Below, piece after piece: positions 1-64,000 of a DNA stretch of 64,000 nt. Origin of the DNA: Nitrospirae bacterium GWB2_47_37 (GTDB lineage Bacteria > Nitrospirota > Thermodesulfovibrionia > Thermodesulfovibrionales > Dissulfurispiraceae); assembly GCA_001803635.1 (NCBI GenBank), contig MHDU01000046.1:62001-126000 (forward strand), given 5' to 3'. The translations under genes were made by a program, and so were the position numbers. The notes under the pieces are model-generated. The model ran no database searches. It worked only from the letters and a program-made list of their open reading frames with translations, and was not told the origin of the DNA. Every line of letters begins with the position of its first letter. Position 1 is the first letter of the stretch.

Positions 1-258
1 CTTACCCTTGCGGGCGGCGCGGGTCTTGTCGGCAAAGAGGCTTATTGCTTCAGGTTTAACGAGGGGTGGTTTCTTTTAATGGTCTATCCATGGGCGGTTA
101 TCCCCAATCTTTTCGGATTTGGAAGTTACAACTATAATCTTATCGTTTCATCGGTTATTGCGCTCTTGCAGCTTTCTTTCTTGAGAAGAAAATTAAACCA
201 GCCTTTATTAAAGCATTGCGAGAACAATGTCTGTGGATTACCGGGAAATAAGACCTAA
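1..258 (+). CDS. C-terminal end of a membrane protein (5' end outside window)
   Basis: Reading frame 1 is open from the window edge to a TAA at 256-258, giving 85 residues. The middle is hydrophobic and aromatic (YPWAVIPNLFGFG, then SSVIALLQLSFL), which suggests one or two membrane segments, followed by a basic and polar tail of about 30 residues. I do not recognise the family. It is followed by a good terminator-like hairpin and is therefore likely the last gene of an upstream unit, separate from rsmD. Confidence 0.5.
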   Translation, partial: LTLAGGAGLVGKEAYCFRFNEGWFLLMVYPWAVIPNLFGFGSYNYNLIVSSVIALLQLSFLRRKLNQPLLKHCENNVCGLPGNKT

Positions 259-270
259 ACAAGCGATTTT

Positions 271-331
271 ATATGTCAGGCACTGCTCAAAGACGCCTCT
301 TTTCGCAGTACCTGACATATATTTTTGTATT
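271..331 (+). terminator. Intrinsic terminator-like hairpin with unusually long stem
   Basis: A 16-base arm at 271-286 (ATATGTCAGGCACTGC) pairs with 305-320 with one mismatch, around an 18-base loop, and is followed by a T-rich run (ATTTTTGTATT). It sits just after a stop codon and before rsmD. The stem is longer than a typical Rho-independent terminator, so it could also be a processing or bidirectional signal. Confidence 0.6.
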
Positions 332-358
332 AGAATCGTTCAATTCAGGTAAGAATAA

Positions 359-931
359 ATGAGAATATCCGGCGGCGCTGCAAAGGGAAGAAAGGTCGGC
401 ATTAAGAAGGCATTTGCTCAAAAAGGCGAGGGCGACGAACTCAGGCCGACCTCCGCGAAAGTAAGACAGGCGATCTTTAATATTTTAGGAGAAAGAATAA
501 TCGATGCCGTATTTTTAGACCTTTACGCGGGAACCGGCGCGGTCGGTATAGAGGCATTGAGCAGAGGCGCGGGCAAGGCGGTTTTTATCGATGACAATCC
601 CCTGAGAATTCAGATTATAAAAGAAGTCGCTGAAAAGTTCGGTTTTGGAGACAGGGCAAATGTTATTAAAAACGATGCCGAACATTTTTTGAGAAAAATA
701 ACTCCAAACTCATTTGATATTATCTTTATCGATCCCCCGTACGCCTCCGGAGAAATAGATATAATCCTGCCTCTGATTGACGAAAGAGCCGTTTTAAGGG
801 ATAATGGAGTGGTTATAGCAGAGCATTCTTCTAAAAAGGCATTGGCTCATGAAATAGGGAGTCTAAAACTTATGAAGACATATAAATACGGCGATACATC
901 ATTAACTCTTTACAGGAAGGAGCGGGCATGA
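359..931 (+). CDS. rsmD: 16S rRNA (guanine(966)-N(2))-methyltransferase RsmD
   Basis: This 190-residue protein matches the usual RsmD length. It begins with the family's [12 protein letters not shown]-type N-terminus and has a SAM-binding motif [11 protein letters not shown] (about 53-63) and the N6/N2-methylase catalytic motif DPPY (125-128). RsmD methylates the N2 of G966 in helix 31 of 16S rRNA during 30S assembly. The gene overlaps coaD by four bases (ATGA), the common rsmD-coaD pairing. The ribosome-binding site is weak (AGGTAAG, about 347). Confidence 0.95.
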
Positions 932-1425
932 AATTAGGCATCTATCCCGGAACATTCGATCCCATAACAAACGGACATCTCGACCTCATTGAAAGGGGAT
1001 TGAGGATATTTGACGAACTGATAATAGCCGTTGCTCCGAGCCCCAAAAAGCAGCCGCTTTTTACGCTTGAGGAACGGCTTGGACTCATAAGGCAATCGGT
1101 CAGGGATTGCCGGAATGTAAGGGTGGAAGCGTTTAACGGCCTGCTTGTCAGTTATGCGAGGGATAAGGGCGGCGTAGCTATTATAAGAGGGCTGAGGGCA
1201 GTTTCCGACTTTGAATACGAACTCCAGATGGCATTGATGAACAGGAGGCTCGATATGCAGGTAGAGACGGTTTTCATGATGCCTTCGGAAGAGTTTTCAT
1301 TTATTACATCGACAATCGTCAAAGAGGTTTCCTCTTTCGGAGGCTCCGTAAAGGGGCTTGTGCCCGATGTCGTCGAAACGGCGCTGAAAGAGAAGTTTAA
1401 AATCATAGAAGATATTGCCGAATAA
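928..1425 (+). CDS. coaD: Phosphopantetheine adenylyltransferase (CoaD)
   Basis: The 165-residue product starts [17 protein letters not shown], the nucleotidyltransferase signature with the catalytic TxGH-type motif (T14-H17). It also has the family segments [12 protein letters not shown] and the STIVKE motif near residue 130. CoaD transfers AMP from ATP to 4'-phosphopantetheine to give dephospho-CoA, the fourth step of CoA synthesis, in the cytoplasm. Length and motifs are normal. It is translationally coupled to rsmD and ends eight bases before a convergent small gene. Confidence 0.96.
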
Positions 1426-1432
1426 GGATTGT

Positions 1433-1642
1433 CTAAAATTCCTCGATCTTATAGACCTCCGGTTTTCCGCCCGCGCCGCAATAGCCTGCCATGATATCCG
1501 AAGGCGCATCTTCTTTCAGCATCAATAGATCCGGATTGGCCCATCTCCATAAAGGGCATTCGGATGCCGAGCATTTTTTTTGCGTCTCGCCGGATTGATA
1601 AGGGCATATCCTCTTTTCCGCCTGTCTGACCGTCATTATCAT
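1433..1642 (-). CDS. Small cysteine-rich protein, function unknown
   Basis: A 69-residue protein with four cysteines spaced as in ICPYQ, KKCSASECPLW and GYCG, which could bind zinc or an Fe-S cluster. The coding call rests on a strong GGAGG (1649-1653 on the plus-strand coordinates) six bases before the ATG, a start only 20 bases after the rarA stop on the same strand, and a stop that nearly abuts coaD. It would be the third gene of the HD-GYP-rarA unit. I do not know a function; the product is too small for an enzyme and has no membrane segment. Confidence 0.65.
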   Translation of the reverse strand: MIMTVRQAEKRICPYQSGETQKKCSASECPLWRWANPDLLMLKEDAPSDIMAGYCGAGGKPEVYKIEEF

Positions 1643-1662
1643 AGCAAACCTCCGTATTTGGT

Positions 1663-2922
1663 TTAAGGATTATAATATTTTTTCTTCTCCGGAATATACT
1701 CCTGCTCCACCTGTCCGCCGTAATCATGGGGATATTTATAACCCTTGCCGTGTCCCAGTTTTTTTGCTCCGGAATAATGGCTGTCTTTTAAATGTTCAGG
1801 GACTTCCATTGTCTGCTCATTTTTAATATCCTCCAATGCCGCCTCTATAGCCTTGTAGCAGGCATTGCTTTTGGGCGCATTCGCAATATATATCGCCGCC
1901 TGGGCGAGTGGAATCCGCGCCTCGGGCATGCCTATAAACTCCACGGCCCTTAACGCTGAGGTAGCGATGACAAGCGCCGTGGGGTCCGCATTGCCTACGT
2001 CTTCCGACGCGCATATGACGATCCTTCGCGCTATGAATCTCGGGTCTTCGCCCGCGTATAACATTTTTGCAAGGTAGTATACTGCCGCGTCTGCGTCCGA
2101 GCCTCTCATGCTTTTTATAAAGGCGGATATCGTGTCGTAATGCTGATCCCCGTTTTTATCATAGACTATCGCCTTTTTCTGAATAGATTCCTCTGCGGCC
2201 TGTAATGTTATATGTATGCCGCCTTTTTCATCAGGTTGAGTCGCCGGAGATGTGGTTAATGCTGCAATCTCAAGCGATGATAATGCCTTGCGAGCATCGC
2301 CGTCCGACATCTTTGCTATATGGTTCAACGCGGCGTCATCCGCCGTTATGTTTAAATTGCCGAGGCCGCGCTCTTTGTCATGAATGGCGTTTCGCAGCAG
2401 TTTGAAGATGTCTTCCACGGAAAGCGGTTTTAATTCGAATACCTGACTCCTCGAAAGCAGCGCCGAGTTCACGTAAAAGAATGGGTTCTCCACAGTCGCC
2501 GCTATTAGCGTGATATTGCCCTCTTCGACATCCGGCAGAAGGGCATCCTGCTGGAGTTTATTGAACCTGTGTATCTCATCCAGAAATAAAATCGTGCGGA
2601 TGCCTTTTGCTCTTCTCATCCGCGCGGATTGAATGATTTTTCTCAAATCGTCAAGGCTTGCGGTAGCCGCGTTAAGCCATTCAAAGCGGGCATTCGTCTT
2701 TGCGGCGATTACTTTTGCTAACGCTGTTTTGCCTGTGCCCGGAGGGCCGTATAAAACCAATGACGTTACCCGGTCCGCCTCGATAGCCCTTCTGAGAAGC
2801 TTGCCCTTGCCGATTATATGCTCCTGTCCGGCATATTCATCGATGGTTTTGGGACACATGCGATATGCGAGAGGAGCCTTGCTGTCCGGTATGGTTTTTT
2901 GTTCGTCATCGAATAGATTCAT
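1663..2922 (-). CDS. rarA: Replication-associated recombination protein A (RarA/MgsA), AAA+ ATPase
   Basis: The 419-residue product has a Walker A GPPGTGKT (59-66), a Walker [10 protein letters not shown] (112-120) and the family's C-terminal region with [11 protein letters not shown] and [19 protein letters not shown]-type segments. RarA/MgsA/WRNIP1 proteins are clamp-loader-like tetrameric ATPases that act at stalled replication forks with SSB. The start overlaps the stop of the upstream HD-GYP gene by one base (TAATG), so the two are probably cotranscribed. Nothing is missing from the core. Confidence 0.95.
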
Positions 2923-3989
2923 TATCGTATCTTTCCGAGCATCCGGATGAATATCTTTAAAAGTTCGGGGTCGTAATCTCCCGTTTCCTCTGCAATTATC
3001 GATAATGCCTTGAACGGCGTGAAGGCCGTCTTGTAAGGCCGTTGTGTTGTCAAGGCGTCATAGCAGTCCGCAATAGCGGTTATCCTGCCGAAGAGTTTTA
3101 TCTCGCTGGCGTACAGTTTTTTGGGGTAGCCCTTTCCGGTAAGTTTTTCATGGTGCTGCAAAACCGCGTCAAAGGACTTCTCAGATACTTCCTTATGGGT
3201 GCGGAGAATTTTTTCGCCTTCGGTGACATGGTTTCGCATAAGTATGTATTCTCTTGAATCGAGTTTCCCCTGTTTGTTAAGTATTTCGCGGGAAATAACG
3301 CTTTTGCCGATGTCGTGCAACAGCGCGCCGGTGCCTAATTTTTCGACATCGTCCCTTTTAAGGTCTATTGCAACGCCTAACCCTACGGATAAGACGGCTA
3401 CATTTACGGAATGGGTATATGTGTAATAGTCGTAGTTCCTCAAAGAGAGCATATTGTATATAGCGTCTCTATTTTGCAGTATGCAGTCTACCATACCGTT
3501 CACCATTACCTTCGATTCTTTTATCTTTTCTCCGCTTCGGGGATCATCGAGGAGATCTTTCATGATTAATTTTGAATTTTCCCTTACCATGATCGTCTTG
3601 ACTTTGCCCTCCTCCGACGGGTCCGAAAGCCCTGCAAGGGAAAGAAGATAATCCTGATAAAGCGGAATATCCGATTTTTTAATAACAAAGTCTCCGGCGG
3701 ATGCCGATAGCTCTTTATCTATTTTAGAGGGCCGGTTTTTTGTCGCCTCGATGACAGGGACGACCTTAAGCTTATCCATTCGATAGATGTTGAAGAAAAT
3801 TTCTTTTTCGGGCGTAAGAATAGTTTTGTCTATAAGATAATGCTCTTCTTTATGGAATGAATATTCTTTAAAGGCCTTGGGATCTTCAAGGAAAGAATCT
3901 TTTTGCTCTTTCGGGTTCTTTGTCGCCTTATTCGGCTCTTCCGAGATGCCGGAATCCTTATCGTTTATTATTCTATATTTTGTAACCAT
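2922..3989 (-). CDS. HD-GYP domain protein, probable c-di-GMP phosphodiesterase
   Basis: The 355-residue product has an unrecognised N-terminal half (1-160) and a C-terminal HD-GYP domain with H193, HD at 225-226 (LLHDIGK), H254, HH at 279-280 and GYP at 287-289. HD-GYP enzymes hydrolyse c-di-GMP to pGpG or GMP. The canonical HHExxDGxGYP is here HHEKLTGKGYP: the Asp position differs, but the metal ligands and GYP are kept. No signal peptide or membrane segment is seen, so it is probably cytoplasmic. It is paralogous to the divergent gene at 4096, sharing both the N-terminal region and the HD-GYP domain. Confidence 0.88.
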   Translation of the reverse strand: MVTKYRIINDKDSGISEEPNKATKNPKEQKDSFLEDPKAFKEYSFHKEEHYLIDKTILTPEKEIFFNIYRMDKLKVVPVIEATKNRPSKIDKELSASAGDFVIKKSDIPLYQDYLLSLAGLSDPSEEGKVKTIMVRENSKLIMKDLLDDPRSGEKIKESKVMVNGMVDCILQNRDAIYNMLSLRNYDYYTYTHSVNVAVLSVGLGVAIDLKRDDVEKLGTGALLHDIGKSVISREILNKQGKLDSREYILMRNHVTEGEKILRTHKEVSEKSFDAVLQHHEKLTGKGYPKKLYASEIKLFGRITAIADCYDALTTQRPYKTAFTPFKALSIIAEETGDYDPELLKIFIRMLGKIR

Positions 3990-3991
3990 AG

Positions 3992-4009
3992 ATTATACTT
4001 GTGTATAAT
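3992..4009. promoter_or_regulatory. Overlapping -10-like boxes between divergent HD-GYP genes
   Basis: The divergent gap contains TATAAT on the plus strand (4004-4009) and another TATAAT on the minus strand (3992-3997). The minus-strand box is only two bases from the leftward ATG, so it would need a leaderless transcript or may be chance in AT-rich DNA. No convincing -35 boxes were found. Confidence 0.25.
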
Positions 4010-4095
4010 AATCTTGTTTGTGCATGATTTTGCTATTTTTCTTGATTTCATATATATTTTATCATAGTATTTGCAATTATTCCGGAAAATTTATA

Positions 4096-5340
4096 ATGGG
4101 AACGACAATAAAAATAGTCGATGACGACGGCGATAAAAATTATGTGCCTTTCAAGGCGGATAGTCTGCCTGTAGGGAGCATACTGCCGTTTGATGTCTCT
4201 GTAAAGGGCAAAGACGGCATGAAACCTCTGTACGGCAAGGGGACTGTGTTTTCGAATTTAGCACGGGAATATTTGAGCGGCAAAGGCATATCCGAGCTTT
4301 ATGTCGATAAGGATAAGGCTTCAATCTTAGGACAATTTTTATTGCGGGCGGAGAGACGATCTTCTTTATACGACGAAAAGACATTAAAGGACTACTCATA
4401 TCAAAAAGAGCAGCATTATCAGATAGAGAGAGCAGCGTTAATCTCCGGCATGGGTGTGAATTTCAGCATTTTCCTTTTAAACAAGGCGGAAATTCGGACA
4501 CTGCTTCTTACGACGGAAGAATCGCCTGTCGCCATAGAAGCCGGCATACTGAGCTCGGAAGGCGATATCGTTATTCTAAAAAAAGACATTCCTCTCTACC
4601 GCGAATTTCTAAGCGGTTTGGCGACGTCAAAAGACCTTCCTGAAAAGGACAAGTCAAAAATAGAAATTGTCGCGCTCAAGGAAAATACAAAGATGATAAT
4701 AAAAGACATCTTTGACAATCCCATGAGCAGGGATAAATTGAGGGCATCTCAGGGGCTGATCGTCAAAATAATCGAGTGCCTTTCAAAAAATAAAGAACTC
4801 ATATACGACCTCCTTTCTCTCAAATCCCACGATCACTATACCTATACGCACTCCCTGAATGTGGGAGTTTTATCCATAGGCGTGGGACTTGCCGTAGGAT
4901 TGAAAAATGACGACATCGAGAAACTCGGCATAGGCGCGTTATTTCATGATATAGGGAAGACAGCCATTCCGTCCGAGATACTCAATAAGATGGGAAGGCT
5001 CGACATGACCGAGTTTGAAGTATACAAAAAACATGTTACTGAGGGTGAAAAGATTCTGCATGATAATAGGGATATCCCGGTCGAAGCATTGGATGCTATC
5101 CTGCAGCACCATGAAAAGCTTACGGGGAAGGGCTACCCCATGCAACTGCATGACAGTGAAATAAAACTTTCAGGCAGGATAACCGCTATCGCCGACTGCT
5201 ACGATTCTCTAACTACGCCGAGGCTCTTTAAAGCTTCAAATACTCCTTATAGCGCGCTTTCTATTATCTCCAAGGAAAAGAACGATTACGACCCCGAGCT
5301 GTTAAAAGAATTTATCAAGATGCTGGCCAAGATAAAGTAA
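4096..5340 (+). CDS. HD-GYP domain protein, paralogue of the divergent gene
   Basis: From the ATG at 4096 the product is 414 residues. An in-frame TTG at 4018 would add 26 hydrophobic residues and is less likely, because it falls in the AT-rich promoter region. The N-terminal part is longer than in the divergent paralogue. The common region runs from KDYSYQKEQHY to the end and includes HDIGK (about residue 284), HHEKLTGKGYP and a conserved ADCYDSLTT. It is a probable c-di-GMP phosphodiesterase or sensor. The EamA gene starts one base after its stop, so they are likely cotranscribed. Confidence 0.87.
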   Translation: MGTTIKIVDDDGDKNYVPFKADSLPVGSILPFDVSVKGKDGMKPLYGKGTVFSNLAREYLSGKGISELYVDKDKASILGQFLLRAERRSSLYDEKTLKDYSYQKEQHYQIERAALISGMGVNFSIFLLNKAEIRTLLLTTEESPVAIEAGILSSEGDIVILKKDIPLYREFLSGLATSKDLPEKDKSKIEIVALKENTKMIIKDIFDNPMSRDKLRASQGLIVKIIECLSKNKELIYDLLSLKSHDHYTYTHSLNVGVLSIGVGLAVGLKNDDIEKLGIGALFHDIGKTAIPSEILNKMGRLDMTEFEVYKKHVTEGEKILHDNRDIPVEALDAILQHHEKLTGKGYPMQLHDSEIKLSGRITAIADCYDSLTTPRLFKASNTPYSALSIISKEKNDYDPELLKEFIKMLAKIK

Positions 5341-5341
5341 T

Positions 5342-6196
5342 ATGATTTATATACTTGCCGCTATTTTTCTCTGGAGTTCTCTCGGCATCGTCATAAAGCT
5401 TTCAGGGGTATCCGTTCACGTACTGATGTTTTTTTCCGGCATGATATCCGTACTGCTGGTCGGTTCTGTCCTTTCGAAAAGGGAATTCAAGAGTGAAATG
5501 CCGAAGGGGAAAAACATTGTTTATTTTTTGGCCCTCGGTCTTGTAAGCCTTATCAATACCTTTTTGTTTTTTTACGCGTATAAACATACGTCTATCGCCA
5601 ATGCGGTACTGACGCATTATACCGCCCCCGTCATAGTCGCCTTTCTTGCGCCCGTTTTTTTAAGGGAAAGGTTGACGATGAAGATATTGCTTGCCGTAGC
5701 CGTCGCTACCGCGGGTTTATGGATTATGCTCGGAGTCTCGGCAGGAGAGCTTTTCAGGCTTGCGGTTGCCGGCGATAGGAACACCGGAGGCATCATCGCG
5801 GGGCTTTTTTCCGGACTTGCCTACGCTATACTAATAATCCTGATACGGATATTGGCAAAGGACTTCAATCCGCTCGTCCTGACGTTTTTCCAGAATCTCA
5901 TAATCGCCGCAGTCTTAGCGCCGTTCGTTTTTTCTACTCCCCGGCTCCTCGACTCTTTAACCTCTGCATGGTGGGTGTTCGCCGTAATGGGAGTCGTTCA
6001 TTCCACCGTAGCCCCGGTTCTTTATTTCAGGGGAATGCGGGATGTTACAGCCGGCAAGACTGCGATATTAGGCTATTTGGAACCTGTCTGCGCGATTTTT
6101 TTAGGCGCATTATTTTTAAGCGAAGCGGTGAATCTCACTACCGTAATCGGCGGGGCAATGATACTTTTCTCAGGGTATCTGACCATAAGATCGTGA
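5342..6196 (+). CDS. EamA/DMT-family transporter
   Basis: The 284-residue product is almost wholly hydrophobic, with about ten predicted membrane helices in two repeats of roughly 140 residues. This is the EamA (DUF6/RhaT) architecture of inner-membrane drug/metabolite transporters. Family marks include HYTAPVIVAFLAPVFLRERL at the end of the first repeat and GYLEPVCAIFLGALFLSE in the second. The substrate cannot be predicted. The start follows the upstream HD-GYP stop after one base. Confidence 0.9.
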   Translation: MIYILAAIFLWSSLGIVIKLSGVSVHVLMFFSGMISVLLVGSVLSKREFKSEMPKGKNIVYFLALGLVSLINTFLFFYAYKHTSIANAVLTHYTAPVIVAFLAPVFLRERLTMKILLAVAVATAGLWIMLGVSAGELFRLAVAGDRNTGGIIAGLFSGLAYAILIILIRILAKDFNPLVLTFFQNLIIAAVLAPFVFSTPRLLDSLTSAWWVFAVMGVVHSTVAPVLYFRGMRDVTAGKTAILGYLEPVCAIFLGALFLSEAVNLTTVIGGAMILFSGYLTIRS

Positions 6197-6227
6197 TTTT
6201 ATTATATCCACCGGCTGATTGAAAGTT

Positions 6228-6248
6228 GCAATTCGGATAATTGCTTTT
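6228..6248 (+). terminator. Weak hairpin with T run after the EamA gene
   Basis: GCAATT (6228-6233) and AATTGC (6239-6244) form a 6-bp stem with a 5-base loop, followed by TTTT. The stem is short and AT-rich. It covers the TTG at 6241, which argues against that codon as the start of the next gene. Confidence 0.35.
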
Positions 6249-6279
6249 AATAGGCGGAGATGAATATAATAGCAAGATT

Positions 6280-7470
6280 ATGTTAAAAAAACGGCTTAAT
6301 TCAGACTCAAGAACGGGTATCTATGCGCGAGATGCGGAAGCAATGCTCAAAAAGATTATAACCCTCGAATGGTATGCCCTTCTGCTCTGTATTATTTCGA
6401 TACCGTTATTTGAGTCCCCGAAGTCCATTTTTTTAGTAATAAGCGCTATTTTGTTTCTGATACGGCATTATATCGAAAAAGATTATAAAAGTGTTCTGCT
6501 CGCTAAAGACCCAAGGATAGGTCTGCTGGCGCTTGCATTTGTATCGAGCCTTTCTGCCGTATTCGCCTTGCATCCTTTCCTTGCGTTTCAGGGCAGCATG
6601 GATTTCTTAAAGATGTATGCCTTGTTCATTATCGTCGCTTCGGATTTTTCGGATGGTAAATATATTAAGACCATAATATTAGCGATTGTTGCATCAACAA
6701 CAATAGGAACAGGGTGGGGGCTGGCAAATTTCATGATCGGCAGAGAAGCAACTTTTGAATTGCTCTCTGTAGGGCATGTTAACCATTCGAGCATTTACCT
6801 TGCGCTTTCTTTGACTGTAATAATTGCATATTTAGAGCATTTAAAAACAACATCCGAAAAAATCTTTTTCTATATATCCTCGATCATACTTATAGCGGCT
6901 TTTGTTATTGCGAGTTCAAGGGCGTCCTTCTTAGCTTTTGGCGCTGCGATGTTGATGGTATTTATCTGCATGGAGAAAAAGAAACAGTTTGTTTCTTTTT
7001 CTGTTATGTTTTTCCTAATAACGGCAGTTTTGATATACTTCGTTGATATGACGCTGTTAACAAAAGACTATTCATTTAGGGATGCGTCGTTAAAGACCAG
7101 ATTGAATTTATGGAGTAAGGGATGGGAAATGTTTTTATCTCATCCGATTTTAGGGGTAGGAGCAAAACATTTCAAATTTTACAACCCGTTTGAATACGGC
7201 TCACATGCGCATAATCTATTAATTAATACTCTTGCTCAATTCGGAATTGCCGGGTTTTCTGCATTAATGGTATTTTTCTATTTTATATTGAGATCTTTGA
7301 AAGCCGCATATAAGAGGAATATGTTATGGTCGTCGGCATGCGGCGCTTTCATAATAGTTTTGATGAACGGTATGTTCAATACAACATTGCATTCCGAGCA
7401 TGGACTGCTGTTTGTGCTGATTAGCGCAATGATTTCAGGAAATAGGCTTAAAGTTCCGGCGGACAAATAA
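6280..7470 (+). CDS. O-antigen ligase/polymerase-like membrane protein (Wzy_C family)
   Basis: From the ATG at 6280 the product is about 396 residues. Upstream in-frame TTG 6241 lies in a hairpin, and a later ATG at 6343 is also possible. It has ten or more hydrophobic segments and the periplasmic-loop pattern of the Wzy_C (PF04932) family: GVGAKHFKF, then SHAHNLLINTLAQFGIAG. WaaL-type ligases join glycan to lipid A-core, and related members are Wzy polymerases. Which of these it is cannot be told from sequence. Its place near the glycan locus fits either role. Confidence 0.82.
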   Translation: MLKKRLNSDSRTGIYARDAEAMLKKIITLEWYALLLCIISIPLFESPKSIFLVISAILFLIRHYIEKDYKSVLLAKDPRIGLLALAFVSSLSAVFALHPFLAFQGSMDFLKMYALFIIVASDFSDGKYIKTIILAIVASTTIGTGWGLANFMIGREATFELLSVGHVNHSSIYLALSLTVIIAYLEHLKTTSEKIFFYISSIILIAAFVIASSRASFLAFGAAMLMVFICMEKKKQFVSFSVMFFLITAVLIYFVDMTLLTKDYSFRDASLKTRLNLWSKGWEMFLSHPILGVGAKHFKFYNPFEYGSHAHNLLINTLAQFGIAGFSALMVFFYFILRSLKAAYKRNMLWSSACGAFIIVLMNGMFNTTLHSEHGLLFVLISAMISGNRLKVPADK

Positions 7471-7476
7471 TCTTTA

Positions 7477-8700
7477 TTACGACCTTATTATATCTACAGG
7501 TTGAATCGTAGTCGCTTTCTTTGAGGGATAAATGCCTGCCAATATGCCTACCGTTACCGACGCCGCGAAAGATAATAAAAGGCCGGTCAGGGAAATCGTG
7601 AAGGGAAGGTCCGATGCTATAAACATAATTACGCTTGTTATAAAACCTATGATTACCCCCACCAAACCTCCGCCGAAGGATATGAACGAGGATTCCATCA
7701 GGAATTGAAGTATTATGTCCCTTTTCCTCGATCCTATCGCGCGCCTGATGCCGATCTCAACGCGCCTTTCATTGACGATCAATATCATTATCGAAAGAAT
7801 GCCGAGCCCTCCGATCAGAAATGAAATCGCCGCCGATATTCTGCCTAAAACGGTTATCATCGATGTTGCCTGCATTTTTAACGCCATAACATCCTTCAGG
7901 TCTATAACCGTGAAATCATCCTTCTGTCCCTGTTTTATTTTATGCCTCTTCCTCAAGATGTTTTCTATTTCGGTTTTTGCTTCGCTGATCGATTTGTCGT
8001 TTATGACCTGTACGTGTATGCTGTTCACGAAATCTTTGTTCACGAACCTCCTCAAGTAAGTATTCAGGGGTATGAATATCTGGCTGTCCTGATCAACACC
8101 GGATATGTCCACGCCTTTTTCTTCCATTATCCCTATCACCTGACATGAAACCCTGTAAATAAGGATGTGTTTACCGATGGGATTTTCGTCAGGGAAGAGT
8201 TTTTCCGCGACCCTGCTGCCGATGACCGCAACTTTATTGATGTCTATATTATCGGTTTCGGTAAAAAAGCTCCCTTCTTTTACATTGAAGTTTCTTATTT
8301 CGGTATAGTTAGGCATTGCCCCGACGACCAGCACCGAAGCGAGCGTGATATTACCGTATCTGACCGGGAAAGGCTTGTTGCCTGAAGGGGATATATCATG
8401 TACAAAACGAGAGCCTGACGCGATTGTTTGAGCATCAGGCAGCGTGAGATTCGTAGCTTCGCTTATAAGCCGCGTTCCAGATGCGAATCTCCTCACAATT
8501 CCGCTCCTGACTATCAGGAGATTTTTGCCGAGGCTTTCTATCTCCATCTCCGTCTTTTGAGCCAGAGACCGCGAGAGGTTGGATACGACCATTAACGAAA
8601 ATGTGCCTAAAAAGACTCCGAGTATGGCGAGGAAAGTCCGCAGCTTGAAGTTGCACAAGGAACGCCATGCGATTTTTGTATTAAGAACAATTCTCTTCAT
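7477..8700 (-). CDS. MacB-type ABC transporter permease (FtsX family), downstream paralogue
   Basis: From the ATG at 8700 (MKRIVLNTK) the protein is 407 residues. The frame extends further upstream but only into the preceding gene, while this ATG overlaps that gene's stop as ATGA. The layout is an N-terminal membrane helix (FLAILGVFLGTFSLM), a periplasmic MacB_PCD region and three C-terminal helices with the FtsX signature ERRVEIGIRRAIGSRKRDI. Such permeases drive mechanotransmission with an ABC ATPase and a periplasmic adaptor. No ATPase gene lies in the window. Confidence 0.88.
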   Translation of the reverse strand: MKRIVLNTKIAWRSLCNFKLRTFLAILGVFLGTFSLMVVSNLSRSLAQKTEMEIESLGKNLLIVRSGIVRRFASGTRLISEATNLTLPDAQTIASGSRFVHDISPSGNKPFPVRYGNITLASVLVVGAMPNYTEIRNFNVKEGSFFTETDNIDINKVAVIGSRVAEKLFPDENPIGKHILIYRVSCQVIGIMEEKGVDISGVDQDSQIFIPLNTYLRRFVNKDFVNSIHVQVINDKSISEAKTEIENILRKRHKIKQGQKDDFTVIDLKDVMALKMQATSMITVLGRISAAISFLIGGLGILSIMILIVNERRVEIGIRRAIGSRKRDIILQFLMESSFISFGGGLVGVIIGFITSVIMFIASDLPFTISLTGLLLSFAASVTVGILAGIYPSKKATTIQPVDIIRS

Positions 8701-9914
8701 CCTCTTATCGCCTCTATCGGTTTCAGGTTTGCCGCACGGTTGGCGGGCTGCAAGCCGAAACCGATCCCGATAACCCATGAAAGCAGCATCCCTATCGTAA
8801 ACGCCTTCCATGAAAAATGTATTGGAAAGTCCGCTATCAGCATAAGCAGTTTGGATGACACTACTCCCAGTATAAAGCCGACTATGCCTCCGGCGGTTGT
8901 AATTATCACGGACTCCCCTAAGAATTGCATAAGGATGTCCCTTCTTTTCGCGCCTGCAGCCCTTCTTATGCCTATTTCCGCGGTTCTTTCCTTTACCGAC
9001 AGGAGAAACAGATTCGCGAGGACAAAACCCGCAACAGTCAACGTTATTATGCCGGTAATGCCTAAAAATATCACGAGAGAGCCGGTAAGCGCGACAAGGA
9101 AGTTAACTATCTCTTTGGGAGATACAATCCTGAAATCATCCGGCTCGCTTTCTTTTAGTCCGTGCCTCTGCCTCATGAATGAGTTCAATTCTTCCATGTG
9201 CGTGTAAAGGTTTTCCTGGTCAATGAACCTGATCCTGAATGAAGATATATATTTCGTCTCATTCTGCAGCTTTCTCATGACCGTGCTTATGGGCATGATG
9301 ATCCTGTCATCGAGGTTAGAGCCTGACGCGGACATGCCTCTTTCGGACAATACGCCTATAATCTGTACGGGTATGCCTTTGACAAAAATATATTTACCTA
9401 CAGGGTCTTCGTCGTTAAAGAGTTCTTTTAGGAGATATTGCCCTATCAGCCCTACGTTTCTCAATCCTTTCACATCGTCTTCGGTAAAGTCGGAACCCTG
9501 TATTACCGGCCATGTCCATGCCCGGCTGTAATCGTTCGTCGAGCCGATTACTCTGCGTGTCTGGTATTTTTTGTTTTTGTAGGAGACATTGACATCAGCG
9601 ACCGATGTCATCGGAACTATAAGGTAGGCGCTGTGAAACGCCTGAGCCGCCGCTTCCGCATCTTCGAGGGTCAATGTTTTTTGCCTGAGTCCTATAGCTC
9701 TCGCTTCTTCGCCGCCGCTGCCTACCATCAGGGAGTCGGGCCCGAACCGCGCTACGATATCAAATGCCTTTTTGTACGCCCCTTCGGTTGCCGCCACAAT
9801 GATCGTTATGGCGGATATGCCGAGCGCCACGCTGATAAGACAAAAAAACGTCCTCAGTTTGAACGCCTTTACGGCTGTGACCGATTGGGAAATGATTCTA
9901 AAAAGCCGGTTCAT
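8697..9914 (-). CDS. MacB-type ABC transporter permease (FtsX family), upstream paralogue
   Basis: The 405-residue product has the same architecture as its downstream neighbour: one N-terminal helix after FKLRTFFCLISVALG, a MacB_PCD periplasmic domain and a C-terminal FtsX core with KERTAEIGIRRAAGAKRRDI. The two genes overlap by four bases and could form a heterodimeric permease. The ABC ATPase and adaptor that normally accompany such pairs are not visible upstream, where a divergent regulator begins. Confidence 0.88.
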   Translation of the reverse strand: MNRLFRIISQSVTAVKAFKLRTFFCLISVALGISAITIIVAATEGAYKKAFDIVARFGPDSLMVGSGGEEARAIGLRQKTLTLEDAEAAAQAFHSAYLIVPMTSVADVNVSYKNKKYQTRRVIGSTNDYSRAWTWPVIQGSDFTEDDVKGLRNVGLIGQYLLKELFNDEDPVGKYIFVKGIPVQIIGVLSERGMSASGSNLDDRIIMPISTVMRKLQNETKYISSFRIRFIDQENLYTHMEELNSFMRQRHGLKESEPDDFRIVSPKEIVNFLVALTGSLVIFLGITGIITLTVAGFVLANLFLLSVKERTAEIGIRRAAGAKRRDILMQFLGESVIITTAGGIVGFILGVVSSKLLMLIADFPIHFSWKAFTIGMLLSWVIGIGFGLQPANRAANLKPIEAIRG

Positions 9915-9962
9915 ATGATTATTTTACTATAGTTCAGGGCAATCCCATTATTCAACTTTTTA

Positions 9963-9990
9963 TTGACACTTATTGATTTTCTATGTTAAT
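9963..9990 (+). promoter_or_regulatory. Possible sigma-70 promoter of the regulator/antiterminator pair
   Basis: A perfect TTGACA (9963-9968) is followed after 16 bases by GTTAAT (9985-9990), four of six to TATAAT. The start codon at 10000 is very close, so the transcript would be leaderless or nearly so. The -35 is strong and the -10 weak. Confidence 0.4.
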
Positions 9991-9999
9991 GTTCAGCAC

Positions 10000-10581
10000 A
10001 TGAACAACGGTAATCTGTCCGATGAAATATCGCTCAGGCTCCTTGATGAATTGATTAAGGAACCCTCGATTACTCAGAGGGCCCTGGCAGGGCGGCTCGG
10101 AATCGCCCTCGGCCTTGCAAATGCCTACGTAAAAAGGCTTTATAAAAAAGGCTATATCAAAGTCAAAACCCTTCCCAAAAACAGGATCAAATACATTATC
10201 ACTCCAAAAGGATTTACCGAAAAGGCAAGGCTTACTTACAGCTATATGAACCGTTCGATAAACTACTTTAAGGAAGTGCGGCAGAAAATCGAACAGACAT
10301 ACGGATCGATGATAGCATCCGATGTTAAAAATATCCTTTTATGGGGCGACGGCGAGATCGCGGAACTTTGCTATATATCCACGCGAGGCTTGCCGCTTAA
10401 AATCGTCGGAGTAGTCAGCGATAAGAAATCGGAGCACGGTTTTTTCGGTCAGCATATTTATACGGCAGAGGATATAGATGAAATCATTTACGATGCGGTA
10501 TTGGTTTCTTCTATGGAAGGCAGAGTAATCGGCGACATTAACCAGGCCGGGATAGACCCGGCTTTGGTTTACCATTTATAA
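10000..10581 (+). CDS. EPS-associated MarR-type winged-helix regulator
   Basis: From ATG 10000 the product is 193 residues; an upstream TTG at 9973 lies in the putative promoter. Residues about 1-75 form a winged helix (ITQRALAGRLGIALGLANAYVKRLYKKGYI) like the EPS-associated MarR-family regulators (TIGR04176-type) found beside exopolysaccharide genes. The C-terminal 90 residues (LLWGDGEIAEL, VVSDKKSEHGFFG) resemble a small nucleotide/CoA-binding-like fold of unknown ligand. It lies five bases before a NusG-like gene and probably forms one regulatory unit controlling the glycan operon. Confidence 0.8.
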   Translation: MNNGNLSDEISLRLLDELIKEPSITQRALAGRLGIALGLANAYVKRLYKKGYIKVKTLPKNRIKYIITPKGFTEKARLTYSYMNRSINYFKEVRQKIEQTYGSMIASDVKNILLWGDGEIAELCYISTRGLPLKIVGVVSDKKSEHGFFGQHIYTAEDIDEIIYDAVLVSSMEGRVIGDINQAGIDPALVYHL

Positions 10582-10585
10582 AAAA

Positions 10586-11104
10586 ATGGAATTTATCGAA
10601 ACTACATCTCTTTATTGGTATGCGATTCATGTCAGGTCAAGGCATGAATTCAAGGTATTGGACAGGCTTACAAAAGCCGGCATAGACGCCTTTTTACCTG
10701 CTGTCGAAAGACTCAGCAGGTGGAAGGACAGAAAAAAGTTGATAAGTTTCCCTCTCTTCCCCGGTTACCTGTTCGTCCATATCCGCAAGATGTATGAAGA
10801 CATGCTGACTGTATTGAAGACCCACGGTGTTGTCAGGTTTATAAGCCTTATTCCCGGAGAACCCGAAGCTGTTCCCGATGATCAGATAATATCTCTTAAA
10901 ATAGTACTTGAAAATAAAGAAACGGTAGACCCTTATCCTTATTTAAAAGAAGGACAGAAGGTCAGAATTAGAAAAGGACCCCTTGCAGGAGCGCACGGCT
11001 TGCTTGTCAAAAGAGAAAGTCAGCACATGCTTGTCCTTTCCGTGGACATACTCCAGCAGGGCATATCCGTAAAAGTAGACGCATCGGACGTAGAGACTTT
11101 ATAA
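10586..11104 (+). CDS. NusG/RfaH/UpxY-like transcription antiterminator
   Basis: The 172-residue product has an N-terminal NGN domain (YWYAIHVRSRHEFKV, then SFPLFPGYLFVHI) and a C-terminal KOW motif (EGQKVRIRKGPLAGAHGLL). NusG paralogues of the RfaH and UpxY groups bind RNA polymerase paused at leader elements and let it read through very long polysaccharide operons. This is the last gene before a 173-base leader and roughly 50 kb of same-strand glycan genes, exactly the UpxY arrangement. It is shorter than RfaH-fold-switching can be judged from, so that point is open. Confidence 0.88.
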   Translation: MEFIETTSLYWYAIHVRSRHEFKVLDRLTKAGIDAFLPAVERLSRWKDRKKLISFPLFPGYLFVHIRKMYEDMLTVLKTHGVVRFISLIPGEPEAVPDDQIISLKIVLENKETVDPYPYLKEGQKVRIRKGPLAGAHGLLVKRESQHMLVLSVDILQQGISVKVDASDVETL

Positions 11105-11277
11105 TATTCAGTTTTTTGTAAAATTGCCTTCTTGGTTATCACCGCGAAAACGCGGATATGTAACCGAGAGGGCGGAGCAGTAAGAAAACGAGACCCTTGC
11201 CGAAGTCTCGCTATAAAATTAACGCTGCGCTGCTTTTAGAAAAAATAGGCCACAAATAAGAAGGAATAGACTGAATT
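11105..11277 (+). promoter_or_regulatory. Structured operon leader with ops-like GGCGG element
   Basis: This is the longest non-coding stretch. Hairpin 1: GGTTA (11134-11138) with TAACC (11161-11165), enclosing CCGCG-AAAA-CGCGG (11142-11155). Then GAGGGCGGAGCAG (GGCGGAGCAG at 11171-11180), similar to the ops core GGCGGTAG. Hairpin 2: CGAGAC (11189-11194) with GTCTCG (11205-11210). TATAAT overlaps the stop codon of the antiterminator gene (11100-11105) without a clear -35. A NusG-like gene immediately upstream makes a JUMPstart/ops role the simplest reading, but the element is not an exact ops match. AAGAAGGA at 11258-11265 serves the next gene. Confidence 0.5.
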
Positions 11278-12165
11278 ATGAAAAATTCAAAGGTCTCCTT
11301 GCATGGATTAGGAAATATTAATATTGAACTAACAAGTAGATGCAATAAAAGTTGCTGGATGTGCGGAAGGAGAAAGATTGACAGGGATTATCCCGAATTG
11401 GCGTTAGACTACGGAGATATGGATTTTGAGTTAGTTAAAAAAATTGCAGATCAGCTTCCTCAAAATATTGTTGTTCAATTACATAACAATGGAGAGGCAC
11501 TGTTATATCCAAGATTTGGTGAGGCGGTTAAATTATTTGATAGGCAAATCACTAATATTGTAACTAATGGTAAATTATTAATTGAAAAGGCTGACGAAAT
11601 AATAGATAATCTTGACACAATAGCTATTTCTGTTATAGAAAATGATCCGGAGGCAGAAGATCAGTATGAGATAATCAAGGAGTTTTTGAGTATAAAAGAA
11701 GATAGAAAGCCTTTTACAATGCTGCGTCTTAACGGAGATGTAGATCAGGGGAAATATAAAAAGTTAGGTCTGGTAATGGCGACAAGAATACTGCATTCTC
11801 CGATGGGCAGTTTCGACTACAAAATGAATCCTACAATCCCCGAAATCGGCATCTGTCTGGATTTTCTCCATCATCTCGCAATAGACCGCAAGGGAAAGGT
11901 TTCGATATGTGTAAGATTTGACCCGAAAGGAGTGGGTGTTATCGGCGATGCAACCACACAAACACTTGATGAAATATGGAACGGCCCTATTCGTATGAAA
12001 TGGATGAGACAACATGTTCAAGGAAAGAGGGATCGAATTCCACTCTGTTCATACTGTCATTTTTGGGGGGTGCCTACCGGGAGAGACAATACGAGTGATA
12101 TTATCAAAGAAGATGTTTTGAATGTTGAAAAAAATAATATTAAGGAGGACCGGCATGTATTTTAA
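11278..12165 (+). CDS. Radical SAM/SPASM-type protein, function unknown
   Basis: The 295-residue product has the radical SAM cluster motif CNKSCWMC (C22, C26, C29) near the N-terminus and a SPASM-like C-terminal part with C193, C211, C257 and C260 (ICLDF, ICVRF, LCSYC). SPASM proteins carry auxiliary Fe-S clusters and modify peptides, sugars or other small molecules. Here the glycan-locus context suggests a sugar or sugar-acid substrate, but that is inference. It is the first gene of the long operon and overlaps the next by 11 bases. Confidence 0.85.
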   Translation: MKNSKVSLHGLGNINIELTSRCNKSCWMCGRRKIDRDYPELALDYGDMDFELVKKIADQLPQNIVVQLHNNGEALLYPRFGEAVKLFDRQITNIVTNGKLLIEKADEIIDNLDTIAISVIENDPEAEDQYEIIKEFLSIKEDRKPFTMLRLNGDVDQGKYKKLGLVMATRILHSPMGSFDYKMNPTIPEIGICLDFLHHLAIDRKGKVSICVRFDPKGVGVIGDATTQTLDEIWNGPIRMKWMRQHVQGKRDRIPLCSYCHFWGVPTGRDNTSDIIKEDVLNVEKNNIKEDRHVF

Positions 12166-13024
12166 TTCTTATGAGAATCAGGGGAAATCGTTGTTCATAA
12201 TTGCTGAGATTGGTATAAACCACAATGGTGATCTTGGTATTACAAAAGATCTTATTAAATTGGCTAAGGAAACAGGATGCGATGCCGTAAAGTTTCAAAA
12301 GAGGACAATTGATATTGTATATGATAAAGAGATGCTTGATTCTCCGAGAGAAAGTCCATGGGGGAAAACCCAGAGGGCGCAAAAAGAAGGCCTTGAATTT
12401 GGACTAAAGGAATATAAGGAGATTGATAGTTATTGCAAAGAGTTAGGAATTGTTTGGTTTGCTTCGGCATGGGATATTGAGAGCCAAAAGTTTTTGCGTC
12501 AATTTGATTGTAAGTATAATAAAATTGCGTCTGCTATGATTACTTATGAACCGTTATTAAAAGAAGTTGCATCCGAAAAAAAGTATACATTTATATCTAC
12601 CGGCATGAGCGATATAGAGAATATTGATCGTGCAGTAGAAATCTTTCAAGAAGCGGGCTGTGCCTTTGAATTAATGCATTGCGTTTCAACTTATCCAATG
12701 GACGATGAAGATGCCAACCTTTTGTGTATTAATACTCTTAGAGACCGGTATAAATGTAATGTTGGATATAGCGGTCATGAAGTTGGCTTAGCTGTTTCTT
12801 ATGCCGCAACAGCGCTTGGAATAACTTCTCTTGAAAGACATATAACCCTGGATCGTGCCATGTATGGGTCTGATCAGGCAGCATCTCTGGAACCTGCCGG
12901 ATTGCGCTCTCTTGTTGGAGCTGTCCGTAAAATCAGGGAGGCCATGGGAGATGGGGTAAGAAGGGTTCTCGACAAAGAGGTATCGATCAGTAAAAAACTC
13001 CGTGCGCATTTTAGGTATGAGTGA
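12155..13024 (+). CDS. NeuB-family sialic acid synthase-like protein lacking the SAF domain
   Basis: The ATG at 12155 is chosen because AAGGAGG (12143-12149) lies six bases upstream; the product is 289-290 residues. NeuB TIM-barrel marks are GINHNGDLG, CDAVKFQKR, STGMSDIENI, CVSTYPMDD and YSGHEVG, followed by ERHITLDRAMYGSDQ. NeuB enzymes condense phosphoenolpyruvate with an N-acetylated hexose to give nonulosonic acids. The usual C-terminal SAF (antifreeze-like) domain, present in the PseI homologue at 26966, is absent because the frame ends soon after the barrel. The substrate may therefore differ. Confidence 0.85.
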   Translation: MYFNSYENQGKSLFIIAEIGINHNGDLGITKDLIKLAKETGCDAVKFQKRTIDIVYDKEMLDSPRESPWGKTQRAQKEGLEFGLKEYKEIDSYCKELGIVWFASAWDIESQKFLRQFDCKYNKIASAMITYEPLLKEVASEKKYTFISTGMSDIENIDRAVEIFQEAGCAFELMHCVSTYPMDDEDANLLCINTLRDRYKCNVGYSGHEVGLAVSYAATALGITSLERHITLDRAMYGSDQAASLEPAGLRSLVGAVRKIREAMGDGVRRVLDKEVSISKKLRAHFRYE

Positions 13025-13093
13025 TAAAAAATATAGCTACAATAACTCCGGCATGTTCAATAACTAAATAGATAGATATTATGAGGCTCTTAA

Positions 13094-14410
13094 ATGAATT
13101 CTAATAACAATTATAAAATTTTATTTATTTCATTTTATAATGACGAAGCGTATGGTTTACGAATTTTACATTCTATTTTATATCATAAAGGTTATGACGC
13201 TAAGATGTTATTTTTTAAGTTGAATTCTCATAGAAAACCGTTAACTGAAATTGAAAAAAATTTATTATATAGGGCCATTATAGATTTTAGTCCTCATATT
13301 TTAGCCTTTAGTATAGTTTCACCCAATTTTAAATTATACCAAAATTTATATAAGACTATAAGACAATTAGGAGATTTTAAAATTGTAGTTGGAGGATGGC
13401 AGGCTTCTCTTCATCCTGAAGAAACTATTGAATATTGTGATTTAGTTTGTCGAGGCGAAGGTGAGGACGCAATTCTTGAAGCAGTGGAATGTTTACAAAA
13501 CGGTAAATCTTTAAATGGCATTAAAAATATTTGGTATAAAACTGAAAAGACTGTCATTCAGAACGAAGTAAGGCCAATATCTAAGAATTTAAGTCAATAT
13601 CCCATTTGTCTTATTGATAATAATTGTTCGGCCAGTATTGAGGATAATCAGATTGTTTACGAAGACCCTTATACCATTAATACTCGCTATGGGACTATTA
13701 TTGGCCGAGGATGTCCTTTTAAATGTACTTACTGCTCCAATAGTTATATGGCTAATCAACTTTATCCTCATGAGTGGTCGAAAATCAGATATCGGACTAT
13801 AGACCACGTTATGGAAGAATTAAGTCAAGCCAGAGCTAAAATACCAAATTTAAAATGTATTAATTTTTACGATGAAGTGTTTGTGCCTAAAGCCGAATGG
13901 GTAAAAGATTTTTTTGATAGATACAAGAAATACATAAATTTACCGTTTTATTGTATGTTCTTCCCTGGAACTTGCAAAGAAGATTTAATAAAGATTATGG
14001 CTCCGGCAGGATTAGCTGGTGTATGGATAGGGGTTCAATCAGGCAGTGAACGGGTTAGAAAAGAAGTCTTTAAGCGTTTTTATAGTAACAAAACAGTTAT
14101 GGAGCAAGCTAATTTATTCGTTAAATATGGAGTATCAGTAAAATACGATTTTATTTTTGATAATCCATTTGAAACTTCAGAAGAAACTAAAGAAAGTATA
14201 AAATTGATGTCCCAATTACCTAAGCCTAAAGCCTTTAATTTCTTTTCTCTCAAATTCTTTCCCAAGACTGAAATTACTGATATGTCTATAGCTGCTGGTT
14301 TTATTACTCAAAAAAATTTGGAAGATCAATTAGAAATTATCAGTCCAGAATATGAAATATCAGACGAACGTAAACAACAGATTTTAAAAATGGTAGAAAA
14401 TTATGGATGA
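13094..14410 (+). CDS. B12-binding-type radical SAM protein (AT-rich gene)
   Basis: The 438-residue product has an N-terminal Rossmann-like region of the B12-binding type (KIVVGGWQASLHPEE, VCRGEGEDAI), then the radical SAM motif CPFKCTYC (C207, C211, C214) and an HemN/Elp3-like barrel. The DxHxxG cobalamin motif is not seen, as is common in this class. Such proteins are often C- or P-methyltransferases, ring-modifying enzymes or epimerases. The gene is visibly more AT-rich than its neighbours, with strong use of TTA, AAA, ATT and GAA, which suggests separate acquisition. Confidence 0.85.
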   Translation: MNSNNNYKILFISFYNDEAYGLRILHSILYHKGYDAKMLFFKLNSHRKPLTEIEKNLLYRAIIDFSPHILAFSIVSPNFKLYQNLYKTIRQLGDFKIVVGGWQASLHPEETIEYCDLVCRGEGEDAILEAVECLQNGKSLNGIKNIWYKTEKTVIQNEVRPISKNLSQYPICLIDNNCSASIEDNQIVYEDPYTINTRYGTIIGRGCPFKCTYCSNSYMANQLYPHEWSKIRYRTIDHVMEELSQARAKIPNLKCINFYDEVFVPKAEWVKDFFDRYKKYINLPFYCMFFPGTCKEDLIKIMAPAGLAGVWIGVQSGSERVRKEVFKRFYSNKTVMEQANLFVKYGVSVKYDFIFDNPFETSEETKESIKLMSQLPKPKAFNFFSLKFFPKTEITDMSIAAGFITQKNLEDQLEIISPEYEISDERKQQILKMVENYG

Positions 14411-14509
14411 TATACTTTTTAGCATTCCTACATTTAACGTATAGATATAGAAAACGAAACCAACAGGACCCTCGGTCATAAAGGGAGATGTTCGGTGAAA
14501 GAGGTAAAG

Positions 14510-15361
14510 ATGACTTCCTGCTATATTTGCGGTGGAGAAAAATTTATTAGGCGACCGGGAAAAGTCAGGGACAACGCAAGCCTGGAAGTTATGGAATGTA
14601 CAGATTGTGGCTTGGTTTTTTTGTCCGCTTTTTCGCATATTAAAGAGGGATTTTATGAGAATTCAGGTATGCATGATGGAACAATAGATATAACAAATTG
14701 GATTAGAGAGACCTCATGTGACGACGAGAGACGTTTCAATTATTTGCGCAGAGAGTTGGAGAATAGGTCGGTACTCGATTTCGGATGTGGTAATGGAGGA
14801 TTTTTACTCAAGGCAAAGGAAGCAGCAAAACAGGCAGATGGGCTTGAGCCTGAGAATGCCTTGAAGATGTATTTTCAAACAAATGCACTAAATGTTTACT
14901 CAAAAATCGATGATATTGCAGATAAGTACGATCTGATAACGCTATTTCATGTTTTGGAGCATTTGCCGGATCCACGATCTATGCTTGTCAGAGTTTCAGA
15001 ACTGCTCGAACGGAATGGGCAGATTATAGTTGAAGTTCCTAATGCAAAAGACGCCCTGCTCACATTATATAATTGCGAACCTTTTACAAATTTTACATAT
15101 TGGTCATGCCATTTGTTCCTTTTTACGAAGGAAACACTCATACGATTGGGCGAACAAGCCGGATTAAAGATCGATTATGTCGAACAAGTACAGCGGTATC
15201 CAATTTCAAATCATCTATACTGGTTATCAAAGGGAAAGCCGGGCGGTCATTTTGAATGGAATTTTATCGATTCGACCGAATTAAATGCTGCTTATGAAAA
15301 ACAACTTTCAAACATCGGCGTATGTGACACCATCATTGCCGGCTTTTCGAAATATGATTAA
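14510..15361 (+). CDS. Class I SAM methyltransferase with N-terminal zinc-ribbon
   Basis: The start is at ATG 14510 after AGAGGTAAAG; a GTG at 14495 is an alternative. Residues about 4-40 hold a CxxC-CxxC zinc-binding pair (CYICGG and CTDCGL), followed by a Methyltransf_11-type domain: VLDFGCGNGGFLLKAKE, then LFHVLEHLPDPRSML. It resembles zinc-ribbon methyltransferases that act on sugars or carrier-linked substrates. A gene of the same layout stands at 44881 in another cassette. It lies just before a CMP-sugar synthetase gene. Confidence 0.84.
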   Translation: MTSCYICGGEKFIRRPGKVRDNASLEVMECTDCGLVFLSAFSHIKEGFYENSGMHDGTIDITNWIRETSCDDERRFNYLRRELENRSVLDFGCGNGGFLLKAKEAAKQADGLEPENALKMYFQTNALNVYSKIDDIADKYDLITLFHVLEHLPDPRSMLVRVSELLERNGQIIVEVPNAKDALLTLYNCEPFTNFTYWSCHLFLFTKETLIRLGEQAGLKIDYVEQVQRYPISNHLYWLSKGKPGGHFEWNFIDSTELNAAYEKQLSNIGVCDTIIAGFSKYD

Positions 15362-15421
15362 AGCTAAAAATATGGATCAACCCGAAGCTTGATGCGCGTG
15401 GGCACTGGAGAGTTATCGTAA

Positions 15422-16168
15422 ATGAAAAAGATAGCACTTATTCCTGCCAGGGGCGGTTCAAAAGGGATACATAAAAAGAATATCTACACGCTCGGCGGAT
15501 ATCCGTTGATTGCATATTCAATTGCATCTGCACTTTTATGCAATAAAATAGATCGCGTTATCGTCTCGACCGATTCTGATGAGATAGCCGACATTGCGAG
15601 ATATTATGGTGCCGAAGTTCCCTTCAAGAGGCCGGATAAGTTTGCGCATGATAGGTCGCCGAATATTGACTTTATATTACACGCTCTTGATTGGATGAAG
15701 AGTAATGAAGGAAGTGACCCCGATTTGGTGATACAACTGCTTCCTACAACGCCTTTAAGGGATCCCAAACTTATTTCTGATGCCGTCGATTTAATTGTTA
15801 TAAATACCACTGCCACTTCTCTTCGTGCGGTTCATGAGCTACCGGAGCCGCCGCAGAAGATGATGGGTATTAATGGAGGTTTTTTGACCGGATTATTCCA
15901 AGATGATCCGAGACCTGAGTATTACAATTTACCAAGGCAGGTTTTCCCTACGTCATATCATCCTAACGGTTATGTTGAGATAATGAAGACGGATTTTGTG
16001 AGAAGCGGCAAAGGATTGTTCGGGCCTAAGGTTCTCCCATTTGTTACACCGGTTACAGTAGAAATAGATCGTGTCGAAGAGTTTGAATATCTCGAATATG
16101 TTATCGAAAAGAAAGGTCATCCGCTTAATGCATATCTCAAGTCAAAGTTTCCCCGAGAGAAAACCTAA
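15422..16168 (+). CDS. Acylneuraminate (CMP-nonulosonate) cytidylyltransferase-like protein
   Basis: The 248-residue product starts MKKIALIPARGGSKGIHKKN, the NeuA/KdsB nucleotide-binding signature, with IVSTDSDEIADIA and QLLPTTPLRDP further on. The family activates sialic, legionaminic, pseudaminic and related acids by CMP transfer from CTP. It pairs with the NeuB-like gene 2.4 kb upstream. It is one of three such genes in the window, implying more than one CMP-activated acid. The exact substrate is unknown. Confidence 0.88.
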   Translation: MKKIALIPARGGSKGIHKKNIYTLGGYPLIAYSIASALLCNKIDRVIVSTDSDEIADIARYYGAEVPFKRPDKFAHDRSPNIDFILHALDWMKSNEGSDPDLVIQLLPTTPLRDPKLISDAVDLIVINTTATSLRAVHELPEPPQKMMGINGGFLTGLFQDDPRPEYYNLPRQVFPTSYHPNGYVEIMKTDFVRSGKGLFGPKVLPFVTPVTVEIDRVEEFEYLEYVIEKKGHPLNAYLKSKFPREKT

Positions 16169-16208
16169 TTTATCCATATTAGTTTGATGGGAGCATTTTA
16201 AAGGAGAG

Positions 16209-17600
16209 ATGATGTCAGGATTTAAGTTCTCACTTGTACCACAGGATGTGCCGAAAATAAACACAAAGTTCCGCAGGATAAACACACCTATTCCGGTTCC
16301 TGAATCTTTGACAATGTTGACGGCTTTGGATAATTATGAATCGAGATCAATGCACGGCCAGATGCCGGTTGTCTGGGACAGGGCAGAGGGTTTTCAAGTA
16401 AGTGATGCATGGGGGAATAAGTGGATTGATTTTACCAGCACTATATTTGTAACCAATACCGGCCATGGAAACCATAGAATTATAAAGGCGTTAAAAGAAG
16501 TTCTTGAAAAACCGCTGCTGCATACCTATACCTATTGTTCAAAAGAACGTGTGGAATACATAAAATATCTTATAGAGAAGACACCAAAACAATTTGAAAA
16601 GGCATTCCTTTTGTCTGCAGGCACTGAAGCAACAGAATGTGCTTTAAAACTTATGCGGATGTACGGACAGAAAAAAGGCAAGAGAAAACCCGGCATAATA
16701 ACTTTTGAGGGGAACTGGCATGGCCGCACGATGGGTGCTCAAATGATGAGTTATAATCCGGCTCAGAAAGAGTGGATAGGCTATCTTGACCCTAACATTT
16801 ATCATCTGCCGTTTCCATATCCGTGGAGAAAGGATTGCCTGAAAAATCCCGAAGGATTTTTTCTTGAAGGTATGGAAACGCTGCTTAAGGAAAAAAATCT
16901 TTCTCCTAATACCGACCTTTGCGGCTTCATGCTCGAAACTTTTCAAGGATGGGGGGCTGTTTTTTATCCTAAAGAATTTGTTCAGGCAATTCAAAAATTT
17001 GCTCGTGAACATGACATTCTCTTAGCTTTTGATGAAATGCAAGCAGGATTCGGTAGAACAGGCAGTCTTTTCGGCTATATGCATTATGATGTGGAGCCTG
17101 ACATCCTATGTTGCGGTAAGGGTGCAAGTTCAAGCCTGCCGCTCTCAATAGTTTTGGGCAGTAGTGAGATAATGGATCTTCCTGAAATCGGTTCCATGAG
17201 TTCAACACATTCCGCAAACCCAATGGTATGTGCTGCCGGAAAAGCTAATCTTGAATCACTTTTTGAGGATGGACTAATAGAAAATTCACGTGTTCTCGGC
17301 AAACTCTTTCATGAGAAATTAAATCGGACGGCAAAATTATTTCCTGATTATATAGGACAGGTGCTCGGTAAAGGCTTATTGGCTGCAGTTCATTTTAACA
17401 GTCCTCAAGGCGAGCCGTTAATAGAATTGTGCGACAAAATTTGCGAGACAGCTATGAGACGCGGGCTCCTTGTTGTTCATACCGGGCGTGAAACTATAAA
17501 ATTAGCGCCTCCATTAACGATTCATCGGGAGGCATTGTTTGAAGGCTTATCGGTGTTTGAACAGAGCATCAATGACTGTGTTGTCGGTAAGACGCTTTGA
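16209..17600 (+). CDS. Class III PLP-dependent aminotransferase
   Basis: The 463-residue product shows the aminotransferase class III fold: LLSAGTEATECALKL (about 135-148), the PLP-binding FDEMQAGFGRTG (D275) and Schiff-base Lys304 in CGKGASSSLPLS. Glutamate-1-semialdehyde aminomutases and omega-aminotransferases belong here. In this cassette it may aminate a keto-sugar or a keto-acid side group. AAGGAGAG precedes two consecutive ATGs (16209, 16212), either of which may start translation. It overlaps the next gene by four bases. Confidence 0.88.
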   Translation: MMSGFKFSLVPQDVPKINTKFRRINTPIPVPESLTMLTALDNYESRSMHGQMPVVWDRAEGFQVSDAWGNKWIDFTSTIFVTNTGHGNHRIIKALKEVLEKPLLHTYTYCSKERVEYIKYLIEKTPKQFEKAFLLSAGTEATECALKLMRMYGQKKGKRKPGIITFEGNWHGRTMGAQMMSYNPAQKEWIGYLDPNIYHLPFPYPWRKDCLKNPEGFFLEGMETLLKEKNLSPNTDLCGFMLETFQGWGAVFYPKEFVQAIQKFAREHDILLAFDEMQAGFGRTGSLFGYMHYDVEPDILCCGKGASSSLPLSIVLGSSEIMDLPEIGSMSSTHSANPMVCAAGKANLESLFEDGLIENSRVLGKLFHEKLNRTAKLFPDYIGQVLGKGLLAAVHFNSPQGEPLIELCDKICETAMRRGLLVVHTGRETIKLAPPLTIHREALFEGLSVFEQSINDCVVGKTL

Positions 17601-18046
17601 TAAAGGCTATACGTCATACGGGCATAGTAGTTCGCAATCTCGATAAATCCATTTCTTTCTATTGCGATATTCTGGGTTTTTCCGTATCGAGCAGGAAAAA
17701 AGAAACAGGTTTTTATATTGAGCAGATAGTAGGAATTCCCGGCGTTAGACTTGAGTGGGCAAAGCTAAAAATACAAGACGGTTCTTTGATTGAACTCATA
17801 CAGTACCATTCAGATGCCTGTGAAACAGCATCTGTTGAAAATTATCCGTCCGACAGGCTGGGCTGTTCTCATATTGCATTTACGGTATCCGATATAGAAG
17901 GGCTTTACAAGTTATTGCATGATAAAGGTTGTCATTGTAACAGTTTGCCGATGTCTAATCCTGAATGTTTCGCTAAAGTAATGTATTGTCACGACCCTGA
18001 TGGGATTATTATAGAATTTGTTGAGGAGGTATCTGCTGAGTTGTAA
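17597..18046 (+). CDS. Glyoxalase/VOC-family protein (methylmalonyl-CoA epimerase-like)
   Basis: The 149-residue product is a single VOC-fold domain with two beta-alpha-beta-beta-beta modules: IRHTGIVVRNLDKSISFY (His7 metal ligand) and LGCSHIAFTVSDIEGLY, ending with DPDGIIIEFVEE. VOC enzymes bind a divalent metal through His, Gln and Glu and catalyse isomerisation, epimerisation or lyase steps. Start is TTG overlapping the aminotransferase stop (TTGA). It is the only such gene in the window and likely acts on an intermediate of cassette A. Confidence 0.84.
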   Translation: MIKAIRHTGIVVRNLDKSISFYCDILGFSVSSRKKETGFYIEQIVGIPGVRLEWAKLKIQDGSLIELIQYHSDACETASVENYPSDRLGCSHIAFTVSDIEGLYKLLHDKGCHCNSLPMSNPECFAKVMYCHDPDGIIIEFVEEVSAEL

Positions 18047-18076
18047 TGAGTCTGAAGGTATAAACAATTTGATAAT

Positions 18077-19534
18077 ATGAATATTTTAGTAAAAAAACAG
18101 AGATCCAAAATACTTTTTATTATTCACGATGTATATCAAGATGATAATTTTTTCCCGGCCGGGATAGGGTATCTGTCATCAGTTTTAATGGAGGCCGGCT
18201 GCGACGTTGAGATTTATGCAATGGATGTATTCCATTATACCAATGAGGAACTATCCGTTCATCTTAACTCGCACGATTATGACCTTATATGCTGCGGTTT
18301 TATGGCAGCACGGTTTAAGGAGACCATTCTTGATCTGAGCGAGGTTATAAATTTTCATAAAAAAAAGGCGTGGTTTGTTCTTGGAGGACACGGGCCGTCA
18401 CCAATTCCGGAATATATCCTTCGAAAAACGGGCGCTGACATTGTAGCGATTGGTGAAGCAGAATCGATCATTCTTGACCTGATTGCCAGCAAAACAGGAG
18501 ATAGAGACCTTTCAAAGGTAAAAGGCATTGCGTATAGGCAAGGAGAAAATATTTATGTCAATCAGAGGCATATGCCGATTTTGCGTCTTGATAAACTTCC
18601 TTTACCGGCGTGGGATATTTTCCCGATGAAACAGTACACGACATGTCTTAAATTTCCCGGTATGAAGGAGGGAGATAAGGCATTTCCAATATTGTCCAGC
18701 AGAGGGTGCGTTAACAGATGCAACTTCTGTTACCGGATGGAAAAAGGGATTAGGCAAAGAAGTGTTGAGAACATCGTGCAGGAAATGAAATTGTTAAACG
18801 AAACATATGGAATCACCTATTTCTTTTTCATAGACGAGCTTTTTGTATCATCAAAGGCAAAAGTTAAGAAGTTTGCTGCGGCGTTGCGAAAAAGCGGCCT
18901 CAACGTTTTATTGAGTATTGAAAGCCGTGTAGATGTCTTTGATGAAGAGATTGCAGATATCCTGAAAAGTGTGGGATGCGTATTTGTTAATATAGGTTTT
19001 GAATCAACATCTCAAAAGGTGTTGGATAAGATCAAAAAAAATGTGACAGTGGAACAGAATTACAGGGCTGCAGCGATAGCTAAATCAAAAGGTATCGGCA
19101 TAGGACTAAATTGTTTATGGGGAGAGCCTGGAGATGATGAATTCTCCTTGAACAGTAATGTTGAATTCATTTTGAAATATAATTTATATGATCAGATAAG
19201 GACTATACGTCCGGTAACGCCTTATCCGGGATGCGACCTTTATTATGAGGCTATTGAAAAGGGGCTTCTTACCGGCCCTGAAGATTTCTTCGAGAAGTTT
19301 GTGAATTCGGACCTGTTGACGGTCAATTTTACGGACATTCCTAATGAGAGATTTTACGAGCTCTTGTTGCATGCAAACAGTCTTTTGATACTTGACCATT
19401 TTCGCAACACCAGCAATAACATGCAAGAGGCATTTAATTTGACTGAAAAGTTCAGGAAGCTTTACGCTGGAAAGATTACTTATTTCAGAGGGGCCAGAAG
19501 CGATATAACGATTGACCACAAAAGAAATCTATGA
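18077..19534 (+). CDS. B12-binding-type radical SAM protein
   Basis: The 485-residue product has an N-terminal B12-binding-like domain (ILFIIHDVYQDDNFFPAGIGYLSSV-type start, then VLGGHGPSPIPEY and DIVAIGEAES), the radical SAM motif CVNRCNFC (C211, C215, C218) and the LPLPAWDIFPM linker typical of the family. No DxHxxG is seen. A C-terminal extension of about 90 residues carries ERFYELLLHANSLLI. The following methyltransferase overlaps it (ATGA), so the two probably work in one pathway. Confidence 0.86.
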   Translation: MNILVKKQRSKILFIIHDVYQDDNFFPAGIGYLSSVLMEAGCDVEIYAMDVFHYTNEELSVHLNSHDYDLICCGFMAARFKETILDLSEVINFHKKKAWFVLGGHGPSPIPEYILRKTGADIVAIGEAESIILDLIASKTGDRDLSKVKGIAYRQGENIYVNQRHMPILRLDKLPLPAWDIFPMKQYTTCLKFPGMKEGDKAFPILSSRGCVNRCNFCYRMEKGIRQRSVENIVQEMKLLNETYGITYFFFIDELFVSSKAKVKKFAAALRKSGLNVLLSIESRVDVFDEEIADILKSVGCVFVNIGFESTSQKVLDKIKKNVTVEQNYRAAAIAKSKGIGIGLNCLWGEPGDDEFSLNSNVEFILKYNLYDQIRTIRPVTPYPGCDLYYEAIEKGLLTGPEDFFEKFVNSDLLTVNFTDIPNERFYELLLHANSLLILDHFRNTSNNMQEAFNLTEKFRKLYAGKITYFRGARSDITIDHKRNL

Positions 19535-20199
19535 GAAATTACCTGAAAACCGAATACAGCAAAGCAAAACGTCCCTATACGGCTTACCCTGCAAAGTTGT
19601 GTGATTATCTTTTCTCAATGTTTAATATGCGGACAGGCATGAGCCTTCTTGAAGTAGGTTGTGGAAGAGGTGAATTTCTTAAACATTTTAAGAAATTGGG
19701 TTTGGATGTTTATGGTGTTGATATATCACCCGAAGCACCAGACTACCAGCGGGATATTTCTATACAAATCTGTGATATAGAAGCTAAGGGATTACCCTTT
19801 CCCGACAAGAGTTTTGACATTATATATTCGAAGTCGTTAATTGAACACTTAAACAATCCTGATGTTTATGTCTCTGAAACGGTAAGAGTTCTTAAACCGG
19901 GCGGTCTTTTGCTGACCCTTGTTCCGGACTGGGAGTCAAATTATAAAATATATTTTGACGATTACACACACCGCACACCTTTTTCGCCGGTATCTCTTGA
20001 GCTTCTTTATAGAGTAGGAGAGCTTGAAGATATAAATGTATTCAAATTAAGACAGATTCCTATTGTCTGGAAATTCCCATTGTTGAATAATTTTTGTGCT
20101 GTTATTTCCCCTTTCATTCCTGTTAGAACCGGAATACCGTTTTTGAAATGGTCACGGGAACTAATGCTCGTAGGAAGCGGCAGAAAACATGCAGCATAA
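19531..20199 (+). CDS. Class I SAM-dependent methyltransferase
   Basis: The 222-residue product has motif I LLEVGCGRGEFLKHF (about 38-52), an acidic motif II (VYGVDIS) and the post-motif LKPGGLLLTLVP, the Methyltransf_11 pattern. It overlaps the preceding radical SAM gene by four bases, so translation is coupled. A sugar O-, N- or C-methyltransferase of the glycan pathway is the likely role; substrate unknown. No zinc-ribbon is present, unlike the homologue at 14510. Confidence 0.85.
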   Translation: MRNYLKTEYSKAKRPYTAYPAKLCDYLFSMFNMRTGMSLLEVGCGRGEFLKHFKKLGLDVYGVDISPEAPDYQRDISIQICDIEAKGLPFPDKSFDIIYSKSLIEHLNNPDVYVSETVRVLKPGGLLLTLVPDWESNYKIYFDDYTHRTPFSPVSLELLYRVGELEDINVFKLRQIPIVWKFPLLNNFCAVISPFIPVRTGIPFLKWSRELMLVGSGRKHAA

Positions 20200-20223
20200 C
20201 TTCCCGTCTCCCTAATAACCCTA

Positions 20224-21996
20224 ATGTTTCTAATTACTACAGCCGACCGGCGTTTTTGGAAAATAGATAGACCTGTACTCTTTTTAGGTGAATGGTGCCG
20301 GATCTTTTCGCAGAAGCATATATGGGAAAATCTTAATTGTAAAGTTTTGCCATATCATTGGGATGACCGCGAAAGGCTTTACAGTGATTATTTATATGTT
20401 AAGCGAGTGTATGAGAAAGCTCTTTGTGAACTCTCCGGATGCCTAAACAAGCTTCATGGGACATCATATTCATATCGTTATTGGAGAATTGTTATTGGTC
20501 CATGGCTGTTATCTTTTATCGGGATTCTTTATGATCGCTATCTTTCTATATATTCAGCAGCAGCATCAGGACTTGTTACCGGCACGATTATAAGCAAAAA
20601 TGATTATTGGTTCTTTACGCCTACAGACTTCGGAGATTTTGAAGATCGGTTTATGAGTGATCCGTACAACCATTACCTTTATAGCAGGATTATTGAATTC
20701 ACCGGCATCCTTCCCTACGAGAGAAAAGCCGTTCCAATCACAGAAAAGCCTGAAACGCTGCCGGAAAGGCCGGAGTTTTCATTGAGGAACATGATAAAGA
20801 AAGCAGTTATAGCAATCTCCGGAATCGTTCCTGATTCTTTAAAAACTATAGTATTTATGAGTCCAGGACTGGACAGAATGGATCAGATAGCGATACAACT
20901 TGCTTTGCGGCAGTTCCCTTTTTTATTTACCCCGGAAGTAAAGGCACCGGAGTCTGCACTTGACTTTAAAAAAAGAAAAGAAATATCTCTTACCTTTTAT
21001 GATGACGATTTTATGAAAATTTTGAATTCTCTGATTCCTGAACAGATACCTCAAAGTTATATTGAATCATACGGTTATTTGAGAGAAGAAGCATTAAAGA
21101 AATTTCCTGCAAAACCATCGATAATTTTTACTGCTAATGCTCATTATAAAAATGAAGGATTCAAGGTATGGGCAGCCTCGTGTGCCGAAGAAGGTTCCTT
21201 GCTGGCTGGGACACAGCATGGCGGATTCGAAGGCATGGGGCGTTGGTTTTCATTGGAAGACCATCAAAGGAGCATATGGGATAAATATTATTCATGGGGT
21301 TGGGACGATCCTTTGGAGGGAAAAATAAAATCACTTCCTGCGGCAAGGCTGAATCGTGCGAAGAGTTTAAAGGGCGACAAAAGCGGCAGAATATTGATGG
21401 TGAATACTGCGTTTATCAGATATTCTTATTATATGCAGAGTATGCCGGTCGCCATGTCCGGATATAATGCATATTTAAAAAACATATTCTCTTTTATAAA
21501 ACTTCTTGGAAAGGATGCAAGGCAGCTTTTAACCGTAAGGTTATATCCACACGATTTATCGTGTGATGAGAAGCAAAGATTTGCCGATGAACTGCCTGAT
21601 ATAGATTGTTATCGCGGTAAAAAATCTTTCTATGAACAATTAAGTGAAAGTCGTCTTCTGATCGGCAATAATAACGGAACCACATATTTGGAAGCGTTTG
21701 CAGCCGGCATCCCGACGGTTTTGTTCTGGGATCCCGCTTACTGGGAATTGCGCGAAACTGCCAAGCCTTATTTTGATGAACTACACAGAACCGGGATTCT
21801 CCACTATACACCGGAGTCATGTGCCGAGCTTGTGAATAATATCTATAAGGACCCTGTAGCATGGTGGGCGCAGGATGATGTGCAGAAGGCAAAGGACAGG
21901 TTCTGTCATCGTTTTGCAAGGACATCCGACGGATGGCTTAAAGAATGGAGGCAGGAGTTGGCCGCCCTTATCCCGCAGCGTGTGCCTGCATGGTAA
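20224..21996 (+). CDS. LIC12162-family putative transferase
   Basis: The 590-residue protein begins MFLITTADRRFWK with FLGEWCRIF shortly after, the N-terminal pattern of the LIC12162 (TIGR04331) family of putative transferases from spirochaete and other surface-polysaccharide loci. The C-terminal third is GT-B-like: ESRLLIGNNNGTTYLEAFAAG followed by IPTVLFWDP. The donor and acceptor are unknown. It sits between cassette A and the pseudaminic-type genes and is a candidate for transferring one of the CMP-activated acids. Confidence 0.82.
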   Translation: MFLITTADRRFWKIDRPVLFLGEWCRIFSQKHIWENLNCKVLPYHWDDRERLYSDYLYVKRVYEKALCELSGCLNKLHGTSYSYRYWRIVIGPWLLSFIGILYDRYLSIYSAAASGLVTGTIISKNDYWFFTPTDFGDFEDRFMSDPYNHYLYSRIIEFTGILPYERKAVPITEKPETLPERPEFSLRNMIKKAVIAISGIVPDSLKTIVFMSPGLDRMDQIAIQLALRQFPFLFTPEVKAPESALDFKKRKEISLTFYDDDFMKILNSLIPEQIPQSYIESYGYLREEALKKFPAKPSIIFTANAHYKNEGFKVWAASCAEEGSLLAGTQHGGFEGMGRWFSLEDHQRSIWDKYYSWGWDDPLEGKIKSLPAARLNRAKSLKGDKSGRILMVNTAFIRYSYYMQSMPVAMSGYNAYLKNIFSFIKLLGKDARQLLTVRLYPHDLSCDEKQRFADELPDIDCYRGKKSFYEQLSESRLLIGNNNGTTYLEAFAAGIPTVLFWDPAYWELRETAKPYFDELHRTGILHYTPESCAELVNNIYKDPVAWWAQDDVQKAKDRFCHRFARTSDGWLKEWRQELAALIPQRVPAW

Positions 21997-22032
21997 ATAG
22001 CTTCCGACTAAACCGACTTAAAACATATTGAT

Positions 22033-23241
22033 ATGATACCCTACGGCAGGCAATATATAGACGAAGACGACATCCAGGCTGTTGTTTCAGTTTTGAGGTC
22101 TAACATGCTTACGCAAGGACCGGTCATCGGGCAGTTTGAGAGTGCCTTGGCCGAATATTGCGGGGTCGAACATGCCGTTGCAATGAATTCGGCGACATCG
22201 GCTCTTCATGCGGCATGCCTTGCAGCAGGAGTAGGGACTGGAGACGAAGTAATTACCTCTCCGATTACCTTTGTCGCGTCGGCGAATTGCGCGGTCTACT
22301 GCGGGGCAACTCCCGTCTTTGCCGATATAGATCCCTTAAATTATAATATTTCCGCTGCCGAAATCGAAAACAAAATTACCGCTAAAACCAAGGCCGTCAT
22401 TCCTGTGCATTTCGCGGGACAGAGCGCGGATATGGAGTCAGTTGCCGCAGTAGTGCGGACCGCGGAGAAGAAATACCGGCACAAAATATATATCATCGAG
22501 GACGCCTGCCATGCCATCGGCTCCTTCTATCACGGCAAGCGCGTGGGCTCGTGCTGTTTTTCCGACATGACCGTTATGAGCTTTCACCCGGTTAAACATA
22601 TCACAACAGGTGAGGGAGGCGCCGTATTCACTAATGACGGATCTCTCGGCAAAAAATTGCGACGTCTTCGTTCGCACGGGATCACAAGCGACCCATCCGA
22701 CTTTTTGAATCACGATCTTGCGTTCCAACCTGCTGCTGAGGACAGCCGGCGTACGGCCAACCCATGGTACTATGAGCAGGTCGGGCTTGGTTACAATTAT
22801 CGGATCACGGACATTCAGTGCGCCCTCGGTCTTTCGCAATTGAGGAAACTCGACAGCTTCCGGAGCAGACGACGTGAAATTGTAACCGCCTATAATACCG
22901 CATTCCAACAGCTCGACACCGTTCAAATACCGCGCGAAGCATCAGGTTGTGACAGCAATTTTCATCTCTATGTTCTCCTTTTTGATTTTGACTGCATCGG
23001 TATGAACCGGGCCCGATTCATGCACGAACTGAGGGCGAAGGGTATTCAGACCCAAGTGCATTATATCCCCGTTCATCTACACTCGTTTTACCGGAGGCAA
23101 TTTGGAACGAACTGGGGCGACTGTCCGAATGCAGAGCGGTATTACTTGATGTGCCTTTCTATCCCCCTGTTTCCTGCTATGAGCGATAGTGATGTGCAAA
23201 GAGTAGTTGATGAAATACTAAATTTGATAAAGAAAACATGA
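22033..23241 (+). CDS. pseC: PseC-like UDP-4-keto-6-deoxy-sugar aminotransferase
   Basis: The 402-residue DegT/DnrJ/EryC1 aminotransferase starts MIPYGRQYIDEDDIQAVV, the PseC-type N-terminus, and has the PLP Lys188 in SFHPVKHITTGEGGA. PseC aminates UDP-2-acetamido-2,6-dideoxy-beta-L-arabino-hexos-4-ulose at C4 in pseudaminic acid synthesis. pseF, pseG and pseI follow in order. Its base composition is more GC-rich than its neighbours. The dehydratase PseB that makes its substrate is not in this window. Confidence 0.9.
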   Translation: MIPYGRQYIDEDDIQAVVSVLRSNMLTQGPVIGQFESALAEYCGVEHAVAMNSATSALHAACLAAGVGTGDEVITSPITFVASANCAVYCGATPVFADIDPLNYNISAAEIENKITAKTKAVIPVHFAGQSADMESVAAVVRTAEKKYRHKIYIIEDACHAIGSFYHGKRVGSCCFSDMTVMSFHPVKHITTGEGGAVFTNDGSLGKKLRRLRSHGITSDPSDFLNHDLAFQPAAEDSRRTANPWYYEQVGLGYNYRITDIQCALGLSQLRKLDSFRSRRREIVTAYNTAFQQLDTVQIPREASGCDSNFHLYVLLFDFDCIGMNRARFMHELRAKGIQTQVHYIPVHLHSFYRRQFGTNWGDCPNAERYYLMCLSIPLFPAMSDSDVQRVVDEILNLIKKT

Positions 23242-23272
23242 CCAAAATATTAGATTCTTTAGAGGTATTAAG

Positions 23273-24637
23273 ATGAAAGTGCTTTTAATAAATCCTTCTA
23301 TTAGAGAATGGGCAAAACCCAATGTCCTGCCTTTAGGTCTTGGATATATTACATCCATGCTGAGAAATGCCGGGCATGATGTGGAGGTCATGGACATAAA
23401 TGCCTTTCGCTGGGAACCGGAGGACGTAGAGGAAAAAATTAAAAATGCAGATTTTGATATAGCGGGCATAGGAGCCATTGTAACTGTATATAGGCATGTT
23501 AAATGGCTGATATCTTTATTAAAGAAATATCATCCGGCTAAAAAGCTTATGGTAGGCGGCAGCGTTGGAACTTCTATCCCCCATATAATATTGGAAAAGA
23601 CAGAAGCTGATATAGTTTGTATAGGTGAAGGCGAGGACACTGTGGTTGAACTTGTTGAGGCGTTGGAGAAAAACTCAGATTTAAAAAACATCGATGGGAT
23701 ATGGTTTAAAGGTGAGGATGGAAGTATTTACAGGAATAAAAACAGAACGCCTATTAAAGATATGGATGCTATACCATTGCCTGCATGGGATTTATTTCCT
23801 ATGGAAATCTACTTAAAGAACCCGGTTGGCGCACCTAACAGGAATAAGTGGATAGACGGCGGCTTGGATGATAACGCTGTTTTATCCATGAATTTGAGCG
23901 CTACTCGTGGATGTCCGTATAAGTGCATATACTGCTATCATGATTTTATGGGAAGCGCCTACAGGCATCGATCACCGGAAAATATTGTAAATGAAATGAG
24001 GATATTACATGACAAATACGGGGTGAGATATTCTCATTTTATTGACGATGAGTTCTGTTTAAAGAAAAATTTTGTTTTTGATTTTTGCGAGAGGGTAAAA
24101 GAGGAATTTAACGGCAGTATGACATGGGGATGTTCAGGAAGAGTTAACCTGATGACGGAAGATATGATTGCTGCAATGGCCGATGCCGGTTGCGTTCTAA
24201 TTGGATACGGGATTGAATCTGGAAGCCAAAAGATGTTGGACGCAATGAAGAAAGGGGTAACGGTACAACAGGCCAAAGAGGCAATTGGGTTGACGGTAAA
24301 ATATCTCGGATGGGCCGATTGTTCCTTTATGATAGGGACCCCGGGTGAGACTATGGAAACAGTACAGGAAACGATCGATTTTTGTAAGGAATTAGACCTT
24401 GCTCCCGAGGTCATATTTTTTGCAACACCGTATCCCGGAACAGAATTGTATAATTTGGCATTATCGCAGGGAAAGATTAGAGATGAAGAAGATTACATAC
24501 TCGGGCTTGGTGAGCAGGGAGAAAAAATAAGGGTAAATTTTACGGATTTTTCCGATACGGAACTGCTGCGCATTCAGGAGATGATGATTCGGGAGCTGAA
24601 TGCATGGAATAAGCTAAAACACCCGGAGAGCAGATAA
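23273..24637 (+). CDS. B12-binding-type radical SAM protein in the pseudaminic cassette
   Basis: The 454-residue product has an N-terminal B12-binding-like domain (MKVLLINPSIREW start, KLMVGGSVGTSIPH, DIVCIGEGEDTVVEL), the radical SAM motif CPYKCIYC (C214, C218, C221) and a HemN-like barrel with GYGIESGSQKMLDAMKKG. It lies between pseC and pseF, and its stop overlaps the pseF start (TAATG). That suggests action on a pseudaminic acid intermediate or the finished sugar. Methylation, epimerisation or deoxygenation are all possible. Confidence 0.86.
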   Translation: MKVLLINPSIREWAKPNVLPLGLGYITSMLRNAGHDVEVMDINAFRWEPEDVEEKIKNADFDIAGIGAIVTVYRHVKWLISLLKKYHPAKKLMVGGSVGTSIPHIILEKTEADIVCIGEGEDTVVELVEALEKNSDLKNIDGIWFKGEDGSIYRNKNRTPIKDMDAIPLPAWDLFPMEIYLKNPVGAPNRNKWIDGGLDDNAVLSMNLSATRGCPYKCIYCYHDFMGSAYRHRSPENIVNEMRILHDKYGVRYSHFIDDEFCLKKNFVFDFCERVKEEFNGSMTWGCSGRVNLMTEDMIAAMADAGCVLIGYGIESGSQKMLDAMKKGVTVQQAKEAIGLTVKYLGWADCSFMIGTPGETMETVQETIDFCKELDLAPEVIFFATPYPGTELYNLALSQGKIRDEEDYILGLGEQGEKIRVNFTDFSDTELLRIQEMMIRELNAWNKLKHPESR

Positions 24638-25359
24638 TGATGAATGTGCTGTGTGTTATTCCTGCAAGGGGGGGCAGCAAAAGGGTTTTAAACAAGAACA
24701 TCAGAATATTATGCGGCAAACCCTTAATTGCATATACCATAGAGAAAGCTTTAGAAAGCAAGCTGTGCAACAAGGTAGTCGTTTCAACAGACGATGCAGA
24801 AATAGCAAAGGCTTCTAAAAAATTCGGCGCAGATATAATTATGAGACCCGATGATATTGCTTTAGATACCTCTCCAATTGATGACGCGCTTCGTCATGCA
24901 GTGAAGTCTTTGGAGAAAAAGGACGGGTTCAGGTGCGATATTGTGGTCTTACTGCAGGCAAATGTCCCTGTGAGAAAGGCAGGGGAGATAGACGAGGTTA
25001 TAAGAAAACTCATGGAAACCAAAGATGCTACCGCTGTAGTTACGGGCTATACTATTGATCAGAGACCTGAATGGATGAAGACGATAGATGCAGATACAGG
25101 CGTCATTAAACCATTTATGGAATTGACAAATTTATATAGAAAGCAGGATTTGCCTGAATTGTATCTGCTTGACGGCTCTATTATTGCCGTCAGAACAAAG
25201 GCCTTGATAGAGACGGAGGGAATTAATAGGATTCATAGCTATCTCGGTGATAGGGTCTATCCTTGCATCCATGACTCAAAATACGCTGTTGAGATAGACG
25301 AAGTGAAAGATATGGAGCTTGCAGAATATTATCTTTTAAAAGAGAAGTCGGGCGTATAA
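24637..25359 (+). CDS. pseF: PseF-like pseudaminic acid cytidylyltransferase
   Basis: The 240-residue product has the NeuA/PseF signature VIPARGGSKRVLNKNI (residues 6-21), then VVSTDDAEIAKAS and LLQANVPVR. PseF transfers CMP from CTP to pseudaminic acid before glycosyl transfer. Position between pseC and pseG supports the assignment. The start ATG overlaps the previous stop; a second ATG follows at once. Substrate identity rests on gene context, since legionaminate and sialate homologues look alike. Confidence 0.86.
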   Translation: MMNVLCVIPARGGSKRVLNKNIRILCGKPLIAYTIEKALESKLCNKVVVSTDDAEIAKASKKFGADIIMRPDDIALDTSPIDDALRHAVKSLEKKDGFRCDIVVLLQANVPVRKAGEIDEVIRKLMETKDATAVVTGYTIDQRPEWMKTIDADTGVIKPFMELTNLYRKQDLPELYLLDGSIIAVRTKALIETEGINRIHSYLGDRVYPCIHDSKYAVEIDEVKDMELAEYYLLKEKSGV

Positions 25360-25369
25360 ATCAACAAAA

Positions 25370-26374
25370 TTGAATATACGGGTCATCATAGTCACCGAGG
25401 GTGGAGTTAACTCAGGCTTTGGACACATAACAAGATGCACATCGCTCTATCAGGCATTCGAAGATCAAGGGGTGTTGCCCGAATTTATTGTAAACGGGGA
25501 TGAGACTGTTAAAGAATTATTAGCAGGTTTGAATTTTAAAATCCTCAACTGGCTGAAAGATAGGGGATCTTTTTTAAATTTATTGCAAACTATAGATATT
25601 GTCGTCATTGATTCCTACCACGCAGATTATGACTTTTATCGGATGATATCAGAAGCAGTAAGAATACCGGTTTATATAGATGACAATAAGCGTATTGACT
25701 ACCCTTCAGGAGTTGTATTAAATGGCGGAATAAACGCCGATGAATTGAATTATCCGTTAAGATCCGGCATTAGCTACCTTTTAGGAGCACAATATATATT
25801 TCTTAGAAAAGAGTTCCGGGGAGTATCTGAAAAAAATATTATAAAAAGAGAAATCTCAGAAGTAATGATTACCTTTGGAGGTGATGACTCAAAGCGTATG
25901 ACCTCAAAGATATTAAGCGTATTGATCAAGCACTATCCTAAGGTGATTAAAAATGTAATTATTGGGAAAGGATTTAAGAATATTAAGGAACTTGAAAAGC
26001 TGAAGGATGCCGGAACAAACCTTATATATTATCCTGACGGCAATGGAATGAAGAAGGTTATGCTTGATTCCGATATTGCCATATCTGCGGGCGGACAGAC
26101 ACTCTATGAGCTCGCAAGGGTCGGCGTGCCGACAATTGCAATAGCAACGGCTGATAATCAATTAAATAATATAGAAGGATTGAAGAAAGCTGGGTTCATT
26201 GAATATGCAGGATGGTGGGAGGACGAGGCAGTATTGCAAAATATTGTGAAAAAAATTGAATTACTGAAGGATAGTGCTTTAAGAGATGAAATGGCAGAAA
26301 TTGGAAGATCCCTTGTTGATGGACAGGGAGCGAGAAGGGTTGTTGAAGAAATAATAAGGCTGCGATCTCAATGA
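25370..26374 (+). CDS. pseG: PseG-like UDP-sugar hydrolase
   Basis: The 334-residue GT-B-fold protein matches PseG, which removes UDP from UDP-2,4-diamino-trideoxy-altropyranose. It has the N-terminal GFGHITRC (H19 catalytic, R22), DSYHADYDFY and the UDP-binding ISAGGQTLYELARVGVP. The start is TTG 25370; the conserved VIIVTEGG begins only four residues later, so a downstream start would cut the fold. There is no obvious Shine-Dalgarno sequence. It overlaps the formyltransferase gene (ATGA). Confidence 0.88.
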   Translation: MNIRVIIVTEGGVNSGFGHITRCTSLYQAFEDQGVLPEFIVNGDETVKELLAGLNFKILNWLKDRGSFLNLLQTIDIVVIDSYHADYDFYRMISEAVRIPVYIDDNKRIDYPSGVVLNGGINADELNYPLRSGISYLLGAQYIFLRKEFRGVSEKNIIKREISEVMITFGGDDSKRMTSKILSVLIKHYPKVIKNVIIGKGFKNIKELEKLKDAGTNLIYYPDGNGMKKVMLDSDIAISAGGQTLYELARVGVPTIAIATADNQLNNIEGLKKAGFIEYAGWWEDEAVLQNIVKKIELLKDSALRDEMAEIGRSLVDGQGARRVVEEIIRLRSQ

Positions 26375-26982
26375 GAGTTTTATTTTTAGGCGGCAATCCG
26401 GCAAAAGATATTGCAGACTGGCTGGAAGAGCAAGGGGAGGTTGTCGTATATACAGAGGATAAGCTAATCATTGATGAGGCAAGACATATAAAGCCCGACA
26501 TGATAGTAAGCTATAATTATAAGTACATAATACCAAAAGTGATAATAGATTGTGTTAAAGGCAAGACCGTAAACTTGCATATATCATATCTTCCATTCAA
26601 TAGGGGTGCTCATCCTAACATCTGGAGTTTTATTGAGGATACTCCAAAAGGCGTAACAATACATTATATAGACGAAGGGATAGATACTGGAGCCATTATA
26701 GTTCAAAAGGAAGTGTTTATTGATGAAGAAAAGGAGACCATAGCAAGTTCATATGAAATTTTGCACAAAGAGATTCAGTCACTATTTAAAGAAAACTGGA
26801 ATAAGATTAAAAATGGTGAAATAGCTTTAAAGAAACAAACAGGTGAGGGGAGTTTGCATTATAAGAAAGATAGTATTAGATTTGAACATTTGCTCAAAGA
26901 AAAGGGATGGGGTATCCCAATAAAAGAATTGAAACTGCAATATGGGCAGATCAAGGCAAAACGCTATGAACAGCAATATTAA
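26371..26982 (+). CDS. Formyltransferase-family protein in the PseH position
   Basis: The 203-residue product has the formyltransferase catalytic core: Asn68 and His70 in NLHISYLP, the RGAHPNIWSF segment, and Asp105 in IDEGIDTGAI. Relatives move a formyl group from N10-formyl-THF to an amine (Fmt, ArnA, VioF and other sugar N-formyltransferases). No PseH-like N-acetyltransferase is found among the pse genes, so it may formylate the 4-amino group of the trideoxy-altrosamine. It overlaps pseG and pseI. A 7-N-formyl pseudaminic acid is known from Pseudomonas aeruginosa pilin glycan. Confidence 0.84.
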   Translation: MRVLFLGGNPAKDIADWLEEQGEVVVYTEDKLIIDEARHIKPDMIVSYNYKYIIPKVIIDCVKGKTVNLHISYLPFNRGAHPNIWSFIEDTPKGVTIHYIDEGIDTGAIIVQKEVFIDEEKETIASSYEILHKEIQSLFKENWNKIKNGEIALKKQTGEGSLHYKKDSIRFEHLLKEKGWGIPIKELKLQYGQIKAKRYEQQY

Positions 26983-28021
26983 AATCGGCAACAGATTTAT
27001 CGGCATTAATCATGCGCCCTTCATTATTGCAGAAATGTCAGGAAACCATAATCAGTCATTAGATAGGGCATTGGCGATTGTTGAGGCAGCAGCAAAAGCA
27101 GGAGCGCATGCCGTTAAGCTCCAGACGTATACTGCGGATACTCTTACTATCGATGCCGACAATGACTCCTTCTTTATAAATGATCCTGATAGTCTTTGGA
27201 ATGGGCAATCTCTGTATAAACTCTATCAGCAGGCATATACACCATGGGAATGGCACAGGCCCATTTTCGACCGCTGTAATGAACTTGGTATAATCTGTTT
27301 CAGCACTCCTTTCGATGAAACAGCGGTTGATTTCCTTGAAGAGCTTAATACCCCTGCATATAAAATCGCATCATTTGAAAATAACCATCTGCCGTTGATT
27401 CGTAAAGCTGCCTCAACCGGCAAGCCGCTGATCATATCCACGGGCATGGCAACAATTTCAGAACTGGATGAGGCGGTGAGGACTGCCCGTGATGCAGGCT
27501 GTAGCGACCTGATGCTGTTGAAATGCTCAAGCACGTATCCTGCCGCGCCGGAGAATACGAATTTAGTAACTATTCCGCATCTCAGGCAACTTTTTGATGT
27601 CGAGGTCGGCTTATCTGACCATACGCCCGGTATCGGGGTATCTGTCGCAAGCATAGCGCTTGGAGCAACCGTGATAGAAAAACATTTTACTTTAAACCGT
27701 GCCGACGGCGGAGTGGACGCAGCTTTTTCTATAGAGCCGGAGGAGATGCGGATGCTCGTGTCGGAAACCTGTAAGGCATGGGAGTCCCTCGGTACGATTT
27801 TCTACGGCTGCACGCCGTCCGAGGCTGCATCAAATATTTACCGACGTTCAATCTACGCGGTGAGCGATATCCGTGAGGGAGAAGTTATTACGCCTGCCAA
27901 CATACGTGTTATCAGACCGGGAGAGGGTCTCCCGCCGAGGTACTACAGCGTAATCTTGAATAAAACGGCAGCGTGCAACATAAAGCGCGGTTTCCCGATG
28001 AGATGGGAATATATAGCTTAA
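26966..28021 (+). CDS. pseI: PseI-like pseudaminic acid synthase
   Basis: From ATG 26966, with AAGG at 26953-26956, the product is 351 residues. It has the NeuB barrel (IIAEMSGNHNQSL, AHAVKLQTYTADT, ISTGMATISEL, GLSDHTPGIG, EKHFTLNRADGGVDAAFS) and a complete C-terminal SAF domain (from about residue 290, RRSIYAVSDIREGEVIT). PseI condenses PEP with 2,4-diacetamido-trideoxy-altropyranose, or here perhaps the N-formyl analogue. It overlaps the formyltransferase gene. ATG 26942 is a less likely longer start. Confidence 0.9.
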   Translation: MNSNIKIGNRFIGINHAPFIIAEMSGNHNQSLDRALAIVEAAAKAGAHAVKLQTYTADTLTIDADNDSFFINDPDSLWNGQSLYKLYQQAYTPWEWHRPIFDRCNELGIICFSTPFDETAVDFLEELNTPAYKIASFENNHLPLIRKAASTGKPLIISTGMATISELDEAVRTARDAGCSDLMLLKCSSTYPAAPENTNLVTIPHLRQLFDVEVGLSDHTPGIGVSVASIALGATVIEKHFTLNRADGGVDAAFSIEPEEMRMLVSETCKAWESLGTIFYGCTPSEAASNIYRRSIYAVSDIREGEVITPANIRVIRPGEGLPPRYYSVILNKTAACNIKRGFPMRWEYIA

Positions 28022-29358
28022 ATGCGGATAAGCGGCTGATGACGATAAGGCAGATAAAAGAAATTATAGGCGAACTTTACTTGAAAGACAGAACGCTCGT
28101 GTGTGACGACTATGATTATTGTTTGCAGTATTTAAAGAAATTCCTGGACTTTAATATTTATGAGTATCCGAGCGGAGAGTCTTATTGGAACTGGGTTATT
28201 CCCGACAAATACACCGTAAGAGAAGCCTATATCAAGGACTTGGAGACGGGACGAATCCTTATCGATGTTAAAGATCATCCCTTACACCTTGCAAGTTATT
28301 CCGCATCTTTTGAGGGGGTGCTGGATTACAATGAGTTGGAAGAGCATCTTTATTGGAATGAGAATGTTCCTGAGGGAATCCCTAATTACCACAAGTTCCA
28401 ATATAGACCGTGGGAAAAGGACTGGAAGTTTGGTGTAAGTTCAAAACAGTTGGAGGGCTTCAATAAGAACGGCAAGTATTATGTGAAAATAGACACTGTT
28501 TTTGAGAAGGGAGCATTAAAAGTCGGCGAATATTTCAAGAAAGGTAAAAGCGATGAGACTATTTTATTAGTAGCTCATTTAGACCATCCGGGACAGGTTA
28601 ATGACGGGCTGATTGGTGTCATAGTTGAATTGGCGATAATGTTGGAGCTTATTAATAAAGAGACTCACTATTCCTATTTATTTCTAATTGTACAGGAATT
28701 TTTGGGTTCTATAGCGTATTTAAATACCTGCAAAAAAAATATAAAAGACTTTAAAATGGGAATCTTTGCAGAAATGCTGTCAACCGGCATGAACTTGCAG
28801 TTACAGAAATCTTTTTTGGGGAACACTTATATTGATAAAGTAGCGGAAATGGTGTTTAAGGAACAATCGGTTAACTTCGAACTGTTGGAATATATGAAGG
28901 GTGTCGGAAATGATGAAATCGTTTTTGAAAGTCCGGGCATTGAAATACCGTTTGTGTCTATTGTACGCGCCAGGACGAAGGGAAAAATGTATGATCAATA
29001 CCATACAAGTCTTGACAATATGGATTTGCTTGACGATTGCCAAATAGAAGAATCACTTATAATGTTAAGAAAAATAATTGACGCTTTAGAAAGCGATATG
29101 TATGTAAAAAGAAATTTTGACGGCTTCATCTGTCTTTCAAATCCGTCTGTCGACTTGTACTTCGATAGGGGAGTACTGGGTATAGATGAAAAAACCAAAG
29201 TAAATATGCATAACTTTCTTTTCGGCGGATTCAGGTTATTTGACGGAAAGCACAGAATATCCGATATAGCGATGAAATATGATGTTCCCTTCGGACTCCT
29301 ATCGGATTTTATCCATAAAATGAAGGCAAAAGGCCTTGTTGATTTATCTCATGCATAA
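28003..29358 (+). CDS. M28-like aminopeptidase-domain protein (DUF4910/DUF2172 type) with C-terminal winged helix
   Basis: From ATG 28003 the product is 451 residues; ATG 28039 is also plausible, and longer starts run into pseI. Metallopeptidase-like marks are AHLDHPGQVNDGLIG (HLDHP about 192-196), AEMLSTG, DEIVFESPGIEIP and YDQYHTSLDNMDLL, the DUF4910 pattern. The last 60 residues look like a winged helix (HRISDIAMKYDVPFGLL). Such proteins recur in polysaccharide loci but their substrate is unknown; amide cleavage on an acylated or aminoacylated sugar is one idea. Confidence 0.8.
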   Translation: MGIYSLNADKRLMTIRQIKEIIGELYLKDRTLVCDDYDYCLQYLKKFLDFNIYEYPSGESYWNWVIPDKYTVREAYIKDLETGRILIDVKDHPLHLASYSASFEGVLDYNELEEHLYWNENVPEGIPNYHKFQYRPWEKDWKFGVSSKQLEGFNKNGKYYVKIDTVFEKGALKVGEYFKKGKSDETILLVAHLDHPGQVNDGLIGVIVELAIMLELINKETHYSYLFLIVQEFLGSIAYLNTCKKNIKDFKMGIFAEMLSTGMNLQLQKSFLGNTYIDKVAEMVFKEQSVNFELLEYMKGVGNDEIVFESPGIEIPFVSIVRARTKGKMYDQYHTSLDNMDLLDDCQIEESLIMLRKIIDALESDMYVKRNFDGFICLSNPSVDLYFDRGVLGIDEKTKVNMHNFLFGGFRLFDGKHRISDIAMKYDVPFGLLSDFIHKMKAKGLVDLSHA

Positions 29359-29385
29359 CCTCATCGTTTTTTGCCGCTCACGTAA

Positions 29386-29414
29386 TTGAAAACTTCGAAT
29401 GATTTCTTTACAAT
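29386..29414 (+). promoter_or_regulatory. Sigma-70-type promoter inside the glycan locus
   Basis: TTGAAA (29386-29391) and TACAAT (29409-29414) are separated by exactly 17 bases, in the 82-base gap before the methyltransferase gene at 29441. AAAGGGGAT precedes that gene's ATG. It would give cassette B an internal start point. Confidence 0.5.
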
Positions 29415-29440
29415 AATGAAAAAGGGAAAGGGGATATGTA

Positions 29441-30139
29441 ATGGAAGATAGCGTTAATCAGTGGGAATCAAATATATACTCCAAGGGGAAGCAACTCAAT
29501 AGGTATACATGGGGAGAGGTATATTATTATGCAAACCGCTATTTTTTCCCGCAGATTAGCCGCAACGAGGATATTAATGTATTAGAATTGGGCTCCGGTA
29601 CCGGAAATAATCTCATTTTCTTTGCTGAACTGGGAATGAATGTGTATGGAATTGAAGGTTCTTCTACCGCTTGCGCGCACGCTCAAAATAAAATAGCGAA
29701 ATATCCTAATATAAAGAGCAAAATAATTTGCGGTAATTTTTGTTCGCACCCTTTACCTTTTGAGAATAACAGCCTGGACCTGATACTTGATCGGGGGGCA
29801 TTAACACATAACTTTTCTAAGGAAATAAAAAATGTACTGACGGAAGCTTATCGTGTGCTGAAGCCCGGAGGTCTGTTTTTTTCGATTCATTTCTTTTCAG
29901 ATAAGGATTCGAGGTTTGGAAAAGGAATCGAGGTGGATTATAACACCTTTAAGGATACCGGAGGGAAGACCTTTGAAGGAGTTCCGCAGGTCCACTTTTC
30001 AAATCTGGAAGAGATATATGAGCTATATGATGGTTTCACTTTTGAATTGATAGAAGAAAAGTCCGTTAAGAGATACCGACCCTACGAGGGTGAGGACAGC
30101 GCCAGTTTTGACATTGTAGCCATGAAACCGTACGAATAA
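29441..30139 (+). CDS. Class I SAM-dependent methyltransferase
   Basis: The 232-residue product has motif I VLELGSGTGNNLIFFAELG (about 46-64), GIEGSSTACAHA, LDLILDRGALTHN and LKPGGLFFSIHF, a Methyltransf_25-like pattern. The SD sequence AAGGGGAT is well placed. It begins a run of genes with its own promoter candidate and precedes a radical SAM gene, repeating the methyltransferase/radical SAM pairing seen at 18077-19531 and 60325-61916. Substrate unknown. Confidence 0.84.
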   Translation: MEDSVNQWESNIYSKGKQLNRYTWGEVYYYANRYFFPQISRNEDINVLELGSGTGNNLIFFAELGMNVYGIEGSSTACAHAQNKIAKYPNIKSKIICGNFCSHPLPFENNSLDLILDRGALTHNFSKEIKNVLTEAYRVLKPGGLFFSIHFFSDKDSRFGKGIEVDYNTFKDTGGKTFEGVPQVHFSNLEEIYELYDGFTFELIEEKSVKRYRPYEGEDSASFDIVAMKPYE

Positions 30140-30187
30140 ATGTAACAATCACAAAAGGAAAATGAAATAAATGGAGAATCAGCTTAT

Positions 30188-32023
30188 ATGTTAGACAGTA
30201 TATTAATTAATACTCCCGTGTCCAGCCCGTTGCACCCACAGGCCAATTTGCCTTTACTGAAAGGATATTTAGCTGCACACGGCTTTCGCGTGGGTATTAT
30301 CGACAGCAACATACTTTTTTACCGCTCCTTCTTGAATATTTCCAAAGAGAATAAGTTTAGGATAGATATTGAAGAATGTTTTGAGAATCCCCTAAGCATT
30401 TTATCTTTCTATAACAATATAGAGAGAGAATTATGGGATAGGAGCAAGAATTTTGACGGACTCGATATCGGGTTGCGCTATGTGAACATGAAATATGATA
30501 GGACGAAATTCGATAGTGTAATTGCAGCCGTCAGCGACAGAGGGGCAAATCCTTTTATTGCTTTCTATGAGCAGCTCATTGAGGAGCGCATAGTAAACGC
30601 CGGAATTAAAATCATCGGCATCGCGATAACCTTTCAGGATCAAATCATCTCCGCATTTACTCTGGCCGGCCTTATTAGAAAGCGCCTCCCGGCGGTTAAG
30701 ATTGTTATGGGCGGTCAGATGATTACCCGGTGTTATAATACCATGCTAAAACATGCGGAATTGTCCAAATATTACGATTTTTTAGCGCTATGGGAGGGCG
30801 AAAAAACTCTGCTTGATATTCACAGAAAGATAATACTCAATGAAGATATCGAACTGATCAACGTTATAGATATCAACAGCAATACATATAAAATAGACCG
30901 CCGGAGCAACGCCCCTTCCTCGGACGAGATACCCTCTCCGGATTTTAGCGACATTAATTTTGCCGACTATTTTTTCCCGGAAATGCTGGTCCCCCTGCAA
31001 ACAACAAGGGGATGTTACGGGAAGTGTGAGTTCTGTGCAATTCCATTCGGGGCTAATTCATATAGAATGAGAACCGTGGATAGAGTTATTGATGATATTA
31101 CAAAAATTCAGGCTCATACCCTTGACAAATACGGCAAAAAAGCGACCTATTTCAAGTTTATGGAAGACACGTCATCCCCGGCCTTGTTGTTAGGGCTATC
31201 GGATGAAATCGAAAAAAGAGGGCTTGATGTTAAGTGGGAAACATTTGCAAGATTAGAGAAGGCATTCACAAAGCCGGGATTTATGGAAAAACTTTTCAGG
31301 GGAGGCTGCAGGAAGATCCATTGGGGCCTTGAATCCAGCGACCCAGCCGTTCTTCAGAATATGAATAAGAAAACCACCACTTCCGATTCGGATAAGGTGC
31401 TTGAGCTATCCGCAAAGGCAGGGATATTGAATTTCTGTTTCATACTGGTCGGGTTTCCGGGAGAGACCGATGAGGCTCGCGAAAATATGGCTCGTTATAT
31501 TATAGAAAATAGAAATATTCACACTATAACCATCGCGACCTTTGATTTAACACGGGGCTCCTTGATGGAGCAAAACTTCAAAGCCGATAATGCTTATGGC
31601 TTGGAAATGCTGCCTGCGGAAGATTTCCAGGTCCGGTTACCTTATTCCGTTAAAGGCGAAAACTGGAAGCAGAAAATTATTCCCAGCGCACATAGAATAA
31701 TGCTGGATGTAGCGAAGGCGAGACCCGATATAGGATTTATGACGCTGTTCCCGGATCAGATAAGATCTATTTATTGCGAGAAATTTTCAAATGCATGGGG
31801 GCAGAGTTTTCTTGAGAAATATGGAGAAGAAAATATCAAATCAATGCTTGCAAATACGGAAAAATATATCGATGACTATAAGAACAATGTGGATATAGAT
31901 CCTGCTTTGCTGCCCGAACCGCTTAGGCGCGAACATTTCCGGACTAAAGAGGATATGGAAATGATTGCTAGTGCCCTTATTGCCAGAAAAAATTATGAGA
32001 AGAGAAGAGCGGATCAAGTGTGA
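30188..32023 (+). CDS. Long B12-binding-type radical SAM protein
   Basis: At 611 residues this is the longest radical SAM protein here. It has an extended N-terminal domain (to about 265) with KIVMGGQMITRCY and LWEGEKTLLDI, the motif CYGKCEFC (C276, C280, C283), then FKFMEDTSSPALL, WGLESSDPAVLQ and a C-terminal extension. The N-terminus (NTPVSSPLHPQANLPLLKGYL) follows the B12-binding pattern without DxHxxG. The stop overlaps the next gene's GTG start, so it is coupled to the unknown 416-residue protein. Confidence 0.85.
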   Translation: MLDSILINTPVSSPLHPQANLPLLKGYLAAHGFRVGIIDSNILFYRSFLNISKENKFRIDIEECFENPLSILSFYNNIERELWDRSKNFDGLDIGLRYVNMKYDRTKFDSVIAAVSDRGANPFIAFYEQLIEERIVNAGIKIIGIAITFQDQIISAFTLAGLIRKRLPAVKIVMGGQMITRCYNTMLKHAELSKYYDFLALWEGEKTLLDIHRKIILNEDIELINVIDINSNTYKIDRRSNAPSSDEIPSPDFSDINFADYFFPEMLVPLQTTRGCYGKCEFCAIPFGANSYRMRTVDRVIDDITKIQAHTLDKYGKKATYFKFMEDTSSPALLLGLSDEIEKRGLDVKWETFARLEKAFTKPGFMEKLFRGGCRKIHWGLESSDPAVLQNMNKKTTTSDSDKVLELSAKAGILNFCFILVGFPGETDEARENMARYIIENRNIHTITIATFDLTRGSLMEQNFKADNAYGLEMLPAEDFQVRLPYSVKGENWKQKIIPSAHRIMLDVAKARPDIGFMTLFPDQIRSIYCEKFSNAWGQSFLEKYGEENIKSMLANTEKYIDDYKNNVDIDPALLPEPLRREHFRTKEDMEMIASALIARKNYEKRRADQV

Positions 32024-33270
32024 TACCAGAGATGACAAATAAACTCCCTTCGTCAATGAATATGACTCTCGCATCATACTTACGGAAAACCGATGATATA
32101 TTGACGCGTAATGAACAAAAGCGATGGTTTGCCGGTCTTGAGGAAACGGCAAAGAAGGGCATTCAACAATTTCAGAGCGCAAGCGCAGAAGTTCAGAACG
32201 GAATAATCGGAGCTCTCAAGGATCGCATTAGAACCGAGGAGATAAAGGCTTGGTATAGTGCACCGGAAGGAAATTCTCTTTTTCAAGGCACATCTATTTC
32301 ATCTCTTACCATACCATATACAATAAGTTCCCCTCTGAAATTTCGCTCTATTGTTGACTTGGAGGAAAGTATTGCAAATGCATATATTCAGTTGCATAAG
32401 AGATATGCCAAAAAGGTGAAGAAAGCCGTCATAGAAGATGTTGATACATGGCTTAACGAAGGACTTTATTATGGAGTCGTTCTGAGTTCAAAAATAATAT
32501 CACAGGCTTTTAACCTTTCAGTAAAATACAGCGATGTTGTTTTGAAAATTGGACCATATACGGTTGATCCCCATGAGATAACCTCCTTTCCGGATGATGT
32601 GAGGCATGAATATTTTGAAAAATGCTTGAAACATATAAATGTGTTCGGAGATATTAATCTGGAGCAGCGAGAAATGGAATCAAGTCTTGTGCTTGCGGAT
32701 ATCAGCAAGCCGAAAATGAAGGAGTATAAGGATAAAATTATCCTTGCTCCCGTCAGATGCAATGAAATAGCGTCTATCCTTTCCGATGGAATAACCTCAC
32801 GCATCAGGGAAAAGACAGCCGGAAAAATTAATCCGAGGAGTTTAGCCGTTGTAATTTATGACACTGACACCCCCTATACCTATCACAGGATAATGGGATA
32901 CTGCGGGAACGGTTTGTCTCTCATTCTTCCCGGACTGACTATATTGGGTACGAGCGGCACCATTGAGGCGTTCAGGTGGCTCTATGCTTACAGGGTGAGC
33001 CTTATCGCGCAAAAGATGATGAAAGGTTCTTTGTATTCGGAAGTTCATCGACACTTTGTGCCGTTTGTTTTCTTCGGGGTACTTGTGCCGCGGGATGCCG
33101 AGATTCTCCTGGATATGGAAAATCTTCATAGATTAAGATATAGAGGAAATCTGAATCCCGAACTCGAATGCGCTTACTTGATTCCGGGCGTTCTAAATGC
33201 AATAAATCACTGCGGTTCTCAAGTTTTTTCATGGGAAGACTTTGAGAAAAAACATTTACTAAATAATTGA
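32020..33270 (+). CDS. Unrecognised 416-residue protein of cassette B
   Basis: I do not recognise this protein. It starts at GTG 32020, overlapping the radical SAM stop (GTGA), and has no signal peptide. Residues about 280-320 are glycine-rich and moderately hydrophobic (YRIMGYCGNGLSLILPGLT), and a later segment reads RHFVPFVFFGVLVPRDAEIL. It contains no known nucleotide-binding or metal-binding motif that I can see. Its place between a radical SAM enzyme and an Ntn-hydrolase fusion suggests a role in the same tailoring pathway. Confidence 0.75.
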   Translation: MIPEMTNKLPSSMNMTLASYLRKTDDILTRNEQKRWFAGLEETAKKGIQQFQSASAEVQNGIIGALKDRIRTEEIKAWYSAPEGNSLFQGTSISSLTIPYTISSPLKFRSIVDLEESIANAYIQLHKRYAKKVKKAVIEDVDTWLNEGLYYGVVLSSKIISQAFNLSVKYSDVVLKIGPYTVDPHEITSFPDDVRHEYFEKCLKHINVFGDINLEQREMESSLVLADISKPKMKEYKDKIILAPVRCNEIASILSDGITSRIREKTAGKINPRSLAVVIYDTDTPYTYHRIMGYCGNGLSLILPGLTILGTSGTIEAFRWLYAYRVSLIAQKMMKGSLYSEVHRHFVPFVFFGVLVPRDAEILLDMENLHRLRYRGNLNPELECAYLIPGVLNAINHCGSQVFSWEDFEKKHLLNN

Positions 33271-33282
33271 CAGAGGAGCGAT

Positions 33283-34785
33283 ATGTGCACAATAGGCTAC
33301 CATAAAAAGCTAAACCTGATTTTCAAGAATCGAGATAAAACCTCGGCGACAAATGAAGTTATTATTGTGCGAACCGGTTTCGTTGCAGTTAAAACCGAAA
33401 GCGCCGGCTATTACAGTTTAGGGGTTAATAAAAACGGGTGCGCTTTTGCCGGCGCGGCCGTTAATACGCCGAAATGGACTGCATCGGCTTCTATGGGGCA
33501 ATTAGCCGAAGCTGAGGCTCAATTTAAAGATGAAAACAAGGGACTCTCAAGTCCGATAACCGTTTTATCGAAAGAATTGCCTAATGTCCATGACGTTAAT
33601 GAATGGCTGGAGGTCTTGCTGAACGGCAAAAGAGATTATATGGGCTATAATATTCTGCTTGTCGACAAGGGAAAGGCGGTATATGTTGAGGTCTATCGAA
33701 ATGATTCCCATGTAACCTTTATCGAAGGCGATACGGTGATTACCAATCATTTCCGGTTTTTGGAACATGGTCCTAAGAAAATTGACGATTATCCGAGTTC
33801 ATTTTATCGTCTTGATTTCGCGGAGAAAGAAGTGTCCAATGCGATCTCGCTTGAAGATATTTTTCAAACTCTGAAAACACGCGACCGAGAGCCTGACCGG
33901 GCGCTGTGGAGAAACGGAGCTTTCTCTACGATTTCCTCCTCTGTTGTCGATCTTGAGAATTGCGCCCTGTATTACAGCTCCGATGCCGGGCAGGGATATG
34001 CAAGGATTGCGGCGAGCATTCCGCCGAAAGGCTCCGAAAAGGTTTTTATAGAGATGTCGCGGTATATCGATCTGCCGACTTATCACAATATAGAACGCGG
34101 ACATCCTTTTTATGTTGAGATGATAGAGGAAATAGAGCAGCAGATAAAAAAATATTATGAAACCGTCAAGGACGAATTTGGTGAAGACGCCGGGTTGAAA
34201 ACGCTCGAATTGGGAGCAGGTACGGGTCTATGTACGCTGGAATTGATAAAGTATCCTTTCCTGCAGCTTGACGCCCTTGAGATAGATAATGAGTGTTGCA
34301 AGATATTGGATTCGCATGCCGAAGCTGAAAATTACGGCGTAATTCTCGGCGATGCCGTGTCTTATTGTAAGAAGCACTTTTATGATCTTGTTGTCTCTAC
34401 GTTTGCCCACGATCATATTCATTATAATAATAGATTTGCCTTTGCTAAGAATATTTATAATAACCTGAAAAAAGGCGGGCTTTACATCATGGGTGGGGAA
34501 ATCCTGCCTTATTATTCGAACGATTCTGAAAGGAAAAAGGCGCTGTTCAAGTATCATAATTATATTATCGAACTGGCATTGCAGCATAACAGAGTGCAAC
34601 TGGCGGAGCTGGAGAATAATGCCCTGAAGTCGGGTCTTGATATGGTGGGCGATTTTAAACGGCACGAGGCTATGTTTGAGGATGAGATGATATCCGCCGG
34701 GTTTACCCTTGTCAAAAAGGAAAAAATCGGTCCTCCCGACAGAGAAGATACCGGCGGGGTCTTCGTCTATATATTTAAGGCGTAG
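33283..34785 (+). CDS. Fusion: Cys-type Ntn hydrolase (C45/AAT-like) plus SAM methyltransferase
   Basis: The 500-residue protein begins MCTIGYHKK, so Met removal would expose Cys2 as an Ntn nucleophile. KNRDKTS, NILLVDKGKAVYVEV, TNHFRFLEHG and TISSSVVDLENCALYYSS match the C45 acyl-CoA:6-APA acyltransferase/choloylglycine-hydrolase-like pattern (about 1-265). From about 290 to the end is a class I methyltransferase (TLELGAGTGLCTLEL, LEIDNECC, LKKGGLYIMGG). AGAGGAG lies just before the ATG. Amide hydrolysis or acyl transfer coupled to methylation is plausible; no other fusion of this kind is known to me. Confidence 0.78.
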   Translation: MCTIGYHKKLNLIFKNRDKTSATNEVIIVRTGFVAVKTESAGYYSLGVNKNGCAFAGAAVNTPKWTASASMGQLAEAEAQFKDENKGLSSPITVLSKELPNVHDVNEWLEVLLNGKRDYMGYNILLVDKGKAVYVEVYRNDSHVTFIEGDTVITNHFRFLEHGPKKIDDYPSSFYRLDFAEKEVSNAISLEDIFQTLKTRDREPDRALWRNGAFSTISSSVVDLENCALYYSSDAGQGYARIAASIPPKGSEKVFIEMSRYIDLPTYHNIERGHPFYVEMIEEIEQQIKKYYETVKDEFGEDAGLKTLELGAGTGLCTLELIKYPFLQLDALEIDNECCKILDSHAEAENYGVILGDAVSYCKKHFYDLVVSTFAHDHIHYNNRFAFAKNIYNNLKKGGLYIMGGEILPYYSNDSERKKALFKYHNYIIELALQHNRVQLAELENNALKSGLDMVGDFKRHEAMFEDEMISAGFTLVKKEKIGPPDREDTGGVFVYIFKA

Positions 34786-34800
34786 ATGGAGGGTTGCAGG

Positions 34801-36279
34801 ATGATAACCGACGACAACGTAAGGCAGTTCTATCGAGAACTCTTATATAAGATAAGCACTTCTAAGTCCTTAGCATATCGCCATTTTGATGAGGAATATT
34901 ATTATGACGCATTGCATCTTAATATATTAAAAATCAACTCGGTTTTGCATAACTATCATAATGAAAAACTAATTTTATATACGGATAAAGGCTTCTCCGC
35001 ATATAGCGCTATCTTTAGCGTCTTTCTATCGCGGAATATATGGATTCCTTTATCAACCGATATGCCTGAAATTAGGACGCTCGATATTTTAAGAGCCGTC
35101 GAACCTAAAATGTTTTTATACAATATCCCGTTGCCGTCATTTATTGTTGATTTTTTGCAGGAGAATGGGATAGAGCAGGTGGATATAAATACAATTTTAA
35201 ACGGTGAGCAAAAAAGAGATTTTGACGATTTTGATTTCCGGACGGATGATATCGCGTATATTATGTTTACTTCAGGATCTACAGGGCTTCCTAAGGGAGT
35301 TCCGATGACCCATCAAAATTATATAAATTTCATCAATAATTGTTTAAACATATTGCCGTTTGGGAAAAACGAGGTTTTTTCGGATTATCATGACTTTGCA
35401 TTCGATATATCTATTTTTTACCTTTTTTGCTGCCCTTTAACCGAAGGTGCATTTGCGCCTGTAATAAATGAAACGGATAAAATGATCCCGTTGCATTTTA
35501 TTCAAAAAAATAAAGTTACGGTGTGGTCGTCGGTTCCTTCCGCCATTTCAAGAGTTCAATCCTTTAAGCCTGATGATACTATCCGGACGGAAATAAATAT
35601 CATGTTTCTTTGCGGAGAGCCGCTAAGCTTGAAAGTCCTTGCTTTCTGTTTGAAAAATACGGGTATCAGCCATGTCTATAATTTTTATGGCCTTACGGAA
35701 ACGGGGGTTGAAAATTTCTATCATGAGTGTTCTCCCGGCGACCTTCTTGAATACGCGGATGTCGGATTCGTTCCGATAGGCAAACCCTTGCATGGAAACG
35801 AAATCAATGTCTCCCCGGAAAGAGAACTTCTCATCAGCGGTCTTCAGATAACGCCGGGCTATATGGGAGGAATTGGAACGGAGAGGTTTGAAGTAATCGA
35901 CGGAGTCCGATGGTTCCGGACCGGGGATATTGTCGATAAGCATGGAGATGTGTATATATGCAAAGGAAGAATGGACTCTCAAGTAAAAGTGAGGGGCTAC
36001 CGCATTGAGTTGATGGATATAGAAGTTCAGATGAGAAAATTTGAGGGAGTAGACGAAGCGGTTTGCTTCACAATCGAAAAGAAAAATAATAATATCCTTG
36101 CCGGTGTTCTTAAACCTAAACCGGGATATGAATTAAACAAGAATGCGTTGGCGGATTTCCTGAAGAAAAACCTTCCCCATTATATGATTCCGGCAATGAT
36201 ATATATAAAAAGCGATATTCCTCTAAATCAAAATGGAAAGATCGATCGCCGTAGAGTCAAAGAGATATGCCTCAATTGA
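34801..36279 (+). CDS. Amino-acid-type adenylation enzyme (AMP-binding)
   Basis: ATG 34801 is chosen because GGAGGG lies seven bases upstream; 492 residues. It has the P-loop TSGSTGLPKG (157-166), FDISIFYLF (A4 core with the Asp that contacts an alpha-amino group in NRPS adenylation domains and DltA), YGLTETGVEN, FRTGDIV, KVRGYRIEL and the C-terminal lysine in NQNGKIDRRR. It is free-standing and DltA-sized, with a carrier protein gene next to it, so it probably loads an amino acid or similar acid onto that carrier. Confidence 0.88.
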   Translation: MITDDNVRQFYRELLYKISTSKSLAYRHFDEEYYYDALHLNILKINSVLHNYHNEKLILYTDKGFSAYSAIFSVFLSRNIWIPLSTDMPEIRTLDILRAVEPKMFLYNIPLPSFIVDFLQENGIEQVDINTILNGEQKRDFDDFDFRTDDIAYIMFTSGSTGLPKGVPMTHQNYINFINNCLNILPFGKNEVFSDYHDFAFDISIFYLFCCPLTEGAFAPVINETDKMIPLHFIQKNKVTVWSSVPSAISRVQSFKPDDTIRTEINIMFLCGEPLSLKVLAFCLKNTGISHVYNFYGLTETGVENFYHECSPGDLLEYADVGFVPIGKPLHGNEINVSPERELLISGLQITPGYMGGIGTERFEVIDGVRWFRTGDIVDKHGDVYICKGRMDSQVKVRGYRIELMDIEVQMRKFEGVDEAVCFTIEKKNNNILAGVLKPKPGYELNKNALADFLKKNLPHYMIPAMIYIKSDIPLNQNGKIDRRRVKEICLN

Positions 36280-36408
36280 TGAATACTGAACTTTCTCCGG
36301 ATTGAGAGATGTTTGTAGGGTTTAGAAAAGCTCAAAACACCGTTTGAATCTGCAAAAAGGCAAACAATTACAATATCCTTGGACACATTAATAGTAAGAC
36401 ATGAGAAC

Positions 36409-36654
36409 ATGCAAACTATCGCTATAGTAAGAGATATTATTAGAAAGATTTCCGGCGTGGACTTGGATGATGACGACCCTTTAATAATGACTCATCGTAT
36501 TGATTCCATGGATATAATTGAAATCGTATCGGCGCTGGAGCAAGAATTTAATATTATCATTGAGAGTGAGGATATAATTATGTCCAACTTTGATACGGTA
36601 AAAAAAATGAGCAGTTACGTTTCACGGAAAATTTTCAATGACGGCAGGTTATGA
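36409..36654 (+). CDS. Acyl/aminoacyl carrier protein
   Basis: From ATG 36409 the product is 81 residues; a TTG at 36379 is a less likely start. The phosphopantetheine site is Ser33 in HRIDSMDIIEIV, the ACP/PCP pattern DSxxxxE, within a helical acidic protein. It overlaps the following acyltransferase gene (ATGA) and lies 130 bases after the adenylation enzyme, making a loading-carrier-transfer trio. The gap upstream contains a weak TTGAAT/TACAAT pair (36344 and 36369, 19 apart). Confidence 0.88.
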   Translation: MQTIAIVRDIIRKISGVDLDDDDPLIMTHRIDSMDIIEIVSALEQEFNIIIESEDIIMSNFDTVKKMSSYVSRKIFNDGRL

Positions 36655-37439
36655 TTCAATTAGATAAAAATGATATGCTCACTGCTTTCAAAGAAGGCAA
36701 AATCTCTAAGGGAGATATAATCATGGTCTTCTCAAATCTTGCCAGGATAGGTAAAGTTAAAGATGTTCGCAGTAAGCAGGAAGCGCTGGATACATATCTC
36801 AGCGCCTTAAGAGAGACAATCGATGCTTCCGAAGGTACGATTGTTGTGCCGACGTTTACTTATAGTTTTGCGCGCGGGAAGGCATTTGATTATGAAGATT
36901 CTCCGTCTGAATTGTGTATGTTTGGGGAATATGTCCGGAAGCACAAAGAAGCATTAAGGGCATTTCATCCTCATTTTTCTTTTGCGGCTATCGGAAAAGA
37001 GAAGCATGAAATATGCGACAATGTCAGCCGTTCTGCTTTTGGTTATGAATCTGTTTTTGACAGACTATACAAAAAAAACGCAAAGATGCTCTTTTTGGGA
37101 ACGAACATTACAGAAGGACTGACGTTTTTCTTGTATATAGAACATATGGTTGGTGTTTCCCATGGTTACCACAAAGCCTATTTTACCCCTGCGTATAAAG
37201 ACAAGAAACTTATAGAAGGACCTTTCTTTTCGTACGTAAGGCATCTTAAGCCTGATTTTTATGTGGATTTAGCGCCTTTTGAAAAACATCTAAAAGAAGT
37301 GAACTTGGTAAGGGAATCGCAACTCGGACAAGGTAAAATACAGATTGTTCGATGCCGAGAGGTTTTCGAAGAAGGATATAAAAAAGTGCAGGGAAACCCC
37401 TGTTATTTCTATAACAGAGAATTTTATATTACAGAGTAA
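36651..37439 (+). CDS. AAC(3)-family N-acyltransferase
   Basis: The 262-residue product fits the antibiotic_NAT (aminoglycoside 3-N-acetyltransferase, YokD) family: GTIVVPTFTYSF, the HPHFSFAAIG segment with the family His, SAFGYESVFDRL and MLFLGTNITEGLTFFLYIEH. Family members acylate amines using acyl-CoA. Here the coupled carrier protein and adenylation enzyme suggest the donor is an acyl- or aminoacyl-carrier rather than acetyl-CoA, and the acceptor an amino sugar. A resistance role is unlikely in this context. Confidence 0.83.
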   Translation: MIQLDKNDMLTAFKEGKISKGDIIMVFSNLARIGKVKDVRSKQEALDTYLSALRETIDASEGTIVVPTFTYSFARGKAFDYEDSPSELCMFGEYVRKHKEALRAFHPHFSFAAIGKEKHEICDNVSRSAFGYESVFDRLYKKNAKMLFLGTNITEGLTFFLYIEHMVGVSHGYHKAYFTPAYKDKKLIEGPFFSYVRHLKPDFYVDLAPFEKHLKEVNLVRESQLGQGKIQIVRCREVFEEGYKKVQGNPCYFYNREFYITE

Positions 37440-37447
37440 GTTGCGCA

Positions 37448-37465
37448 GGCGGTAGCTGTAGCGTG
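37448..37465 (+). promoter_or_regulatory. ops-like element GGCGGTAGC...TAGCGTG inside the operon
   Basis: GGCGGTAGC (37448-37456) followed by TAGCGTG (37459-37465) reads like an ops/JUMPstart core (GGCGGTAGCGTG) with a small duplication. It is just downstream of the AAC(3)-like stop and upstream of the next gene. Chance similarity cannot be excluded for so short a motif. Confidence 0.3.
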
Positions 37466-37502
37466 AAAAATGTGTTGCCGCATCATTGCTAAAGTTTTTC
37501 TA

Positions 37503-39437
37503 ATGAGTAAATCCCCAGACATCAATTATCGTAAGGAAAAGGCTTTTATCTTATATAAGCTGTCCTTGATATCATATATCCTGAGCTTATTTATCAGAAT
37601 AATAATTAGAAATTCTATTATTTATTATATAGAGGTAAGCGATTATTTCATATCAAGAAAATGGCTTAATAAAATAAGAAGGCAGGATGCCGTATGGATT
37701 AAAGAAGAATATGTTGAATATTCTCAATTCAATAAAGGAAATCTTTATGCGGACAGATTTTCAGTGATAATTTCAGATAAAGTCCGGAACAACGGTATGT
37801 TGTCGATTATTGACGGATTTCTTTCGGAGGATTCAAGATTTAAAAAGAAAATGGATATTGTCTGGAAGAGCAATATATGCAAATCGATCGAACCGTTCGC
37901 ATTTCAATACGCAGCCGCGGAGTATTTGGCGAATAAATATCATTACAATAAAATAACTATTATATCTTTCAATTCAATGGTATTAATGCTGAAAGATTAT
38001 TTTCGGGATGATATAAGGGTTATTGTATGGCCGTTTTTGGAATTTATGGGGAAATTCTTAGAAGCTATACGGCGCAGGAAATTGACTTCTTATTTAAGCA
38101 TGCTTTTAATAAACAAAAAAAAACCGGCCGTACAAAAAAACAATACGCCTTTAGATATCGAAAAATTCCAAGTGGCCTATTTCCCTCATGTAGGTATCTT
38201 TTATTGGAACCTTTTTACTAAGGATCACTTTTACAGTAAAGATTCCAAATCGCCGTTCTATCCGTCGAACATACTCCACATAGAACTCGACAAGAGCAGA
38301 AGAGGCGAGTATCTCGACAGTTGTGATTATTACTCAAAAAACAAAATTCCTTTCATCGAATTGCCCGACATCATGTCCGGAAACAGGGAAATCATCAGAG
38401 AGTGTCTGGATGTGTTTAAGAGGAACAAGACGAGATTCTTAAACGATTTATGGAGATTTGGAATCGATTTTTCCGTAATGGCATTTTTCACTCTCTGGAA
38501 GATTTCAAGATTCAGAGCGGCCGTCAGTCGTTTTAAAAGTCTAAAGATTGCGCTTGCCGGATACGATGTTCTGTTCCCGGTTGAGCTTTCCGCAGCGCTG
38601 TCGTTATGCGGTGTTTATGTCTGTGCATCACAGGAGAGGTTCATGCAGGCATTCTTTCCGTCTACATATTTATGCATGGACTATTATTTTGTGTCAGGGA
38701 CAATAGTTGCGGAAAGGGCTTTAAAGAAGTCTTATATCGAACATGTTATTCCTGTGGGGCTGGTACGGGTCGATAAACTGTTTGAATACGAGCAGAAAAA
38801 GATTCCGGACGAAAAATATGACGTCATAAAAAAGAATAAAAAATTAATACTTGTTCTTGATTTTATCATGCCGGAAAATGATATTGAAAATATCAGGCGT
38901 TTCGCAGGAACGGTAAGTCAGGCTCAGAAATTTTATAATGATATAATTAATTTAGCCGTTGAATTCCCTTCTTTATATTTCGTCGTAAAAGGTAAACACA
39001 CCGACTCATACGGAACGGATTATCTAAAAAATATAGTCGAAAGAATAAATCAAATCGGCAACATAGAAATCGAAATGGATCTTAATGTCTATAATCCGTA
39101 TTATCTTTCCGAAAAGGCCGACCTCACGATAATAGCAATCCACACATCGCTGGGAGACGAACTGCTCGCAGCCGGCAGAGAGGTAATATTCTATGAGATA
39201 TCGGATGTCCATGAGACGATCTTCGATTATGACTGCCTGCCGATCATGGTGAAGGACTATGAAGGATTGAGGGAGCAAGTGCAACGCATTCTTAACGGAG
39301 AATATCTGAGTCAAGACGTTATCGACATTTTGAAAAGAGATTTTTACAATAATTGTTTTCACGGCAACGTGCGAAGCACTATACGGACTTTTTTGGAACA
39401 GCTTATTGGAGAACGGTGTGAGCAAGGGACCGCATAG
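37503..39437 (+). CDS. GT-B-like surface carbohydrate biosynthesis protein
   Basis: From ATG 37503 the product is 644 residues (an upstream ATG at 37470 is in frame). The first 40 residues contain a basic and hydrophobic stretch (LSLISYILSLFIRII) that may bind the membrane. The C-terminal third resembles CDP-glycerol/capsule-type GT-B transferases: LILVLDFIMP, VVKGKHTD and ADLTIIAIHTSLGDELLAAG. No family name is certain. It overlaps the start of the ABC exporter, so it may modify the glycan before export. Confidence 0.65.
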   Translation: MSKSPDINYRKEKAFILYKLSLISYILSLFIRIIIRNSIIYYIEVSDYFISRKWLNKIRRQDAVWIKEEYVEYSQFNKGNLYADRFSVIISDKVRNNGMLSIIDGFLSEDSRFKKKMDIVWKSNICKSIEPFAFQYAAAEYLANKYHYNKITIISFNSMVLMLKDYFRDDIRVIVWPFLEFMGKFLEAIRRRKLTSYLSMLLINKKKPAVQKNNTPLDIEKFQVAYFPHVGIFYWNLFTKDHFYSKDSKSPFYPSNILHIELDKSRRGEYLDSCDYYSKNKIPFIELPDIMSGNREIIRECLDVFKRNKTRFLNDLWRFGIDFSVMAFFTLWKISRFRAAVSRFKSLKIALAGYDVLFPVELSAALSLCGVYVCASQERFMQAFFPSTYLCMDYYFVSGTIVAERALKKSYIEHVIPVGLVRVDKLFEYEQKKIPDEKYDVIKKNKKLILVLDFIMPENDIENIRRFAGTVSQAQKFYNDIINLAVEFPSLYFVVKGKHTDSYGTDYLKNIVERINQIGNIEIEMDLNVYNPYYLSEKADLTIIAIHTSLGDELLAAGREVIFYEISDVHETIFDYDCLPIMVKDYEGLREQVQRILNGEYLSQDVIDILKRDFYNNCFHGNVRSTIRTFLEQLIGERCEQGTA

Positions 39438-41250
39438 CGATCTGAAAATCATCTTTTGGTTTTTGAGGCCGTACCGGCTGGTTGTCTTCCTTATTTTTCT
39501 GTTCCTCCTCATATACGCCCTCATGGAGGCAGCCAGTATCGGGGCATTTTATCCGATGCTTAATACCATACTGCCGGGTGACAACAGCGTGCCCGCAGCG
39601 GGAGGCAGAATATTGAGCTTCCTATCGTTTGCGGCAGGGGTCTTTCCTATTACGGATAAGTTAATTGCAACGAGTGTTTTTCTACTTATGCTTGTATTGG
39701 TCAGTAATGCCTTCGGCTTTGTCGCGGAAGGCTTCGCCTCATGGTATAGATATAAGCTACATGCCGATTTTCTTAATCAGGTATATCGCAAGCTTCTGCA
39801 TAACCATTATGTCTTTTATCTCGAAAAAAAGCAGGGGGATTTGCTGTATATCGGCATGAACGCATCGCAGGCAGTCGGTGAAATGCTCCTGTATTTTCCC
39901 AAAGTCGGCATTGAATTTTTCCGGATTTTTGTCATATCAGTGCTGTTGCTGTCTATTTCGGTGAAAATGACATTAATAATCTTCGTGCTTATGGCATTTT
40001 TCGGATGCCTTATACACTATTTGTCCACGAAAGTCATTCATCCCGTAGTGGCAGACCTCCAGGATGTTCAATCGGATATTACCTCTGTATTTTCCGAGTC
40101 GGTCTCCGGCATCAAACAGTTGAAGATATACGATTCGTTGGGTTTTTGGTATGACCGTTTTAAACAATCTTCGGAGAAGTCCAGACTTTTATTGACAAAA
40201 AGCGCGATTTTCCAAAGCATGCCTACACGTCTTGTTTGGACGGTGGGCCTCTCTTCGATAGTTCTTTCAATATTATATGTAAAAATATATTTTCCGAGCC
40301 GGCTTGTTTCAATACTGCCCGTCATTGCGGTTTACGTGCTTTCATTACAGAGGTTAATGCCGTCCGTTTCGAACATAGGACACTACTGGATGGGTCTGAA
40401 GAGCCTTGCCCCGCGCCTTGATGTAACATACAGGACCCTTACGGATAAAGAATATCTGATGTCGGACGGTGGAATGGAATTTAATGGACTTAGAGAAGGG
40501 ATTCGCCTGGAAAATATCTCTTTTTCGTATCCAACCAAGGAAGCAGTTCTGAGGGATGTCAAGATATTCATACCGGCGAACAGGACGACAGCGATTGTAG
40601 GCGAATCCGGTTCCGGCAAGTCTACGTTGACGGATTTAATAGTACGGCTATATGAACCCGAATCAGGGAAAATACTGGCTGATCATATTGATTATTCAGA
40701 GTTTTCACTTGCTTCATGGATCGGGAGAATAGGTATGGTAACCCAGGAACCGTTTATCTTTCACGCATCCATTAAGGACAACATCAAAATTGGTAAGCTA
40801 CAGGCGACGGACGAAGAAATTATAGAGGCTGCAAAAATGGCCCATGCACATCAGTTTATCATGGAATTACCGCAAGGTTACGACACTGTCGTCGGTGACC
40901 GCGGTATCAAGCTGTCAGGAGGACAGCGTCAGAGGGTTGCAATCGCACGGGCGATTATTAAGAAACCGGAGATACTGATTCTCGACGAAGCAACCAGTTC
41001 CCTTGACAATATTTCTGAAAAAATTGTGCAGGAGGCGCTGGATGAAGCCATCCTGCACAGAACCACGATTATTGTAGCGCACCGGTTATCAACAATTGAA
41101 CATGCGGATAGGATAATTGTAATGAAACAGGGCGAGGTTGTGGAACAGGGCACACATGAGGAGTTGATAAAGTCCGGAGGATATTACATGTCGTTGTATC
41201 AGAAACAGAGAGAGCCTTCTAAAGAAGAGGTAATAATTGATGCAAAATAA
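39418..41250 (+). CDS. ABC exporter with fused membrane and ATPase domains (MsbA-like)
   Basis: GTG 39418 is preferred, with GGAGAA at 39408; the frame reaches a TTG at 39406. Six helices lie in the first 320 residues, then an ATPase with Walker A GESGSGKST, signature LSGGQRQRVAIARA, Walker B ILILDEATSSLD and the H-loop VAHRLST. Half-transporters of this type flip lipids or lipid-linked glycans (MsbA, PglK). Cargo here is probably a lipid-linked sugar of this locus. It overlaps its upstream neighbour and the SPASM gene downstream. Confidence 0.9.
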   Translation: MSKGPHSDLKIIFWFLRPYRLVVFLIFLFLLIYALMEAASIGAFYPMLNTILPGDNSVPAAGGRILSFLSFAAGVFPITDKLIATSVFLLMLVLVSNAFGFVAEGFASWYRYKLHADFLNQVYRKLLHNHYVFYLEKKQGDLLYIGMNASQAVGEMLLYFPKVGIEFFRIFVISVLLLSISVKMTLIIFVLMAFFGCLIHYLSTKVIHPVVADLQDVQSDITSVFSESVSGIKQLKIYDSLGFWYDRFKQSSEKSRLLLTKSAIFQSMPTRLVWTVGLSSIVLSILYVKIYFPSRLVSILPVIAVYVLSLQRLMPSVSNIGHYWMGLKSLAPRLDVTYRTLTDKEYLMSDGGMEFNGLREGIRLENISFSYPTKEAVLRDVKIFIPANRTTAIVGESGSGKSTLTDLIVRLYEPESGKILADHIDYSEFSLASWIGRIGMVTQEPFIFHASIKDNIKIGKLQATDEEIIEAAKMAHAHQFIMELPQGYDTVVGDRGIKLSGGQRQRVAIARAIIKKPEILILDEATSSLDNISEKIVQEALDEAILHRTTIIVAHRLSTIEHADRIIVMKQGEVVEQGTHEELIKSGGYYMSLYQKQREPSKEEVIIDAK

Positions 41251-42235
41251 AGTCATCATCCAGCCAAACGCGAATTTTCATCACGCCGCCGGAGAGGATC
41301 TCTTTGAAAAGCACGAGGAACAATTCAGCGAATACCGTAGGAAATGGAAGGAACATCCGGAAACTTTTCATGCCGGCGAGTTCCCGCTTTTTTTGGACGT
41401 GGAGGTTACAAGCGCCTGCAATTTGAAGTGCCCGTTCTGCGCTACCACATTCAGGGGGAATGTTATAAAAAAGGGGTTCATGCAGTTCGATGTCCTTAAG
41501 GGAATAATAAATGAGGGCACCGCCAATGGTCTCTATGGCGTCAAGTTCAATATTAGGGGTGAACCGCTGCTCCATCCCCAAATACATGAGTTTGTAAAAT
41601 ATGCGAAGGATAAAGGCTTGATTGATGTTTATTTCAACACCAATGCGATGCTGCTGACAAAGGAAATCGCAAAAAAGCTGATCGATGCGGGGCTTGATAG
41701 GTTATCCGTATCCTTTGAGGGTTATACGAAGGAGGTATATGAGCGGCACAGAGTGGGCGCGAACTATGAAACCGTTTTGAGCAATATAGAAGGACTTCAG
41801 TCCCTTAAGCGGAAATTCGGCGTTTCTCATCCCAAGGTCAGGGTGCAGACGGTCATGCTGCCGGATATTCAGCCCGCATTCGCGCAATACAGAGAATTTT
41901 GGTCGGGCAGGGCTGATGAAGTGTCCTTTCTCGATTATAAGGATATGAAGGTTAAGAAAAAGGGCGTGATATATCCATGGGCATGTCCACAGATATGGCA
42001 GAGGATGGCGATATGGTGGGATGGAACCGTACTGCCGTGCAATCATGACGACGACGGTCTGCTTGCGCTCGGCAGGTTTGGCGAGATAACAATTGCTGAG
42101 GCATGGCATTCGGATAATTTAAATGCAGTGCGAGAGTTTCATAAAAACGGCTTGGCTAATAATGTAAAGGCTTGCGACGGATGTTATCTAAGAGACAGCG
42201 AAATTCTTAAATTGAAAGGATTAAATAAGGATTAA
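41240..42235 (+). CDS. Radical SAM/SPASM-type protein
   Basis: From ATG 41240, after AAGAGG, the product is 331 residues. The cluster motif is CNLKCPFC (C60, C64, C67), preceded by the FLDVEVTSA strand. SPASM-type cysteines follow in WACPQIW, LPCNHDDDG and ACDGCYL. It resembles the first operon gene at 11278 in overall plan. It overlaps the ABC exporter and is followed by a cytidylyltransferase gene, opening cassette C. Substrate unknown. Confidence 0.86.
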   Translation: MQNKVIIQPNANFHHAAGEDLFEKHEEQFSEYRRKWKEHPETFHAGEFPLFLDVEVTSACNLKCPFCATTFRGNVIKKGFMQFDVLKGIINEGTANGLYGVKFNIRGEPLLHPQIHEFVKYAKDKGLIDVYFNTNAMLLTKEIAKKLIDAGLDRLSVSFEGYTKEVYERHRVGANYETVLSNIEGLQSLKRKFGVSHPKVRVQTVMLPDIQPAFAQYREFWSGRADEVSFLDYKDMKVKKKGVIYPWACPQIWQRMAIWWDGTVLPCNHDDDGLLALGRFGEITIAEAWHSDNLNAVREFHKNGLANNVKACDGCYLRDSEILKLKGLNKD

Positions 42236-42238
42236 GCA

Positions 42239-42991
42239 ATGATTATTGCTGTTTTGATGGGCAGAAAGGGCAGTAAGGGATTTCCGGGTAAGAATCTGCA
42301 TACCGTGCTCGGCAAGCCTCTATCATACTACCCGATGAAAGCTGCAAAAAATTGCCCTGAAGTTGATGTTACATATATTTCAACGGATGACGAAGGACTT
42401 ATGGATATAGCCGGGCAGCACGGCATAGAAGTTATTGTGAGGCCTGCCGGGCTATGTACGGATGCAGCGCTCGGCGAACATGTCTATGTCCATGCGTATC
42501 AAGCGGCAAGAGAGCTGAATTCTGATAAAGCGATTGAGCTTGTAGTCTTGCTTATGTGCAATGCGCCTACGATAACATCTGAAGCAATTTCCGAAGGAAT
42601 AAAAGTTTTAAGGGGAAATCCCGAGTATGATTCTGCAGTGACCGTATCCAAGTACAATATGTGGAGTCCGCTGCGTGCCAGGAAGATCGATGAGAACGGG
42701 CTGTTAATGCCCTTTGTCCCGTTTGAGACATTCGGCGATCCCCGGAATTTAAACTGTGACAGGGATTCTCAAGGGGATGTATGGTTTGCCGATATGGGCG
42801 TTTCCATTGTAAGGCCGCGCTGTCTTGAAAACCTCGAATACGGGCTTCTCCCCCAAAAATGGATGGGGCAAAAGATATATCCGCTTAAGCAGTGGGGAGG
42901 GCTTGATGTTGATTATGAATGGCAAATACCGCAGGTGGAGTTTTGGCTTAAGGCACATAATATTGGCGGTGATTCGGCGAGTAAAGAATGA
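42239..42991 (+). CDS. Cytidylyltransferase-like protein (NeuA family)
   Basis: The 250-residue product starts MIIAVLMGRKGSKGFPGKNL, a NeuA-type signature in which the usual IPARxGSK is VLMGRKGSK. It has YISTDDEGLMDIA and LLMCNAPTIT further on. It is more divergent than the two other NeuA-like proteins of the window, so the activated acid may not be a sialic acid. It is followed by a TIM-barrel isomerase and a HisC-like aminotransferase in overlapping frames. Confidence 0.82.
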   Translation: MIIAVLMGRKGSKGFPGKNLHTVLGKPLSYYPMKAAKNCPEVDVTYISTDDEGLMDIAGQHGIEVIVRPAGLCTDAALGEHVYVHAYQAARELNSDKAIELVVLLMCNAPTITSEAISEGIKVLRGNPEYDSAVTVSKYNMWSPLRARKIDENGLLMPFVPFETFGDPRNLNCDRDSQGDVWFADMGVSIVRPRCLENLEYGLLPQKWMGQKIYPLKQWGGLDVDYEWQIPQVEFWLKAHNIGGDSASKE

Positions 42992-43803
42992 AGCTGGCTT
43001 TTTCTAATGTGGCATGGTATCACAAGGGTACGGACGATTTTATTGAGTTCATAGCCTCCCTCGGCTGCAGGGGCATTGAGCTTGCAGCGAGCATGATATG
43101 GGATGAGCCGCTGAACTCAACGCATTCACAAAGGTCTGCCCTCCGGCGCAGGATAGAGCGGGCAGGCCTGCAAGTGACGGGGCTTCAGGCACTTCTTTTT
43201 ACAAGGCCGGAACTGCTGCTTTTCGGAGACCATGAAGTTAGGGAAAATACGGAGGATTATCTGACCGGCCTTATGGACCTTTGCGCCGAACTTGGAGGTG
43301 AGGTTTTGGTTTTCGGCTCCCCTATGAACCGCAACAGGGGCGGCATGCCGCCCGTCGAGGCCCGTGCCGTAGCTATAGACTTTTTTGGAGAACTAGGGAT
43401 CCATGCGGAGAAGCGCGGCGTTTTTTTCTGCATCGAGCCGCTGGGAAGGGGCGAGACCGATTTTATCAACACCGTGGCCGAAGCCGAGGAGTTCATATCG
43501 TCGGTCGGGAGTCGGGGGCTCGGCCTGCATATAGATGCTAAGGGTTTGATAGACGAGAATGAGGTTGAAGCCCCTTATCTTAAAGAGAGTTTCTCCACGG
43601 CAAAACATGTTCATCTGAACGATCCCGGCCTGACGGCCCCCGGGAGCACGGGTTTCGATCACAGCAAAATTCAGAGGGCGATGGAGGGCAGCGGCTATTC
43701 CCGTTTTCTCTCCGTGGAGATGCGCAGGGTCGAAGACGATGTGGAAGGCTCTATAAAAAGGGCAGCGGAGTACGTGAAACAGATTTATTTCAGGAGCAAA
43801 TAA
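42988..43803 (+). CDS. Sugar phosphate isomerase/epimerase-like TIM barrel (AP endonuclease 2 family)
   Basis: The 271-residue product fits the xylose isomerase-like TIM-barrel family (PF01261): GCRGIELAASMIW, GGEVLVFGSP, FFCIEPLGRGETDF, LGLHIDAKGL, KHVHLNDPGL and FLSVEMRR supply the conserved Glu, Asp and His metal ligands. Family members are isomerases, epimerases and dehydratases of sugars. It overlaps genes on both sides (ATGA and TAATG), so it surely belongs to cassette C. Confidence 0.86.
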   Translation: MKLAFSNVAWYHKGTDDFIEFIASLGCRGIELAASMIWDEPLNSTHSQRSALRRRIERAGLQVTGLQALLFTRPELLLFGDHEVRENTEDYLTGLMDLCAELGGEVLVFGSPMNRNRGGMPPVEARAVAIDFFGELGIHAEKRGVFFCIEPLGRGETDFINTVAEAEEFISSVGSRGLGLHIDAKGLIDENEVEAPYLKESFSTAKHVHLNDPGLTAPGSTGFDHSKIQRAMEGSGYSRFLSVEMRRVEDDVEGSIKRAAEYVKQIYFRSK

Positions 43804-44894
43804 TGATATTTCCCAAAGATATTATTCAAAAGGTAGTGAGGGTACAGGAAGGCGGTCCTTCACGTTTCGGAAAAGTGAGACTTGACAGGAGCGAACGGAC
43901 CCATCCTTTTTCTGATTCATTTATCGCAAAAATAAGGGAGAGGATAACGTGGGAAACGCTTTCGACCTATCCCGAACCTGAACCTGTATACATAAAGTTT
44001 GCGTCTTTTTTAAAGCAGCCTAGGGAGAGGCTCCTCTTTCATACGGGGTCTGATCTATCAATAAGGTCTATCTTCGAGACGTATATAAGCCCCGGAGACA
44101 GGGTACTGCTTCACAGGCCGGGTTATGCCATGTTCAGCGTTTACGCTAAGATGTTCGGCGTGGAGACGGTGTATCGGGAGTTCGACTCCGACCTGGGGTT
44201 TGATTATGCAGAATATGTCGATACCATAGACGGCTCATTCAGGATGGCTGTTCTGGAGAACCCGAACGGTTTTATAGGCGCGGCTCCCCCGAAAGATATG
44301 CTGTTCAAATTCGTCGACAAATGCGAGGCTGAAGGCGTGATAGCGGTAGTGGACGAGGCGTACTTCTTTTTTCATGACATAACGGCCGCTGATCTTCTGG
44401 ACAGCCGCGAGAACCTGATAATAATCCGCACCTTTTCAAAGGCGTTCGGCCTTGCCGGGGTCCGTGCAGGATATCTACTGTCCAGTGCCGCCAATATAAA
44501 GGATATTTACAAGGTGAAACCCATGCACGAGCTCACCGGTTTTGCCGCACTGGTAATAGATGAACTGCTGGACAACGCGCAGGAATTCAGGGGTTTTGTA
44601 AAAGAGACAGCAGGGAGTCTGAAATTCTTTAGGGAGGGCTTTGCAAGACTCGGCATAGCAACTAGCAACAGCGTAGGTAATTTCCTCGCGGCGAGGATAG
44701 GGCGGTATGCGGAAGTGGCCGATCTTGTTGCAAGACTGCAGGAGGAGGGCATATTGCTCCGAAGGCCATTCGCTGAACAGCATTTGAAGGAGTGGGTAAG
44801 GATAGGTACCGCGCCTATTTCTTCTGAGCAACGTGTTCTGGATGTTGTGAGGGAAATGATGAAGAATAAGGGGGCTTCCTATGACGGTTTGTGA
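43803..44894 (+). CDS. Class I/II (HisC-like) aminotransferase
   Basis: The 363-residue product has a HisC/CobD-type fold: LLFHTGSDLSIRS, MAVLENPNGFIGA, VVDEAYFFF and the PLP-lysine segment RTFSKAFGLAGVRAGYLLSS. Histidinol-phosphate aminotransferases, threonine-phosphate decarboxylases and sugar-pathway relatives share this. A true HisC role is unlikely, because the gene is embedded in a glycan cassette between a TIM-barrel isomerase and a methyltransferase. It overlaps both neighbours. Confidence 0.86.
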   Translation: MIFPKDIIQKVVRVQEGGPSRFGKVRLDRSERTHPFSDSFIAKIRERITWETLSTYPEPEPVYIKFASFLKQPRERLLFHTGSDLSIRSIFETYISPGDRVLLHRPGYAMFSVYAKMFGVETVYREFDSDLGFDYAEYVDTIDGSFRMAVLENPNGFIGAAPPKDMLFKFVDKCEAEGVIAVVDEAYFFFHDITAADLLDSRENLIIIRTFSKAFGLAGVRAGYLLSSAANIKDIYKVKPMHELTGFAALVIDELLDNAQEFRGFVKETAGSLKFFREGFARLGIATSNSVGNFLAARIGRYAEVADLVARLQEEGILLRRPFAEQHLKEWVRIGTAPISSEQRVLDVVREMMKNKGASYDGL

Positions 44895-45822
44895 GATTTG
44901 CGGCTCTCAGGAATTCAGCGTCATAGCTACAGAGATAAGGGAGGGGCCGGGAGTAATCAGCCGGTGCGGCAAATGCGGTCTTGTAATTCAGGACATTACC
45001 CGGAACAGGGACGAACTGCAGAGGTATTACAACGAGGAATACCAGAAAACGAATTCTCTGGTGGTCGGCAGGGAACAGACCCCGATGGAGCACTTTGAGG
45101 ACAGAATAAAGACAATGGACAATATAATGGAGAAGCTGCGGCCTTATCTGAAGGCAGGGATGAGTATTCTTGAGGTAGGCAGCGGCAGCGGCGAGCTTCT
45201 TCACCTGATAAAGCCCCTGGTCAAGAGCGTCACCGGCATAGAGATGCACAAGGGGTTTGTTGACTTCATGAACAGCGAACTTGGCATCGAGGCTTACGCG
45301 CAGGACGTCAATCTTATTGATTTCGGTGGAAGGAAGTTCGATCTGATCATTTCAATCATGACCATGGACCATCTCCCAAATCCTGCTGAAACGCTGCTTA
45401 CCATGAAGCGTCTGCTCTCGGAAGACGGGAAAATGTATATAGAACTTCCTAACAGGGAAGAGGCGCTGAACTACTTCCTGCCGGAACCGAACAGAGGGCG
45501 GTTCAATAAATTTTTCTGGCACAGGGCCCACTATTTTTATTTTACAAGGGAAACGCTTGAAAAGCTTATGGTAAAGATCGGGCTTGCATGCGAGATATCA
45601 TGCCGTCATGAATACACGCTCTTTAATTTTCTGAACTGGTATTTTGCAGGCAATCCCCAGAAATCTTTTGTCCAGGCGACTATGGGTAATAGCTTTTTCC
45701 CTGGAGAAAGCGTATTTGAGACCGAAATGAACGGCATGTTTGAAGAGATGGAAGGGCGTTTCCACAAAATTCTTGCGCATACATTCAGGGGTGACACCCT
45801 CTGTTGCGTTGCACGATACTAA
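44881..45822 (+). CDS. Class I SAM methyltransferase with N-terminal zinc-ribbon
   Basis: The 313-residue product has an N-terminal CxxC pair (CEICGS and CGKCGL) and a methyltransferase domain with SILEVGSGSGELLHL, GIEMHKGF and MDHLPNPAETL. It mirrors the protein at 14510 in layout: zinc-ribbon, methyltransferase, long aromatic C-terminal tail with HYFYFTRETLEKL. It overlaps the aminotransferase gene by 14 bases and precedes two radical SAM genes. A sugar-acid or carrier-bound substrate is likely but unproven. Confidence 0.85.
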   Translation: MTVCEICGSQEFSVIATEIREGPGVISRCGKCGLVIQDITRNRDELQRYYNEEYQKTNSLVVGREQTPMEHFEDRIKTMDNIMEKLRPYLKAGMSILEVGSGSGELLHLIKPLVKSVTGIEMHKGFVDFMNSELGIEAYAQDVNLIDFGGRKFDLIISIMTMDHLPNPAETLLTMKRLLSEDGKMYIELPNREEALNYFLPEPNRGRFNKFFWHRAHYFYFTRETLEKLMVKIGLACEISCRHEYTLFNFLNWYFAGNPQKSFVQATMGNSFFPGESVFETEMNGMFEEMEGRFHKILAHTFRGDTLCCVARY

Positions 45823-45835
45823 AGGAGCTGAACAT

Positions 45836-47338
45836 ATGAAGGTTCTTCTGATATATCCGAATATAAGGGGGATGAACATGCTGCCCCCGGCGATCGCCCT
45901 ATTTACAGCCATACTGCGTGAGCGAGGCCATGTGGTGGCCCTGTTCGATTCCACCGACTACCCGAATCCAGAAGATGACGAGTTCAACAGCGATAAGTAC
46001 AAAGAAATGAATCTTAACGTAAGACCGTTTGACGACTCTCTTCTGAAAGTGTCTTTCAAGGATGAGGATGTTTATGATGCCTTTGAACGGACCGTCAAGG
46101 AGTTTCAGCCACAACTTATGGCAATGTCATGCACGGAAGATATGTTTCCGATAGGCGTAAGCCTGCTTAAGAGGACCGCAGGCCTTAAAATACCGACTCT
46201 TCTTGGAGGCGTATTCCCGACCTTTGCTCCGGAACTGGTGATGTCCCACCGGGAGGTAGATATGGTTTGTGTCGGAGAGGGGGAGCAGGTCATAGCCGAA
46301 CTGTGTGATCGTATGGACAAGGGCAGACCGTATTCGGATATTCCGGGGCTGTGGATAAAGAACAACGACAACGTCATACGAAATTCTATGGGGCCGGCAG
46401 TGGATATGAACGACAATCCGTTATTGGACCTGTCTATATTTTCCGAGGGCAGGCTTTATAGGCCCATGCAGGGAAAGGTATGGAAAATGTTCCCTCTTGA
46501 AACGCATCGGGGTTGTCCCTATACCTGCACTTATTGCAATTCGCCCGCGCAGGCCGTGAAATACAGGAACGAGACCGCCTCGCATTTTTTCAGAAAAAAG
46601 AGATTCGATAGAATAAGGGAAGAGATCATTCATCTGAGGGATAAATACGGGGCCGAGGCGTTCTATTTCTGGGCGGACACTTTTTTTGCATATACCGAAA
46701 AGGAGTTCGATGAGTTTGTTGATATGTATTCCGAATTCAAAATCCCTTTCTGGTGCCAGACGAGACCGGAAACCATAACCATTGATAGGGTTAAAAAACT
46801 TGCAAGCGTCGGGATGTTCAGAATGGCTTTCGGTATAGAGCACGGCAATCCGGAGTTCAGGAAAAAGGTGATTAAACGGCACGTGACAAATGAAAAGATG
46901 ATAGAATCGCTTAAACTGGTGAATGAGGCTGGGGTCCCTTTCAGTGTTAATAATATACTCGGTTTCCCCTATGAGACCCGTGATCTGACCTTCGACACCA
47001 TAGAGCTGAACAGGCATATTGAGGCGGATAGCATGAACGCCTACTCCTTCAGTCCTTTTCATGGAACTCCGCTACGGGAAATAGCGGAACAGGAAGGCTT
47101 CATAGAGCCGGGCGTGATCGCCAGGTCTTTGACAAAGCCGACTATGCTCAAAATGCCGCAGTACCCTCCTGAACAGATTGAAGGGATGAGGCGGTGTTTT
47201 GTCCTATATGTAAAATTGCCCCCAAAACGGTGGCCTGAGGTTAGAAAGGCCGAAGAGCCGACTCCTGAAGGGAATGTTGCTTGGAAGGCTCTGAGGGACG
47301 AAGTAGCCGAAAAATATTTCCGGTTCGATGTTTCATAA
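45836..47338 (+). CDS. B12-binding-type radical SAM protein, first of a tandem pair
   Basis: ATG 45836 follows AAGGAG; the 500-residue product has a B12-binding-like N-terminus (MKVLLIYPNIRGM, TLLGGVFPTFAPE, DMVCVGEGEQVIAEL), the motif CPYTCTYC (C227, C231, C234), and GMFRMAFGIEHGNPEFRKK. It has no DxHxxG. The next gene encodes a clear paralogue with the same spacing of segments (RLYRPM, WCQTRPETIT and SVNNILGFPYETR against FNTRPETIT and SVNNIIGFPDETR). The pair are probably related enzymes with different substrates, or partners. Confidence 0.87.
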   Translation: MKVLLIYPNIRGMNMLPPAIALFTAILRERGHVVALFDSTDYPNPEDDEFNSDKYKEMNLNVRPFDDSLLKVSFKDEDVYDAFERTVKEFQPQLMAMSCTEDMFPIGVSLLKRTAGLKIPTLLGGVFPTFAPELVMSHREVDMVCVGEGEQVIAELCDRMDKGRPYSDIPGLWIKNNDNVIRNSMGPAVDMNDNPLLDLSIFSEGRLYRPMQGKVWKMFPLETHRGCPYTCTYCNSPAQAVKYRNETASHFFRKKRFDRIREEIIHLRDKYGAEAFYFWADTFFAYTEKEFDEFVDMYSEFKIPFWCQTRPETITIDRVKKLASVGMFRMAFGIEHGNPEFRKKVIKRHVTNEKMIESLKLVNEAGVPFSVNNILGFPYETRDLTFDTIELNRHIEADSMNAYSFSPFHGTPLREIAEQEGFIEPGVIARSLTKPTMLKMPQYPPEQIEGMRRCFVLYVKLPPKRWPEVRKAEEPTPEGNVAWKALRDEVAEKYFRFDVS

Positions 47339-47370
47339 GTGTTCCAATAATAACGGTCCATGGAGGTGAT

Positions 47371-48903
47371 ATGGCAACATCATTGACAGACACTCAAAGC
47401 GTTCCCAATGCCGGAGATTTCAAGGTGCTGCTGGTATACGCCAATTCGCCGATGGACAACTTAATGCCGGTAAGTATTTCTTCTCTTGCCGGCGCTCTAA
47501 AGCGTCGTGGTTTTTCCATCAAGCTGTTTGATACGACTTTTTATCCATGGACAAGTTCTGCAGGAGGGGAGAGAGGCGGCTCATTGCAGGTTGCTGAGTT
47601 CGATTATAAAAAAGTCGGCATTACTTTTGTTGAGACAAATGTTTATGATGATTTTAGAAAAATGGTGCAAGAGTACAGGCCAAATCTTATCGCTCTGTCC
47701 TCAGTTGAACCAACACACGAGTTCGGCCTGAGGCTTCTTCAATGTGTCGATGATATGGGAATTTTTACCATTATGGGGGGAGTTCATACTATTTTTTCAA
47801 GCGAAGAGGTATTTAGAGAAGAGGTTGTTGACATGGTATGTATAGGTGAAGGAGAGAAATGTCTTGTTGAGTTATGCGAAAGAATGGCCGAAGGATTAGA
47901 TTATACAAATATTAATAATATCTGGGTTAAACAAGATGGAAAGCAGTACCGGAATAAAAAAGACCGGGTTTTAAATATGGACGACCTCCCAATGCTTGAT
48001 TTTTCAATTTATGACGAAAAGAGATTATATAGACCAATGGCAGGCAAACTTTATCGCATGGCTCCGGTCGAGTTTTCGCGGGGCTGCATTTTCAAATGTG
48101 CTTACTGTTCTGCACCGTCATATGCTGAAACATTTAAAGACAGCGGTAAATGGTTAAGGCACAAATCCATAGACAGAATTATCGAAGAAATAAAGACCTA
48201 TGCTGAAGAGTATAACATCGAATATTTTTATTTTGTTTCTGAAACCTTCCTCGCTATGTCTGATCAGCGATTCAATGAATTTGTCGGGCAGTATAGTAAG
48301 ATAGGGATTCCATTTTGGTTTAATACGAGACCTGAAACTATAACTGCGGACAGAATTAAAATGCTTGAAGGTATAGGGTGCCACAGAATGAGCGTAGGGG
48401 TCGAATGCGGCAACGAACCATATCGCAGGGAGATGTTAAAGCGGGCGGTCAGCAATGACGCCATTGTGAAGGCCTGCGAGATTGTTGCGAAATCCGACAT
48501 CCAACTATCCGTAAACAACATCATCGGGTTCCCCGATGAAACTCGGGAGATGATTTTTGACACTATTTTTCTGAACAGAAAAATAGAGGCTGACAGTTAT
48601 AGTTGTAGTATATTCCAGCCCTACCGCGGCACACTGCTCCATAAATATTGTGTGGATAAAGGATATATAAACTACCGTGAGCTTGCTATTGACCTTACCG
48701 TAACATCTGTTCTGAAACAACCGTGTATAAGCTCGGATGAAATTAAGGGACTCGCTCGCACGTTTCCCTTATATGTCAAATTTCCGGAAGGCAACTTTGA
48801 TATTATTAGGAAGGCTGAAAAATTCGATGTCGAAGGAGAAGCTGTCTTTAAAGAGCTTTCCATGCGTTATCGAGAAGAATATGAAGGCCCCAAGTTGTGG
48901 TGA
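47371..48903 (+). CDS. B12-binding-type radical SAM protein, second of a tandem pair
   Basis: A near-perfect GGAGGTGAT lies just before ATG 47371; the product is 510 residues. It has a B12-binding-like N-terminus (FKVLLVYANSPMDN, TIMGGVHTIF, DMVCIGEGEKCLVEL), the motif CIFKCAYC (C239, C243, C246) and GVECGNEPYRREMLKRAVS. The same order of conserved blocks as in the upstream paralogue points to local duplication, but composition drifts: its second half is more AT-rich than the first. Confidence 0.87.
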   Translation: MATSLTDTQSVPNAGDFKVLLVYANSPMDNLMPVSISSLAGALKRRGFSIKLFDTTFYPWTSSAGGERGGSLQVAEFDYKKVGITFVETNVYDDFRKMVQEYRPNLIALSSVEPTHEFGLRLLQCVDDMGIFTIMGGVHTIFSSEEVFREEVVDMVCIGEGEKCLVELCERMAEGLDYTNINNIWVKQDGKQYRNKKDRVLNMDDLPMLDFSIYDEKRLYRPMAGKLYRMAPVEFSRGCIFKCAYCSAPSYAETFKDSGKWLRHKSIDRIIEEIKTYAEEYNIEYFYFVSETFLAMSDQRFNEFVGQYSKIGIPFWFNTRPETITADRIKMLEGIGCHRMSVGVECGNEPYRREMLKRAVSNDAIVKACEIVAKSDIQLSVNNIIGFPDETREMIFDTIFLNRKIEADSYSCSIFQPYRGTLLHKYCVDKGYINYRELAIDLTVTSVLKQPCISSDEIKGLARTFPLYVKFPEGNFDIIRKAEKFDVEGEAVFKELSMRYREEYEGPKLW

Positions 48904-48952
48904 AATTTAAAATAAAATTGATGAACAATTACTTAGAAACGAGGTGGAAGAA

Positions 48953-49849
48953 ATGAATGTCATAGTTTTCGGCGGTTCCGGTTTTTTAGGCAGTCATGTG
49001 GCTGATGCCCTCAGCGAAGCAGGGCATCAGGTGACAATATACGACATTAGAAAGTCAGATTATTTAAGACAGAATCAACAGATGGTTGTCGGAGATATTC
49101 TTGATGAAAAAAAAGTTGATGAGTCGGTAAAAGGAAAGGATATTATTTATAACTTTGCAGGTATCGCCGATATTGATGAGGCGTCAAAAAATCCGGTTGA
49201 GACCATAAAATACAATATCTTAGGCAATACGATTCTGCTGGAATCTGCCATAAGGCATAAGGTGAAACGTTTTGTTTACGCGAGCACGGTATATGTTTTC
49301 AGCGATTCAGGCTCTTTTTATAGGTGCAGCAAGGCTGCATGCGAGAACTACATTGATGTTTACCGGAAACAGCACGGGCTTGACTATACGATTCTTCGCT
49401 ACGGAACGCTATACGGCACAAGGGCGGATGCGAGAAACAGCGTTTGCCGGTTTATAACTCAGGCAATGAGGGAAAAGAAGATCACGTATCCCGGTGACGG
49501 CAGTGAGATCAGGGAGTATATAAATGTGCTGGATGCGGCAAAAGCGAGTGTTGAGATACTGAGCGATGAGTTCAGAAACGAGCATGTGATATTCACCGGG
49601 TATTATCCGATGAAGGTGAGGGAGCTTTTCATAATGATAAAGGAGATGCTCAAAGGTGACATAGAGTTTGAGTTTGTTCCGCAGACATCGACCGATCCAA
49701 TGGGTCATTATGCCATAACGCCCTATACCTTCATTCCCAAGGTCGGCAAGAAGTATGTAAAACACTACTATACCGATATGGGGCAGGGGCTGCTTCTCTG
49801 TATGCAGGAAGTCTTTGATAAAATCCAAAAGGGAAAGCAATTGCAATGA
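48953..49849 (+). CDS. NAD-dependent epimerase/dehydratase (extended SDR)
   Basis: From ATG 48953, with GAGGTGG at 48941, the product is about 298 residues. It has the NAD(P) motif VFGGSGFLGSHVADAL, the acidic stop of beta-2 (YDIRKSD), GIADIDEASKNPVE and the catalytic YRCSK. It belongs to the UDP-glucose-4-epimerase-like group; substrate unknown. It overlaps the next gene (ATGA), which begins a group with a hydroxyacid dehydrogenase, a cyclase and a HAD fusion. Confidence 0.87.
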   Translation: MNVIVFGGSGFLGSHVADALSEAGHQVTIYDIRKSDYLRQNQQMVVGDILDEKKVDESVKGKDIIYNFAGIADIDEASKNPVETIKYNILGNTILLESAIRHKVKRFVYASTVYVFSDSGSFYRCSKAACENYIDVYRKQHGLDYTILRYGTLYGTRADARNSVCRFITQAMREKKITYPGDGSEIREYINVLDAAKASVEILSDEFRNEHVIFTGYYPMKVRELFIMIKEMLKGDIEFEFVPQTSTDPMGHYAITPYTFIPKVGKKYVKHYYTDMGQGLLLCMQEVFDKIQKGKQLQ

Positions 49850-50757
49850 AGGTTTTTGTTTCTACATCTTCTTTTGCAAAGGATGACATCAGACCTGTTG
49901 ATATGCTTAAGGAAGCCGGACTTGAAGTTTCTCTGAACCCTTACGGCAGAAAGCTGTCCGAAGATGAAATTATGGGCTTTTTGCACGATGTTGACTATCT
50001 TATCGCGGGCACGGAGCCGCTTACTCAGATAGTGTTGGAATCGGCAAAGATGCTGAAGGCAATATCAAGATGTGGCACAGGTCTTGATAATGTGGATATA
50101 GAAGCCGCGGATAAACTTGGCATTAAGGTTTATAATACTCCTTATGGTCCTACCCAATCGGTAGCGGAGTTGACTATCGGATTAATTCTTGATATGCTGC
50201 GCCGCATTTCAAAGATGGACAGGGATATAAGGTCCGGCGTATGGAAGAAATATACGGGTAATCTTTTAAGCGAAAAAAAGGTCGGCATTATAGGTTTCGG
50301 CAGAATCGGACAGAAAGTAGCTGAACTGCTTATGCCGTTTGGATGTGAGATTGTTTATTGTGATATAAAATCGAATGATGCAGGATTAAAATTTAAGAAT
50401 GCAAGTTTGGATGAAATTTTGAGAACAAGCGATATCATATCGATCCATGTTTCATCTAAAGAACAAATAATAGGAAAGGAAGAATTTAAAAAGATTAAAA
50501 AAGGAGCATGGATAATTAATGTTTCACGCGGCGGAGTTATAGACGAAGCTGAATTATATAAGGCATTAAAAGAAGGGCATTTGTCAGGTGCGGCGGTGGA
50601 TGTTTTTGAAGAAGAGCCTTACGCGGGTTTGTTGAAAGAACTGGATAATATTATTTTGACCCCGCATATCGGTTCTTATGCCGAAGAGGGTAGGATCAAT
50701 ATGGAAATAGAGGCTGTGAAGAACCTTCTAAATGGAGCCGTAACATCCGTTGAATAG
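49846..50757 (+). CDS. D-isomer-specific 2-hydroxyacid dehydrogenase
   Basis: The 303-residue product has the SerA/phosphoglycerate dehydrogenase-like fold: RCGTGLDNVDIEAA, the NAD motif GIIGFGRIGQKVAELL, INVSRGGVIDE (Arg), DVFEEEP (Glu) and LTPHIGSYAEE (His), the catalytic triad. It is shorter than full SerA, with no ACT domain. In this cassette it may oxidise or reduce a sugar acid or alpha-keto acid. The next frame starts within its last codons. Confidence 0.88.
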   Translation: MKVFVSTSSFAKDDIRPVDMLKEAGLEVSLNPYGRKLSEDEIMGFLHDVDYLIAGTEPLTQIVLESAKMLKAISRCGTGLDNVDIEAADKLGIKVYNTPYGPTQSVAELTIGLILDMLRRISKMDRDIRSGVWKKYTGNLLSEKKVGIIGFGRIGQKVAELLMPFGCEIVYCDIKSNDAGLKFKNASLDEILRTSDIISIHVSSKEQIIGKEEFKKIKKGAWIINVSRGGVIDEAELYKALKEGHLSGAAVDVFEEEPYAGLLKELDNIILTPHIGSYAEEGRINMEIEAVKNLLNGAVTSVE

Positions 50758-50761
50758 TTTT

Positions 50762-51427
50762 ATGAAGCATGTGTATTTGTCGTATTCAATGACCTCAAAA
50801 AATCCTGTATATGGCGGTGTTGCCGATATTAAGCCTTTTCAGGTTAAGTCCATTTCCGGCGGCAGTTCCTCTAATGTTTACAGCGTAACTATGCAAAATC
50901 ATTGGGGAACGCATGTTGACGCTCCGAATCATTTTTTTGAAAATGGTTTGACGGTGAATGATTATCCTGCGGATTTCTGGTTTTTCAAATTCCCCATAGT
51001 TATACGGATTGACTTAAAACCGGGAGAACTGCTGCGCTGCGCCGACTGGATAGAAAGTATGAAGCATGGGACGGACATTGTTCTTTTTAAATCGGGATGG
51101 GGCAAGTTGAGGAAAACGGAGAAATACGGCATGGATAATCCGGGAATGCATCCTGAAGTCGGATTTTTCCTGAGGGAGAAATATCCTTCCGTCAGGGCTG
51201 TCGGGATAGATTGGGTATCAATATCATCTTTTGAAAACAGAGATGCGGGAAGGGAAGCGCATCGAGCTTTTCTTGATCCGGAAGGTTCAAACAATCCGGT
51301 GTTGATTATTGAGGATATGGATTTGTCGCATGATTTTAAGGGATTAAGGGAAGTGTGGGTTGCGCCTTTAAGGGTGGAGGGAATAGACAGCGCACCCTGT
51401 ACGGTTATGGGACTTATTGATGATTAA
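50762..51427 (+). CDS. Cyclase/kynurenine-formamidase-like protein
   Basis: ATG 50762 is taken as the start, though TTG 50750 adds four residues and overlaps the dehydrogenase stop. The 221-225-residue product has the metal-binding signature HWGTHVDAPNHF of the PF04199 cyclase family, then VLFKSGWGKL, VRAVGIDWVSISSF and AHRAFL with GSNNPVLIIEDMD. The family includes kynurenine formamidases and manganese-dependent hydrolases of N-formyl or lactone groups. Formyl-amide or lactone hydrolysis in the glycan pathway is plausible. Confidence 0.86.
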   Translation: MKHVYLSYSMTSKNPVYGGVADIKPFQVKSISGGSSSNVYSVTMQNHWGTHVDAPNHFFENGLTVNDYPADFWFFKFPIVIRIDLKPGELLRCADWIESMKHGTDIVLFKSGWGKLRKTEKYGMDNPGMHPEVGFFLREKYPSVRAVGIDWVSISSFENRDAGREAHRAFLDPEGSNNPVLIIEDMDLSHDFKGLREVWVAPLRVEGIDSAPCTVMGLIDD

Positions 51428-53585
51428 GGCGGTTATATTTGATTTTGACGGTGTGATTGTAGAATCCGTTGATATAAAGACAAAAGCATTTGCTGAGTTA
51501 TTTGAATCTGAAGGGGAGAATATTGTTGAAAAGATAGTTGATTACCATCTCAGAAATGCAGGAGTGTCAAGGTTTGACAAATTCAGATATATTTATAGGG
51601 AAATACTAAAAAGAAATTTGAGCGAAGAGGAGTTTCAAGGCCTATGCGGCCGTTTTTCACAGTTGACGGCTGATGCGGTTGCTGCCGCGCCGTTTGTCGG
51701 GGGCGCAAGGGAATTTTTGGAAAACTACTTTGAAACGTACGATTTTTATATCGCCTCAGCCACTCCTCATGATGAGTTGGAGGGGATAATAGAGAAAAAA
51801 AATATATCACGGTATTTTAAAAAAATTTATGGAGCGCCGCAGAAAAAAATAAATATTGTGAAGACTATACTGTCGGAGAATGCCTTAAAGCCTGACGATG
51901 CCGTCTATATCGGCGATGCTGTGAGCGATCATGATGCCGCAACGAGTAACGGCGTAACTTTTGTTGCGCGTATAACTGAAGACAACAGTTTGTTGTTTAA
52001 AGATATAAACTGTCTTCGGACTAATGATCTGAACAACCTGTACGATAGTATAACCCGCAAGGCATATTTGGAACTTGATGGAAAGCTGAAGGAGGCGTTT
52101 GATTTTTTATCGGCAGTGAACCGAAAGGCTTATAACAGCATCTATTTATTATCCAACCTTATTTTAAGCAAAAACCCATCTGCTAATAATTTTCTTAATG
52201 GATTTTTAAAGGGAGAGAAAGCCCGCACTCAAAATATATTTACCGTTGTTTCAAGTCTGATTATTTATTATTTAAAAAGTTTTATTTATTTTGTGCTATA
52301 TCTGCTGTTTTTTGCAGCCTTCCGTATGTCGGGTTTGGGGTATTCCATAAATCCATCCTCGAAGGAATTTATACTTATTGATACATTTTTTCTTATAGAC
52401 AGGATTCAAAGAAGCAATAAGTTTGAAGATTCTTATTTTATAGGATTTAAGGAGGTTTTAGATAATCCGGGAAAACATTATGCGTATCTGCCTGTATTTT
52501 ATAGCACTAAAAACCCCTTAAGGCTGTTTAAGATTTTCAAGATTTTGAAAAGGGATAAAGAGCTTGTGCTGACGGAGTATCAACTTCTATCAGGTATGGA
52601 CCTGCTGAAAATTTTTTATTTTATTTTAACGTATCCGTTTAAGGTGCTGGTGCTTGTAAAAAATATAAAAGAAGATGCAAACCTGTCCGGGCTACTGAGG
52701 AGCGAGCTTGTGAGCAGTCTGAGATGCGTAAGTTTTTTGAATTTCTCAAGGTATCTGCAAGGCAGAAAAATAGCCGGACTGCCTTATGAAAAAATAAAAG
52801 TCATAAGCTGGTTTGAGAATCAGACGATAGATAAAAACCTGTATAAGGGACTGCGGGAAGGCGGGGATAAAGTAAAAATATACGGCTCGCAGCCCTTTGT
52901 GTTCGCTAAGTCATTATTGAATATTATTCCCGATGCGAATGAATCAAGGTTTGGAATTGTTCCTGATAAAATAGTTGTTAACGGCTCATATTATATCCCT
53001 AAAGATACAACCTTGAATTTCACAGTTGGTCCATCTTTTAGATACAAAAAAATATTTACAACTGAAATTGATGCAGCGAAGCAGAAAGATATTCTTGTAT
53101 TGATGCCGTACTTTATCGAAGATATTGAAAATATCCTGAGGCTATTAGGCAAAGCGGATCTGAGAAGCAGGTTTTTTATGATCAAAGCACATCCGTCAAC
53201 GCCTGTAAAAAGATTCAGGAAGTTTCTGCCCGTCAATGCCGAAGTAACCGGAGGGGATATTTATGAACTGTTTAAGACTGCAAAAATAACGATAAGCTCG
53301 GAATCCGGCAGTATGGTTGAGTCTGCAAGTCTTGGAATACCGGTGATTTCCATAAAAAATAATAGGGGTCTTAATCATAATCCCTTGCCTTCATACGGTA
53401 AGGGTATAATTTGGGATGAAGTTGAAAGTGCCGAAGAACTCGATGGTGCCGTCGCAAGGTTTGAAATTGCCTTAAAAAATAAAACTGAATTGAATAATAT
53501 AAAAAAAATTGCAGAGGAATACAAACGGATGTTTTTCTGCGAGCCGACAGATGAAAATATTATAAGGACATATGAATTAGTATGA
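51420..53585 (+). CDS. Fusion: HAD phosphatase plus membrane segment plus GT-B-like domain
   Basis: ATG 51420 overlaps the cyclase stop; 721 residues. Residues 1-205 are a HAD phosphatase/phosphoglucomutase-like domain with D8 and D10 in FDFDGVIVES, SATPHDELE and YIGDAVSDHDAAT. A hydrophobic stretch follows (LIIYYLKSFIYFVLYLLFF, about 280-300). The C-terminal 400 residues look like a capsule-type GT-B transferase: FMIKAHPSTP and ISSESGSMVESASLGIPVI. Such a three-part arrangement is unusual. It could couple dephosphorylation of an acid-phosphate with transfer at the membrane. Confidence 0.75.
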   Translation: MIKAVIFDFDGVIVESVDIKTKAFAELFESEGENIVEKIVDYHLRNAGVSRFDKFRYIYREILKRNLSEEEFQGLCGRFSQLTADAVAAAPFVGGAREFLENYFETYDFYIASATPHDELEGIIEKKNISRYFKKIYGAPQKKINIVKTILSENALKPDDAVYIGDAVSDHDAATSNGVTFVARITEDNSLLFKDINCLRTNDLNNLYDSITRKAYLELDGKLKEAFDFLSAVNRKAYNSIYLLSNLILSKNPSANNFLNGFLKGEKARTQNIFTVVSSLIIYYLKSFIYFVLYLLFFAAFRMSGLGYSINPSSKEFILIDTFFLIDRIQRSNKFEDSYFIGFKEVLDNPGKHYAYLPVFYSTKNPLRLFKIFKILKRDKELVLTEYQLLSGMDLLKIFYFILTYPFKVLVLVKNIKEDANLSGLLRSELVSSLRCVSFLNFSRYLQGRKIAGLPYEKIKVISWFENQTIDKNLYKGLREGGDKVKIYGSQPFVFAKSLLNIIPDANESRFGIVPDKIVVNGSYYIPKDTTLNFTVGPSFRYKKIFTTEIDAAKQKDILVLMPYFIEDIENILRLLGKADLRSRFFMIKAHPSTPVKRFRKFLPVNAEVTGGDIYELFKTAKITISSESGSMVESASLGIPVISIKNNRGLNHNPLPSYGKGIIWDEVESAEELDGAVARFEIALKNKTELNNIKKIAEEYKRMFFCEPTDENIIRTYELV

Positions 53586-54514
53586 ACAGTTTTAAAAACG
53601 CGGATAGAATATTAATTATCGGAGGCACAGGGTTCATCGGCAGGCATTTGGCAGGAAGATGTTTGTCCGAAACCCCTCATCTTACCTGTCTCAGCTTAGT
53701 TAAGAATAGCTTGAATGAAAAAGCTGAAGTGATCCATGCAGATATCGCCGATAAAGAGCGGTTAAAATCCGTATTACACGGCAGGGCTTTTGACTATGTT
53801 TTCAATCTCGGCGGATATATAGACCATACACAATATTTTAACGGCGGGCGCAGACTGATAGAATCACATTTTAGCGGACTGCTGAACCTGATAGATTGTT
53901 TGGAAACCGGAAGCCTGAAAGGATTTGTACAAATAGGAAGCAGCGATGAATACGGAGGGGCGCCGGCACCTCAAAACGAACTTATGAGAGAGAGACCAAT
54001 ATCGCCATATTCTCTATCAAAGGTTGCTGCATCGCATTTTATGAAAATGATATCCGATACTGAAGGATTTCCCGGTGTTGTCCTAAGGCTTTTTCTTGTC
54101 TACGGCCCCGGACAGGATGAGAAAAGATTCATCCCCCAGATTATACAGGGATGCCTTAAGGATGAAGAATTTAAAACATCCGAAGGGAACCAGCTCAGGG
54201 ATTTCTGTTATATAGACGATATAGTTGATGCTATGATAAAAGCTGCAGTAACAGAGGAAGCAAGGGGGCATGTAATTAATATTGCTTCGGGATTTCCGGT
54301 CACAATAAAGGAAATGTTACAAAAAATAATGAGTCTGACCGGCGGCGGCAAGCCTCTATGGGGAGCGCATCCGTATAGAAAAGCCGAAAACATGGAGTTG
54401 TATGCGGATATAAGCCTTGCAAAGAGCCTGCTCGGCTGGGAACCGTCTATCCCCCTCGACGAAGGACTAAGAAAAACGATAGAATATTACAGACAATTCA
54501 GGGTGCGTGATTAA
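53582..54514 (+). CDS. NAD-dependent epimerase/dehydratase (extended SDR)
   Basis: The 310-residue product has the N-terminal ILIIGGTGFIGRHLAGRC, catalytic PYSLSK (YxxxK), VLRLFLVYGPGQDEKRFIP and RDFCYIDDIVDAM. It overlaps the HAD fusion gene by four bases and precedes a glucose-1-phosphate cytidylyltransferase, so it may use a CDP-sugar. An exact substrate cannot be named. The catalytic residues are intact, unlike the epimerase homologue at 56298. Confidence 0.87.
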   Translation: MNSFKNADRILIIGGTGFIGRHLAGRCLSETPHLTCLSLVKNSLNEKAEVIHADIADKERLKSVLHGRAFDYVFNLGGYIDHTQYFNGGRRLIESHFSGLLNLIDCLETGSLKGFVQIGSSDEYGGAPAPQNELMRERPISPYSLSKVAASHFMKMISDTEGFPGVVLRLFLVYGPGQDEKRFIPQIIQGCLKDEEFKTSEGNQLRDFCYIDDIVDAMIKAAVTEEARGHVINIASGFPVTIKEMLQKIMSLTGGGKPLWGAHPYRKAENMELYADISLAKSLLGWEPSIPLDEGLRKTIEYYRQFRVRD

Positions 54515-54538
54515 GTCAACCGCAGTGGGAGGGAAATA

Positions 54539-55312
54539 GTGAAGGTCGTAATACTTGCAGGAGGATTGGGAACTAGGCTTAGCGAAGAGACAATTGTAAA
54601 ACCCAAGCCTATGGTCGAGATAGGCGGAAAGCCTATGCTTTGGCATATCATGAATATTTACGGCGCTTGTGGTTTTAACGAGTTTACCGTGGCTCTCGGA
54701 TATAAAGGCGCGGTCATTAAGGAATATTTTCTCAATTATTATAACCTCCAGAGCGATCTGACCGTTTCATTAAAAAACGGAGAGATTACAGCATCAAAGA
54801 ATTGTTACAGGGACTGGACGGTTCATCTGATCGATACCGGCCTGAACACGATGACAGGCGGCAGGCTTCTTAGACTGAAGGATAAGTTAAGCGGTTCCGC
54901 CTTTATGCTTACATATGGCGACGGCTTGAGCAATATTGATATTAACCGGCTGCTTGAATTTCATAAATCACACGGTAAGGTTGCTACTATTACGGCGGTT
55001 AGACCTTCTGCGCGCTTCGGAGGAATGGCTTTTGACGGAGACAGGGTTGTTGAGTTTAAAGAAAAGGCTCCGACAGGACAGGGCTGGATAAACGGCGGTT
55101 TTTTTGTTTTTGAACCGGCGGTTTTTGATTATATTGCTGATGACGCGGCTATACTTGAACAGGCTCCTCTTGAAAGCCTTTCAAAGGAAGGACAGCTTAT
55201 GGCATATAAACATGACGGCTTCTGGCAGTGCATGGATACGGTAAGGGATAGAGGGTTCTTAGAGGATTTCTGGAATAGCGGTAAGCCGCCGTGGAAAATA
55301 TGGAAAGATTAA
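54539..55312 (+). CDS. rfbF: Glucose-1-phosphate cytidylyltransferase
   Basis: The 257-residue product starts MKVVILAGGLGTRLSEETIVKPKP at GTG 54539 with GGGAGGG upstream, the RfbF signature, and keeps the WHIMNIYGACG and LTYGDGLSNID segments. RfbF makes CDP-glucose from CTP and glucose-1-phosphate, the first step of CDP-3,6-dideoxyhexose synthesis. The next enzymes, CDP-glucose 4,6-dehydratase (RfbG) and RfbH, are not seen here. Length is normal for the family. Confidence 0.93.
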   Translation: MKVVILAGGLGTRLSEETIVKPKPMVEIGGKPMLWHIMNIYGACGFNEFTVALGYKGAVIKEYFLNYYNLQSDLTVSLKNGEITASKNCYRDWTVHLIDTGLNTMTGGRLLRLKDKLSGSAFMLTYGDGLSNIDINRLLEFHKSHGKVATITAVRPSARFGGMAFDGDRVVEFKEKAPTGQGWINGGFFVFEPAVFDYIADDAAILEQAPLESLSKEGQLMAYKHDGFWQCMDTVRDRGFLEDFWNSGKPPWKIWKD

Positions 55313-55323
55313 GGAGACTGTTT

Positions 55324-56298
55324 ATGGGCGATAAGGCGATTAAACTTAGTATTATAATACCTGTCTACAATAGTCAGGAAACCATAGGCCGTCTTGTGGA
55401 CAGGCTTGTAGAAACAATTCAGGGTTATGATCTTGAGATTATTTTGGTTAATGACTACAGTACCGATAATAGTCATGAAGTCTGCTTGAGGAAATATGAG
55501 TCATACCCTCAGATAATACGTTACTTTAAGCTTTCAAAAAATTTCGGTGAACATAACGCAGTGCTGGCCGGTTTAAATTATGCTGCAGGTGATTATATAG
55601 TAACAATGGACGACGATTTTCAAAATCCTCCGGAAGAGGTGTCTGAAATTGTGGATTATATGCACAGAAACAGGTTTGATGTTGTGTATTCTTATTATGA
55701 GGAAAAAAAACATAGCTGGTTTAGAAATATGGGAAGCCGGTTTAATAACCGAGTCGTTACTTTTTTATTGAAAAAACCGTCGGATCTTTACCTGTCCAGC
55801 TTTAAATGCATAAACCGCTTTCTTGCAGATGAGATAATAAAATATCACGGCCCTTATCCCTATATCGATGGGCTAATTCTGCGCGTCACGCGCAATATCG
55901 GACAAATATTAGTGCGCCATGAAGAAAGGGCTTTAGGGAAATCTAATTATACTATAAGAAAGCTTATATCGCTTTGGTTGAACATGTTTATAAATTTTTC
56001 TATTACTCCACTGCGAATAAGTCTTTTTATAGGCGCGGCTTTAACTGCGTTCGGTTTTTTGTTGATTCTATATTTCCTGCTTGATAAATATCTATGGAAT
56101 CCCTATGATGAATGGCCTTCCGGGTGGGCATCGCTTCTTGTGATTGTCATAACCTTTTCAGGAACACAGCTTATATCATTAGGCTTGATAGGCGAGTATC
56201 TCGGCAAGTTATTCCTGACAAACAATGGAACGCCTCAGTTTATAATCCGGGAGCAGCATGCAAAAAGCGAGAATAATAATAAAACTGTCTCAAAATAA
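55324..56298 (+). CDS. Family 2 glycosyltransferase with C-terminal membrane helices
   Basis: ATG 55324 follows AAGGAG; the product is 324 residues. A GT-A domain (LSIIIPVYNSQETIG, VNDYSTDNS, MDDDFQNPPEE with the DxD-type acidic cluster) leads to two C-terminal helices (SLFIGAALTAFGFLLILYFL and SLLVIVITFSGTQLISLGLI). This is the DPM1/GtrB-like arrangement, which loads a sugar onto undecaprenyl phosphate at the membrane. It is the only GT2 gene in the window. Confidence 0.88.
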   Translation: MGDKAIKLSIIIPVYNSQETIGRLVDRLVETIQGYDLEIILVNDYSTDNSHEVCLRKYESYPQIIRYFKLSKNFGEHNAVLAGLNYAAGDYIVTMDDDFQNPPEEVSEIVDYMHRNRFDVVYSYYEEKKHSWFRNMGSRFNNRVVTFLLKKPSDLYLSSFKCINRFLADEIIKYHGPYPYIDGLILRVTRNIGQILVRHEERALGKSNYTIRKLISLWLNMFINFSITPLRISLFIGAALTAFGFLLILYFLLDKYLWNPYDEWPSGWASLLVIVITFSGTQLISLGLIGEYLGKLFLTNNGTPQFIIREQHAKSENNNKTVSK

Positions 56299-57299
56299 TG
56301 GATAAAATATATTCTTTTTATAAAGATCGTTCTGTGATCATAACGGGCGGATTGGGTTTTATAGGCAGCAGTCTGGCTATTCGTTTAACGGAGGTTGGAG
56401 CAAGGGTGACGATTGTTGATTCCCTTATCTCTCAGTACGGCGGCAATATGTTCAATGTTGAGCCGATAAAAGATTCGGTTAAGATAAATATAATGGACAT
56501 TCGAGACAGACACGGTATGAATAATCTGGTTAGAGGTCAGGATATAATGTTCAATTTGGCGGCTCAGGCGAGCCATATCGGCAGTATGGAGGATCCCTTT
56601 GCCGATCTGGCAATTAATGTTCAAGGTCAGCTCTCTGTTCTTGAGGCCTGCAGGGAAAACAATCCGGATATTAAAATCATATTTACGAGTACAAGGCAGA
56701 TATACGGTAGACCTCAATATCTCCCTGTGGATGAGGATCATCCGTTACGGCCTACAGATGTGAATGGAATAAATAAAATAGCCGGCGAACAATATCATAT
56801 CCTATACCGTAATGCTTACGGCATAGAAACAGTGATATTAAGATTAACGAATACATACGGTCCACGCTTGCTGGTAAAGCATAATAGGCAAGGTTTTTTG
56901 GGATGGTTTCTGCGTCTTTTGTTGGAAGGTAAAGAAATCACAATATTCGGAGACGGTTGCCGGTTAAGGGATCTTAATTATGTCGATGATGTAGTAGATG
57001 CCCTCCTTTTGAGCGGATATAAGAAAGAAGCTGCAGGTCAGGTAATGAACCTTGGTAATCATGAGTCGATTTCTTTATTGGAGATCGTTAAAACTATGAT
57101 TGAAGTTAATAAAAGCGGAAAATATAATTTTATGCCTTTCCCCGACGGCATAAAAAAAATAGACATTGGAGATAGTTATGCGGATTTCAGCAAGGCAAAA
57201 AATATATTAGGGTGGGAGCCTAAGACGTCATTTAAAGACGGCCTATTGAAAACAATGGAATATTATAGAAAATATGGAAAAGATTATTACTGGCACTGA
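56298..57299 (+). CDS. NAD-dependent epimerase-like SDR with altered catalytic YxxxK
   Basis: The 333-residue product has an extended-SDR N-terminus [19 protein letters not shown] and [13 protein letters not shown]. The position of the usual YxxxK reads [11 protein letters not shown]: four residues before the Lys is Asn, not Tyr. [33 protein letters not shown] and [14 protein letters not shown] are typical of the family. It could be a divergent epimerase using another acid/base, or a non-epimerase. It starts directly after the GT2 stop (overlap of one base). Confidence 0.86.
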
Positions 57300-57303
57300 G
57301 AAT

Positions 57304-58416
57304 ATGAGAATTCCTTTCGGGGATTTAAAACCTCAGTATTTTCAGCTAAAAAAAGAGATTGACGGCGCTGTTCGGCAGGTAATTGAGCGGGGCCGGTTTA
57401 TACTTGGAGAAGAGGTAGAGGCTTTTGAAAAGGAATTTGCCGAATACTGCGGTTGTGGTTATGGCATAGGAGTCGGATCAGGCACAGAGGCGATTCATTT
57501 GGCCCTGATTGCGTTGTCAATACAGCCGGGAGATGAAGTTATAACTGTTCCAAATACGGCGGTACCGACTGTCTCTGCAATTTCTTTTGCAGGGGCGATC
57601 CCAAAATTTGTAGACATAAATCCTGATACCTATACTATCGATGTAACTAAAATAGAATCGGCAATAACAAAAAAAACAAAGGCTATTATTCCGGTTCATT
57701 TGTACGGGCAGTGTGCCGATATGGATACCATCCTCGATATTTCAAAAAAATATAATTTAGCCGTTATAGAAGACGCGTGTCAGGCGCACGGCGCTGCATA
57801 TAAGGGAAAGAAAGCCGGAAGCATGGGTAATGCGGGCTGTTTTAGTTTTTATCCGACCAAAAATCTCGGCGCCTTCGGCGACGGAGGAATGGTTGTTGCA
57901 AACGATGCGGCCATCGCCGAAAGGCTTAAACTGCTGAGGAATTACGGTCAGGAGAAACGCTACTTCCATAGAATCAAAGGATTTAACAGCCGGTTGGACG
58001 AAATTCAAGCCGCAATCTTAAGGGTAAAGCTGAAATGCCTCGATCAATGGAATACAACAAGAATGGAGAAGGCGGCTTTGTACAAAAGGCTATTGAGGGA
58101 TGTGTCAAATATAATTACTCCAATCGAAGCTCCCTATTCAAGCCATGTTTATCATTTATTTGTTATCAGATGCGAAGAAAGAGATGATCTGCAGGGGTTC
58201 CTTTCTGAAAAAGGCATTGGAACACTTATTCATTATCCGCGTCCCATTCACTTGCAGGAAAGCTATAGAGATTTAAAATATGAGAAAGGAGATTTGCCTG
58301 CGGCGGAACATTGTGCTGAAACCATACTGTCTCTTCCTTTGTATCCGGAAATCAAAGATTCTGAAATAGAATTCATCGCTGCGGCAATTAAAGATTTTTT
58401 TTGTTTAAACATATGA
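57304..58416 (+). CDS. DegT/DnrJ/EryC1-family sugar aminotransferase
   Basis: ATG 57304 is chosen; ATG 57274 would overlap the epimerase. The 370-residue product starts [19 protein letters not shown], has [27 protein letters not shown] and the PLP Lys in [16 protein letters not shown]. It most resembles the dTDP-3-amino-3,6-dideoxyhexose transaminases (FdtB/QdtB/DesV group). It overlaps rfbA, so a dTDP-keto-sugar is the likely substrate. The 3,4-ketoisomerase (FdtA/QdtA) is not seen in the window. Confidence 0.88.
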
Positions 58417-59282
58417 AAGGAATAATATTAGCAGGCGGAAGCGGCACAAGGCTTTATCCATTAACGGAGGCTGTTTCGAAACAGTTGCTGCCCGTCTACG
58501 ACAAGCCTATGATATATTACTCGCTGTCGGTTTTAATGCTGGCAGACATAAGGGAAATTTTAATCATTACCACTCCGGACGACAGGGCGAAATTCGAGAA
58601 ACTGCTCGGCAATGGAAGACATTTGGGGCTTAAAATTTCATACGCCGTTCAGGAAGAGCCGAGGGGTATTGCCCATGCATTTATAGTCGGCGAAGATTTC
58701 ATAGGAAAGAGCAGTGTGGCGTTAATTCTCGGCGATAATATATTTTACGGTCAAGATTTTACTCCAACACTGAAGAAAGTAACCAAAAGAAATAAAGGAG
58801 CCACAATTTTTGCTTATTACGTAAATGATCCGAAGATGTTTGGTGTTGTCGAATTCGACAAGAAATTCAAAGCGATAAGCGTAGAGGAGAAACCTCAAAA
58901 ACCAAAATCTAATTATGCGATAACCGGTTTGTATTTTTATGATAATAATGTAATAGATATAGCTAAAACCATAAAACCTTCAAGCAGAGGCGAACTCGAG
59001 ATAACCGATATTAATAAAATCTATTTAAAGAACAGCGCGCTTAATGTTGAACTTTTAGGAAGAGGCTTTGCGTGGCTGGATACCGGAACGCATGAGACTT
59101 TGCTTGATGCCTCACATTTTGTTGCAACAATAGAACGAAGACAGGGATTGAAAGTAGCCTGCATAGAAGAAATAGCGTACAGAAAAGGTTATATCAATAG
59201 AAGTCAGTTGATAAAGCTTGCGGAACATTTAAACAAAACAAAATACGGCCACTACCTCTTAAAAATAGCCGAAGAAAGATGA
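58413..59282 (+). CDS. rfbA: Glucose-1-phosphate thymidylyltransferase
   Basis: ATG 58413 overlaps the aminotransferase stop (ATGA); 289 residues. The product carries [46 protein letters not shown] and the C-terminal [14 protein letters not shown], all RfbA/RmlA signatures. It makes dTDP-glucose from dTTP and glucose-1-phosphate. rfbB follows with a four-base overlap. The dTDP-sugar precursor for the aminotransferase is therefore made in the same operon. Confidence 0.96.
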
Positions 59283-60328
59283 AGACAATTTTAATTACCG
59301 GCGGAGCCGGGTTTATAGGTTCAAACTTTATAATATATTTTCTTGGGAAATACGAGGAATATTTTATCGTAAACTTAGATAAGCTGACCTATGCCGGAGA
59401 TTTAAAAAACCTGATGGAATTAGACGGTCATCAGAGATATAAGTTTATAAACGGCGATATTTGCGATAAAGATTTGGTGGAATATATATTTAGGGAGTTC
59501 AATGTCAAGGGGGTTATTCATTTTGCGGCCGAATCTCATGTGGACAACTCGATAGTAAGGCCGGAAGATTTTATACGGACAAATGTACTCGGTACATTTG
59601 TGCTCCTTAATGCTGCGCGGAATATCTGGCTGGATAAGCCGTTTTCGTATAAAAATGAATATGCAGGCAGTAGATTTCACCACATATCCACAGATGAGGT
59701 ATACGGCAGCCTTGGGAAAGAAGGATTTTTCACGGAATCCACACCGTATGCGCCGAATTCCCCATACAGCGCTTCAAAGGCAAGTGCCGATATGCTGGTG
59801 AAAAGTTATCGCAATACATACGGCCTTAATACCGTTATCACAAACAGCTCAAACAATTACGGGCCGAGACAGCACGATGAAAAGCTTATCCCTAAGATCA
59901 TACGGAATGCGCTGAATGGAGAACCTATACCTATATATGGAGACGGAGAAAATGTAAGGGACTGGCTATATGTAGAAGATCAATGCAAGGCTATAGATAT
60001 GGTTTTCCATAAAAGCAGGGCAGGTGAGACCTATAATATAGGCGTAATGAATGAAAGGAAAAATATCGAAGTAGTTAATATAATATGTGGAATTTTAGAT
60101 GAATTAAGACCGCGAAACGACGGGAATTCATATAAAAAGCAAATTTCCTTTGTTGAGGACAGGCCCGGACATGATAGGCGATATGCGGTCGATCCGTCAA
60201 AAATAAGAAATGAATTCGGATGGGAAGCAGAAAAAAGTTTTGAGAGCGGTATTTTTAAAACGGTAAATTGGTATTTGGAAAAATATTCAACCAAGGTTAA
60301 TGCATTGAATAGGAGCCAACAATTATGA
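59279..60328 (+). CDS. rfbB: dTDP-glucose 4,6-dehydratase
   Basis: The 349-residue product has the N-terminal [43 protein letters not shown] (Asp/Glu catalytic pair in TDEVYG) and [10 protein letters not shown] with the catalytic YxxxK. It converts dTDP-glucose to dTDP-4-keto-6-deoxyglucose. It overlaps rfbA and the radical SAM gene by four bases each. RfbC and RfbD are not in the window, consistent with an amino-sugar rather than rhamnose pathway. Confidence 0.96.
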
Positions 60329-61911
60329 GAGTAATGTTTATTGTTAATGACCTCGGAGTGAACGAGCCTTTCGGGCCTATGATATTGTCGGCAATATTGC
60401 AACGGAGAGGACATGAAACCACTCTTGGGGTGATTAAAAAAGAAGATGTTACAGAAAAAATCCTGTCGTGGAAGCCGGATATACTCGCATACAGTATGAT
60501 GTCTGTTGATATGGAAGACATGAAAAAATTTAACGATTCGCTGCGGGAAAAAATTAAAGTTTTTACGCTGCTCGGAGGGCCTCATGCCACACTGGATAGA
60601 GGCTGTATAAATGATCCTTATATTGATGCAATATGTATCGGCGAGGGTGACGGAGCTATTGTTGATGTTGTAACCCGCCTCGAAGAGGGCAGAGGGCTTG
60701 AAGGCATCCCTAATATAATAATCTCTGCCGAACAGGAGTTGGAGATAAGGGATCTGATGGATGATTTTGATTCCATGCCGTTTATGGATCGCAAGCTTGT
60801 TTACGCATATCCGGAAATGGCCCGCTTTGGAATTAAGGGCATATGGACAAGCAGGGGATGCGTCTTTCCCTGCCCGTATTGTTTTAATAATCGTTATAAC
60901 GACTTGTATAAGAAAAAGGGGAAGGTTGTCCGGAGGCGAAGCGTTGATTCCGTAATAAGAGAGACAAAAGAACTTATTGCAAATCACCGTGTTGAGTTTA
61001 TTCGCATACAGGACGATGTTTTTGTCCATAAAGTAGATGATTGGCTTAAGGAATTTGCCGAGCGATGGTCGTCGGAGATAGGGGTTCCATTTTATTGCCT
61101 GCTGCGGTCTGAACTTATTACGGATGAGATGGCATATTACCTGAAGAAGGCGGGTTGTTTTTCAATATGTATGTCGATTGAGTCTGCAAATGATGATGTT
61201 AGAAACCTCATGCTGAGGCGTAAGATGAGCAAAGAAAAACTTGCAAATGCTTTCAATATCCTAAAAAAGAATAAGATAAATATTTATGCAAACACGATGT
61301 TAGCGCTTCCGTTTACCTCTCTTGAGCATGATATAGCATCTGTAGACTTCGCCGTAAAGGTGCAGCCGGACATGCCTAATTTCTCTATTTTCATGCCGTA
61401 TCCTGGGACGGATCTGGGAGACTATTGCAAAAAAGTCGGCATATATAATCCTGAAAAGGATACCATAAATTATGGAATGCGCAATATCAGCCCCTTGACC
61501 TGCTTTTCAGAAAGCGAGAAGAATGCCCAGTACAATCTCTGCCAGTTGGCAATAGTCGCAGTTAAATTCCCTAAGCTGCGCAATTTAATAGTGAACAGGC
61601 TTATTTACCGGAAGCCTAATAAAATATTTTTCTTTATCCATTATATATTTGCGGTAACAACATATGGGCGTAAAATATTCTACTTCAAACACACAATAGG
61701 CGAATATTTTGAACTTATAACCAGAACTCTTAAGCATTATTTCTATGATTTTCTGAAAAAAGATACAGGCAATATGAAAAATTCTAAAAAGGAAAGAATT
61801 GCTGAAGACGAAAGAAATAAGGCAGGCAGAAAAAATAGAATAGAGGAATTGGAAAAATGCATGGAGGCTATGGCAACGAGTACGAATTATAACAGCAGGA
61901 AGGGTTTGTAA
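60325..61911 (+). CDS. B12-binding-type radical SAM protein in the dTDP-sugar cassette
   Basis: The 528-residue product has a B12-binding-like N-terminus ([40 protein letters not shown]), the motif CVFPCPYC (C179, C183, C186) and SIESANDDVRNLMLRR. The last 60 residues form a charged, probably coiled-coil tail (KERIAEDERNKAGRKNRIEE). It starts inside the rfbB stop (ATGA), so action on the dTDP-sugar or its product is likely. A methyltransferase follows. Confidence 0.87.
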   Translation: MRVMFIVNDLGVNEPFGPMILSAILQRRGHETTLGVIKKEDVTEKILSWKPDILAYSMMSVDMEDMKKFNDSLREKIKVFTLLGGPHATLDRGCINDPYIDAICIGEGDGAIVDVVTRLEEGRGLEGIPNIIISAEQELEIRDLMDDFDSMPFMDRKLVYAYPEMARFGIKGIWTSRGCVFPCPYCFNNRYNDLYKKKGKVVRRRSVDSVIRETKELIANHRVEFIRIQDDVFVHKVDDWLKEFAERWSSEIGVPFYCLLRSELITDEMAYYLKKAGCFSICMSIESANDDVRNLMLRRKMSKEKLANAFNILKKNKINIYANTMLALPFTSLEHDIASVDFAVKVQPDMPNFSIFMPYPGTDLGDYCKKVGIYNPEKDTINYGMRNISPLTCFSESEKNAQYNLCQLAIVAVKFPKLRNLIVNRLIYRKPNKIFFFIHYIFAVTTYGRKIFYFKHTIGEYFELITRTLKHYFYDFLKKDTGNMKNSKKERIAEDERNKAGRKNRIEELEKCMEAMATSTNYNSRKGL

Positions 61912-61915
61912 TACG

Positions 61916-62680
61916 ATGGGACTATATCCGTCATCGCTTAACGAAAGAAAACGAATTGAAGCAATATTTGATCAAGTTGCAAATAAGGTAGCGGCTCAGG
62001 AAAAGGATATTGCATCGCTAAAAACGGTTATAGATAAATTCAATTTGCATGGGAAGTCAATACTGGAAGTCGGTTGCGGTATGGGAGATAACTTAATATA
62101 TTGTTCTCAGAAGGGTGCTATATATGCAGAAGGTTTTGATATTAGCGGTGAGAGCATAAAAATAGCACAGGAGAAGGCAAAAGGTTTTTCTAATATTCTT
62201 TTTCATAAATGCAGCATCGAAGAATATAACTCGGAAAAGAACTTTAATTTTATTTTAGCATGGGGAGTTTTTGAATATGTGGACAATCCGCTTGAATCGC
62301 TGAAAAAGATGGTTGGTTTCTTGTCGGATGAAGGAATCCTCATGCTTCTTATATCAAGGCCTATTTTTATAAAGAGGATTTCATTTATTATTAGAGCGGT
62401 TTTGTCGAAAATGCCTTTAAAGACGATGGAGCCATTAGCAAAAATGTTTAGTGAAATTCTAAAGATTTTTTCTTCAAAGTTTAAGAGGATGCTTTATACA
62501 GGAGAGAGCAATACATATACCTTTGAACAGACAATTCTGGAAGGACTAATGGTGCCAAGATATAATATATTTCGTCATGAAATATTTACTAATTATCTTC
62601 AAAATCAAGGGTTTTTAATAGATTTTTTTTATGAAGCTGCTCCTTCTATGACATGCATTATAGCAAAGAAGTACATATAA
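61916..62680 (+). CDS. Class I SAM-dependent methyltransferase
   Basis: The 254-residue product has motif I SILEVGCGMGDNLIYCSQKG (about 44-63), GFDISGESIKIAQEKA and FILAWGVFEYVDNPLESL, the Methyltransf_11 type. It lacks the zinc-ribbon of 14510 and 44881. It follows the radical SAM gene by four bases, repeating the radical SAM/methyltransferase pairing found elsewhere in the locus. Substrate unknown; a sugar or sugar-lipid is likely. Confidence 0.85.
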   Translation: MGLYPSSLNERKRIEAIFDQVANKVAAQEKDIASLKTVIDKFNLHGKSILEVGCGMGDNLIYCSQKGAIYAEGFDISGESIKIAQEKAKGFSNILFHKCSIEEYNSEKNFNFILAWGVFEYVDNPLESLKKMVGFLSDEGILMLLISRPIFIKRISFIIRAVLSKMPLKTMEPLAKMFSEILKIFSSKFKRMLYTGESNTYTFEQTILEGLMVPRYNIFRHEIFTNYLQNQGFLIDFFYEAAPSMTCIIAKKYI

Positions 62681-62682
62681 AT

Positions 62683-63834
62683 ATGAAAAATATATTTTTT
62701 ATGCTCATATCATTTGTTCCAATTATTTATTTTGGAATTAAAGTTTTTGCAGGACAGCAGTTTCATTATTATCCTTATTTCTTTTGTATAACTCTTATAA
62801 TCAATATCTTTTTCATTGCGGTTTTCAGAAGAAAAACTTATGCACAATACTGGATAGGCACTCTTTTCAGTTTTATGTTTTTAGATATGGTTTTTAATAA
62901 AATAGATATAAAACAATTCGTTAATACATGGAAGGGACTTAATTTTTTAATGATTATTCCTGCGGTTTTATTTACGGTTTTTAGCTGCATACTTCAGGCA
63001 TATCGCTGGAGAATAATTCTGAGCAATATAAATGCCTTTAAATTTAATGAATTATTTCCGAGCGTGATGATCGGACACCTTGCAAACCATATTATGCCTG
63101 CAAAGGCCGGAGAATTTGTGAAGTCTTATCATCTGGGCAAATTATACGGGTATAATAAAGTGTCTATTTTCTCGACAGTAGTTATTGAAAGGATTTTTGA
63201 CGGTATTATGGTATTATCTTTTTTGTTTTTTTTCCTTATCGGATTGAGGGAGGTAAAATCAGAGCTAATTTTAATGGGATGGGCGGGGCTTGCAATTTAT
63301 GGCGGAGCCTTTTTATTTATTTACATAGTGTTTAAATATACTGAAAAAATCGTAACATTATCACACTCCTTACTGCCGCAGAAAATTTCACTTTTTTTCA
63401 CAAAAATTATAGAGGCATTTTCAGAAGGTCTTCATGTATTGAGCAATTTAAAACAATTATTTCAGGTAATGTTAATTTCAGTGAGTATGTGGATTGTAAT
63501 AGCCGTCTCGATAATTCCTTTAATGATTATGTTTGAGTTCGAACTGCCTTTTTATGTCTCTTTTGCTATTTTAGCCTGTATAAGTTTAGGAATGACTTTG
63601 CCGTCAGCACCCGGAGGCATAGGAATCATCAGCTTTGCCACTATTTTTGCAATGAATATATTATTCAGGGAAGCGAACATTTTGCTTACTGACGATTTGT
63701 ATGCAAAAGTTGTTGTCTTTTCAATTCTGATAAATATTGTCATGGTTTTGCCTGAAATAATTTTAGGCACATTTTTTGCGATAAGAAGCGGAGTGAAAAT
63801 TGCCTCTATATCAGATGATCTGTCTGTCGGATAA
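62683..63834 (+). CDS. Flippase-like membrane protein (lysylphosphatidylglycerol synthase TM-domain family)
   Basis: From ATG 62683 the product is about 383 residues with eight or more helices. It has the family signature NHIMPAKAGEFVKSYHLGKLY, VVIERIFDGIMVL and, near the end, LPSAPGGIGIISFATIFAMN. The UPF0104 / YbhN / AglD group are lipid- or glycolipid-translocating or glycosyl-transfer-assisting proteins. An upstream ATG (62653) overlaps the methyltransferase. It may move a lipid-linked sugar or supply a lipid carrier. Confidence 0.86.
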   Translation: MKNIFFMLISFVPIIYFGIKVFAGQQFHYYPYFFCITLIINIFFIAVFRRKTYAQYWIGTLFSFMFLDMVFNKIDIKQFVNTWKGLNFLMIIPAVLFTVFSCILQAYRWRIILSNINAFKFNELFPSVMIGHLANHIMPAKAGEFVKSYHLGKLYGYNKVSIFSTVVIERIFDGIMVLSFLFFFLIGLREVKSELILMGWAGLAIYGGAFLFIYIVFKYTEKIVTLSHSLLPQKISLFFTKIIEAFSEGLHVLSNLKQLFQVMLISVSMWIVIAVSIIPLMIMFEFELPFYVSFAILACISLGMTLPSAPGGIGIISFATIFAMNILFREANILLTDDLYAKVVVFSILINIVMVLPEIILGTFFAIRSGVKIASISDDLSVG

Positions 63835-63870
63835 GATGATAAAATCAATGCAAAACTGGAGATATGAATT

Positions 63871-64000
63871 ATGAAGGTTCTTTTAATGGTCGCTCCATCT
63901 GTCGGTGCATTAACATTAGAAGCTTCAAATGATATTGCTCAAAATATGGGATTTTATCCACCCCTTGGAATCCTGTATGTTGGAACCTATCTCAAGAGGA
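63871..64000 (+). CDS. Start of another B12-binding-type radical SAM protein (3' end outside window)
   Basis: Only 43 residues are in the window. They begin MKVLLMVAPSVGALTLE and continue with GFYPPLGILYVGTYLK, which is the B12-binding radical SAM N-terminal pattern (compare MKVLLINPSIREW and PLGLGYITSML at 23273). GGAG lies nine bases before the ATG. The CxxxCxxC motif would be beyond the window edge. Confidence 0.65.
   Translation, partial: MKVLLMVAPSVGALTLEASNDIAQNMGFYPPLGILYVGTYLKR

Follow-up and report, generated by a model that had tools for sequence, protein, structure and literature searches.

An AAT-like Ntn domain joined to a SAM methyltransferase within a rare carrier-protein cassette of a bacterial surface-glycan locus

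The stretch of DNA analysed here (the window; 64,000 nucleotides from Nitrospirae bacterium GWB2_47_37) encodes a protein in which a divergent AAT/C45-type Ntn domain (residues 2–235) is followed, on a single chain, by a SAM methyltransferase; the gene is present in single copy in its genome and lies in a cassette within a surface-glycan locus (Table 1). The fused two-domain protein is real and uncommon; its domain families are known, their pairing is new, and no report of an Ntn–methyltransferase fusion was found in the open-access literature. The protein arose from genes that neighbour each other in an operon; tentatively, we favour a reading in which its two halves act on one cassette intermediate on the way to N-acyl decoration of a glycan.

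Table 1. Features of the fused gene, its cassette and the surrounding locus (positions in the window)
Feature	Position	Strand	Basis or remark
Fused Ntn(AAT)–methyltransferase gene	33283..34785	+	500 aa; Pfam, NCBIfam, dN/dS
AAT/C45-like Ntn module, residues 1 to ~236	33283..33990	+	PF03417, residue conservation, hhalign
Cys2 codon	33286-33288	+	Within Ntn module
KNRD block, residues 15–18; TNH, residues 154–156			Within Ntn module
Joint, residues 237–256	33991..34050	+	TAA stop, Shine–Dalgarno and new ATG here in L008/G032
Class I SAM methyltransferase module, residues 257–500	34051..34782	+	PF13649, model, Foldseek
Motif I, LELGAGTGL, residues 308–316			Within methyltransferase module
B12-binding radical SAM enzyme	30188..32023	+	Nearest RiPP C-methyltransferase and PhpK families; co-occurrence
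X416, 416-aa protein of no known family, cassette member	32020..33270	+	No family match; same 4 genomes as Ntn
DltA/NRPS-like adenylation ligase	34786..36279	+	Amino-acid-binding Asp (FDIS) and catalytic NGK Lys; co-occurrence
Acyl carrier protein (ACP)	36379..36654	+	PF00550
AAC(3)-like N-acyltransferase, accessory, also in L007	36651..37439	+	PF02522
DUF4910/DUF2172 peptidase-like protein, accessory, also in L007	27973..29358	+	Domain match
Pseudaminic acid synthase PseI, neighbour	26942..28021	+	TIGR03586, 1e-147
B12-binding radical SAM proteins	13094-14410, 18077-19534, 23273-24637, 30188-32023, 45740-47338, 47281-48903, 60325-61911

The open reading frame comprises 500 codons with no internal stop and begins MCTIGYHKK behind a GAGGAG Shine–Dalgarno sequence; 12 bases separate it from the stop of the gene before it, and the next gene begins directly after it. 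Pfam matched both AAT (PF03417) and Methyltransf_25 (PF13649) on the same 500-residue chain, which bears out the proposal of the first-pass annotation that an Ntn domain and a SAM methyltransferase share one continuous frame. The PF03417 match scores 25.3 bits against a cut-off of 23.2 (orthologues, 23.8 and 30.7) and the PF13649 match 34.7 bits against 27, whilst the best NCBIfam match of the N-terminal half, C45_proenzyme (E = 7.6e-14), scores 51.8, below the curated cut-off of 85. PF03417, one of the families suggested beforehand for the N-terminal domain, was recovered; no family of the other suggested type, TANGO2/NRDE, was listed by Pfam or NCBIfam.

Across six sequences (four orthologues plus two further AAT-like proteins from the order) the invariant residues of the N-terminal half are Cys2, Thr3, Gly5, Lys15, Asp18, Asn49, Thr154-Asn155-His156, Arg176, Leu177 and Arg210; the Cys2 and TNHF (residues 154–157) pattern from which an Ntn enzyme had been proposed therefore stands, as does the PF03417 assignment above its cut-off. 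The SSSVVDLENCALYY block occupies residues 218–231. A profile of the Ntn module aligns to L022, an AAT-like protein of the order, with E = 2.5e-5 (hhalign), and L022 in turn matches, with E = 3.9e-54, the solved structure 3gvz, whose deposition describes an uncharacterized protein. In the AlphaFold model of the whole chain, made from a five-sequence input, the Ntn half reaches a pLDDT of only ~26–64 in ten-residue blocks, and among the Foldseek matches listed for the whole chain all are methyltransferases and none is an Ntn protein, which weighs against our preferred reading; the order of helices and strands in this low-confidence half is compatible with the alpha-beta-beta-alpha Ntn fold. Because the model of this half is of low confidence, the predicted Ntn fold is claimed from homology and the catalytic residues, by which it is supported, and not from the AlphaFold model. 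Structure prediction, one of the checks proposed at the outset, thus matched a fold for the methyltransferase half and left that of the Ntn half to sequence.

With the AAT/C45 family (PF03417, isopenicillin N acyltransferase, NCBIfam C45_proenzyme) the fused protein shares an N-terminal CT, the KNRD, N..G and TNH blocks, and the WR blocks; unlike that family it has neither propeptide nor signal peptide and carries its Cys as residue 2, and it is much diverged, falls below the NCBIfam C45 cut-off and is joined to a methyltransferase. The lack of an autoproteolytic propeptide ahead of the Cys, together with a Met1-Cys2 start behind a good Shine–Dalgarno sequence, places the protein outside the C45 proenzymes, strictly defined; Cys2 would become N-terminal once Met1 is removed.

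Motif I, which lies in the TLELGAGTGLCTLEL block (residues 307–321), and a Rossmann-like fold identify the C-terminal half as a class I SAM methyltransferase. Most of this half was modelled with a pLDDT of 62–92, and Foldseek matched it to the SAM/SAH-bound methyltransferases CysG, BelI and 3dtn (E ~5e-10 to 2e-9). The carboxyl O-methyltransferases CysG and BelI (9fcl, 9fce) and 3dtn are the best fold matches and have the class I SAM fold in common with the fused protein, although identity is only ~14–17%. CysG and BelI methylate a carboxyl group and have a His-His-Asp metal site (PMC11408123); the His-His of this motif aligns to Asp-His (AHDHI) in the fused protein. The methyltransferase identity put forward earlier thus held, whereas the domain start, placed there at about residue 290, moved to ~257 (EMSRYIDL) on the evidence of split homologues, in which the METHYLTRANSFERASE half begins at this point.

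Full-length homologues with the same two-domain layout, which the first-pass annotation had proposed to look for, were found in two other genomes: the Nitrospirota MAG DP16D_bin.35 (G023; 68% identity) and the Oligoflexia MAG nN3bin16 (L007; 56% identity), which belongs to another phylum. In G032 and G101/nDJH6_bin1, which are 99.9% identical over 7.9 kb, the same place is taken by separate genes of 250 and 246 codons; these share one frame, and between them lie one TAA, a AAGGAAGAGG stretch and an ATG restart. The homologues are thus not always two separate genes, the layout that the first-pass annotation had named as a sign of a local frame fusion: the fused form occurs in three genomes and the split form in two. 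Over residues 236–265, comparison of the window with L006 gave a dN of 0.124 and a dS of 1.18; outside the joint dS is saturated and dN is 0.16–0.49. With dN low and dS high or saturated across it, the joint is translated and under purifying selection. That the frame reflects an assembly or frame artefact, an idea fed by the status of the homologous genomes as draft assemblies or MAGs, is extremely improbable, and we reject it: the same fusion is present in three separately assembled genomes whose sequences have diverged, the dN/dS pattern is that of a coding sequence under constraint, and the composition of the L007 contig fits its own bin. The earlier judgement that the frame is no local artefact is confirmed by the fused homologues. 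Mis-binning of the L007 contig was rejected, as its GC content and tetranucleotides match its own bin.

Since one lineage carries these modules as two neighbouring genes, the protein is a true fusion, of the Rosetta-Stone type, of two operon neighbours; the two-domain protein is as real as first described, but the pairing is not the isolated oddity it had seemed. Searches with the ligase and the radical SAM enzyme across ~176 genomes found no outgroup with the same genes by which fusion could be polarised against fission. A single TAA and an in-frame restart distinguish the split form, so that a neutral origin, in which the stop codon between adjacent in-frame genes was lost and the coupling reflects co-expression only, is conceivable; we consider it unlikely, given that the fused form has been kept at 56–68% identity in three genomes of two phyla and that the linker is conserved with a low dN. 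Separately, the presence of the cassette in the Oligoflexia MAG, when it is otherwise found only in Nitrospirota, suggests transfer between phyla. At the contig end of L008 (7313-7963) the ligase sequence is duplicated, with VPMTNANYINFVENALE occurring twice; this short contig was probably misassembled there.

The gene order in the window is B12-radical-SAM enzyme, X416, Ntn–methyltransferase, ligase, ACP and AAC(3)-like N-acyltransferase, with the DUF4910 protein and PseI upstream. The radical SAM enzyme, X416, the Ntn and methyltransferase modules, the ligase and an ACP are kept in L006, L007 and L008/L013, an ACP being present in every cassette. The Ntn module, X416, the radical SAM enzyme and the ligase, the four members searched, were each found in the same four of ~176 genomes of the order, and the set is therefore all-or-none; absence from the others of the 175–176 genomes holds at the thresholds used. 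A phylum-wide sample of 396 genomes contained no further Ntn member, and a sample of 291 genomes around that of L007 no other locus. Two methyltransferase peptide patterns, run against the contigs of 84,980 species, returned three loci, although these patterns are strict and could miss distant relatives, and searches of phage, plasmid and viral contigs with the fused protein, the Ntn domain and X416 gave no matches. The cassette is a rare and new module, sited in surface-glycan loci.

The ligase is nearest to NRPS/DltA adenylation domains, and the FDIS Asp and catalytic NGK Lys are present in all four orthologues. In adenylation domains of this type the Asp binds the amino group of the amino acid and the Lys is catalytic; these core residues mark the protein as a ligase of the amino-acid-activating type. 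X416 gave no Pfam, NCBIfam or PDB match; we claim no fold for it, because its AlphaFold model has a mean pLDDT of 45.6 and no fold match. It is strongly conserved (53–65%), co-occurs strictly with the cassette and is probably a new enzyme family.

The substrates, the order of the steps, the direction of the amide reaction and the final sugar are what we infer from this setting. In our preferred reading the Ntn half, which has no propeptide, would become active once loss of Met1 exposes Cys2, and both halves of the protein would act on one cassette intermediate. The adenylation ligase would load an amino acid onto the ACP; the B12-radical-SAM enzyme would probably C-methylate the ACP-bound amino acid, and the fused methyltransferase would O- or N-methylate it. 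The acyl group would then move from the carrier thioester to Cys2 and on to an amine, the end product being an N-acyl decoration on a surface-glycan amino sugar, perhaps a nonulosonic acid. This acyltransferase role of Cys2 is weakened by the presence in each cassette of a further N-acyltransferase candidate, which is AAC(3)-like in two cassettes and, judged by eye only, GNAT-like in two, so that the Ntn half need not be the amide-forming step. The Ntn half might instead be a hydrolase, either a deacylase or an editing thioesterase, that clears an acyl group, whether protecting or loaded in error, whilst the AAC(3)-like or GNAT-like enzyme forms the amide; we hold this to be a serious possibility, if a less than probable one. 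Many Ntn relatives are amidohydrolases; an AAC(3)-like acyltransferase belongs to the cassettes of the window and L007, and those of L006 and L013 have a GNAT-like gene after the ligase. However, a Pfam search at 1e-5 assigned the GNAT-like genes to no family, a carrier thioester is available in the cassette, and AAT enzymes can transfer an acyl group from a thioester to an amine. Most likely, Cys2 handles the loaded group as an acyltransferase or a deacylase, its direction being left between making and cleaving the amide because of the other candidate acyltransferases. A hitherto undescribed pathway, in which the carrier protein, the B12-radical-SAM enzyme, X416 and a bifunctional Ntn-acyltransferase/methyltransferase would place a C- and O/N-methylated amino-acyl group on a surface amino sugar, with the Ntn half as a new ACP-dependent amide synthase, seems to us rather improbable.

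The surrounding locus in the window encodes two NeuB-type synthases, cytidylyltransferases, aminotransferases, epimerases, glycosyltransferases and an ABC transporter, with an O-antigen-ligase-like protein upstream. Nonulosonic acid as the decorated sugar is made less secure by the adjacency of a NeuB-family nonulosonate synthase in only two of the four genomes (the window and L007). The locus is headed by a NusG-family gene (10586-11104), perhaps a specialised antiterminator; it also holds at least seven B12-binding radical SAM proteins and large proteins that lack a Pfam match (20224-21996, 590 aa; 37470-39437, 655 aa).

Das et al. (PMC4000134) connected DUF4910 proteins with genes for NeuB, ACP and aminosugar N-acyltransferases in the context of modified carbohydrates. 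Those loci have in common with the window a DUF4910 protein, a NeuB-type synthase, an ACP, an aminosugar N-acyltransferase and a nucleotidyltransferase; unlike them, the cassette carries the B12-radical-SAM enzyme, X416, the Ntn module and the methyltransferase as an additional all-or-none module, and its adenylation ligase takes the place of the ATP-grasp aminoacyl ligase of C. acetobutylicum. Loading by a stand-alone adenylation ligase onto a discrete carrier protein is shared with Dlt/NRPS systems (DltA–DltC), but no DltB or DltD was seen in the cassette, which differs further in its glycan-locus setting and its extra methylation and Ntn enzymes. We found no paper linking pseudaminate, radical SAM and ACP together.

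The pathway is of a known kind, its novelty lying in the domain pairing and the rare cassette; the cassette neighbourhood, which lay beyond the view of the first-pass annotation, is the basis for the suggested function. The fusion links an AAT-type Ntn enzyme with a methyltransferase within a single pathway; both sit in a compact all-or-none module together with a B12-radical-SAM enzyme, a carrier protein and X416, which belongs to no known family. If the inferred chemistry is right, bacterial surface sugars would be decorated in a new way, by Ntn acyl transfer off a carrier thioester, and X416 would be a new enzyme family with a clear assay context.
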